From the NCBI GenBank assembly GCA_015228815.1, contig JADGCV010000004.1:1-39910 (forward strand): a DNA stretch of 39,910 nucleotides, in the 5' to 3' direction. The position numbers and the translations under genes are program-made. The DNA comes from Magnetococcales bacterium. Its GTDB lineage: Bacteria > Pseudomonadota > Magnetococcia > Magnetococcales > UBA8363. The notes beneath the pieces are model-generated. The model ran no database searches. It had not been told where the DNA came from and worked only from the letters and a program-made list of their open reading frames with translations. Shown in pieces: positions 1 to 39,910 of this stretch. Position 1 is the stretch's first letter. Every line of letters begins with the position of its first letter.

Positions 1-59
1 AGAAACCGCTTCGGGTGAAAGGGCGCGTAAAAAACAAAGTCAAAAGCAAAATCAAAACC

Positions 60-77
60 CTGGGGGCAATCCCCCAG
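60..77. repeat. GC-rich hairpin downstream of the chemotaxis receptor gene
   Basis: A 7-bp stem (CTGGGGG, CCCCCAG) encloses a CAAT loop. T-rich sequence follows on both strands, so it could end transcription of the leftward receptor gene. The style matches the REP-like palindromes near 25.6 and 27.6 kb. Whether it is a terminator or a dispersed repeat cannot be decided here. Confidence 0.5.
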
Positions 78-145
78 ACCCCTTTTTTCTTTCAATAATT
101 CCGAATCCAGAGAGGGATCTGAATCGGGGGATCATGGTTCCGTGT

Positions 146-2203
146 TCAGAAGGTTTCGAACTCCTCATCGACGGCAGGTTTGGCACTGATCTTTGGAACG
201 GTCGGGTGGGCCAGGGACTTGGAGGTGTTTTTCCGGGGGGAAGGTGAAAGATGGGCCACTTGCGTTTTCATCGGCGTTTTCTTGTGCGGGGCGTCAACCT
301 TGCGGCCAATGTTGAAGAAGGAGATCGATTGACTCACCAGTTCCGCCTGTGAACTCAATTCTTCCGCAGTCGCAGCCATTTCTTCGGCGGCTCCGGCGTT
401 TTGTTGGATCACCTGGTCGAGTTGCTGGATGGCCTGATTGATCTGCGACGCCCCCTGGTTTTGTTCCTGACTCGATGCGGCAATCTCCTGAATGAGTTCC
501 GCAGTCTTCTGAATGTCGGGAACGAGCGTGTTGATGATTCCGCCCGCCTTTTCGGCAACCGATACACTGGAGGTCGATAGCTGACTGATTTCCCCCGCGG
601 CAATCTGACTGCGCTCCGCAAGCTTTCGGACTTCTGCCGCCACGACGGCAAATCCCTTTCCATGTTCCCCGGCACGGGCCGCCTCGATGGCGGCATTGAG
701 GGCCAACAGGTTGGTCTGACGGGCAATTTCCTCGATAATGCCAATCTTCCCGGCAATGTCGCGCATCGCGTGGACCGCCTGGTTGACCGCAGCGCCCCCT
801 TCGGCAGCGTCACGGGCCGCCTTCTGGGCAATGGTCTGGGTTGTATTGGCGTTGTCGGAATTCTGCTGAATGTTCGAGGTCATCTGTTCCATGGCCGAGG
901 ATGTCTCCTCGATGGAGGCGGCCTGTTCGGTAGCCCCCTGGGACAGGTTTTGCGCCGCATCGGAAATTTCATTGCTGCCAGTGGTCACCTGACTGGCGGC
1001 AACCGCAACCTCTCCAATCACCGATTTCAACTTTTCCATCATTTCCAGGAGCGCTTTTGCCAGAATACCCACCTCATCCTTCTGGTTGACCGCGATGGTG
1101 GCGGTCAGATCGCCACGCGCCACTTCGGTGGCAAAATTTACCCCCTGAATCAATGGAGTGGCAATGCTGTTGGCTATGAACAGAGCAATCAGACCGACAA
1201 TGATGGCAATGATCACACCGGCACCAACGATCGTCATGATCAAAGTCACGATCGGCTTTCGCACCTCGGCCAGGTCGATTTCCGCCAGAATGGCCCAGGT
1301 GGCATCACCTACCTTCAATGGCGAAAAACTCGAAAGGACCGGGTTGCCATTGTAGTCGATGATCACCTTGGAGGAATCCTTCCCGGACAGTGCGTCCCGG
1401 GCCCCCTCGGTATCCACCCCGTTCCTTTCGATGGTGCCGGCAAACGAGGCCTTGACCGAATGCCCCTGCTTGTCAAGAAAAGAATCGGAACGCATCCGTT
1501 TATCGGAACCGACAAGATAGCTTTCCCCGGTTTGCCCCATCCCGTCCCGTTGCTGCATGACGGCGTTGATCGATTCCAACGACAGTTGCAGGCCAATGGC
1601 GCCAATCACCTTCTCCCCCTGCTTGACCGGAGTGACCAGAAATCCTGCCGGATCACCATTGGAGGGGGCATAGGGTTGGAAATCACCAAAACCGGTCGCC
1701 CCTGTTTTCATCGCCTTGGCAAAGGCCTTTCCCAGACTGCTGTCGCTCAATCCACCCGTCGTCAGATTCTGTCCCAGATCCTTTTCCCTGGCGTAGGTAT
1801 AAACGATGTCTCCCGCAGTCGAGATCAGAAAAAGATCATAATAGGCATATTCCTTGGTGAACCGGTTCAACCATCCGGTTTCGGCTTCCACTTCCCGGGT
1901 CCAAAGCGGACCTCCCGTCTTTTTCCCCTCGTCTCCAAAGGCCTTCTCCAGATTGATGATCGCCCGTGTCGCATCTCCCGAGGCAGCCAGAACACTGATG
2001 TCCCCGAACCGTTCGAACATGTATTTTTCGATCTGTCCTTTTTTGATGGCCCGGACAGCGTTGAGTTGGTTAAACGCACTGGTCATCAATTCCTGGTCCG
2101 CCATCGTGGCGGCAAACCATCCCACGGTAGCCAGAGGGATCAAACCAACAAGCAGCAACAGGCCAATCAATTTGGGCCTCATCTTGATGTCCGCGAGTCT
2201 CAT
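146..2203 (-). CDS. Methyl-accepting chemotaxis protein
   Basis: Transmembrane chemoreceptor of 685 residues that senses an extracytoplasmic ligand and controls CheA/CheW. A first membrane segment lies at about residues 10-34 and is followed by a large periplasmic part that looks like a double Cache domain. A second membrane segment is at about 318-345, then HAMP and a long coiled-coil signalling domain. The signalling tip contains [18 protein letters not shown] near residues 515-532, the hallmark of the MCP family. The start is placed at Met 2203 because AAGGAG lies about 10 nt upstream; an in-frame ATG at 2254 has no ribosome site. No CheR-docking pentapeptide is seen at the C-terminus. The gene stands alone, separated by about 250 bp from dapF. 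Ligand unknown. Confidence 0.95.
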
Positions 2204-2452
2204 GGATGATCTTCTCCTTTTCGTGAATGAATCGGACCGGGTCAACTGAAGCATTTTAAATTTCTATGCCATGAATTCACAGTGGACCGCAAGCAGAAAA
2301 ATTCTATGATGCCGTTCAAACAACGGCAACAATAAATTTCTATTTTATTAACAATTAATAATAGTATTAAATGAGTGGCAATATAAACGATATATTAGTG
2401 TACATTTAAAAGACGCCCTTTTCCTTCAGGAATATGCGAATGAATCGATGGA
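2204..2452. other. AT-rich intergenic region upstream of the receptor gene
   Basis: The interval is much more AT-rich than its surroundings and holds no gene. It contains a small hairpin at 2311-2327 (GCCGTT, 5-nt loop, AACGGC). It must carry the receptor promoter, but no convincing sigma-28 or sigma-70 box could be assigned. No clear terminator for the upstream dapF-like gene is visible. Confidence 0.5.
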
Positions 2453-3502
2453 TTACAGCGATCCACGAGCCTGAACCAGGCTTTCCAGGGGTGTGCCGTT
2501 GAGCATGGAGACATCGAAAAGGCTTTTTTTGGCCAAGGTTTCATAGGCCTGGGCTTCGATGGGGAAGGTTTCCGTTATTTCCATGGGACCATCGGCGGAA
2601 AAGGTAACGGTATCTTCGTTCAGGACGATCCGGGTCCGTGCCCGATAGACGTGGGTGGCGTTGCCGGTCAGGCGGGCGGTAATGTGTTGTCCATCGACTT
2701 CGGGATGAACCCAGGCGATGCCGCCGGCGGTATGAACCTGGATGTCGGCGTGGTTGGTGACATTGCCGTTCAACACCTGGGCGACGACCGAGGCAGTCAT
2801 GCCGGTACCGCAGGAAAGGGTTGGTCCGGCGCCGCGTTCATGGGTTTGGACAAGGATTGTCTGGCGGTCGAGTACCTCGACAAAACTGATATTGGCGCGA
2901 TTGGCGAACATGGGATGGTGTTCGAGGGCGGGACCGAGACGGTTGAGGTCGATTTCCTTCAATTTCTTGACGGTGACGATCAGGTGGGGATTGCCGATGG
3001 AAAGGACGGTCCCGGTCAGGGTTGTTCCGTCCACTTCAAGTTTCTGGCCGATGAAGGGGGTGGTGGAACGATTGGACAGAATGTGTTGCGGATTGGTTGC
3101 GACGTGACCGGCATGGATGCGCACAAAAGAGAGCCGATGTTCCTCGGAAAAGAAATTATATGTTTCGAAGCGTCCACCACGGGTGATGAATACGAGGGGG
3201 GAGCGTCCCTTGTAGTAGCTTTCGTAGGCGACCCGCGAGGCACAGCGCAGTCCGTTGCCGCTCATTTCCGCTTCGGAGCCGTCGGGGTTGAAAAACTGCA
3301 TGCGGGGATGGGTTTCGTCATGGATGGAGACGAAAATGGCGCCATCGGCGCCGATACCGCCGGCGCAACGCTCCGATACCAGACGGGAAAAACGGGCCTT
3401 GAAGGGGTCGGAGACCTGGAGTGAACGGGTTTCATCAACGACGATAAACGCATTGCCCGCGCCGTGACACTTGGTGAATTCCACTTGAATCGAGTCAGAC
3501 AT
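2453..3502 (-). CDS. dapF: Diaminopimelate epimerase family protein (DapF-like)
   Basis: DapF converts LL- to meso-diaminopimelate in lysine and peptidoglycan synthesis, using two cysteines as acid and base. This 349-residue protein has the family pattern GAGNAF near residue 14, FNPDGSEAEM near 71 and the second catalytic Cys231 in SCGTGM. At the first catalytic position, normally Cys in MCGNG, it has Ser81 (MSGNGLRC). It also carries about 55 extra residues after the usual end near residue 294; the family is usually about 275 long. The start at 3502 follows a GGGAG site; a longer reading frame upstream overlaps the neighbouring membrane protein gene and is rejected. It is the last gene of the leftward cluster. 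It may be a true epimerase or a related racemase. Confidence 0.82.
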   Translation of the reverse strand: MSDSIQVEFTKCHGAGNAFIVVDETRSLQVSDPFKARFSRLVSERCAGGIGADGAIFVSIHDETHPRMQFFNPDGSEAEMSGNGLRCASRVAYESYYKGRSPLVFITRGGRFETYNFFSEEHRLSFVRIHAGHVATNPQHILSNRSTTPFIGQKLEVDGTTLTGTVLSIGNPHLIVTVKKLKEIDLNRLGPALEHHPMFANRANISFVEVLDRQTILVQTHERGAGPTLSCGTGMTASVVAQVLNGNVTNHADIQVHTAGGIAWVHPEVDGQHITARLTGNATHVYRARTRIVLNEDTVTFSADGPMEITETFPIEAQAYETLAKKSLFDVSMLNGTPLESLVQARGSL

Positions 3503-3545
3503 GACAACTCCCGCATAGGTGTTGAAAAAGGATGCCCGCGGCCTG

Positions 3546-4607
3546 TCAGGTGGAAGGGAGGGCGGTTGATTGCAAGGTTTCCCTGATGTCGCGACGATAG
3601 ACCAGATAAAAAAACAGGCCAGGAAGCAACGCCAGGGAGGAAAGAATACGGAACACCAGAAAGATGGTACCATATCCGGTCGCGGAAGGGATGGTTTCCA
3701 GAAGACGGGCGATCTGGTCGAAGCTCCCTTCGCCCACTCCAAGCCCGCCGGGGGTGATCGGCAGGGCGTTGGCGGCGGTGGACCAGAGGGTGGCCAGGAC
3801 ATAGTCGCCATGGGTCAAAGCGCCGATACCACTGGAGGCAACAATGGCCAGAATGCAGGCGATGGTCAGGATGTGGTTGAAAAGGGCCAGGAAAAGCACC
3901 ATGGCCATGGATCCGGGGGTTTTCTTGTAAAGATCGACGGCATGGACCAGGCGGTCGAGGGTCCAGCGTACCTGTTGCGACCGGGAGTGCGTCAAAATCC
4001 ATTGCCCCCAGGAGGTGTGACTGAAATGCATGAATAAAAACAAAGCCAACGGCATGCCAAGGCTGATCCCGGCAGCACTGACGGTCAGGACAAGCAATGG
4101 GACATGTTGGACAATGGCGTCGCGGTTGAACAGGGAAAAGACGAGACAGAGCAGAAACAGGGCGTAAATTCCGATCAAGCGGTCGAAAAAAATCGACCAC
4201 GTCGCCGCGGTTCGCTGGTCAGGCGCTTCCCGCGCGACATAGGCGGTTCGCAGGGCATCCGAGGTCAAGAATCCCCCCGGAAGAAACATCGAGAAAAAAA
4301 CCGTGATGAACAGAATCTGTATCGACTTGATCGCCGACACATGGATTCCCTGGCAGGCCAGCAATAAAAACCAGCGCAGACCCGATAATACCAGCGCCAG
4401 AAGGACGATGGCCACGACCTGCAGGATGACCAGGGGATGGGTGATCAATTGTTCCAGGGTTGAAAAGTCGATCACCTCGCCATGGAACAGAATGGCAATC
4501 AGTCCCGCGGCGATGATCAGTCGGGTGGCCGGTTTCATCGACAGCTCGGCAGCCCGGCGCACAAACGTCGCGGCATTGGAAAAAGAACGAAGTGATTGGG
4601 TATCCAT
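3546..4607 (-). CDS. UPF0104/YbhN family flippase-like membrane protein
   Basis: Integral membrane protein of 353 residues with about eight hydrophobic segments. The signature NALPITPGGLGVGEGSF near residue 275 and an FFSMFLPGGFLTSDALR segment near 108 are typical of the lysylphosphatidylglycerol synthase transmembrane / AglD-like flippase family. Members are thought to move lipids or lipid-linked sugars, but no substrate can be read from the sequence. The gene begins 4 nt after the HlyD stop codon and ends 43 nt before the dapF-like start, so it is probably co-transcribed with both. Confidence 0.85.
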   Translation of the reverse strand: MDTQSLRSFSNAATFVRRAAELSMKPATRLIIAAGLIAILFHGEVIDFSTLEQLITHPLVILQVVAIVLLALVLSGLRWFLLLACQGIHVSAIKSIQILFITVFFSMFLPGGFLTSDALRTAYVAREAPDQRTAATWSIFFDRLIGIYALFLLCLVFSLFNRDAIVQHVPLLVLTVSAAGISLGMPLALFLFMHFSHTSWGQWILTHSRSQQVRWTLDRLVHAVDLYKKTPGSMAMVLFLALFNHILTIACILAIVASSGIGALTHGDYVLATLWSTAANALPITPGGLGVGEGSFDQIARLLETIPSATGYGTIFLVFRILSSLALLPGLFFYLVYRRDIRETLQSTALPST

Positions 4608-4611
4608 GGTT

Positions 4612-5937
4612 TTAGCGTTCCCGCAATGCCCGATAACGGGCGCGCCAGATCGGCTTGAGGAGATAGTCCAGAACCGTTTTCTTGCCGGTCAAAAGTTCCA
4701 CCGAAGCGGTCATCCCCGGAATGATCGGCAATTTTTCGCCAAACCGGACAAATCCGTTTTCGGTGGTGCGCATTTGAATCCGATAGCGTCCCACCCCTTT
4801 TTCCTTGTCTTCGATCGTGTCGGCACTCAACGAGACAAGCGTGGCGTCCAGAGTACCATAAATCGACCGGTCATAGGCGGTGATCGTGACCGAACCGGCA
4901 AGCCCCGGGCGAAGAAAGGCGACATCCTTCGGATTGACCCAGGCCTCGATGATCAGGGAATCCTCGATGGGCGTGATTTCCAGGATGGTTTCTCCGGGGT
5001 GGATGATGCCCCCCCTGGTGTTGAGAAACAGCCGTTTGACGATTCCGTCCATGGGGGCGGTCACTTCGGTGCGGCGGATGCGGTCCGCGTCGGAGGCGGC
5101 GACCTCCTGAAAATTTTCCAACCGCGCCTGACGTTGATCGATTCCACCAAGCGTTTCGCGGACAAAAGCGATTTTGGCCTTGTTGATCCGGTCCTCCGCT
5201 TCCACCATCGCCGACCGGGCGCGGGGAATCGATTGTTCGGTGATGGCCAGGTCGCTTTGTTTTTCCGAGAGCAACCGCTCCAGTTGCAACAGTTCCGTCG
5301 GCGAGACGGCCCCATCCTTCAACAGGGGCTGTTTCAACGACAGCTCCTTGGACAACAGGCGGACCGAGTTTTTCAGACCATCCCGCCGGGTCTGAAGTTC
5401 GCCAAGTTCCTGCCCTTTTTGTGTGGCCTGAAGTTTGAGGATGGAAATGTCACGGTCCAATTCCTGTTTCCGGGTTTCGAAAAGGGCCTTCTGGTTGGCG
5501 ACCAGGATGGGATTTTCCTCGATCATCTCCTTGGGAAACTGCGGCACCTTGTTGTCCACTTCCGCCTTCATGCGGATGATTTCCGCCTGCAACATCAAAT
5601 ATTCGCCACGGTTTTTCTTCAGGTTGGCCTCGTGGATGGTGCTGTCGATGCGCAGCAGCACCTGATCCTTCTTGACCGGATCTCCTTCTTCCACCAACAA
5701 TTCGGCGAGAATGCCCCCTTCCAGGTTTTGGACCTTCTGGGTTTTCTGGGAGGGAACGACCTGTCCGTCGGCATGGGTGACTTCATCGATTTGCGCATGG
5801 TGGGCCCAGAACAAAAATGACAGGATCAGGGCAACGACACTCAAAAGAAGCATGGAAGCCATCGGACGGCGGGTCCGATGTTGCGCCGCCTCGGAGCCTG
5901 ATACGAGTGTGACGTCCAGACGTTGCCGGCGTTTCAT
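4612..5937 (-). CDS. Type I secretion periplasmic adaptor, HlyD/LapC family
   Basis: Membrane fusion protein of 441 residues that links an inner-membrane ABC exporter to a TolC-type outer membrane channel. It has a cytoplasmic N-terminus, one membrane segment at about 27-45, a lipoyl/biotinyl-like half (GQVVPSQKTQKVQNLEGG near 58), a long alpha-hairpin region, and a second lipoyl half with the HlyD-type C-terminal beta domain. The start at 5937 overlaps the stop of the ABC gene as ATGA, indicating translational coupling. A longer frame reaching 6228 lies inside the ABC gene and is rejected. No outer membrane partner or secreted substrate is encoded in the window. Confidence 0.93.
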   Translation of the reverse strand: MKRRQRLDVTLVSGSEAAQHRTRRPMASMLLLSVVALILSFLFWAHHAQIDEVTHADGQVVPSQKTQKVQNLEGGILAELLVEEGDPVKKDQVLLRIDSTIHEANLKKNRGEYLMLQAEIIRMKAEVDNKVPQFPKEMIEENPILVANQKALFETRKQELDRDISILKLQATQKGQELGELQTRRDGLKNSVRLLSKELSLKQPLLKDGAVSPTELLQLERLLSEKQSDLAITEQSIPRARSAMVEAEDRINKAKIAFVRETLGGIDQRQARLENFQEVAASDADRIRRTEVTAPMDGIVKRLFLNTRGGIIHPGETILEITPIEDSLIIEAWVNPKDVAFLRPGLAGSVTITAYDRSIYGTLDATLVSLSADTIEDKEKGVGRYRIQMRTTENGFVRFGEKLPIIPGMTASVELLTGKKTVLDYLLKPIWRARYRALRER

Positions 5938-8099
5938 GGCGCCGTGACCTTTTCGGGAACAGGGGGGGGAGATGTTTTTTTCTGGGTCAGTACCTCCATG
6001 GTCGGACCATCGGCGATGATGGCCCCTTTTTCGAGGATGATCAGTCGATCCAATTGTTGCAGGACCCGGGGACTCTGCGAAACAATGATGATGGTCCGTT
6101 CCTTGTGGTGGTGGAGAATGTTCTGGATGGCACGGTTTTCGACGACGACGCTCATGGCGGAGGTCGGTTCGTCGAGGAGGATCACGACCCGGTTGGGATC
6201 GAGCAGGGTTCTGGCCAGGCAGAGACACTGACGTTCACCCCGGGACAATCCCTGGCCCTGGGTGCCGACGGGACGGTCCAGTCCCATGGGGTTGGCGGCG
6301 ACGATCGGGGCGGCCTCCACCTGTTGCAGCACTTCCATGATCCCCTCGTCGGACGCCTCGGGCCATCCCAGGAGCATGTTGTCGCGCAGGGTCCCGGAAA
6401 ACATGATGTTATCCTGGTCCATGTACCCGATCTGGCTGCGAATCTCGGCGGGATGTACCTGTTGGCTGTCGGTTCCATCGAGACGGATCGATCCTGCCGC
6501 CACGGGATGATATCCCATGATCAGTTTGAGCAGCGTCGTCTTGCCCGCCCCGGAGGATCCGGTGATGCCCACCTTTTCTCCGGCATGGATGGCGAGCGAC
6601 AGGCTTGAAAACACTGGATCGCTCTGTCCGGGGTAGCGGAAGAAGCAGTTTTTCAGTTCGATGGATCCCTGAAAGTCGGGTTTGTGCAACATGTTCCGCT
6701 CCGGGGCACGTTCCTCGGCCAGGGACATCAGTTGATTGAGCGAATGCAAGGCGGTCCGGGCGGTATGCCAGCGGGTCAGAATGCCGGTGATCTGCAACAG
6801 CGGTTGGATGATCCGTCCATTCAACAGCGAACAGGCCATCATGCCGCCGATGCTGAGTTCCCCGATCATGATCCGATGGACCCCGATCATGATGACCCCG
6901 ATGTAGGACAACTGGCCGACAACCCCCGCCAGGGAAAGAATGAACTGGGACCATAACCGTTCGCGTCCGCTTGTCATCGACATGCGATCGACGAGCAGCT
7001 CCCAGCGCCGTTGCATCCAGCCTTCCATGTTGAGAAACTTGATGGTTTCCAGTTGTCCCAGAGCCTCGACCAGAAACCCCTGTTTTTCGGAGGTATCCTC
7101 GTAATAGGTCCGTACCGCCTTGAGCAGGGGACCCTGGAAAAACAGCCCCAGAAGAATGACCATGACGGCCCCTCCCAAGGGGACCATCGCCATGGTGACG
7201 CCACCAAGATAGGCGATCAGGATGATGAACAGCAGCGAAAAGGGGAGATCGACAAAGGCCACCAGGCTTGCCGAGGAAAAAAAATCACGGAGAAATTCGA
7301 AGGAGCGGATCCGATTGGCCATGGCCCCCGGGGCGACCGTCGCCTGCCCTGGAATCAACGAGAGGATCTTCTCGAAGATGCGGTTGGACAAGAGCGTGTC
7401 CAGATTCCGCCCCATGGCGTCGATGAAGTAGGTGCGCAATTCCTTGAGGATGAAATCGAAACCAATGGCCAACGAAACGCCGATCGCCAGAACCCAAAGG
7501 GTTTCGACCGCCTCGTTGGGAACCACCCGGTCGTAGACGTTCATGACGAACAGCGGGACTGCCAGCGCCAAAAGATTGATCACCACCGAGGCGATGACCA
7601 CCTGGAAAATATCGTACCAGGAGCGGATGATTTCCTTCCAGAACCATCCCTGGGTTGAACTCTTGCGGCTGCCGTCCGGTGGTGAAAACCGCGTCTGGTA
7701 GGAGGGCCTGACAAAAAGCGCTTCGCCACGATAGATTTTCTTGAGCTGGCTTGCGTCCAGATTGACGATGCCCATGCCTGTTTCCGGGAACAGGACCGCC
7801 GCATGGTCGGGATGGGGCCGTTCGACCAGGATGCAGGCGGTATCGTTGTCGAGCAACAACACACAGGGAAGCATCAGTGGCGAAATGTCGTCGAGTTCTT
7901 TCTTCAGGAATCTGCCCGCCATTCCCACCCGTTGCGCCGCCTTCAGAAACAGGGGCGGTGTCAGTCGATGCGCGTCAAGGGGCAATCCCGCCCGGAGAAC
8001 GACGGGACTGACGGGCCGGTTGAAAAGTTGCGTCAAAAGGCTCAGACAAGCCAGAAGGGGGTCGGGAAGATCCCTGGGACGAGGGGGGTGTCCGGCCAT
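5934..8099 (-). CDS. Type I secretion ABC transporter, LapB-like, with divergent ATPase motifs
   Basis: Exporter of 721 residues with three parts: a cysteine-less C39-peptidase-like domain (about 1-130), a six-helix membrane domain (about 155-450) and a nucleotide-binding domain (about 480-715). This is the LapB/TIGR03375-type layout used for large adhesins. Walker A (GSSGAGKTTLL) and Walker B (VVILLDEPTS) are intact. The signature loop reads LSRGERQ instead of LSGGQRQ, the D-loop is SAMS instead of SALD, and the switch histidine is replaced (IIIVSQSP where THR is usual, near residue 673). The start overlaps the PilZ gene stop as TGATG. Export function is likely by context; the altered motifs leave catalytic competence open. 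Confidence 0.9.
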   Translation of the reverse strand: MAGHPPRPRDLPDPLLACLSLLTQLFNRPVSPVVLRAGLPLDAHRLTPPLFLKAAQRVGMAGRFLKKELDDISPLMLPCVLLLDNDTACILVERPHPDHAAVLFPETGMGIVNLDASQLKKIYRGEALFVRPSYQTRFSPPDGSRKSSTQGWFWKEIIRSWYDIFQVVIASVVINLLALAVPLFVMNVYDRVVPNEAVETLWVLAIGVSLAIGFDFILKELRTYFIDAMGRNLDTLLSNRIFEKILSLIPGQATVAPGAMANRIRSFEFLRDFFSSASLVAFVDLPFSLLFIILIAYLGGVTMAMVPLGGAVMVILLGLFFQGPLLKAVRTYYEDTSEKQGFLVEALGQLETIKFLNMEGWMQRRWELLVDRMSMTSGRERLWSQFILSLAGVVGQLSYIGVIMIGVHRIMIGELSIGGMMACSLLNGRIIQPLLQITGILTRWHTARTALHSLNQLMSLAEERAPERNMLHKPDFQGSIELKNCFFRYPGQSDPVFSSLSLAIHAGEKVGITGSSGAGKTTLLKLIMGYHPVAAGSIRLDGTDSQQVHPAEIRSQIGYMDQDNIMFSGTLRDNMLLGWPEASDEGIMEVLQQVEAAPIVAANPMGLDRPVGTQGQGLSRGERQCLCLARTLLDPNRVVILLDEPTSAMSVVVENRAIQNILHHHKERTIIIVSQSPRVLQQLDRLIILEKGAIIADGPTMEVLTQKKTSPPPVPEKVTAP

Positions 8100-9925
8100 C
8101 AGAAGTCTTCTTCGTCCACTTCTTTCATGGCCGCGCGGTCGGCAAGGATTTCCCTCTGCCGCCGGGCGATGTGCTGGTAGATCATCTTTTCGAATTCAGC
8201 CGGTTTCGGATCGATGTGGGTGGCAACCTTGAGTCTGTTGTCCACCGGTCCGTTGACGAACACGACCCTGCCGTAGGTCGTCACCGGCACGAACCGGTCG
8301 CCGCCGATGCTGAGAAAAATACGCATTTCCAGAAGATCACCCTTCTTGACCCACATTCTCCGGGTCCGGAATGCCAGGCCCGTGGCGCTCAGATTGACCG
8401 TATAGAGATCCTTGCCGTCGGGAGATTTGCCGACGGGACGGTCATGCTGACTGAGGTCGATGCTCTTGATCGTCTCCAGGTAGGTGTTCATCCTGGCGGC
8501 CAGGGGTGGAGACGATTCCCCGATCTTCTGAAGAATCTTGGGCAGTTGCCGTTCAATGTCGTTGATGCCATCGAGCGCTTTTTTCAATGGATTGACATCG
8601 GTGATCGGATTGGACTGATCGCGAATCTGCTGCAATTCCATGAGATCACGAAAAAGAGACAACGCCTGATTGCTCGATTGACCAAGAGCGCCGCTCTGTT
8701 GAGAAAGATCCCTGGCAATGGAGGTGAACAACTCGGTCATCGCCTGATAATAAGACTCCTCGTTTTCCGACGTGGCCCGGAGAAAAAGCCAGGAAAGACG
8801 TTCGCGATGCCAATCGACATGCTTTCTTGCCTTGGAATGTTTGCGTTTCAGAAAATCCTGAATGGCGCCAAGGTCGGCGAGAATCTTTTGCTGATTGCGA
8901 ATGATGCCACGCAGACCAAAAGCCTTGTCACGGTGGAAATGGGTCATCGCTTCGGCGAACGCGGTATCGGAGACATGACACCAGACGAAGGGGATCCGGT
9001 CATTGATGCGGAAATCCCGACGCTGATCCGCTCGTGGCTGGGCGGCGATGAAGGGATCGTCTCCCTTTCTGATGACGGCGTCCTCGACGGTGGCCTGAGA
9101 CAGTTTCATCCCTTCCTGCAACATGCGATCGTATTTGTCGGCGGACTTGGGTGCGGGCGGGGGCAGTTTGGCCGCCGGGGCCGGCTTGGGTTCCGGACTT
9201 TTTCTGACGGACGTGTTTTTCGTCACGGCTGGAGCGGGTTCGGGTGTGGGACGCACGGGAGGACGCACGGGAGGAATGGGAGAAGATATTTTCTCGGAAG
9301 GAGCCGGTGTGGGAATGATTTCCCGTCTGGCGGGAGGTTTTTCGATGATCCTTGGTTTCGCCGATGGCTCCGGCAAAAGCGCCGTCTTGAGACCGCCAAC
9401 CACCATTTCAAAACGGAATTCGACCCTCTGGCCACGATTCGACCAGTCCTGACGCATGCGGACCACCCGTCCAAAGCCGTGGAACGACCAGGGAAGCGCC
9501 GGACCCGCCAGAAACATGAGTTCCAGAATATCGTTCTCGGCGAAGGGGGGATCCTTGATCCAGGCAACGACGCCGCGTCCTTCGGGGTCGAGCATGACCG
9601 GTACCCGCGGGATGACGACTTCCGGGGGAAAAACGGTTTCGAGAAGAAAGGCGAATTTGCGATCAATGGCCTCCAGGGCCGCGACCCGGTCGGCTCCCTT
9701 GCTGCCTCTTCCGGATATGGCTGTGCTTCCTCTTGGTTTTTTGGCCAGAAGTTCGACGATGTCGGGGGCGAACTCGGGGCGTGCCCGGGGAATGGGGGCC
9801 CCTTTTTTGTGACATCCCCGGATTCGCGCCAGATAGGTCGGGGTGATCCGGCGGAACCAGAACGTCACCGGTTCGGATTGGTTTTCGAAGGTCTTTTTTT
9901 CAGCCATGACCGCGGTTCCGTTCAT
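8099..9925 (-). CDS. Large PilZ-domain protein with two PilZ-like regions
   Basis: Cytoplasmic protein of about 608 residues. The C-terminal PilZ, a c-di-GMP binding fold, has its two motifs far apart: RRDFR near residue 300 and NLSATG near 512, with about 210 mostly helical residues between. An N-terminal stretch (about 90-165) resembles another PilZ barrel with a degenerate second motif (DPEGRG). A Pro/Lys/Ala-rich linker joins the halves. It lies between a smaller PilZ gene and the secretion ABC gene, whose start overlaps its stop. A role in coupling c-di-GMP to motility or secretion is inferred from position. An internal Met at 9907 is an equally good start; neither has a strong ribosome site. 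Confidence 0.8.
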   Translation of the reverse strand: MNGTAVMAEKKTFENQSEPVTFWFRRITPTYLARIRGCHKKGAPIPRARPEFAPDIVELLAKKPRGSTAISGRGSKGADRVAALEAIDRKFAFLLETVFPPEVVIPRVPVMLDPEGRGVVAWIKDPPFAENDILELMFLAGPALPWSFHGFGRVVRMRQDWSNRGQRVEFRFEMVVGGLKTALLPEPSAKPRIIEKPPARREIIPTPAPSEKISSPIPPVRPPVRPTPEPAPAVTKNTSVRKSPEPKPAPAAKLPPPAPKSADKYDRMLQEGMKLSQATVEDAVIRKGDDPFIAAQPRADQRRDFRINDRIPFVWCHVSDTAFAEAMTHFHRDKAFGLRGIIRNQQKILADLGAIQDFLKRKHSKARKHVDWHRERLSWLFLRATSENEESYYQAMTELFTSIARDLSQQSGALGQSSNQALSLFRDLMELQQIRDQSNPITDVNPLKKALDGINDIERQLPKILQKIGESSPPLAARMNTYLETIKSIDLSQHDRPVGKSPDGKDLYTVNLSATGLAFRTRRMWVKKGDLLEMRIFLSIGGDRFVPVTTYGRVVFVNGPVDNRLKVATHIDPKPAEFEKMIYQHIARRQREILADRAAMKEVDEEDF

Positions 9926-9943
9926 CGAATCGGTGAAAGGTCC

Positions 9944-10537
9944 TCAACTTCGTTTGGCCCGCAACATTTCTGATTGGCGCTTGAAAATATGTTGTATCAA
10001 TTTTTCCCGGTCCTGATCGAGAATGGGTTCAAACTGGCAGGCCGCCTTGATCAGCCCCTCTTCGTCGGGGGGGAAGATTTTGACGGCCCGGGCGAAGCAT
10101 TGGATCGAGGTCAGAGAATCCAGGGACAGGCCGAGACGAATTTCAAGGATGTCCCCTTCCATGACATCCAGTTCCGCTTCCTTGAACGCCAGTCCGCCAC
10201 CACCAAGGTTGACCCAGGTCGGCACCATGGGACGGGCCGTGTCTCCGGGGTAGAATACCTTGAGCAGCATGTTGAGTTTCATGTCGATCCGCGAAAGGAT
10301 GCGCGCCAGGAGCGGATCGGTGCGTTCCAGTTGGAGAATCTTGTCGGAGACCTCCAGATTGGCCAGGGCCGTCTGGACATCGTTGGGTGCGATGGGAAAG
10401 GATTGACTGCGCTTGAAGGTGGTGATGACCTCGGCAAACTCTTCGGCGCTGACCCGGCGCCAGGAAAGTGGCAGATAATCATCGACACGGACAAAGGCAC
10501 GTTGTTGTTCACCCGTTTTTTGCGACACGGCGGCCAT
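9944..10537 (-). CDS. PilZ-domain protein with inserted helical segment
   Basis: A 197-residue probable c-di-GMP receptor. The arginine motif RAFVR (residues 13-17) is followed by about 90 helical residues before the second motif, NLGGGG (from residue 110), where Gly stands in the usual Ser position. Such inserted helices recall oligomeric PilZ proteins. The start at 10537 has GGAG 7 nt upstream. It follows the motB-like gene by 18 nt and precedes the larger PilZ gene. PilZ proteins next to stator genes commonly act as YcgR-type brakes; that role here is an inference. Confidence 0.82.
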   Translation of the reverse strand: MAAVSQKTGEQQRAFVRVDDYLPLSWRRVSAEEFAEVITTFKRSQSFPIAPNDVQTALANLEVSDKILQLERTDPLLARILSRIDMKLNMLLKVFYPGDTARPMVPTWVNLGGGGLAFKEAELDVMEGDILEIRLGLSLDSLTSIQCFARAVKIFPPDEEGLIKAACQFEPILDQDREKLIQHIFKRQSEMLRAKRS

Positions 10538-10555
10538 GGTTCGTCTCCATGTTGA

Positions 10556-11401
10556 TCAGGGAAGGTTCCCCTGGGATCCGGTGGTGGCGGGGTTGTCCCG
10601 TGAAGGCTGGCTTTTCTGGTCGGATTCCGGTGCCTCTGTCGGGGGGGTGTTTGTCATCTGGGTAGCCACTGGGGGATTGCTCGTATTTTCGGTGATCGCA
10701 GGGGATGAATGGCGCGAAACCATCAACTCGATGCGACGGTTGGCGGTTCGTCCGCTTTCGGATTCGTTGGTCTGGATTGGGGAAAACTGTCCCATTCCCC
10801 GCGCCTGAAGGCGCATCGGCGGGACGCCACCGGTTTCCGACAGAAATTGAACCACCGATGCAGCCATGGCGGCAGAATAACCCCAATTGGAGGTGAACGG
10901 AAGGTTGGATGGGGGGGGGGCGTTGTCGGTATGGCCACTGACGATGACTTCATGATCGACCTCCTTGAGCAGATTGGCCATCTCCAGAAGCGGGGACTGG
11001 ATGGTGTCCTGAAGGTCGAGGCCCGGGGCACGGAAGATTTTGTCGCTTTGCAGGCGCAGGAGAACCCCTTGTTCCGACTGGATCAATTCCGCTTCTTTAT
11101 TGGCCAGCATCGGGCCCAGGGAACGTTGCAGTTTTTCGACCAGTTGGACGATGATGATTTCCTGATGAAACTCGACCCCTTCCGCTTCGCGTCGCCCTGC
11201 CGATGACTGACCGGAGTAGGGAATACGCGGGATTCCCAACGCATCGTGAAAGGAGCCCATGCCCTTCTCGAACAGGGTGGGGTCCACCTGGGACGAGGAC
11301 AGCAGAAAAACGAGGACGATCAACACCAGGGACATCATGCTGGCATGGGTGTTGTTCAGCCACCGGGGGAAGCCCCTTGAACTGGAGGAATATTTGGACA
11401 T
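10556..11401 (-). CDS. MotB/PomB-like stator protein lacking the channel aspartate
   Basis: A 281-residue protein with one membrane segment (about 20-38) and an OmpA-type peptidoglycan-binding domain (SGHTDNAPPPSNLP near 155, then MGQFSPIQTN and NRRIELMV). It ends in a Pro/Thr-rich tail. The segment HASMMSL aligns with FADLMSL of PomB, so the ion-binding Asp essential in MotB/PomB is Ser21 here (codon AGC). The gene follows the motA-like gene by 10 nt. A run of ten C (10,911-10,920, coding strand) lies in the peptidoglycan-binding loop. It could be a specialised or non-conducting stator subunit, or an OmpA-like wall anchor paired with the MotA-like protein. Confidence 0.82.
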   Translation of the reverse strand: MSKYSSSSRGFPRWLNNTHASMMSLVLIVLVFLLSSSQVDPTLFEKGMGSFHDALGIPRIPYSGQSSAGRREAEGVEFHQEIIIVQLVEKLQRSLGPMLANKEAELIQSEQGVLLRLQSDKIFRAPGLDLQDTIQSPLLEMANLLKEVDHEVIVSGHTDNAPPPSNLPFTSNWGYSAAMAASVVQFLSETGGVPPMRLQARGMGQFSPIQTNESESGRTANRRIELMVSRHSSPAITENTSNPPVATQMTNTPPTEAPESDQKSQPSRDNPATTGSQGNLP

Positions 11402-11411
11402 GGCCGCCGGC

Positions 11412-12164
11412 TCATGGAGCGTTGCGTTGTGACGGGGGCAGTGCCGCGAGCAGGGCTTCCTGAAGCAGGCGGGGGTTGACCCCTTTTTGGATGCCGATCA
11501 TGCCATCGATGATGACCTGTTTGACCATTTGTTCATCCTTGCTGTAGGTTTCCAGTTTGGTGCAAACGGGGATGGCGATGCCGTAGGCGATCAATGAACC
11601 ATAGAAAGTCGCCAGGAAGGCGATCGCCATTCCGGGTCCGATGGCGGCGGGATCGGAGATGTTGGCCAACATTTGCACCAGACCGACAAGGGTGCCGATC
11701 ATGCCGAAGGCCGGGGCCATTTCGGCGACTCCTTCCCAGATGCCCATGCCGCGGGCGTGTCGTTCGGCAAGATAGGACAGTTCTTTGGACAGGACGCTGC
11801 CAAGAAATTCGGGATCGGCGCCATCGACGCAATGGTTGATGGCCCCTTGAAGGAAGGGGTCATCGGATTTAAATTTTTCCAACGCCAGAATTCCGTCCTT
11901 TCGGGCAATATTGGCCATTTCGATGATCTGACCGATCACCTTTTCGGGTTCGTGGACCTTGACGAAAAAGGCCCGGGCCAGGACATGGACCGAGCCGATG
12001 ACATCCCGTGGTTTATGGCGGATCAACATGGTGGCGATCGTGCCGCCGACGACGATGAGGAGCCCTGGAATGTTGACGAACATCATCAGTCCGCCATCGA
12101 TCAGGATGCCGGCGACGACAACGGAAAACGCCAAGAGTATCCCTATGATCGTTGCTAGATCCAT
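11412..12164 (-). CDS. MotA/PomA-type stator channel protein
   Basis: Inner-membrane ion channel subunit of 250 residues for the flagellar motor. The N-terminus MDLATIIGILLAFSVV closely resembles PomA. Four membrane segments are visible, with the cytoplasmic stretch ANIARKDGILALEKF and the third/fourth segments (PAFGMIGTLVGLVQML, then AIAFLATFYGSLIAYG) in their usual places. The start at 12164 has GGGA about 9 nt upstream. It is followed by the motB-like gene and two PilZ genes, suggesting a c-di-GMP-tuned stator. The PomA-like character hints at sodium, but its partner lacks the ion-binding Asp. Confidence 0.9.
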   Translation of the reverse strand: MDLATIIGILLAFSVVVAGILIDGGLMMFVNIPGLLIVVGGTIATMLIRHKPRDVIGSVHVLARAFFVKVHEPEKVIGQIIEMANIARKDGILALEKFKSDDPFLQGAINHCVDGADPEFLGSVLSKELSYLAERHARGMGIWEGVAEMAPAFGMIGTLVGLVQMLANISDPAAIGPGMAIAFLATFYGSLIAYGIAIPVCTKLETYSKDEQMVKQVIIDGMIGIQKGVNPRLLQEALLAALPPSQRNAP

Positions 12165-13197
12165 GGTTGAAGTTCCCTGTCGCACCGTTCCAAACACAAG
12201 GTTGTAGAATCCATTCGACCGATGATCGCAAGGCCATCCACCGCAATCGCGGGTCGTGTTTCTTGTTCCTGATTCGATGCACTAGCAATTTTTCGGCCAA
12301 TTTTTTCTGACGCACGTTTTCATTCGTCAGTGGACGCGGGGGGGGGGATTGAAGCGCGAGAATGACCCATGGAGCCTTGTCCCATCGTTTTTTTGGGACC
12401 ATGCCGCGGGCGCGGTAGGCGGCAAGAATTTCCTGGGCCTGGTGATCCAGGAGACCGGCGAGAATCAACCATCCTCCGGGATGAAGTTCCCGGACGAGGT
12501 CATTGGCCATTTCCAGAAGGACTCCGGAAAGGATGTTGGCGACGATGGTGTGGAAGGGTCCCCTGGGAACGGTATCCGACAGGATGATGCTGATGTCATG
12601 GAGATCGTTGGCCAGGAAATTTTCGGAAGCGGTGGTGATTGCCTGGGGGTCCAGGTCACAGGCGGTGATGGGAGCGGCTCCGAGACGTGCGGCGCCCATG
12701 GCGAGAATTCCGGAACCGCATCCCATGTCGAGGAAGGGACCGAGGTTGTTTTGTTGGCGAACCCATTCGAGCGCTTCCAGGCATCCGGAGGTGGTTTCGT
12801 GGGACCCCGAACCGAAAGCCAGTCCGGGGTCGATCGTGAGGACAAATCGGTCCGAGTCTTCACGGGGCCACCAGGAGGGGCGAATCAGGAACATGTGTCC
12901 GACGGGGAAGGGGCGAATTTCTTTTTTCCAGGACTCGGTCCAATCCTGATCGGGGATGTGGCGCCAGAGGATTGTCCCGACGGGAATGGCCAGGGAAGAG
13001 GCGGCGAAGAAAAGGAGGAGTCGCAATTCCACCTCCTCGCGATGAATGGTATCGGGAAAAAAACCCTTGACCCGAACCGGGGCATTGTCTTCGGGCAACC
13101 ATTCCATGACCGATCCCTGAGACCCGACCGCGGTCATGATGTCGCCACAGGCATCTTCGCCGCCCTCTGGAGCCGTCAGTTGCACTTCCCAAACCAT
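12013..13197 (-). CDS. prmA: Ribosomal protein L11 methyltransferase, frame extended at a C10 tract
   Basis: PrmA trimethylates ribosomal protein L11 using S-adenosylmethionine. The family motifs GLAFGSGSHETT and the SAM-binding DMGCGSGILAMGA are intact, and NILSGVLLEM matches the catalytic NPP-like region. After about 287 residues, the normal family length, the frame crosses ten consecutive C (coding strand; 12,338-12,347). It then continues about 105 residues into motA in another frame. With nine or eleven C, stops occur at 12,327-12,329 or 12,320-12,322, giving a normal-sized PrmA. The extension is therefore probably an indel in the tract, either sequencing or genuine. The start at 13197 has AAGGA 12 nt upstream. 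Confidence 0.88.
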   Translation of the reverse strand: MVWEVQLTAPEGGEDACGDIMTAVGSQGSVMEWLPEDNAPVRVKGFFPDTIHREEVELRLLLFFAASSLAIPVGTILWRHIPDQDWTESWKKEIRPFPVGHMFLIRPSWWPREDSDRFVLTIDPGLAFGSGSHETTSGCLEALEWVRQQNNLGPFLDMGCGSGILAMGAARLGAAPITACDLDPQAITTASENFLANDLHDISIILSDTVPRGPFHTIVANILSGVLLEMANDLVRELHPGGWLILAGLLDHQAQEILAAYRARGMVPKKRWDKAPWVILALQSPPPRPLTNENVRQKKLAEKLLVHRIRNKKHDPRLRWMALRSSVEWILQPCVWNGATGNFNHGSSNDHRDTLGVFRCRRRHPDRWRTDDVRQHSRAPHRRRRHDRHHVDPP

Positions 13198-13224
13198 GAC
13201 CGTTAAGAATCCTTGCAGCAGGGA

Positions 13225-13254
13225 TTGACAATCACTTCTCCTATCGAGTATACA
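13225..13254 (+). promoter_or_regulatory. Sigma-70-type promoter of tRNA-Phe
   Basis: A perfect -35 box TTGACA (13,225-13,230) is followed after 18 nt by TATACA (13,249-13,254). The predicted start near 13,261 lies about 37 nt before the mature tRNA. Confidence 0.6.
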
Positions 13255-13297
13255 GGAGTCTTCTCAAGATCGGCAGGCATTTCGCAAGATCGCAGCA

Positions 13298-13376
<79 letters not shown>

Positions 13377-13422
13377 ATATCAAGCAGATTCAATAGTTTA
13401 CTGAAAATGCTTGCCGGTCAGT

Positions 13423-13460
13423 TTCAGCACATGTTACCCTTTCAGCACAAATTCAGCACA
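13423..13460 (+). repeat. Left-arm integrase sites, three TTCAGCACA copies
   Basis: Three direct copies of TTCAGCACA start at 13,423, 13,441 and 13,452. Two more copies in the same orientation, with the same 11-bp spacing, lie inside the other end at 25,360 and 25,371. Their placement inside both att sites fits arm-type binding sites of the tyrosine integrase. Confidence 0.65.
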
Positions 13461-13475
13461 GTGCGCGGGAGACAT

Positions 13476-14522
13476 GTGTTGGCCACTATCCGCAGAACCC
13501 CATCTGGAACGTGGCAAGTCCAGGTGCGACGGCAAGGGCATCCTTCTGTTACCAAGACATTCCGGCTACGTCGGGATGCTGAGACCTACGCCCGTCAAAT
13601 TGAAGATGAAATTGTGCGTGGGATCTTTTTGGACCGCACTATGGCTGAACAGATGACCGTAGCCAGTGCCTTGCAACGCTACTTGGTTGAAGTCTCTTCT
13701 TCAAAAGCACCGACTACAGCGCGTTCCGAAAAATCCAAAGCTGCACACTTGATGGCGGCTTTCGGCAAATACTCCTTGGCGGTGATCACTCCGGATAAAG
13801 TTGGGTGTTACCGCGATGATCGACTCAAGACGGCCAGCGCCAATCAGGTCCGTCTTGAATTGGCCTTGTTCGCTCATCTTTTTTCCACGGCTATTCGGGA
13901 ATGGGGCGTTGGTCTGGCCTTCAACCCAGTAAGGTCGATTCGTAAACCACCTCCTGGTGCAGGGCGTCATCGTCGTTTGACTCCTGATGAAGAGACGCGG
14001 TTACTTGCCGCTTGTGATGCCCACTCCAACCCCATGCTGGGGTGGATTGTGCGCGTGGCCATCGCTACGGCTATGCGTCACGGTGAAATCGTATCCTTGG
14101 AGTTGAGACAGGTAGACATCAATCGTCGGGTGGTGGTCCTGGAACAGACTAAAAATGGAGACGCGCGCACGGTGCCTTTGTCTCTCAAGGCGACCGATGT
14201 GATGCGGATTGTGCTGGAGTGGCCGTTGCGGCCAGACGACACCAAACTGTTATTTCCTGGGGAACCCGGCAAGGATGGACAACGACGGCCCTACGTCACC
14301 GGTCAGGTATGGCGTCACGTTTTGCTTCGGGCCGGGATCGTCGATCTTCATTTCCACGATCTTCGTCACGAGGCGGTTTCGAGATTGGTTGAGGCTGGTT
14401 TGTCGGACCAGGAGGTGGCCGCCATCTCCGGCCACCGTTCCATGCAGATGTTACGCCGTTATACCCATCTTCGGGGAGAAGATTTGGTCAACCGCCTTGA
14501 TAGGGCGGAGTCCCGCCGTTAA
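13476..14522 (+). CDS. int: Tyrosine integrase of the element
   Basis: Site-specific recombinase of about 348 residues with an N-terminal arm-binding part (ATIRRTPSGTWQVQVRR), a SAM-like core-binding domain and a catalytic domain. The catalytic set is visible: Arg in TAMRHGEI, His and Arg in HDLRHE, His in SGHRSM and Tyr in RRYTHL. The frame is open from 13,407, but the GTG at 13,476 or TTG at 13,479 is preferred. Either places the start just after a GGGAG site and gives the usual integrase N-terminus, leaving the arm-site repeats upstream. The gene adjoins attL and its 3' end overlaps the convergent small gene by 35 bp. It is the likely integrase for the tRNA-Phe site. Confidence 0.93.
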   Translation: MLATIRRTPSGTWQVQVRRQGHPSVTKTFRLRRDAETYARQIEDEIVRGIFLDRTMAEQMTVASALQRYLVEVSSSKAPTTARSEKSKAAHLMAAFGKYSLAVITPDKVGCYRDDRLKTASANQVRLELALFAHLFSTAIREWGVGLAFNPVRSIRKPPPGAGRHRRLTPDEETRLLAACDAHSNPMLGWIVRVAIATAMRHGEIVSLELRQVDINRRVVVLEQTKNGDARTVPLSLKATDVMRIVLEWPLRPDDTKLLFPGEPGKDGQRRPYVTGQVWRHVLLRAGIVDLHFHDLRHEAVSRLVEAGLSDQEVAAISGHRSMQMLRRYTHLRGEDLVNRLDRAESRR

Positions 14523-14715
14523 GCAATTCTAAAACCTTGACTGTGGGAAATTTCCTGTTCCTGCCAACTCTTACTCTCAGTTTGCGTACTTCTGGCCAGG
14601 GATGGTCTTTGGTGTACCTGACAAAAGCCGCAAAGCTTTCCGGTGATCCATTGTAGCCGACGATTTGCGCCAATTCGGCGCAGGTGACAAAGCGTGGTAA
14701 CGCTTTACTGGCCAT
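14488..14715 (-). CDS. Small excisionase-like DNA-binding protein
   Basis: A 75-residue protein with CAELAQIVGYNGSPESFAAF followed by a basic RKLRVRVGRNRKF stretch and a short helix. This is the layout of small winged-helix proteins such as AlpA or excisionases. The start at 14,715 has GGGAG about 6 nt upstream. It is the last gene of the leftward operon and overlaps the integrase 3' end on the opposite strand. A role in excision control is suggested by position only. Confidence 0.55.
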   Translation of the reverse strand: MASKALPRFVTCAELAQIVGYNGSPESFAAFVRYTKDHPWPEVRKLRVRVGRNRKFPTVKVLELLNGGTPPYQGG

Positions 14716-14797
14716 GTACCCTCCCTTGCTTATTCCGTCCATCATTTCTCCCCTTGTAGAACACTCGCTTGAATGGGACTGGTCCCATTGTCTTTCA

Positions 14798-15520
14798 TTA
14801 CAACAAATATCCAGTAAAATCGCGTCTCCGGGTCGAGATCCCCCAGCTACCATCGTCGTCACTTAGGTCAAAATACCTGGGATGGTCCAAGTCGTATCCG
14901 GTAAGGTCTGCCCATCCCAAATCGGCTGCCTGAAATTCAATGGTCAAATGTGGTTTCCACTCCCCATACCAACACGCCATGGCCGCACTCAACACCAAGT
15001 CGTCATGGATACCCTCCCGCCATGCTTCGTATTTGTCATGGCCACCCATGGTAATTTCCACCTTGAAGTTCAGCAGTTCCTGAACCAGGGTATCGGCTTC
15101 GGGCATCCCACCCGCCACCTTGAGCCTTCCGGATTGGAGAAGTACCTGGAGGGCGGAAACAAGATCCCGCTTGGGAACCCGGAAATCGCGTCCCTCCTCG
15201 CTTACAGAATCCCCGCCGGTGATGGTGACGGCAATCAGTTCGGCAGGCAGTCGGGCATCCCGGAACATGTCCACCACGGGGCGGCCCGCTCCCGTTCCAT
15301 CCACCACCAGCGTTGCTTTCCCATTCCTGAGTTGTTCACTGGCCAGCATTTTACCCACTTTGGCAACCTGATCGGGATAGGAAGTTCCCAGTTTGAATCG
15401 TTCAGCATGGCGCAGGTGGTAACGGGCAGGCTTTTCCTCGAAAAAACGTTCAAGGATCGTGACCGCCGTAAAATCTTGAGACTGCCCAAGATCCAAACCG
15501 ATGATGAAATCACTCAGCAT
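14798..15520 (-). CDS. Terminase large subunit, nuclease domain as a separate protein
   Basis: A 240-residue protein corresponding to the C-terminal RNase H-like nuclease of TerL, which cuts concatemeric DNA during packaging. The metal-binding acidic residues are present: Asp10 in IIGLDLGQSQDFTAV, Asp74 in LVVDGTGAG and Asp173-Asp174 in GIHDDLVLSAAMA. It begins precisely at the domain boundary and has its own ribosome site (GGAG, 7 nt before ATG at 15,520). The start overlaps the stop of the preceding 109-residue gene. The matching ATPase is encoded upstream at 15,849-16,607. No portal, capsid or protease gene follows. Confidence 0.85.
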   Translation of the reverse strand: MLSDFIIGLDLGQSQDFTAVTILERFFEEKPARYHLRHAERFKLGTSYPDQVAKVGKMLASEQLRNGKATLVVDGTGAGRPVVDMFRDARLPAELIAVTITGGDSVSEEGRDFRVPKRDLVSALQVLLQSGRLKVAGGMPEADTLVQELLNFKVEITMGGHDKYEAWREGIHDDLVLSAAMACWYGEWKPHLTIEFQAADLGWADLTGYDLDHPRYFDLSDDDGSWGISTRRRDFTGYLL

Positions 15521-15843
15521 GGTTGTTCTCCAGATTGATCGTTTCCCCAGAAGGGCCAAGGACTCTGATCATCAAAGATGTCCCGATGGAAATGTTTAAC
15601 TATTTCCGTATAGTACATTGTCTTGAATGTGGTGATTCGGTCCAGTCTAAACATCATGTGTTCAACAGCCACAACACGCAAATGCTGGCTGTTGGGTAAT
15701 CTTCTGGCAGGTTCCGGCCACACATGAGGTGAGATGAATTCCCCAACGTGAATAGGGTTGAATGGCTCGCTGGCTTCAAAGCGTGCAATGACGGTTTCAA
15801 CATCACCCGGTTCATAAATTTCAATCATATATCTCGTGAACAT
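15514..15843 (-). CDS. Unknown 109-residue protein between the two terminase genes
   Basis: Not recognised. It starts 5 nt after the TerL ATPase stop, with GGAG about 10 nt before the ATG, and its stop overlaps the nuclease start. That makes it an intended member of the operon. It is rich in aromatic, His and acidic residues (MIEIYEPGDVETVIARFEA, later KHFHRDIFDD) and has no membrane segment. An internal Met at 15,828 is an alternative start. Its position between the two halves of a terminase suggests a packaging-related or regulatory role, which is speculative. Confidence 0.7.
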   Translation of the reverse strand: MFTRYMIEIYEPGDVETVIARFEASEPFNPIHVGEFISPHVWPEPARRLPNSQHLRVVAVEHMMFRLDRITTFKTMYYTEIVKHFHRDIFDDQSPWPFWGNDQSGEQPC

Positions 15844-15848
15844 GGCGG

Positions 15849-16607
15849 TTATTCTCCAAAAAGCGGTTTGACTTCCGTTGATATGGCCGACATGACCACA
15901 TCGTGACTAAACACCGAATCGATACGTTCAGCGAAAATTCCCATGTATTCCTGGTTGAACCAAAGCGATCCCAGGGAGTTACGTTCTTCTTCCAGGAACG
16001 CCTTTGTGATGCGTGGGCATTGGTGGGCTGTGACCTTGATACGCTCCCATTCGTCACTACCATTGGTCCATTCCTCGAAGAAGTGCCCGATCTTGCCGTA
16101 GGGGGTACTCATCAACACCAGCTTGCCGTTTGAAACCGCCAGCATGGGGCGGACGGATCGATAAAGGGCGTCGGGAACGAAGGCCGCCTCATCCTCGATG
16201 AGGAGATCCACGGCAGAATAGCCACGAATGGAATCGGGGTTGTTGGGCAGGCTGACCACACGGGAACCATTGGGCAGGGTAAAGGCGTTCTTGTTGTCCT
16301 CATCCAGCTTGGGGCGACCAGTCAGCCCTTTCATGAAGCCGGTGACCTTCTGGAACAACAGTTTGGATTGCCGGTCGGATTTGGAAATGACCAACGTCAA
16401 GGAATCGGGTTGGAACAGGGCCGTATGCAGGGCCAGAATCGCGGTGGTCGTACTTTTTCCGGATTGGCGGCAGCAGTTCAGGATGATCCGCTTGGACGGG
16501 GATTGCAGCATTTGCGCTTGCCAGGAATCGGGGGCAAATCCAAGCCGGTTCCTGGCGAAGTGGGCAGGGTCCAGGGCGCAGATTAAGTCTTTGACCAGGT
16601 CGGACAT
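15849..16607 (-). CDS. Terminase large subunit, ATPase domain as a separate protein
   Basis: A 252-residue DNA-packaging motor ATPase. The Walker A-type loop CCRQSGKST is at about 45-53, Walker B with catalytic Glu at 134-140 (DLLIEDE), and the coupling motif MSTPYGK at 166-172. The C-terminus (FNQEYMGIFAERIDSVFSHD) matches the segment that normally leads into the TerL nuclease, but a stop codon follows at 15,849. ATG at 16,607 directly follows the TGA of the TerS-like gene, with GGAGG 11 nt upstream. The separate ribosome sites downstream argue against a simple frameshift. Confidence 0.88.
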   Translation of the reverse strand: MSDLVKDLICALDPAHFARNRLGFAPDSWQAQMLQSPSKRIILNCCRQSGKSTTTAILALHTALFQPDSLTLVISKSDRQSKLLFQKVTGFMKGLTGRPKLDEDNKNAFTLPNGSRVVSLPNNPDSIRGYSAVDLLIEDEAAFVPDALYRSVRPMLAVSNGKLVLMSTPYGKIGHFFEEWTNGSDEWERIKVTAHQCPRITKAFLEEERNSLGSLWFNQEYMGIFAERIDSVFSHDVVMSAISTEVKPLFGE

Positions 16608-17084
16608 TCAGCGATGATCCTCCAGGGCCTGGACGACGGCGCGTTTGGCTTCCGGGTAGGGGGCCAATGCCTTGACGATGATGGCTTGCATGTTGGTCCA
16701 TTCCGCCGAAACAAACAGGTTGACGGATGGCGTTTCCTGCAACTCCCCACGCATTTTTGCCAGCAGTTCCACAATGCGAACCAACTCCCGAATCCCACCC
16801 AGGGCTGCCGTAAAGTTGCCTTTTTTCTCGGCCTTGTTTTTGATTTCGTGGGCTTCATGTCGCAGTGTTCCCAGGTAATCCAGAAGATTGTCCCCGTAAG
16901 CCACATCAACGGCCTTCTGAGCCTCCACCATGGCCTTGGGGAGATGTTCCAGCTTGTGCCGTCGCAGTGAGTCCTTGGAAAGGCCGTATTGACGCGATAG
17001 AGCGCGAAAAGTCTCTCCGGCCACCAAGGCTTGGTCGATGTCGGCAATGCGCTTGTGGGCGCATACAGAGCAAGGGCGGGCCAT
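16608..17084 (-). CDS. Terminase small subunit-like protein
   Basis: A 158-residue protein with an N-terminal CSVCAH motif, a helix-turn-helix (ETFRALSRQYGLSKDSLRRH) and a long helical remainder. The position just before the TerL ATPase and the HTH-plus-helices layout fit a small terminase subunit that recognises the packaging site. The start at 17,084 has GGAGGG 8 nt upstream and overlaps the preceding stop as TAATG. Assignment rests on position and HTH, not on a close family match. Confidence 0.62.
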   Translation of the reverse strand: MARPCSVCAHKRIADIDQALVAGETFRALSRQYGLSKDSLRRHKLEHLPKAMVEAQKAVDVAYGDNLLDYLGTLRHEAHEIKNKAEKKGNFTAALGGIRELVRIVELLAKMRGELQETPSVNLFVSAEWTNMQAIIVKALAPYPEAKRAVVQALEDHR

Positions 17085-17428
17085 TAATTGAACCCTCCAA
17101 GCCAATATCCAGCACGAACCCAACGCAACTTCCGACCGTGGGACAAAAAGACCAGGTGGTTGCGGTCGGAATGAATCAGGGATGCGCCATCGGCAATCAG
17201 GGCCGCCATTCCGTGCAGATGGTCGTAGCTTTTGGCTTCATCTGGAGATGTTCCCAGGAAAAGGTTATCCCGATTCCACCCCAAAGAGGCCAACCGTTGG
17301 CCATGCTGACGGCGGAACCGTTGCAGGCTGGCCCGGATTCGCTCTTGGTGTTCCGGCGGGATGGGGTTGGCAACTGGCGGTGGTTCCGGGGCGGGTCGGT
17401 ACAGATCCAATGGGGCGGATTTCATCAT
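17084..17428 (-). CDS. Small unknown protein of the element operon
   Basis: A 114-residue protein that is not recognised. The N-terminus is Pro-rich and contains a helical EHQERIRASLQRFRRQHG segment, followed by a mixed region. Its start overlaps the primase stop (ATGA) and its stop overlaps the TerS-like start, so translation is coupled on both sides. No catalytic motif or membrane segment is visible. Confidence 0.65.
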   Translation of the reverse strand: MMKSAPLDLYRPAPEPPPVANPIPPEHQERIRASLQRFRRQHGQRLASLGWNRDNLFLGTSPDEAKSYDHLHGMAALIADGASLIHSDRNHLVFLSHGRKLRWVRAGYWLGGFN

Positions 17429-20040
17429 TCTTGGCTCGTGCCGTCACTGTAGGGGGAGGACCCAACCTCAGTCCGGGTTGGCCAATCGACACCCAGTTTT
17501 TCCAATTTTCTCAGACTCAAGACGGCGCATTTGTAAACATTGGGACCGATCGTCTTCCGCACGTTGCGTCCCAGCAAAAGGCCATCTCTGCTCAAATGTG
17601 CCACCAACCGTTTGGAGGTTGTGACAGGGAAATGATGTCCACGCTTTTCCAAGAAAGGCAGGATGGTCGCGGTATGGATGAACAGTCGCCCCCCCTCTTT
17701 TTCATCAACGAGAAAAGGGATGGGGGTTTCATGACGATTGGCAAGCGTGATTTCTTCGGCCAGTTTTTCCATGATGGCCAAAGATTCCCGGCGGACAAGG
17801 GCGGTCTCGACGAGATGTTGATTCATCAAATCCACCACCGTTTGCCAGACCGCGTCATTGGTATACCCGGAAAAGGTAAAGACTTCTTCCAGGGCAAACT
17901 GGAGGGCGGCATAGTTATCGACCAATCGACCGATGTTGGTGTCCGAAGGATCCCTCTTCAGGTGTTTGAACAGAGATTGGGTATGGATCTTCAGGCGTTC
18001 GTTCGCTTTAACCTTGTCCCAACGGTCCATGAGAAAATGCGCCCATTCCCGGACCGGGAAGGGTGTTTTGGGAGTGAACATACCCACTTCGTTTTTCATG
18101 CCGTCCATGTCGAACTGAACGATCTTGGTATTGATGGCGGCATCGGTAATGGGGTTGTCCTGTCCGATCAAACAAACTGGGGCAGCAACCAGAAATACCC
18201 CCTTCATGCCGTGGTGTCTGACGGAAGCGCGGTAGGAAACATGCATCAAGTTGACAAAATCATCGCAATCCTTGGGATCAATACGGGAGATTTCGTCAAA
18301 AAGGACGGGGTAAAGGTGGTTGGAAATGGCCTTCATGCGGCGGTAGGGGGTTTGGAGTTCCGAAGACTCTTTGAGGTCAAAACCAATCAACTTTTGCATG
18401 ATGCCAGCAATCACGGTTTTTCCCGATCCCGAATGACCGCCGATGACAAGATGGGGCCAGAATCCCAGGAAAACCTTCATCAGGCTCCCGAGAAACCAGC
18501 CCAGTTGAATGACGCCAAGGTGTTGCTTCATCAGGCCGTCAACCTGTTCCAGAATTCCCCGTGCCGATCCTGGGGGGGCGCTTGGGATGTGGAGACGATG
18601 GTAAACGCACTCTTCGTCGGTCAGATGAGAATTTTTGGCATCCATGAGTTGCAGCTTGCCACCCACATGGACCAGACCGATCACCCCGACCGACTCTTGG
18701 GAATGACGCTGGTCTCGTCCCAAAGTTTGAAGCAACAGTGCCATTTGCCGGGCGTTGTGCAGGTGACCCAGTTTTTGCAGCACGTTTGAACTGCTGATGT
18801 CCTCGGACCCGATGACGCGCCTTTGGATCACGTTGGAATCGGTTCGACGATAGGCCACCAAAACTTTGCGGGCACTGTTGCCGGAATCGGAAGGGTCGAT
18901 GGCGGTGGCGGGGTGGTGAATGATGATCGGGTCCAGGCGGTACACCCGGAAACCCGCCACCGGTTTGTATTCGGGACCATCTTCTGTTTCCCGGTGGTAT
19001 TCGGTGGTGTCCAGGTAGCAGATGAAATGGTTCAACCGGCCAAATTCATGGGTTGGAACAAAAACATCCTTGGCCGGAAACATGCTGGTATCGGCTTTGT
19101 TGGCCCATGTTCTGATTTGTTCCAGGCTTTTTCCCGCTTGCAGGGCATCATTGGGGTCCTTGAAGTCTTGAATCCATTCCACCCATTGAACGGTGACGCC
19201 TCCCGAGATGGCCCGATGATAAAGTGTGGCTGCCGCCTTCATGCCCGGGGGATCGTTATCAGCCAGAATCATCAACCTTTGATGGTCCTTGAGCCATGAA
19301 AAGGGAAAAGCCCCCGCCATGGAAACAGACAGGAAGGCCATTGCGGGACAACCGGCGGCGGTCAAGGTTAAAGCGTCGATGGGGGATTCAACCAGCCAGA
19401 TGATGGGGGCTTTTCTGATGGCAAGATCGGGGATGAAGAATCCACCGGACGCTTCACCCAGGAATCGCATTTTTGGTTCATGGCCTTCCTCCAGATACCG
19501 CATGTTGACTGCGGTCACCACCCCATCCTTGTTGACCACCGGGAAAGTAACCGCCGGTCCATGCTCTTTGGCGTTGCCCTTGGATGGAGACCAATCGGAG
19601 TAGCCGAAAGATTGGCCTTGCCAACTTGTAACCCTGTCGGCGGGAAGCTTCCTGGTTTCCGTCAGGTATTGGGCGGAAAAATGGAGGTTTTTGTGATTTT
19701 TGGTCTTGGTCCAAATCTTGATTGCGGCGTTTTCGTGATTGGCCTGATCAGGTGGATCATTTGCCGGACGGTCAAAAGGAAAGCCATACAGTTCGTGCAG
19801 GAACCGCATGGCCTCCTGGGTGTCAACTCCTTTGACGCGCTTTACAAGATCAATGCAATCCCCGCCTTCGGCGGAACCATGGTCCTTCCATTTGCGGCCA
19901 TCGGCAAAAACTGAAAGAGACGGTTTTTTGTCTTCCCTCCAGGGGGCGCGGTAGTTTTCCCCTTCTTTTTGGCGTTGAAGGCCGAGGCGATTGGCCAAGT
20001 CGTGAAGATCAATGGATTCCTTGAGTTTTGCGGCGTTCAT
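17425..20040 (-). CDS. Primase-helicase of the element
   Basis: An 871-residue replication protein. The N-terminus (about 1-70) follows the DnaG zinc-domain pattern (APWREDKKPSLSVF, then GGDCIDLVKRV) but lacks the zinc cysteines. A TOPRIM domain at about 210-275 has the Glu of VESPIDALTL and the acidic ADNDPPG. A P-loop ATPase of the DUF927/D5-like type has Walker A GGHSGSGKT near 533 and Walker B LFDEISRID near 577. It probably primes and unwinds DNA at the element's own origin. The start at 20,040 lies 10 nt after the Bro-N gene stop and has a poor ribosome site, so it is probably coupled. Confidence 0.85.
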   Translation of the reverse strand: MNAAKLKESIDLHDLANRLGLQRQKEGENYRAPWREDKKPSLSVFADGRKWKDHGSAEGGDCIDLVKRVKGVDTQEAMRFLHELYGFPFDRPANDPPDQANHENAAIKIWTKTKNHKNLHFSAQYLTETRKLPADRVTSWQGQSFGYSDWSPSKGNAKEHGPAVTFPVVNKDGVVTAVNMRYLEEGHEPKMRFLGEASGGFFIPDLAIRKAPIIWLVESPIDALTLTAAGCPAMAFLSVSMAGAFPFSWLKDHQRLMILADNDPPGMKAAATLYHRAISGGVTVQWVEWIQDFKDPNDALQAGKSLEQIRTWANKADTSMFPAKDVFVPTHEFGRLNHFICYLDTTEYHRETEDGPEYKPVAGFRVYRLDPIIIHHPATAIDPSDSGNSARKVLVAYRRTDSNVIQRRVIGSEDISSSNVLQKLGHLHNARQMALLLQTLGRDQRHSQESVGVIGLVHVGGKLQLMDAKNSHLTDEECVYHRLHIPSAPPGSARGILEQVDGLMKQHLGVIQLGWFLGSLMKVFLGFWPHLVIGGHSGSGKTVIAGIMQKLIGFDLKESSELQTPYRRMKAISNHLYPVLFDEISRIDPKDCDDFVNLMHVSYRASVRHHGMKGVFLVAAPVCLIGQDNPITDAAINTKIVQFDMDGMKNEVGMFTPKTPFPVREWAHFLMDRWDKVKANERLKIHTQSLFKHLKRDPSDTNIGRLVDNYAALQFALEEVFTFSGYTNDAVWQTVVDLMNQHLVETALVRRESLAIMEKLAEEITLANRHETPIPFLVDEKEGGRLFIHTATILPFLEKRGHHFPVTTSKRLVAHLSRDGLLLGRNVRKTIGPNVYKCAVLSLRKLEKLGVDWPTRTEVGSSPYSDGTSQE

Positions 20041-20050
20041 GGAGAGCAGA

Positions 20051-20596
20051 TTATTTCCACTTACGGTTGAGTTCCCGTTGGCCAGCTTCATTGCCCAATA
20101 GGCATGGATTTGGTAGCGCTTCACCAAGAAGTCGGCAGACGAGTTGAAGCCTGTTGGCCAAGGTTTGACGCCCGAAGGTGCCCTTGTTTCTGGTCAGATC
20201 CTGGAGGGTTTTTCGTTGAGGGCGGCTCAAAGCGATTTCATCTTTGAGGGAACCAGGGGCGGGCTTGATATGATTCCAGACAAAATCGGCAATGGCATCT
20301 TTCATCCGCTTGGACTTCTCGGTTTGGGACTCCATGCAGATGAGCAAGAAACCTTGGGGATGGTAGACGCGGGTGTCGTAGTTTTTTCCGTCATTTGCCC
20401 TTAACTTGAGGATGACTGAACAGGTTTCGATGTAAGGATTGCGCCCCAAAAGTTTGGCGATTCCCTTCTGGGGGTCCGCATATTCGAGCCACTCGCCAAT
20501 GGCTTGCCGGGTGGCATGAGGAACACCGTCAATCATGACGACTTGTGACAGTTGGATGTCTCCCCAGGAAAAGGGGATGGGTTGAATTTCATGCAT
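20051..20596 (-). CDS. Bro-N-type phage regulatory protein
   Basis: A 181-residue protein. Its N-terminal half (VVMIDGVPHATRQAIGEWL, later ADPQKGIAKLLGRNP and YHPQGFLLICMES) fits the Bro-N domain found in phage antirepressors. The C-terminal half is basic and helical. The start at 20,596 has GGAG 7 nt upstream. It is second in the leftward operon, directly before the primase. An antirepressor role against the divergent XRE repressor is plausible from context. Confidence 0.7.
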   Translation of the reverse strand: MHEIQPIPFSWGDIQLSQVVMIDGVPHATRQAIGEWLEYADPQKGIAKLLGRNPYIETCSVILKLRANDGKNYDTRVYHPQGFLLICMESQTEKSKRMKDAIADFVWNHIKPAPGSLKDEIALSRPQRKTLQDLTRNKGTFGRQTLANRLQLVCRLLGEALPNPCLLGNEAGQRELNRKWK

Positions 20597-20598
20597 GG

Positions 20599-20859
20599 TT
20601 ATTCTCCGTTGGGTTGGATTTGGGAAATTTTGGCGGCAACGAGAAGTTCTGCTTTTAACGCGCGTGCTTTTGGACCAGTCCAAGCACCAAGAAGAGCGGC
20701 CTTGGCATTGGACGTGTTGACTTTTCGCTGTCTGCACCAAGCCGTAAAAGTGGTTCCCTGTTCAACAAATCCGGCTTTAACCTTGGGAAAAATGGCACTT
20801 TCTTGTTCGGCCAACATGACGGCTTTTTCCTTGAAAAGTAGTGAAAATCCAGTGAACAT
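20599..20859 (-). CDS. Small HTH protein, BcepMu gp16-like
   Basis: An 86-residue protein with GTTFTAWCRQRKVNTSNAKA and a following basic helix. It resembles the small phage DNA-binding proteins of the BcepMu gp16 group. The start at 20,859 has AGGT 7 nt upstream and a TATAAT box just before it. It is the first gene of the leftward operon and divergent from the repressor gene, so a regulatory role is likely. Confidence 0.6.
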   Translation of the reverse strand: MFTGFSLLFKEKAVMLAEQESAIFPKVKAGFVEQGTTFTAWCRQRKVNTSNAKAALLGAWTGPKARALKAELLVAAKISQIQPNGE

Positions 20860-20907
20860 ATGAATTACCTATCCATTATAGATGTCACCAGGAAACGACA
20901 ATGTCAA
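20860..20907. promoter_or_regulatory. Divergent control region between repressor and replication operon
   Basis: Only 41 bp separate the two divergent starts. On the minus strand TATAAT sits at 20,875-20,880. Possible -35 boxes are TTGTCG with a 15-nt spacer or TTGACA with a 21-nt spacer. A dyad TGTC-N10-GACA (20,883-20,900) and an overlapping GACAATGTC palindrome (20,897-20,905) are candidate repressor operators. The repressor ribosome site AGGA is within the dyad. Confidence 0.45.
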
Positions 20908-21503
20908 GCGATGATTTCAACAGAAATGATGAATTTTGCTTGGAAGAGACGCAAAAGGAAGGGAAGCTCCTGGGGGAGCGGATTCGAGCGGCCCGGAGAC
21001 ATGCTGAGATGAGTCAGTCAGATTTTGCCGAAAAAATTGGAGTTACCAGTAATACTCTTAGCCGACATGAACGCGGTGAAACCATTCCGTCGGCTGATGT
21101 TCTAAAAAAAATAATTGAAGCTCTTGGCTATTGCGTTTCTGCGGATTGGCTGTTGTTCGGAAAGGCGGATGCTTTTGGAAAGGATCCAGTTCGAGTAAAG
21201 GACTTTGGGGCTGTGACAGCATTGAATTTTGATGGGAAGGGGTCTGTCGATGTGGTAATGGGGTCGTCAGATCTTGTGCAAATTCTTGAAACACTTCGTG
21301 AAATAGAAAAAAGCAGAAAAAACCCAAAAGAGGAAGTTGTTGACAGTTTGGGAAAGCTGATCGAGCGGTATGACACCATAAATGTAGAAATGATTCTTGA
21401 AGCGTTGATTTCGGTTCATGGAGTAGATTTAATACCATTCCATATTTACCATCCGGGGGGAAAGAAGAAAATGCCTCACCGTGTTCGTCGGCAGATAGTG
21501 TAA
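20901..21503 (+). CDS. XRE-family (cI-like) repressor
   Basis: A 200-residue protein with a classic helix-turn-helix at about 25-80 (ERIRAARRHAEMSQSDFAEK, then GVTSNTLSRHERGETIPSAD). A longer C-terminal part without a recognisable LexA-type protease follows. AGGA lies 7 nt before the ATG at 20,901. Orientation opposite to the replication-packaging operon is that of a master repressor. Unlike many cI proteins it lacks an obvious self-cleavage Ser-Lys pair, so induction may depend on an antirepressor. Confidence 0.82.
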   Translation: MSSDDFNRNDEFCLEETQKEGKLLGERIRAARRHAEMSQSDFAEKIGVTSNTLSRHERGETIPSADVLKKIIEALGYCVSADWLLFGKADAFGKDPVRVKDFGAVTALNFDGKGSVDVVMGSSDLVQILETLREIEKSRKNPKEEVVDSLGKLIERYDTINVEMILEALISVHGVDLIPFHIYHPGGKKKMPHRVRRQIV

Positions 21504-21619
21504 ACCGCGCGGCACGGCCTTTACACTTTACGGGTCGTTCAACCTGGTTGCGCGGCCATGCCCCCTTTCAAATCCTTCTGCCGCAACCTCTTGCCATCTT
21601 GACGATCAAAAACACCGTC

Positions 21620-21844
21620 TCACGCCGGTTTCTCGGCCTTTGACAGCAGTGCTTCAACGTGTTCCAACGCTCCTGATACTCCTTGAAGAATCAAATTGAT
21701 GCCTGTGATTGAACTGGCATTCGCATTCAAACCTTTGCTGTGTGCCAGCAGGGTTTCCAATGCGTCAATGGCGGATCTTGCCGCGCAAACGGTATCGATT
21801 GGGCAGGGATCCTGAATGAAAGGATTTTCGAGGATTCTTGACAT
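21620..21844 (-). CDS. Small unknown protein
   Basis: A 74-residue acidic helical protein that is not recognised. It has a clear GGAG site 7 nt before ATG at 21,844. The C-terminal two-thirds (SAIDALETLLAHSKGLNANA onward) look like a pair of helices, as in small DUF3077-type proteins; that similarity is weak. It lies alone between the repressor and the repeat-rich region. Confidence 0.5.
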   Translation of the reverse strand: MSRILENPFIQDPCPIDTVCAARSAIDALETLLAHSKGLNANASSITGINLILQGVSGALEHVEALLSKAEKPA

Positions 21845-22203
21845 GGATGGTCTCCGGTTCGCCTGAGAAGGCATTGACCTTCCCCACCATGGGGAAGGCC
21901 GGGAGTTCTCAACCGTTACCGGAACGGCACGACGGCCTTTGGACTTGCGTCTTGAACATGCGCCGCCGTCTCCCGGCCTTACTGGTTGCCGCGAAACCAG
22001 AAGCCCGGACGCAAAGAAAATGCCATCCGCATGAGAATGCAGGTGAATTCTGACCAGATACCGGTGACGGGTTGAGATGCCCAGACCCAGGATACCCGTT
22101 CCGGCAGAAAGATCAACCGGGAAAAAGAAAAACCAAAATCTTCAAATACAATCAAAAATGTCGATGATGTCTTTATCGGTCGGAAAAAACGTCGAGATAA
22201 AAA
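21845..22203. other. Non-coding interval left of the candidate origin
   Basis: No convincing gene is present; the short reading frames lack ribosome sites and family features. Composition becomes A-rich towards 22,100-22,200. Nothing else was recognised. Confidence 0.5.
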
Positions 22204-22593
22204 AAAAGGGTGGGGGGGGTGTCAAAAATGAGGGTCAAAGGGTCAAAATTAACCAAGGCATTGAAATAATGTAAAAATACGTGACCATGAAAAAATAGTG
22301 ATCAGGGTCAAAAAAAGGTAATTTTGTCTGACCATTGAATTATCACTTTGAAATATATGAAAAAATACCAAGTAAATCGAATGACCCTTATCGCCATATT
22401 TTGACCCTAATCAGGAAATGCTAATATTGAAAAAATGAGGGTCAAAATTTCCAGATGAGGGTCAAAATTTGAGGCTCCAGGGTCACTTCAGGGTCATTAT
22501 TTTTTTTAAAGATTTTATCAAATCAAATAGATATAGAAAATTTGACCCTTTGACCCTCATTTTCGAGACACCCCCCCCACTCCCTTTGGAAAA
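22204..22593. other. Candidate replication origin: GGGTCAAA repeats inside a long inverted repeat
   Basis: About 390 very AT-rich bp contain at least eleven copies of GGGTCA(A/T/C), most as GGGTCAAA. Plus-strand copies start at 22,232, 22,240, 22,305, 22,439, 22,459, 22,480 and 22,491; minus-strand copies are at 22,382, 22,400, 22,541 and 22,549. Both ends carry a tandem pair with 8-bp period next to a run of eight G or C. The whole end segments (about 22,205-22,250 and 22,538-22,592) form an inverted repeat of about 45 bp with small gaps. Iterons, AT-rich DNA and a nearby primase-helicase gene fit an element origin. It could also be a packaging or regulatory locus. Confidence 0.65.
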
Positions 22594-22814
22594 TTTCCTT
22601 GCACGCAAATGATAAAATTAATCACAGGTAGATTTTCCCTGCCAGTTTCTGGCGGTGGTGTTGGAAGGCTGCGGGGAATGGTGTGGGGCAGGCAGGGGAA
22701 CGACGAAAGGGAGAGACGGGGACAACAAACATGAGAATTGGAACATGGGGAAAACCCGGAAGGCGAGCGGGTGTTCAATCCCTTCCGGATTGCAGAACTC
22801 GGGATGATGGTGGG
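22594..22814. other. Intergenic interval right of the candidate origin
   Basis: About 220 bp, GC-richer than the repeat region. No supported gene, RNA or terminator was recognised. Confidence 0.4.
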
Positions 22815-23183
22815 TCAGTTGAAAACCGGTTTTTTCAGGATTCTCCAGATGGCCCTTTCACTCAGCTTGAACGTCCCTGCCAAACTGCGGACACTTTCCC
22901 CGTTGTCATAACGGAAGGCGATGTCCTTGTTCCGGGCTTCCTGCTTTGCTGCGGCCAGGAAGGGGATATAAAGCCGATCACCACCCCAAAGTTCCGAAAG
23001 CTTTTTGGCGGCGGGGAGTCCGATGGTTTGGGCAATCCAGTGTCGTTCATGCATCTTGCGTGGTGGGCAGACGTGCGTCCCGGCACATCGTTCCACCAGT
23101 TTGAAGGCAGACTCAAAACCGATTTTCTCCCCGATTTCCCGGATGGCGGTGGGAAGCGTTTCAATCCTGATTTTGGAATACAT
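22815..23183 (-). CDS. Mor-family transcription activator-like protein
   Basis: A 122-residue protein resembling the Mor/C activators of phage Mu. It has a helical N-terminal dimerisation part and GGDRLYIP near residue 80. A C-terminal HTH follows (FRYDNGESVRSLAGTFKLSE, then RAIWRILKK). Met 23,183 has AAGGA 11 nt upstream and is preferred over Met 23,219, whose AAAGG is only 3 nt away. Mor proteins switch on middle or late phage genes, so this may respond to or drive helper-phage-type expression. It faces the candidate origin. Confidence 0.72.
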   Translation of the reverse strand: MYSKIRIETLPTAIREIGEKIGFESAFKLVERCAGTHVCPPRKMHERHWIAQTIGLPAAKKLSELWGGDRLYIPFLAAAKQEARNKDIAFRYDNGESVRSLAGTFKLSERAIWRILKKPVFN

Positions 23184-23223
23184 GAATTTTTGTTTCCTTT
23201 CAGGCTGTAAGGTTGACATGAAC

Positions 23224-23282
23224 CTTTTGTAGGCCCGGTCAACCTGGGGTGACAGAAGACACTGACGAGTGTCCTACAAAAG
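23224..23282. repeat. 10-bp inverted repeat upstream of the Mor-like gene
   Basis: CTTTTGTAGG (23,224-23,233) and CCTACAAAAG (23,273-23,282) are exact complements, 39 bp apart. A smaller hairpin (GACACT, 4-nt loop, AGTGTC) lies just inside the right copy. The site is directly upstream of the activator start. It could be an operator pair or a leader structure. Confidence 0.45.
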
Positions 23283-23513
23283 CTTCAAGGGCAGGCTGGT
23301 CCGCTTGGCGGTTTCGCTACGGTTGAAAATCGGCGTGTAAAGGTGATGCTTCCCTCTTTTTGGCATCAAGGCTTTTTCCTTTTCCCGGCTTGGTCTTCTG
23401 GTGGTCAAACTGGCGTGCGAAATGAAGCGCGAAATGGGTTGAAATCAACCGCCAAATCAGGTAGAAATCAGGTAACGTAATTGTACTTATCTTACTTAAT
23501 GTGAGAGCCTTTG
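23283..23513. other. Upstream region of the second recombinase
   Basis: No gene seen. The last 60 bp before the recombinase start are AT-rich and probably carry its promoter, but no clear box could be assigned. Confidence 0.35.
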
Positions 23514-24518
23514 ATGAATACCCTGCCGATCCCCACCACCAACGATGAAATTACCGCCAACCTCCAAACCTACGCCCACGACTCCGACCAGGCGTTTTCC
23601 GAGAACACCATAAAGGCCATCAAGGCAGATTCCAAACGCTTTGCCGATTGGTGCAGTGAAAGGGGCGTTCCTTCTCTGCCTGCCGATCCGGACACCCTTC
23701 GCGCCTACGTCGATTGGGGGGCGGAAGAATTCAAACCGGCAACAGTGAAACGGCATCTTGCTTCCATAGCCCACCTTCACCGGGCAGCCCGTCTTCTGGA
23801 TCCCACCAAGGACAACAAGGTCAGGTTGGCCGTCAAGCGGATGAATCGGACCAAGGGCACGCGCCAGAAGCAGGCAAGGGGGTTGACGATGGTCGATGCT
23901 GCAATCATCAGGTCCAAGGTCGAAGGAACGGTAAGAGATACCAGGGATGTGGCCATGATCTTGGTGGCTCGTGACATACTGGCGCGGTCAAGTGAACTTA
24001 TCGCCATGAACCGGGAAGATGTCCAATTTGATGAAGATGGTGCCGGGACTGTTTTGATCCGCAAATCCAAGACAGACCAGGAAGGCATGGGGGCGCAACG
24101 GTGGATTTCTCCTGATACGGTGCATGCGTTGAAAAAATGGTTGCTGATCGCAGGAATTGACAAAGGGGCCATGTTTCAGGCGGTCACCAAGGGGGGTAAC
24201 GTCAAGCGGGGAACCAGGCTTTCCACCACCGATGTTTACCGATCAATCCAAAGGTTGGGTTCAATGATCGGTCTTGATTTGTCCGGTCATTCATGTCGGG
24301 TGGGGATGGCCCAGGATTTGACTGCCAATGGTGCCGAACTGGCGGCAATCATGCAGGCAGGGCGATGGAAAAGCCCAACCATGCCCGCGCGCTATTCCGA
24401 ACGCTTGGCGGCAGGCCGGGGGGCTGTGGCAGACCTTTACAAAAAAAAGGGGGTTGGGTTCAGGGAAGACAGCAAAGAAGGGAAGCCCTTGCCCCCCGCA
24501 CAGGACCGGCGACCGTAG
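23514..24518 (+). CDS. Second tyrosine recombinase of the element
   Basis: A 334-residue recombinase with an N-terminal SAM-like core-binding domain (NTIKAIKADSKRFADWCSER) and a catalytic domain. Catalytic residues are visible: Arg in ILARSSEL, His and Arg in SGHSCRVG, Trp in GRWKSP replacing the second His, and Tyr in ARYSE. It starts at ATG 23,514, three bases after a possible TTG. It is unlike the integrase at attL. It may act as a resolvase, invert DNA or be left from another integration event. Confidence 0.88.
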   Translation: MNTLPIPTTNDEITANLQTYAHDSDQAFSENTIKAIKADSKRFADWCSERGVPSLPADPDTLRAYVDWGAEEFKPATVKRHLASIAHLHRAARLLDPTKDNKVRLAVKRMNRTKGTRQKQARGLTMVDAAIIRSKVEGTVRDTRDVAMILVARDILARSSELIAMNREDVQFDEDGAGTVLIRKSKTDQEGMGAQRWISPDTVHALKKWLLIAGIDKGAMFQAVTKGGNVKRGTRLSTTDVYRSIQRLGSMIGLDLSGHSCRVGMAQDLTANGAELAAIMQAGRWKSPTMPARYSERLAAGRGAVADLYKKKGVGFREDSKEGKPLPPAQDRRP

Positions 24519-24670
24519 AGAACCATTGGGATGCGGCCCGGTCCAATACGCTCAAGTCAAGAGTATCATTTCTTCGGATTGTCCGTCCATGGGATTGTGA
24601 ACCTGGAATCCGGACATTGGCGGTGATACCTGAGTCAGAAGCATTGGAGGCCCATGGATGAGTGGCCCAA

Positions 24671-24958
24671 TCAAACTGTGTTGAAAACAGTCACATTGAT
24701 TTCACCTACCCTGTGTTCTGTTTCCCAAAGATCATAGATCATTTGCTGTGACAACCAGCTTTCCGGGCTTCCTCCAAAGGACTTGGAAAGGCGGATCGCT
24801 ATTTCTGGGGAAATACCGGATCGGCCATTCAGCAGAGAGGAAAGTGTTTTTCGAGTGACACCCAATCCCTCTGCCGCCTTGGTCACTGAAAGTCCCAGTG
24901 GGGCAAGACACAATTCCCGGATCACTTCACCCGGGTGTGGTGGGTTGTGCATGCGCAT
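24671..24958 (-). CDS. higA: HigA antitoxin
   Basis: A 95-residue HTH antitoxin. [20 protein letters not shown] near residue 8 followed by [20 protein letters not shown] is typical of HigA/VapI proteins. It follows the toxin gene, the inverted order usual for higBA. It binds the toxin and represses the operon; an AAAGGA site precedes ATG 24,958. The pair probably stabilises the element. Confidence 0.92.
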
Positions 24959-24976
24959 TGGGTTTTTCCTTTCCTC

Positions 24977-25255
24977 TCAGTGATAATCCAGATAATCAAC
25001 ATCAACGGCATCATTTCCCTGGAAGCGGAAGGTGACGCGCCAGTTTCCAGAAACCCAAACCGACCAGTGGTCGTTAAGCCCTCCTCCCAGTTGGTGAAGC
25101 TTCAATCCCGGAAGATTCATATCTTCAGATTGATGACTGGCTTCAAGCCGGGCCAAGATCATGCGCAGCCTCCCCTCGTGTTCAGGTTTGATCTTGCGCT
25201 TTGAGCCAGTTTCAAAAAAGAGTTTCAAGCCTTTATGTCGGAAATGGATAATCAC
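24977..25255 (-). CDS. higB: HigB toxin (RelE/ParE fold)
   Basis: A 92-residue predicted ribosome-dependent mRNA endonuclease. The N-terminal FRHKGLKLFFETGSKRKIKP and the C-terminal SGNWRVTFRFQGNDAVDVDY are characteristic of the HigB/RelE family. The start is GTG at 25,255. It lies 18 nt upstream of higA in one operon. A 12-bp palindrome just upstream is a candidate HigA operator. Confidence 0.92.
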   Translation of the reverse strand: MIIHFRHKGLKLFFETGSKRKIKPEHEGRLRMILARLEASHQSEDMNLPGLKLHQLGGGLNDHWSVWVSGNWRVTFRFQGNDAVDVDYLDYH

Positions 25256-25264
25256 GCCGCAAGT

Positions 25265-25276
25265 GTAACCTGTTAC
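25265..25276. promoter_or_regulatory. Palindrome upstream of higBA
   Basis: GTAAC-CT-GTTAC lies 10 bp before the higB start codon. HigA proteins bind palindromes in their own promoters, so this is a candidate operator. Confidence 0.4.
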
Positions 25277-25359
25277 GTTTCATGGTTCAATCCAATCACG
25301 ACATAACCACCTTCCCGTTTCCATATTTATCCGGACTTGAAAAACGCGATCCCCTCCCC

Positions 25360-25379
25360 TTCAGCACAATTTCAGCACA
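25360..25379 (+). repeat. Right-arm integrase sites, two TTCAGCACA copies
   Basis: Copies start at 25,360 and 25,371, with the same orientation and 11-bp step as the pair at 13,441/13,452. Both pairs are followed by a TGC-rich GGG block. They lie about 120 bp inside attR. Confidence 0.65.
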
Positions 25380-25435
25380 ATGCCGGGTTTCCATAAGGTG
25401 GGGACGAAATACGGCAACCTAATAGATACATATAA

Positions 25436-25459
25436 ATATCATATATTTATATATGATAT
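25436..25459. repeat. AT-only palindrome beside attR
   Basis: Two 11-bp arms (ATATCATATAT and its complement) are separated by TT. It sits between the arm sites and attR. It may be a bending or protein-binding site for excision, or a small cruciform-forming element. Confidence 0.5.
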
Positions 25460-25497
25460 GCCATGCCATGATCCCCCGTGTTTTGATTTTAAGGTTA

Positions 25498-25547
25498 GAC
25501 TGAAAATCCTCGTGTCGATGGTTCGATTCCGTCCCTGGGCACCATAA
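25498..25547 (+). repeat. attR: 50-bp copy of the tRNA-Phe 3' half
   Basis: Identical to 13,327-13,376. Only the 3' part of the tRNA is present, with no acceptor 5' strand or D arm, so this is not a functional tRNA. It marks the right end of the integrated element. Confidence 0.93.
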
Positions 25548-25561
25548 GAAACAAAAACTTA

Positions 25562-25585
25562 GGCCACCTTCCCGGTGGCCTTTTT
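25562..25585 (+). terminator. Rho-independent terminator, originally of tRNA-Phe
   Basis: GGCCACC, a TTCCC loop, GGTGGCC and five T. It lies 15 bp after attR, where the tRNA gene would have ended before the insertion. It is now about 12.2 kb from the active tRNA. Confidence 0.85.
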
Positions 25586-25592
25586 GCAAGGA

Positions 25593-26336
25593 TTACTGAA
25601 GGGGGAACCCCTTCCCAGACCCATCCATTAATAATATTTGGTATCTATCGGTCAGTTCCTGCCAAAACCTGCAAAACAGGGGAGCCTTTCTGGCAATGAT
25701 CTGGGGATCCGCACACATAAGCAACTCGGGGGTATCTTCCTTTTTCGAGAAATGCCCCTTTGAAAAGTACTGGAGATGGGCATCGTCAAGCCACTGAGAA
25801 AGTTTGTCACGACAACTTCCAGTACTATCGTCCATGCTACTGAACTGTTCCGGATGCTCAAAATTGATGCCTCGGGTCGCCAAAGTGTAACGCATGGCGA
25901 CGTGATGGCCTTTGAACTTGGAGCAACGGCCAAAAGTTCCATCCCAATCGGCGACGAGCCAAGCCTCCACTTCCGGGGCGGCAAAGCCGACAATACAATC
26001 AAGGTCACAATTCATCTCCGACAGCACTGTTTCGATGGCCCCCTGGGCCAGTTTGTGATCGCGGCAATCCAGGTCATCCAAAATGAAGAGAAAGTCGGGG
26101 CGGTGATCGCTTCTTTGCAGAAGTTCTTGCAGCCGTTCGCGCAATTGCGGGATAAACGACTTGCCAGTTCGTCCCAGACCTGAAAGGGATCCCTTTTCTC
26201 CAGCCTTGTACGGCAGGGGGGATCTCTGGCGGATGGGCAATTGCCTCTCGAACCTGCAAGAAGGGAAATGCTTTTGGAGAAAAAGAGGCATTCTCAGTTC
26301 GCTGTAACCACCACCGGCCATCAACCAGGCTACCAT
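25593..26336 (-). CDS. TOPRIM/DUF4276-like partner of the adjacent ATPase
   Basis: A protein of about 247 residues. An N-terminal Gly-rich stretch with Glu (LMAGGGYSELRMPLF), the acidic FLFILDDLDCRD near 90, and APEVEAWLVADWD match the layout of RloB/DUF4276 TOPRIM-like nucleases. It overlaps the upstream ATPase stop by several bases; Met 26,336 has a GGGGG ribosome site, and Met 26,342 is also possible. The last 16 or so residues are encoded by a REP-like repeat, so the natural C-terminus may have been replaced. ATPase plus TOPRIM pairs such as AbiL act in abortive infection; that function is inferred. Confidence 0.65.
   Translation of the reverse strand: MVAWLMAGGGYSELRMPLFLQKHFPSCRFERQLPIRQRSPLPYKAGEKGSLSGLGRTGKSFIPQLRERLQELLQRSDHRPDFLFILDDLDCRDHKLAQGAIETVLSEMNCDLDCIVGFAAPEVEAWLVADWDGTFGRCSKFKGHHVAMRYTLATRGINFEHPEQFSSMDDSTGSCRDKLSQWLDDAHLQYFSKGHFSKKEDTPELLMCADPQIIARKAPLFCRFWQELTDRYQILLMDGSGKGFPLQ
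25598..25651 (+). repeat. REP-like repeat, left copy
   Basis: Nearly identical to 27,661-27,712, with two 1-base indels and one substitution. Its hairpin stem is GAAGGGG/CCCCTTC; the 3-nt loop reads GAA here and TTC in the other copy, an exact inversion. It overlaps the 3' end of the TOPRIM-like gene. Confidence 0.75.
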
Positions 26337-27610
26337 GGCCATCCCCCTACATCGGGATCCCCGACCCGATAAAGATCTCCCAGGTGCCAGCCCTCCACGT
26401 CCAACCTTTTGGAGAGGATCTCCCGGGAAAGGGGAGCAAGCGAAAAAAGTCCGTTACCTTCATGCCGGAAACAGTGAACCGACTCAACCCGATCCGAAAA
26501 ATGGTCCAGCAGATCGGCACTGTGGGTAATGACCACCACCTGGGTTGAGTCGGCGGCCTCCTTGATCCACCGGGCGAGGGTAGGCATCCAGGAGACATGT
26601 ATCCCCAGTTCCGGCTCGTCGATCACGATAAGGGAACCGGGATGGGGAGATTTGAGGATCACGGCCCAACAGAGCATTCGCACCGTGCCATCGGACAAAT
26701 CGGAAAGATAAAAGGGTTCCCTGGCTCCGTCCATGTGCCACTCGATGGAAAGGCGTAACCTTCCGGCCCGAACAGTGCGTACACGACGGGTTCCTGGCAG
26801 GATTTGGCGGCAGCTTTGGTTGATCCTTTCTTCGAAATCCAGGCTCTCCATGGAAAGATTATCCAGCACAGTGGCAATATTTTCGCCATTTGCATCAAGA
26901 ACAGTGTCCGACAACCCCACCCGGGGCTCGGAACTGCGGATGGTTTCCAAATTCATGGCATTGGCATTGTAAAATTGCCATTGGGCAATGGTCTCCAGAA
27001 GCTGCCGGCGGGCTTTGATAAGCGGAACGGTGTCAGGCGCAATACCGGAGTTTTCAAGCAAATGACCGATACTTCTTAAAACAAGAATGTCGTTCGTGAC
27101 TCCCGCAAGGCTTTGAAGTTTCCCCCCCGCCTGATCTTTGACGAATAGGGACGCCGTATCATGGTTGAAACCCATGCGACGCATATAATAGAAAGGTGAT
27201 GGTTTGTCCCCGATTCGACGCAAGCCATGAAGGCTCTCTTCTCCCGCATGGAACAGACTTGGCTTGCCCACGACCCGCACCGACACTTCGTACCGAAGAC
27301 CACTCGGAAACTCGTCTGCCTCGAAATCATAGGAAATTGCCATCTGTCCTGGCGTTGGCTTGATATTGGCGTCGGTGAGAAATCTGGGAGCACCCAGGCA
27401 ATCAATCAGAGCCGAGTCCAAGGAAGAAGTCTTTTGATTCGCGTATCCGGTCAAAACCTGCTTGAGAAAACGGAGCAAGGAAACAAGATTGGATTTGCCA
27501 CAACCATTGGGACCAATAAGCAGCGACAGTTGGCCCGGTACGAACCCGCGATCTTCAAGGGACAAATTCTTGAAATTCATTGAATTCAGTCGAGACAATG
27601 CAAGCATCAT
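26330..27610 (-). CDS. AAA/ABC-type ATPase, RecF/OLD-like (COG4637 style)
   Basis: A protein of about 426 residues. Walker A LLIGPNGCGKSNL is near residue 30. A signature-like YLSDLSDGTVRM, Walker B SLIVIDEPELGIH and the switch His in VVVITHSADLL lie in the C-terminal third. This is the split-ATPase layout of SMC/RecF/OLD proteins. The start is placed at Met 27,610, where homology-like sequence begins; the longer frame to 27,691 starts inside a REP-like repeat. It is followed without gap by the TOPRIM-like gene, as in AbiL/OLD-type defence pairs. DNA damage or phage sensing is possible. Confidence 0.8.
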   Translation of the reverse strand: MMLALSRLNSMNFKNLSLEDRGFVPGQLSLLIGPNGCGKSNLVSLLRFLKQVLTGYANQKTSSLDSALIDCLGAPRFLTDANIKPTPGQMAISYDFEADEFPSGLRYEVSVRVVGKPSLFHAGEESLHGLRRIGDKPSPFYYMRRMGFNHDTASLFVKDQAGGKLQSLAGVTNDILVLRSIGHLLENSGIAPDTVPLIKARRQLLETIAQWQFYNANAMNLETIRSSEPRVGLSDTVLDANGENIATVLDNLSMESLDFEERINQSCRQILPGTRRVRTVRAGRLRLSIEWHMDGAREPFYLSDLSDGTVRMLCWAVILKSPHPGSLIVIDEPELGIHVSWMPTLARWIKEAADSTQVVVITHSADLLDHFSDRVESVHCFRHEGNGLFSLAPLSREILSKRLDVEGWHLGDLYRVGDPDVGGWPW

Positions 27611-27633
27611 CAGCCCCGTTCCGAACCAAAACC

Positions 27634-27650
27634 TTGGGGCGTTGCCCCAA
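27634..27650. repeat. Small GC hairpin beside the right REP-like copy
   Basis: TTGGGGC, a GTT loop, GCCCCAA. Together with the adjacent palindrome it makes a two-hairpin REP-like unit of the type also seen at 60-77. Confidence 0.5.
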
Positions 27651-27660
27651 ACCCCACTGG

Positions 27661-27712
27661 GAAGGGGTTCCCCCTTCCCAGACCCATCCATAATAATATT
27701 GGTGTCTATCGG
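27661..27712 (+). repeat. REP-like repeat, right copy
   Basis: Second copy of the element at 25,598-25,651. It ends across the stop codon of the gene at 27,706. The two copies exactly bracket the ATPase/TOPRIM module. Confidence 0.75.
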
Positions 27713-28686
27713 GTGGTGGACAGGTCAATCGTGTCAAAGGCCATGGCACCGCCGTGATTGACCAACACCAGGCCATCGAATCCCCCGGAAATGACGACAT
27801 CCCGGAGCTGTAACAGGTTTCTCCCATCCACCCCGATCGTCATGATGCCATTGTCGGTCCGTTTCCACGACACCTCATGGCCCAGGCCATCCCCCAGGCC
27901 ATTGCCGGGAATCATCGCCAGTTGCTCCGGATGGCCCTGATCATTGTAACGGACAACGGCGACGGTCCGCTCCCGATCGGGGTCGGCATTCAGGAGCAGT
28001 CGATATCCCGAATCAAAGTCCTGCCCCAGGAACAGACCAACCTGGGCTTCCCCCTGGGCCGCATCGGCACGAAAGAGAAATCGCAACGAAAAAACATTGG
28101 GCACGGCGACCGGGACATGGATGACCGCCCCCTCCCCGCCAGTCTTTGTACCCCTCCGGTCACGCACGACCGCTCCCTGACGCCCGGGAATTTTACCGTC
28201 CGCAAGCAGTCCCACAAGCCCCATCACCATGTTCAATTCCGCATCCCTTTCCGACGGGACAGCGGCCTCGGAGTTCTCTCCGGAGGATTGCATCGGCAAG
28301 GAGTCGTCGTGGGACGTGGATGAAAACAACGCCCCCAAGGCATCGATATGAAAAGTTCCACCCACGACGGTCCAGGCAGGATTGTGTTCGAAATCGCCAT
28401 CGTCGAACCGCTCCAGCAACAAGGACCGTGGCCTGGCTCCCCGATTCTTTTCCAGAATCGTTTCCAGTTTCTCCAGAAACTCGGGACGGGCCGTCCGGTT
28501 TTTTCTTCCCTCTTCCAGCAACTGACGCAATTCTTCGCGGGTCGGGTCATTGTCCGCCCGAGCCAACCCGGAGGCCAACAGGGCCAGTCCAACGACGACA
28601 AACCATGACGTACACGACAACCTGGACTGCCTCGACACATTTGTTCCATGAACATGCGAAAACGTCGATTCAATGGGGTTTTTCAT
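27706..28686 (-). CDS. Exported protein with a LamG/concanavalin-like domain
   Basis: A 326-residue protein. A signal peptide (WFVVVGLALLASGLARA, cleavage near residue 44) leads to a charged helical stretch (REELRQLLEEGRKNRTARPE) and a beta-rich domain. Features such as VFSLRFLFRADAAQGEAQVG, YRLLLNADPDRERTVAVV and VDGRNLLQLRDVVI resemble laminin-G/DUF1080-like jelly rolls. The start at 28,686 overlaps the end of the preceding gene by 17 bp. A periplasmic or surface carbohydrate- or protein-binding role is possible; the exact function is unknown. Confidence 0.7.
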   Translation of the reverse strand: MKNPIESTFSHVHGTNVSRQSRLSCTSWFVVVGLALLASGLARADNDPTREELRQLLEEGRKNRTARPEFLEKLETILEKNRGARPRSLLLERFDDGDFEHNPAWTVVGGTFHIDALGALFSSTSHDDSLPMQSSGENSEAAVPSERDAELNMVMGLVGLLADGKIPGRQGAVVRDRRGTKTGGEGAVIHVPVAVPNVFSLRFLFRADAAQGEAQVGLFLGQDFDSGYRLLLNADPDRERTVAVVRYNDQGHPEQLAMIPGNGLGDGLGHEVSWKRTDNGIMTIGVDGRNLLQLRDVVISGGFDGLVLVNHGGAMAFDTIDLSTTR

Positions 28687-29461
28687 CACTGCCCGCGGCA
28701 CAGGAAGGGTTCTCGAAAATCCTGAAATAATTGTCAAGATACCATTTGGTGATCTCCTCCATCCTTCGGCCATGGTTTTCCCGAATGATGGCGGAGGCCA
28801 CGGCCCGGCGCTGAAATTCCGCGGCATCGATTCGTCCACTGTTCAATTCGTTTTGGTCTTGCTGTTCCAACAGGCGCAAGCGGGAAAAAATGGCATTCCT
28901 GGGACCGTAAACGGAATGAATCTGCTTCAAGGCATCGTAAATGGTCAGCTTCGCTTCGGGAGGTGGCGGTTCTTCAGGAGGCTCCTCCTTCAGGGTGACA
29001 CAATAATGCATCGGATCCGGCGCGGGCTGGGCAACCCGTACCCCTTTGAGAAAATAGTCGGAGGCATCGATCCAGGCCACCGACGGAGGTGTGGCGTTCA
29101 TCGCCGGTGGCGCGGAGGCGACCGCGGCGCTCCCCCTGGGGGTGGCCTGCGAATCATAATAATCCTGGAGGGAAATCCATGTGTCTGGCAACCGGCTTTG
29201 ACCCACCTTGGCCTCCCGTTCGATGCGATTCACAAAGGGACGATCCGAATACGATTGCCTTCGGAAACAAATGGCCCGGCACTCCGGGAAACGCCGTCCC
29301 CGAACCTGCCGCGCCAACCCATCCATCATGCCCATTTCATCGACCGACAAAGGAAGGAACATGAGCAATTCCGAACATGCAAACGCCAAACGAAGGACCG
29401 ACGGATCAATTTCATCCCGAAGATCAAATTCCCGCAAATCACCACCGGCGACATTTGACAC
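28670..29461 (-). CDS. Unknown protein
   Basis: A 263-residue soluble protein that is not recognised. It has a Pro-rich middle (EEPPEEPPPPEAKL) and a helical C-terminal part (YDALKQIHSVYGPRNAIFSR, later EITKWYLDNYFRIFEN). No signal peptide or catalytic motif is evident. It overlaps the next exported-protein gene and diverges from the TPR gene. The start is uncertain, as no clear ribosome site is seen. Confidence 0.6.
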   Translation of the reverse strand: MSNVAGGDLREFDLRDEIDPSVLRLAFACSELLMFLPLSVDEMGMMDGLARQVRGRRFPECRAICFRRQSYSDRPFVNRIEREAKVGQSRLPDTWISLQDYYDSQATPRGSAAVASAPPAMNATPPSVAWIDASDYFLKGVRVAQPAPDPMHYCVTLKEEPPEEPPPPEAKLTIYDALKQIHSVYGPRNAIFSRLRLLEQQDQNELNSGRIDAAEFQRRAVASAIIRENHGRRMEEITKWYLDNYFRIFENPSCAAGSDEKPH

Positions 29462-29629
29462 CGCCCGTTCTCTCGATCAGGATTTCTCCGCGACACCCAC
29501 AGCCAACCTCCCACGGACAAGGGTTTCATGGGCAGAAGAAAACATCGCAGCGTCCCATCATCCAGTCTCGCAGCCAGGAAGGGAGCCCCGACAAGACGCC
29601 ATCAGGCTTCTCCCTTCAAATCCGAAGAC

Positions 29630-31522
29630 ATGGAGATGGAAAACCTGTTTCAACGGGCACTCACCCACCATGGACAGGGACAGCTTGCCGAAGCGATGGC
29701 CGTGTATCGAAACGTGATCGCCCACTGCCCCGATCATGCGGCAGCCATGAACAATCTGGCGATGATCCATCATGACCTGGGAGAAGTACACACGGCGATC
29801 GATCTTTATCGCCAGGCCCTTTCATGTCGCCCCCGGTTTGCCGAAGTCTTGAACAATCTGGGCAGCCTGCTGCACCGGCAAGGGAATCACGACGAGGCCC
29901 ACGACCTGTTGCGCCAGGCCATCGCCATCCGGCCTGATTATGTCGCGGCCCAATTCAATCTGGGCATGCTTTTGAACGACATGGGTCGATGGGACGATGC
30001 CCTCCGACACCTGCGCGAAGCCTTGGCACGGCAACCGCATCATCCAGAAATCCACGTTCATCTGGGCGCACTCTGCCAACGGTTGCAGCGGCATGAGGAG
30101 GCGATGGACCATTATCGCCAAGGTTTGATGATTCAACCAAATAATCCTCATGCATACAACAACCTGGGACAACTCTGCCTCGATGCCGGCAGGCTGGAAG
30201 AAGCCCTGGACCACCTGCGGCACGCGGTCGTCCTCAAAGCCGATTTTCCCGAAGCATGGAACAATCTAGGAACCGTTCTCGATGCCCTGGGAGAAAGCAC
30301 CCATGCCCTGGAATGTTTCGCCAGGGCCCTGGAACTCAAGGCCGCCTTTCCCGAAGCACGCAATAATTGCGGCAACGTTCTTCTGCGGCTGGGAGCGCCC
30401 GAACGCGCCCTGGAATGGTATCGCGCCGCCCTGGAACTCCGGCCCGAATATCCCGAAGCCCTGTGCAACCTGGGAGGATGCCTGCATCAACTGGGACGAC
30501 TCGACGAGGCCCTGGCCGCGCTCGATCGATCACTGTCGCTTGCCCCCGACGATCCCTCATCCCATTACAATGAAAGCCTGATCCGCCTCTTGTCGGGAGA
30601 TTACGACCTGGGGTGGGCAAAATTTGAATGGCGTTGGCGTTCCCGCGATTTCAGATTCCATGGTCATCGTCAACCACTCTGGGATGGCACCCCCCATCCG
30701 CAAGCAACCCTTCTGGTCCACTGCGAACAGGGACTGGGCGACAGCCTTCAGTTCGTCCGCTTCATCCCCGCCATCAAATCCCTGGTCCACAAACTCATCC
30801 TTCTCTGTCCCGAACCCCTGAAACGCTTGTTCCGCACCATGACCGCCATCGACCAGCTCATCACCCCCGCCGACCCGATTCCCCCCTGCGATTTCCAGGC
30901 GCCCCTCATGAGCCTGCCCCATATTCTGCGGATCTCCCTCGATTCCATCCCCTGCCCGATTCCCTATCTGTTCCCCGAGGAAGAACTCATTCAACCGTTC
31001 CGGACCCGCCTGCAACAAGAGCCGACGATGAAAATCGGCCTGACCTGGCGTGGCAATCCAAGACAGAAAAACGACTGCCACCGGTCGATGGCTCCCGAAG
31101 CGCTCGCCCCGCTGCTGGATCTGCCGCGATGCACCTTCATCGGCTTGCAGAAAGAGACCGACCCAACCGCTCCAAATCCTTTTGCAAAACGGAACAATTT
31201 TATCGACATGAGCGATGAACTGACCGATTTTGCCGTGACGGCGGCACTGGTGTCACAACTGGACCTGGTGATTTCGGTCGATACCTCGGTCATCCACCTG
31301 ACCGGGGCCCTGGGGCGTCCCGGATGGGTCCTCCTGACCCGGGTGCCCGATTGGCGCTGGTTGCAAGATCGATCCGACAGTCCCTGGTATCCAACCCTGA
31401 GGCTGCTGCGCCAGTCGCGGCGCGGCGATTGGAACCAGGTCGTGGCGACCGCGGTGGTCAAATTGAAGGCAGTTCTGAATGAAACGGTCGGATTGCTCGA
31501 TCCCGAGTCAGACGACGATTAA
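29630..31522 (+). CDS. TPR-repeat protein with C-terminal glycosyltransferase domain
   Basis: A protein of about 630 residues. Residues about 5-325 are eight or nine tetratricopeptide repeats (for example AHAYNNLGQLCLDAGRLEEA-type units). The remainder is a glycosyltransferase-like domain with EQGLGDSLQFVRF, MKIGLTWRGNP and SVDTSVIHLTGALGRP, as in GT9/GT41-related enzymes. Such proteins modify surface proteins or flagellins in many proteobacteria; no substrate is visible here. The frame is open from 29,528, but Met 29,630 or 29,636 begins just before the first TPR and is preferred. Confidence 0.85.
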   Translation: MEMENLFQRALTHHGQGQLAEAMAVYRNVIAHCPDHAAAMNNLAMIHHDLGEVHTAIDLYRQALSCRPRFAEVLNNLGSLLHRQGNHDEAHDLLRQAIAIRPDYVAAQFNLGMLLNDMGRWDDALRHLREALARQPHHPEIHVHLGALCQRLQRHEEAMDHYRQGLMIQPNNPHAYNNLGQLCLDAGRLEEALDHLRHAVVLKADFPEAWNNLGTVLDALGESTHALECFARALELKAAFPEARNNCGNVLLRLGAPERALEWYRAALELRPEYPEALCNLGGCLHQLGRLDEALAALDRSLSLAPDDPSSHYNESLIRLLSGDYDLGWAKFEWRWRSRDFRFHGHRQPLWDGTPHPQATLLVHCEQGLGDSLQFVRFIPAIKSLVHKLILLCPEPLKRLFRTMTAIDQLITPADPIPPCDFQAPLMSLPHILRISLDSIPCPIPYLFPEEELIQPFRTRLQQEPTMKIGLTWRGNPRQKNDCHRSMAPEALAPLLDLPRCTFIGLQKETDPTAPNPFAKRNNFIDMSDELTDFAVTAALVSQLDLVISVDTSVIHLTGALGRPGWVLLTRVPDWRWLQDRSDSPWYPTLRLLRQSRRGDWNQVVATAVVKLKAVLNETVGLLDPESDDD

Positions 31523-31639
31523 TAAGAGTGCAACCTAACATACACGCATGCCTGTTATTTGATCGTTTCGATTAAATATTAATCATCCTCCGAACCCCTT
31601 GATGATGGCAAGCCATTGTTTTCTCGAAGAGTGTCCATC

Positions 31640-31655
31640 TGGCCTGGTCCTTGCT
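31640..31655 (+). promoter_or_regulatory. Sigma-54-type promoter of amtB-glnA
   Basis: TGGCCTGGTCCTTGCT matches the -24/-12 consensus (TGGC-N7-TTGCT) with correct spacing. It lies about 110 bp before amtB. Nitrogen-starvation control of amtB and glnA by sigma-54 and NtrC is common; no clear NtrC site was identified. Confidence 0.6.
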
Positions 31656-31762
31656 GTCCCGGATGGCAAACCGATAAAAAAAAACGCGGCTCATCCGTTA
31701 CCGACTGCGCGACATACATTTATAAAATCGGCCCAGCCACCGTATCCATCAAGTGATCGATC

Positions 31763-33082
31763 ATGCATAATCAATTAAAACCCACGCAAGTGGGCATGGC
31801 CATTGCGTTGTTGATGCTGCCTGGGAACGCCCTGGCGGAACCGGCGACACTCAACGCCGCCAACACCTCCTGGATCCTGACCGCGACTGCCCTGGTCCTG
31901 TTCATGACCCTTCCGGGACTGGCCCTGTTCTATGGTGGCCTCGTCCGGACCCGTAACGTCCTGTCAATCCTCATGCAATGTTTCAGCATCGCCTGTCTGG
32001 TCTCCACCGTCTGGTTCCTGTTCGTCTACAGCATGGCCTTCGGCAACGGCGGCCCCGCCAATTCATTCTGGGGCGGGTTGGAAAAGGTCCTTCTGACAGG
32101 CGTCGCCCCCGGATCCCTGACCGGTGACATTCCCGAATCGGTCTTCATCATGTTCCAGATGACCTTCGCGATCATCACCCCCGCCCTGGTCATCGGCGGC
32201 TTTGCCGAAAGGATCCGGTTTTCCGCGGTCCTTCTGTTTTCGGTGCTCTGGGTGATCGTCGTCTACGCGCCATTGTGCCATTGGGTATGGGGTGGCGGCT
32301 GGCTGGCCGGGATGGGGTTCATGGATTTTGCCGGAGGTTCGGTGGTCCACATCAACGCGGGCATCGCCGCCCTCGTCTCAGCCCTTGTGATCGGCAACCG
32401 GCATGGATTCCCCAAAACCCCCATGATGCCGCACAACATGACCATGGTCTTCACCGGGGCATCCATGTTGTGGGTCGGCTGGTTCGGCTTCAATGGCGGC
32501 AGCGCCCTGGCGGCCAACGGCAGTGCCGGCATGGCGATCCTGGTGACCCATCTGGGGGCGGCAACCGGTTCACTGGCCTGGATGACCATGGAGTGGATCC
32601 GACATGGAAAACCAAGCATTCTCGGTATCGTCACCGGCATGGTGGCGGGCCTCGGCACCATCACCCCCGCTTCCGGATTCGTCGGTCCCGCCGGGGCCGC
32701 GGTCATCGGACTTCTGGCGGGATGGGTCTGCTATTGGTTCACGCAGTTGATCAAACAACGCCTGAAAATCGATGATTCCCTGGATGTCTCTCCGGTACAC
32801 GGGGTCGGTGGGATCCTGGGAACGGTGTTGACGGGCGTTTTCGCCGCCCCGGCCCTGGGAGGGACGGGCCTCGCCTCCGGCGGTACCCTGGGACACCAGG
32901 TCGGCGTGCAATTGCTGGGCGTCGTCGCCACCCTCGCCTGGAGCGGCATTCTGACCTTCGTCATTCTCAAGGTCGTCGATGCCCTGGTGGGCTTGCGCGC
33001 CGACCGCGAACAGGAAACCGAAGGATTGGATCTGGCATTCCATGATGAAAAGGGATACAACCTTGACACCGGTTCCTTTTAA
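31763..33082 (+). CDS. amtB: Ammonium transporter
   Basis: A 439-residue Amt/Rh channel with a cleavable-type N-terminus (GMAIALLMLPGNALA) and about eleven membrane segments. Family stretches TLPGLALFYGGLVR, CHWVWGGGWLAGMGFMDFAG, GWFGFNGGSALAANG and DVSPVHGVGGILGTVLTG include the pore histidines. It takes up ammonium at low concentration and is usually controlled by a PII protein, but no glnK/glnB gene adjoins it. It is followed by glnA in the same orientation. Confidence 0.96.
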   Translation: MHNQLKPTQVGMAIALLMLPGNALAEPATLNAANTSWILTATALVLFMTLPGLALFYGGLVRTRNVLSILMQCFSIACLVSTVWFLFVYSMAFGNGGPANSFWGGLEKVLLTGVAPGSLTGDIPESVFIMFQMTFAIITPALVIGGFAERIRFSAVLLFSVLWVIVVYAPLCHWVWGGGWLAGMGFMDFAGGSVVHINAGIAALVSALVIGNRHGFPKTPMMPHNMTMVFTGASMLWVGWFGFNGGSALAANGSAGMAILVTHLGAATGSLAWMTMEWIRHGKPSILGIVTGMVAGLGTITPASGFVGPAGAAVIGLLAGWVCYWFTQLIKQRLKIDDSLDVSPVHGVGGILGTVLTGVFAAPALGGTGLASGGTLGHQVGVQLLGVVATLAWSGILTFVILKVVDALVGLRADREQETEGLDLAFHDEKGYNLDTGSF

Positions 33083-33198
33083 CGTAACCCCGGTGCATCA
33101 TGTTCATCTGGAGCGGTCCGCAGTCACCACGGACATCTCAAGAGACATGAATCCGGGTCAAACATCAACGTGTACGCAAGAGAGAGAGGATTGGCAGA

Positions 33199-34620
33199 AT
33201 GGCTGATCAAGACGCTGTAAAAAAAGTTATGGCCATGGTCAAGGAGCACGACATCAAGTTCGTGGACTTCCGTTTCACCGATTTTCACGGCAAGTGGCAA
33301 CACATCACCTGCCCGGTGCGCATGTTCAATGAAGATGTTTTCGAGAACGGCTTCGGCTTCGATGGATCCTCCATCGCCGGCTGGTGCGAGATCAACCATT
33401 CCGACATGGTCTTCAAACCCGATCCCACGACCGCGGTCCTCGATCCGTTTACCGAGGCGACTACCCTGGTTCTCATCGCCGACATCCACGACCCCTTCAC
33501 CGGCGAAGGCTACTCCCGCGACCCCAGGGCCGTGGCCAAACGGGCCGAGGCCTACCTGCAATACAGCGGCATCGGCGACACCGCCTATTTCGGTCCCGAG
33601 GCGGAATTTTTCATTTTCGATTCGGCCCGGTTCGGTGCCGGCATCAACTATGCCCAGGTCGAACTCGACTCCGAGGAAGGAAGCTGGAACAGCAACGCCG
33701 ATTATGAAGACGGCAACACCGGCCATCGTCCCGGCATCAAGGGCGGATATTTTCCCGTTCCCCCCGTCGATTCCTTCCAGGATCTGCGCTCCGAAATGTG
33801 CACGATGATGGAAGAAATGGGACTGAACATTGAATTCCATCATCATGAGGTCGCCACCGCCGGCCAGTGCGAAATCGACATGCGGTTCGATCGTCTGACC
33901 CTGATGGCCGACAACATCCAGAAATACAAATACGTCGTCCACAACGTCGCCCACGCCGCCGGAAAGACCGCCACCTTCATGCCCAAACCGCTTTCCGGCG
34001 ACAACGGCTCGGGAATGCACTGCCACGTCTCCATCTGGAAAAACGGTCAACCCGCCTTCGCGGGAAATCAGTACGCCGATCTTTCCCAGGAGGCGCTCTG
34101 GTTCATCGGCGGCATCAAGAAACATGCCCGCGCCCTCAACGGCTTCACCAATTCCTCCACCAACTCCTACAAGCGGCTGATCCCCGGTTTCGAGGCCCCG
34201 GTGCTTCTGGCCCATTCCGCCCGCAACCGTTCCGCGAGCATTCGCATCCCCGCCGCCAGCAATCCGAAGGCCAAGCGTTGCGAGGTCCGTTTCCCCGACC
34301 CCGCCTCCAACCCCTACCTTGCCTTTGCCGCCATCCTGATGGCGGGGATCGACGGCATCGAAAACAAAATCGATCCGGGCCCTCCCATGGAAAAGAACCT
34401 CTACGACCTGCCCCCGGAAGAATTGAAAAGCATCCCCACCGTCTGCGGATCGCTGCGGGAAGCGTTGGAGGAACTCTCCAAGGATCGTGAATTTCTGAAA
34501 AAGGGCAATGTCTTCAGCGATGATCTCATCGATGCCTGGATCAACCTGAAAATGGGCGAAGTCTACCGCATGGAACACACCCCCCATCCGGTCGAATTCC
34601 TCATGTACTATAGTTCCTGA
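33199..34620 (+). CDS. glnA: Glutamine synthetase, type I
   Basis: A 473-residue enzyme making glutamine from glutamate, ammonia and ATP. Typical features are [11 protein letters not shown] near 54, [10 protein letters not shown] near 132, the metal- and ATP-site residues around [14 protein letters not shown], and [12 protein letters not shown]. Tyr402 in NLYDLPPEE is the conserved adenylylation site, so GlnE control is expected. A GAGG site precedes ATG 33,199. Pairing with amtB links ammonium uptake to assimilation. Confidence 0.98.
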
Positions 34621-34648
34621 TCCACAAATCGGTTCAGGTTTTGCCTCC

Positions 34649-34686
34649 AGCCCTCTTCAGGTCATTGAAGAGGGCTTATTTTTTTT
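34649..34686 (+). terminator. Rho-independent terminator of glnA
   Basis: An 11-bp stem (AGCCCTCTTCA, loop GGTCAT, TGAAGAGGGCT) is followed by TATTTTTTTT. It lies about 30 bp after the glnA stop. Confidence 0.92.
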
Positions 34687-34826
34687 CCACGATGCCCACC
34701 GATCGAACGTCCCGGAAGGAACGATCCATGGCCCCGGATCACGAGGGGAATTATTGGTCGATCAATTCATTCGATCACTTTCAAACGCGCGACAATGGCC
34801 TTATTGTATTTCAAATCTGGGATCTT

Positions 34827-36218
34827 TCATGAGTTATCCACAGAATCTGTGGATAAGCCTGTGGATAATTCAGGAACAATCCCAACGAAAACGTTTTCGA
34901 CCGGATCGTGTTCCACCAGGAGGAGGCGACGAATGGCGCCATGAGGATCGTTGTGGCGATTGAGAAAGCGAACGGTCCGATAATCCTCGGAAGTTCCCCA
35001 GGCGACGCCATCGGCGAGCCGTTCGACGAGGACCTCGGCGCAGGTTCCCAGACGGCCCGGAATCGCTTGTGAAAAACGGAGCATTGCCGCTTCCCGCAAC
35101 AGCGCGGCCCGTTTGCGGATGACCGCGTCGGGAATCTGGAATCGGCTGGGAAACCGTGCCGCTGGCGTTCCGGGTCTTTGCGAATAGGGGAAGACATGCA
35201 ATCGGGTCAGGTCTGCCGCTTCAACCAATGACAGGGTATTGGCAAAGGCTTCCGGCGATTCGGTTGGAAATCCCGCGATCAGATCGGCCCCGAGGACGAC
35301 CCTTGGGTTGATCCGTCGCAATCGCTCGATACGGTCAAGGATGTCCCGTCGGCTGCCCTGGCGCCCCATTCTCTTGCGGATCGAATCATCGCCACTCTGG
35401 ATGGAAAGGTGCAGGTGGGGACAGAGCGGAGAACCGGGAAAGAACAATTCAAGCAAACGATCCTCCAGGTCCATCGGATCCACCGACGAAAGACGAATGC
35501 GCGCCTCCTTGCACAAAGGCAGCAACGCATGCACCATCCCGGCCAGGGAAGAACGGGGAAAACGATCGCGACCATAGGCGCCGATGTCGATACCCAGAAG
35601 GACCAGTTCGCGGCTTCCCGCCGCCAGCAACGCCCGCGCCTGTTCAAGCACAACCTCCGGAGCAGTGCTCACTCCGGGACCACGCACCTGGGGAATCAGG
35701 CAATAGGTACACCGACGATCGCATCCATCCTGAATCCGCAATAAGGAACGGGCCCGGTCGGAGGATGGATGGCCCGAGACATCGAACCATCCCCCTGGGT
35801 CGTTTTCTTCCAGGATGTCGGCGGAAGAGAGGATTGCCGGATCGTTGCGCCGGATCGATTCCTGGTACCGCCCCCAGCGCTGCCACAACTGTTTTTTTTC
35901 GGAATTTCCGAGCACCAGGGCGACATTGGCATGTTGCAGAAAGGTTTCGGGAGCACGATGGGCATAACATCCGGTCACGATCAGACGGGCCGAAGGATGG
36001 TCGCGGATCAATTTCCGGACCAGTTTTCGCGCCTGGCGTTCGCTCTCGCCGGTAACCGAACAGGTGTTGACGATGATCAGATCGGCCTCGTCCAGGCGAT
36101 GGGTCGTGCGGTAACCGTGCATACGCCCCATTTCGAGCAGGCGATCGGTTTCGAATTGATTCACCCGGCATCCCATGGTAAGGACAGTCACGGATGGAGC
36201 GGCAACATCTTCGTTCAT
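34827..36218 (-). CDS. mtaB: tRNA t6A37 methylthiotransferase MtaB
   Basis: A 463-residue radical-SAM enzyme that converts t6A37 to ms2t6A37 in tRNAs. It has an N-terminal MTTase domain with three cluster cysteines (MGCRVNQFETD, VNTCSVTGE, VTGCYAH), the radical-SAM CDRRCTYC near 160 and a C-terminal TRAM-like part. Its last 14 codons read through a cluster of consensus DnaA boxes, giving a repetitive LSTGLSTDS end. The gene converges on glnA and diverges from the nucleotidyltransferase-like gene. The start at 36,218 has a modest AGG site. Confidence 0.93.
   Translation of the reverse strand: MNEDVAAPSVTVLTMGCRVNQFETDRLLEMGRMHGYRTTHRLDEADLIIVNTCSVTGESERQARKLVRKLIRDHPSARLIVTGCYAHRAPETFLQHANVALVLGNSEKKQLWQRWGRYQESIRRNDPAILSSADILEENDPGGWFDVSGHPSSDRARSLLRIQDGCDRRCTYCLIPQVRGPGVSTAPEVVLEQARALLAAGSRELVLLGIDIGAYGRDRFPRSSLAGMVHALLPLCKEARIRLSSVDPMDLEDRLLELFFPGSPLCPHLHLSIQSGDDSIRKRMGRQGSRRDILDRIERLRRINPRVVLGADLIAGFPTESPEAFANTLSLVEAADLTRLHVFPYSQRPGTPAARFPSRFQIPDAVIRKRAALLREAAMLRFSQAIPGRLGTCAEVLVERLADGVAWGTSEDYRTVRFLNRHNDPHGAIRRLLLVEHDPVENVFVGIVPELSTGLSTDSVDNS
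34834..34868. promoter_or_regulatory. Cluster of three consensus DnaA boxes
   Basis: TTATCCACA occurs at 34,834-34,842 on the plus strand and at 34,848-34,856 and 34,860-34,868 on the minus strand. All three are perfect 9-mers within 35 bp. The flank at 34,620-34,830 contains several GATC sites and an AT-rich patch but no gene. Confidence 0.75.
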
Positions 36219-36274
36219 GGACCTGACGGGTTTCTCCCCCTCCCTTTCGTCATTGGCGACAGGATGCGTGTCTC

Positions 36275-37663
36275 ATGTTACCCTCATTGAAAAACGGATT
36301 CCCACCGTTCATCGTCAACCTTCTGGATGAACTCAATCGACTGATCGGTCCCATTCATCTGGTTGGCAGCGCGGTACGCAATGTCCTCCAGGGATGCCCG
36401 CTGAGCAACGATTTGAACATCCTGACCCCCCGACCTCTGGACCAGTGCCTCGAATCGCTGCGACAGGCGGGACACGACGCGGTTGGTGGCGGCAGCGGCG
36501 ACAAATCAATCTTTGTTCCCCTCAAGGGATGGGAAAAACCGAAGACCATCGAAATTTCCAAATTTCGCCACCGACCCGCCCAGAGTCCCACGGTGGAGGA
36601 AGACCTTCTGCATCGGGACATCACCGTCAATGCCATGGCCTACGCCTGGGCCGACGGTCCGCTGATCGACCCGTTCAATGGTCGGGGCGACCTTGCCTCG
36701 GGACGCATCCGTCTGGTCAACGGTCTGGAAACCCTGAAGGGAGACCCGCTGCGCGCCATCCGTCTGTTCCGCTTTTCCCTGCAACTGACCGCCACGCCCA
36801 ATCCCTCGGACCTGCAATCGAGCCTGGGAATTTCCCTGGACCAGGTCCCCCCGGAACGGATCCGGGTCGAACTGGATCGAATCTTTTCCTTTCCCCTGGA
36901 AACGCCGCAAAGTCGGGAACTGTTGTTCACTCTGTTCGATTCGAACCTGGGGATGGCCATGCTCCCCGAGTTGAAACGGCTCGACGGCATTACCCTGGCC
37001 GCGGAGCCTCGGGGTGCGACCGTCTGGCGCCATACCCTGAATACAGTCGTCGCCATTTCCCATTCCCCCAGGGAAGAAGACATCTCGTTGCTCGACCTGC
37101 GCTGGGCCACCATTCTGGCCGGTTTGGTCTTCCACGCCAAGGAATTGCGCCAACGACAACCGACCGATCCGGGTGGCGGACAGGAAAAGTCCATCCAGCA
37201 AATCACCACCATGCTTAACCGTCTCGGCTTTTCCAAACGACGCCAGAAGAAAATACTCTTCCTGCTCAACAATCTGCATCTTTCCTTTCCGTTCAGTGAC
37301 CGGGCATTGCGGCGACTGCTCGGGGAATCGGTTCCCATCGAAGGCCTGGTCACCCTGATCTTTCACTGGAAACAGGAACTGTTGCGTTGCACCGCCCCGG
37401 AAGAATGCCGGGAGCAAAACGAGTATTCACGAATCATCGAACGTTGCCGTGGTCTCAGGCGCGCAAGCACGACCCTCGGCAATGGCGACCTGGCCCTGAG
37501 TGGCGGCGATCTTCGGGAGATCGTGCGCCGTAGACCCGGACCCTGGCTTGGTCAATTGCAGCGCTGGCTTCTCGATTGGATCGGGGAGGATCGAAGCCGC
37601 AACACCCCGGACGCCGTGCGCAAGAAAGTCATCGAATGGATCTCCATCCAGGAAAAATTATGA
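36275..37663 (+). CDS. CCA-transferase/poly(A) polymerase family protein with altered active site
   Basis: A 462-residue class II nucleotidyltransferase homologue. The N-terminal head aligns with GG-VRD...DFD of CCA-adding enzymes but reads VGSAVRN and NDLNILT. The second metal-binding Asp is therefore Asn48, while Asp46 remains. RDITVNAMAYAW and GDPLRAIRLFRFS match the later family motifs. A degenerate HD-like region (TVWRHTLNTV) follows at about 255. It may be an inactive paralogue, a tRNA-binding protein or an altered enzyme. It starts 56 bp from the divergent mtaB gene, another tRNA-modifying gene. Confidence 0.82.
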   Translation: MLPSLKNGFPPFIVNLLDELNRLIGPIHLVGSAVRNVLQGCPLSNDLNILTPRPLDQCLESLRQAGHDAVGGGSGDKSIFVPLKGWEKPKTIEISKFRHRPAQSPTVEEDLLHRDITVNAMAYAWADGPLIDPFNGRGDLASGRIRLVNGLETLKGDPLRAIRLFRFSLQLTATPNPSDLQSSLGISLDQVPPERIRVELDRIFSFPLETPQSRELLFTLFDSNLGMAMLPELKRLDGITLAAEPRGATVWRHTLNTVVAISHSPREEDISLLDLRWATILAGLVFHAKELRQRQPTDPGGGQEKSIQQITTMLNRLGFSKRRQKKILFLLNNLHLSFPFSDRALRRLLGESVPIEGLVTLIFHWKQELLRCTAPEECREQNEYSRIIERCRGLRRASTTLGNGDLALSGGDLREIVRRRPGPWLGQLQRWLLDWIGEDRSRNTPDAVRKKVIEWISIQEKL

Positions 37664-37885
37664 TTGGAACCCTGGGCGTTCCCTTATTTTCCCAGCGTTT
37701 GGCGCCCGGACGCCCCCGGAAAAACATGCACGAAACGGCACAACGCCCCCGTCGAACGGGAAAAGGACGATTTCCCGTTGCCTTTCTCGGGTAAATCATT
37801 CATGTTTACCGCAGTGTCAGCGCTCAATGATAAAATAACGGTATCATCAAGGCATCAACCATCTTGAACGAGTGAGGAAGCTTTC

Positions 37886-38665
37886 ATGTCGAGACGCGGT
37901 CTTGTAGCGGGAAACTGGAAAATGAACGGGCTGATCGAGGCAGCCGATACATTGGTCGGAGGAATCCTCTCCGGCCTTTCCCAGAGAGAAGGGAAAAAAA
38001 ACCTTCCCGAAGTGCTGGTCTGCCCCCCGTTCACGGCCATTCAATCGGTTGGCAAACGCCTTGCCGGCTCTTCGGTGAAACTCGGTGGGCAGAACATGTC
38101 CGAGCACAAACCTGGCGCCCACACGGGTGAAATCACCGGCGACATGTTGACCAACATTGGCTGCACCTACGTCATCCTCGGTCATTCCGAACGCCGCAGC
38201 ATGTACGGTGAAACCTCCGACCTGGTCGGTCGCAAGATGGCCAGCGCCTATCGCGATGGCCTGACCCCCATCGTATGCGTCGGCGAAACCCTCGAAGAGC
38301 GTGAATCGGGAAAAACGCTTGATGTCATTCGCGAACAGGTCTCCGCGGTCTTCCCGAATCTTCCCGCCGACACCGCCAAACGGCAACAGCTGGTCCTCGC
38401 CTACGAACCGGTCTGGGCCATCGGCACCGGAAAAACCGCATCTCCCGAACAGGCCCAGGAAGTGCATGCCTTCATCCGCAAGATGCTGGTCGATCAACTG
38501 GGGCAGGACACCGCCGACAAGGTACGGATTCTCTACGGCGGTTCGGTCAAGCCGGACAACGCCGCGATCATCTTCTCCAAACCCGATGTCGATGGTGGTC
38601 TCATCGGCGGGGCGGCCTTGAAACCAGGCGATTTTCTTGCGATCATTGACGGCTACCCCGGTTGA
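37886..38665 (+). CDS. tpiA: Triosephosphate isomerase
   Basis: A 259-residue TIM barrel interconverting dihydroxyacetone phosphate and glyceraldehyde 3-phosphate. The catalytic Asn/Lys in AGNWKMNG, His in ILGHSERR and Glu in AYEPVWAIGTG are all present, as are the phosphate loops YGGSVKP and GLIGGAALK. GAGG precedes the ATG. It lies upstream of secG, an order found in many bacteria. Confidence 0.98.
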   Translation: MSRRGLVAGNWKMNGLIEAADTLVGGILSGLSQREGKKNLPEVLVCPPFTAIQSVGKRLAGSSVKLGGQNMSEHKPGAHTGEITGDMLTNIGCTYVILGHSERRSMYGETSDLVGRKMASAYRDGLTPIVCVGETLEERESGKTLDVIREQVSAVFPNLPADTAKRQQLVLAYEPVWAIGTGKTASPEQAQEVHAFIRKMLVDQLGQDTADKVRILYGGSVKPDNAAIIFSKPDVDGGLIGGAALKPGDFLAIIDGYPG

Positions 38666-38742
38666 TGACCGGAGGTATCCGCAGGCTAAGATTTTGATCA
38701 CTCCGCAGCGTTTGTCGAACCAGGGGATATTTCGAGTTCCGC

Positions 38743-39510
38743 ATGACACTCATCATTACTGTAGTCCATATCCTCGTTTCACTCGCCCTCATATTTGTCG
38801 TCCTGCTCCAAAAAGGCAGCGGCGCCGATATGGGGGCGGCGTTCGGCGGCAGCTCGCAAAGCGTCTTTGGCGCCCGTGGGTCGGGCAGTTTTCTTGGAAA
38901 ACTGACCGCCACCCTGGCCACCATCTTCATGGTCACAAGCCTTTCCCTGGCCTTTTTCACGACCCAGAAAGGGGCTGGCACCTCGGTCATGGGGGTTTCC
39001 TCCACCGAACCGACGGCCACGGAAAAGAAACAACCCGTCCCTGCCCCCGAAAACGACACGCCGCCATTGCCTCCGAAGGGACAATCCGCTCCCAGGGAGA
39101 AAGACGCCGCGTCCGAACCGGTCAAGGAAGGCGCCAAACCCGTTCCAACCATGGACAGTCCCGAAGCGCTCCCTCCAGTGGTCCCCAAGGACGGCGCTCC
39201 CAAGGACAGTGTTCCAGTCTCCCCGGCCTCCCCCCCGGTTCCCTTGAACGCCCCTTCCTCTTCCTCCAAGGATGAGACCATCTCCACGCCGATGGCGGTA
39301 CCGACTCAAGCCGCTACCACAAAAGAGCCCAAGGCCACGGCCTCCCCGGCACCTGAAGATGCCGCTCCCGTCGAGAAAAAAACTTCCGTCGAAGGAGAAG
39401 GTCCCTCCACTTCGGACAAAGAATCCAAATCAATTCCCGTCACTCCGGATAAAATGTCGCCAGAAAAAGCGACTCCCTCGACGGCAACCCAGGACAAGAC
39501 CGCACCATAA
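38743..39510 (+). CDS. secG: Preprotein translocase subunit SecG with long Pro-rich tail
   Basis: SecG assists SecYE in protein export. Residues 1-75 are the normal two-helix SecG: VVHILVSLALIFVVLLQKGS, then GGSSQSVFGARG and a second membrane segment. About 180 further residues are low-complexity Pro/Ser/Lys/Glu-rich sequence; SecG is normally 75-130 residues long. The tail is probably disordered and periplasmic or cytoplasmic depending on topology. It starts 77 bp after tpiA and is probably co-transcribed. Confidence 0.93.
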   Translation: MTLIITVVHILVSLALIFVVLLQKGSGADMGAAFGGSSQSVFGARGSGSFLGKLTATLATIFMVTSLSLAFFTTQKGAGTSVMGVSSTEPTATEKKQPVPAPENDTPPLPPKGQSAPREKDAASEPVKEGAKPVPTMDSPEALPPVVPKDGAPKDSVPVSPASPPVPLNAPSSSSKDETISTPMAVPTQAATTKEPKATASPAPEDAAPVEKKTSVEGEGPSTSDKESKSIPVTPDKMSPEKATPSTATQDKTAP

Positions 39511-39642
39511 CCATGGCACTGGACTCCGATCATAAGAAATCTCATTGAAGATTAGCAGGTTGCACGATTCACCAAAACCGTGTCGTCTGTTGGTTTCGCA
39601 AGAATTTCCATGGTCGAGGAACAGTCAGCACCTCGAACCGAG

Positions 39643-39910
39643 TCACGCCTTGTCCGAGAAAATGTCGTCCAGGGACTGGGCATCCACAAACCGAAGACTC
39701 CATTCTTCCAGGGAAGATGGCTCGGCCTTGGCAATTTTTTCGCTAGCCCATTCGGGAACGGCGCCAAAACGGCGTTGCAATAAGCGGGTCAGCATATTGG
39801 CCTCGCCTTCCTTTCGACCTTCCTTTCGGCCTTCCTTTCGGCCTTTCTGAATCCCAAATCGTTCCACGCTCGAAATGTAAGGCATTTGTTGGCGCTCCTC
39901 GAAGTCAGCA
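39643..39910 (-). CDS. Rpn-family nuclease/transposase-like protein, C-terminal part (cut by window end)
   Basis: Only the last 89 or so codons are inside the window; the frame stays open through the right edge. ERQQMPYISSVERFGIQKG, the tandem KEGR repeats, and the DUF4351-like LLQRRFGAVPEWASEKIAKA are typical of the Rpn (PD-(D/E)XK) protein tail. The Lys-Glu-Gly repeats come from tandem 12-bp units at about 39,803-39,846. The nuclease domain would be outside the window. Confidence 0.8.
   Translation of the reverse strand, partial: ADFEERQQMPYISSVERFGIQKGRKEGRKEGRKEGEANMLTRLLQRRFGAVPEWASEKIAKAEPSSLEEWSLRFVDAQSLDDIFSDKA
39803..39846. repeat. Tandem 12-bp repeats in the Rpn-family gene
   Basis: About three and a half copies of CCTTCCTTTCGG-type units encode Gly-Arg-Lys-Glu repeats. 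Copy number in such tracts often varies between relatives. Confidence 0.7.

Follow-up and report, generated by a model that had tools for sequence, protein, structure and literature searches.

The large terminase subunit (TerL) of this Magnetococcales element is encoded by two complete genes, one for the ATPase and one for the nuclease, broken at the domain boundary. Both lie in a stretch of 39,910 nt (in the following called the window), to which all positions refer unless a relative is named. Judged from its gene content, the region around them is probably a phage satellite, with a predicted complete terminase of its own (TerS, ATPase and nuclease), that would be packaged into the procapsid of a helper phage.

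Two genes for one large terminase

The ATPase gene (15849..16607, minus strand) encodes 252 amino acids and matches Terminase_6N in Pfam (2.3e-13) and phrog_7579 in PHROGs (1.2e-64), a family of ATPase-only TerL proteins of 239 amino acids. A Walker A motif (RQSGKS), a Walker B motif (IEDE) and the STP coupling motif mark its product as an ASCE ATPase of the terminase type. The nuclease gene (14798..15520, minus strand, ATG at 15520) encodes 240 amino acids and matches Terminase_6C (3.6e-6) and phrog_27743 (1.4e-45), a nuclease-only family of 233 amino acids. The catalytic acids D10, D74 and D173/D174, expected of the RNase H-like nuclease of TerL, are kept in the alignment.

We modeled the nuclease with AlphaFold from 26 input sequences (pLDDT 83). 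The RNase H/RuvC-like model matches the TerL nuclease domains of phages G20c, D6E and T4 with Z-scores of about 16–18, and a likeness to RuvC is also present in its fold. Its residue 1 corresponds to residue 285 of G20c TerL (Z 18.0, rmsd 2.1) and to residue 392 of T4 gp17 (matched over residues 392–561, Z 16.9), which places the split at the domain boundary. The original prediction of complete motif sets in both halves and of a break at this boundary is thereby borne out. While TerL normally has both domains in one polypeptide, here they come from two genes with a third gene between them.

This third gene (15514..15843, minus strand) encodes a 109-amino acid protein with a small beta domain. 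It is separated from the ATPase gene by 5 nt and overlaps the nuclease gene by 7 nt, and a GGAG-type ribosome site precedes each of the three starts, in agreement with the tight coupling and separate ribosome sites described before.

The gene at 16608..17084 (minus strand) was assigned to TerS by homology in the relatives described below. Its product combines an N-terminus with a CxxCxH motif and a helix-turn-helix (HTH) with a conserved C-terminus, and a homologue adjoins TerL in nearly all relatives. A TerS-like gene lies upstream of TerL in Meiothermus and Thermus phages too, although the record of Thermus phage Riverbug puts the label TerS on a gene downstream of TerL instead. The assignment is supported by the TerS of one relative (L030:9493-9969), in which a Terminase_2 N-terminus (PF03592, 3.5e-13) is joined to the same conserved C-terminus as in the window.

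The att-bounded element and its relatives

The original prediction overlooked the element that carries these genes. A tRNA-Phe gene (gaa; 13298..13373, plus strand; ARAGORN, Rfam) is the integration target, and a perfect 50-bp direct repeat of its 3′ end forms attL (13327..13376, plus strand) and attR (25498..25547, plus strand). The element bracketed by these repeats is about 12.2 kb long (13377-25547). In sibling species without it, the prmA-tRNA-Phe neighborhood is kept; this comparison, which matched the left side, from prmA to tRNA-Phe, without a corresponding right flank, supports excision but does not prove it. Just past attR, at 25593-27691, a DUF4276 gene and an AAA ATPase gene form a pair that resembles the candidate defence system HEC-01.

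Next to attL lies a tyrosine integrase gene (13407..14522, plus strand; Pfam Phage_integrase 1.7e-32, phrog_1 6.5e-62). A small protein encoded at 14488..14862 on the minus strand (longest ORF; likely start 14715 or 14742) is a candidate Xis by its position. In the window it matched no Pfam or PHROGs family; relatives have an excisionase-like gene at this position, with a DUF1233 excisionase match of 4.5e-4, under the cut-off, for the counterpart in the related element L067. Beyond the terminase genes follow, all on the minus strand, genes for a 114-amino acid protein kept in the related elements L020 and L021 (17084..17428), a primase-helicase with zinc ribbon, Toprim and NTPase region (17425..20127; phrog_5629 2.7e-89, Zn_ribbon_DnaG, Toprim), an antirepressor-like protein (20051..20740; phrog_245 3.5e-6) and a small HTH protein in a Cro-like place (20599..20859; phrog_15281 2.3e-15). 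The remainder encodes a CI-like repressor (20901..21503, plus strand; HTH_3 6.5e-16), a Mor-type late transcription activator (22815..23219, minus strand; Pfam Mor 2e-14, phrog_836 1e-24), a second tyrosine recombinase (23511..24518, plus strand; Phage_integrase 4.8e-13) and a HigA antitoxin and HigB toxin pair (24671..25255, minus strand; HTH_3, HigB-like_toxin 4.1e-21). The second recombinase, at the far end of the element, is kept in most related Magnetococcales elements, and a 97% identical copy occurs in a sibling species (G043:C65) in which the ATPase was not detected. Searches of the element's proteins against Pfam and PHROGs gave no portal, head/capsid or tail family. With an integrase, a small att-bounded extent and no full set of virion genes, the element shares features with phage satellites.

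The same module occurs in six more Magnetococcales elements. One of 10.4 kb lies at a tRNA-Val gene with a 51-bp repeat (L065), and another adjoins a tRNA-Ser gene with a 30-bp repeat that has up to two mismatches (L067). Two others lie at tRNA-Asn (L021) and tRNA-Glu (L047) genes; their att repeats were looked for and not found, probably because contigs or far ends are incomplete. A fifth (L020/L070) is truncated by the contig end. The sixth (L069), a contig of 14,266 bp, has ends identical over 127 bp and is therefore likely to represent a circular form.

Searches with the ATPase in public contigs, mostly of metagenome-assembled genomes, yielded 50 relatives (18 viral and 32 genome loci). 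Similar repeat-bounded elements of 9–15 kb were found in at least eight other genomes, with examples in Myxococcota, Thermoleophilia, Ferruginivarius, Clostridiales and Methanoperedens; TerS, ATPase and nuclease are present in L025, L031, L039, L041, L045, L049, L050 and L026. Among the 25 families listed for their non-core proteins are integrases, primases and DNA methyltransferases. An ATPase gene next to a nuclease gene is also found on three plasmids of Salinibacter ruber, pSR11 (11.2 kb), pSR14 (14.9 kb) and pSR31, the first two of which have primase and ParA genes as well.

Some relatives encode structural proteins, and the group is therefore not uniformly free of virion genes. Short tape-measure-like proteins of 608–628 amino acids are encoded beside the split terminase on pSR11 and pSR14 (L087:7132-9018, L088:9641-11467) and in the Ferruginivarius element (L045:6792-8648), and tail-fibre-like genes are present in L026 and L041. 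In Clostridial relatives a gene for a major capsid protein (MCP; phrog_422 in L036 and L050) lies upstream of TerS (L036:7384-8613, L050:8626-9462, L034:4981-5835, L033:1961-2812). L036 has a weak scaffold match in addition, and no portal was seen in these MCP-bearing relatives.

Based on this gene content, infection by a helper phage would lift the repressor, and the element would excise and replicate with its own primase. Its TerS would then pick out satellite DNA, the separate nuclease would make the initial and the final cut, and the ATPase ring would dock on the helper's portal and pack the DNA into the helper procapsid. By supplying the whole motor and not TerS alone, such a satellite would need neither the TerL nor the packaging signal of its helper. 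In the host genome we found neither a second Terminase_6N protein nor a PF04860 portal, the sole portal family searched, and hence no resident helper prophage.

Could the ATPase-nuclease pair have left packaging for another role, in defence, plasmid resolution or replication? The RuvC likeness of the nuclease fold would fit this, as would the lack of a portal or capsid gene next to the pair in the window. We nevertheless regard it as unlikely, given that TerS is kept with the pair almost everywhere and that in L030 a canonical Terminase_2 N-terminus has replaced the usual one. Moreover, in two phage-like contigs (L006, L023) a portal gene directly follows the nuclease gene of the split TerL, so that the pair serves packaging there.

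The CI-like, Mor-type and antirepressor-like genes are types known from phages, as would also be expected of a prophage, decayed or incomplete, in which the terminase module survived while head and tail genes were lost. Yet the att repeats are perfect and the ORFs intact. The same compact layout recurs in several phyla and in the seven Magnetococcales elements, which, as far as their sites are readable, occupy different tRNA genes. Elements that had decayed one by one would not all retain one and the same gene set, and the probable circular form speaks against decay as well. This explanation appears quite unlikely, and we favor a satellite with its own terminase.

Distribution of the split and of the 109-amino acid protein

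ATPase and nuclease are separate ORFs, usually abutting, in about 39 of the 50 relatives, and these split forms span many bacterial phyla and Methanoperedens archaea. Gap and frame were measured for 38 loci, three further Magnetococcales elements among them. Motif I of the nuclease begins at most 85 nt from the ATPase stop codon in 35 of these; overall, the spacing ranges from overlaps up to about 1.9 kb, and in several cases an in-frame stop or whole genes part the two halves. About 35 split TerLs have no gene at all between the halves, whereas genes other than that for the 109-amino acid protein are inserted at the junction in L043.

TerL proteins that are fused, with the nuclease domain at the C-terminus, are a minority, seen in seven viral contigs and in Meiothermus and Thermus phages. 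The original prediction had named a continuous TerL at loci lacking the 109-amino acid gene as evidence against a designed split or an inserted subunit. Such proteins of about 415 amino acids do exist in Meiothermus phage MMP17 and in Riverbug, but as part of this minority. In a phylogenetic analysis of the ATPase, the window groups with L020, L021 and L047 in a well-supported clade (100/99). Fused forms appear in at least two places and deep support is weak, so that this tree cannot tell whether the split or the fused form is older.

In two relatives, TerL nuclease genes occur in tandem (L030:10756-11430 and 11385-11984; L035:10783-11463 and 11451-11960). In the first of each pair the aspartate of motif I is gone (DLGQ to SVG), and by sequence each pair probably consists of one inactive and one active nuclease. 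Plasmid pSR31 (L091) has two tandem nucleases as well.

While the split is thus kept widely, sequence relatives of the 109-amino acid protein were found in Magnetococcales only; the search gave no significant phage homologue and none in viral contigs. One homologue occupies the same slot but is cut by the contig end (L020), and another sits after the nuclease gene (L047). The slot in L021 holds a 220-amino acid protein whose weak alignment to the 109-amino acid protein (E 0.14 against a small profile, E 0.003 against the L020 fragment) may reflect two copies but is not secure. Nothing lies between ATPase and nuclease in L065, L067 and L069. The GC content at third codon positions is 0.455 for the 109-amino acid gene compared to 0.589–0.688 for TerS, ATPase, nuclease and primase. 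A structure model of the protein (pLDDT 78) found nothing in the PDB with E <0.1; in BFVD it matched two uncharacterized small phage proteins with E <0.001 (best A0A3G8FGB6, E 5.4e-7).

These observations bear on the idea, put forward in the original prediction, that TerL has three parts here, with this protein as a regulatory or bridging subunit. The three genes are tightly coupled, a stop codon overlapping a start, and L020 has a homologue in this slot, both of which would agree with it. However, the gene is missing from nearly all other split TerLs, its homologue in L047 lies after the nuclease gene, its codon composition sets it apart from its neighbors and its model resembles small phage proteins and not terminase parts. 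We consider such a subunit very unlikely. As a conserved TerL subunit the protein was rejected, being confined to Magnetococcales and missing from most split TerLs; it is probably accessory cargo of one clade, outside the conserved motor. Of the alternatives considered originally, a designed split or an inserted regulatory subunit, the conserved split at the domain boundary therefore stands and the regulatory role is not supported.

Nothing was found in favor of an assembly error or of programmed frameshifting that would yield a single TerL, and both can be dismissed; the original prediction had likewise argued against a frameshift. In the window the halves are parted by an entire gene, and the relatives, with their varied gaps, show all three frame relations (0, 1 and 2), incompatible with a shared frameshift mechanism.

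Comparison with known systems

The element resembles PICIs and SaPIs in its small size, its integration at an att site and its integrase, repressor and replication genes, a virion gene set being absent. PICIs are known to carry at most TerS and to rely on their helper for TerL, whereas this element has a complete TerS and TerL, the latter split. PICIs and SaPIs redirect packaging, as the element described here would according to its genes.

The nearest annotated phage relatives are Meiothermus MMP7 and MMP17 and Thermus Riverbug, with ATPases 41–45% identical. They share the upstream TerS-like homologue but have the nuclease domain in the same protein as the ATPase, as one fused TerL in a complete phage. 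The families phrog_7579 and phrog_27743 already contain ATPase-only and nuclease-only proteins of this kind; phrog_27743 is labeled as of unknown function, and the labels do not link both families as one split TerL. Models of the T4-type motor move DNA by coupling linked ATPase and nuclease domains. A natural two-piece TerL therefore bears directly on how the packaging motor works; if the satellite reading is true, a covalent link between the domains would not be needed for packaging.

The cf-PICIs make their own capsids (PMC10803314). The element shares with them its own packaging genes but differs in that no portal, capsid or protease genes were found in it with Pfam and PHROGs; the Clostridial relatives, with MCP and a scaffold-like gene, differ from it in this respect. 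PICMI and AH14b are likewise minimal satellites with integrase and primase (PMC10803314, PMC4936722). A review that lists the known satellite families describes PICMI as depending only on a packaging motif (PMC11389934). AH14b is reported to be packaged into the capsids of its helper (PMC10803314, PMC4936722) and has no identified terminase, unlike the element in the window. In the open-access literature we found neither a split or two-gene TerL nor satellites that combine TerL with a primase or carry a full terminase but no shell; the main accounts of VEIMEs and of tycheposons lay outside this scope, and priority is uncertain.

The relatives might, with about even chances, represent a widespread, unnamed class of satellites in bacteria and archaea that carry a full motor with a permanently divided TerL and pack their own DNA into foreign procapsids. 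The cultured Salinibacter ruber plasmids pSR11 and pSR14 offer systems for testing both this strategy and the split motor. In the literature examined, satellites either depend on the large terminase of their helper or, in the case of cf-PICIs, form their own capsid. A full motor without a shell would be a different strategy, extending to Methanoperedens archaea.
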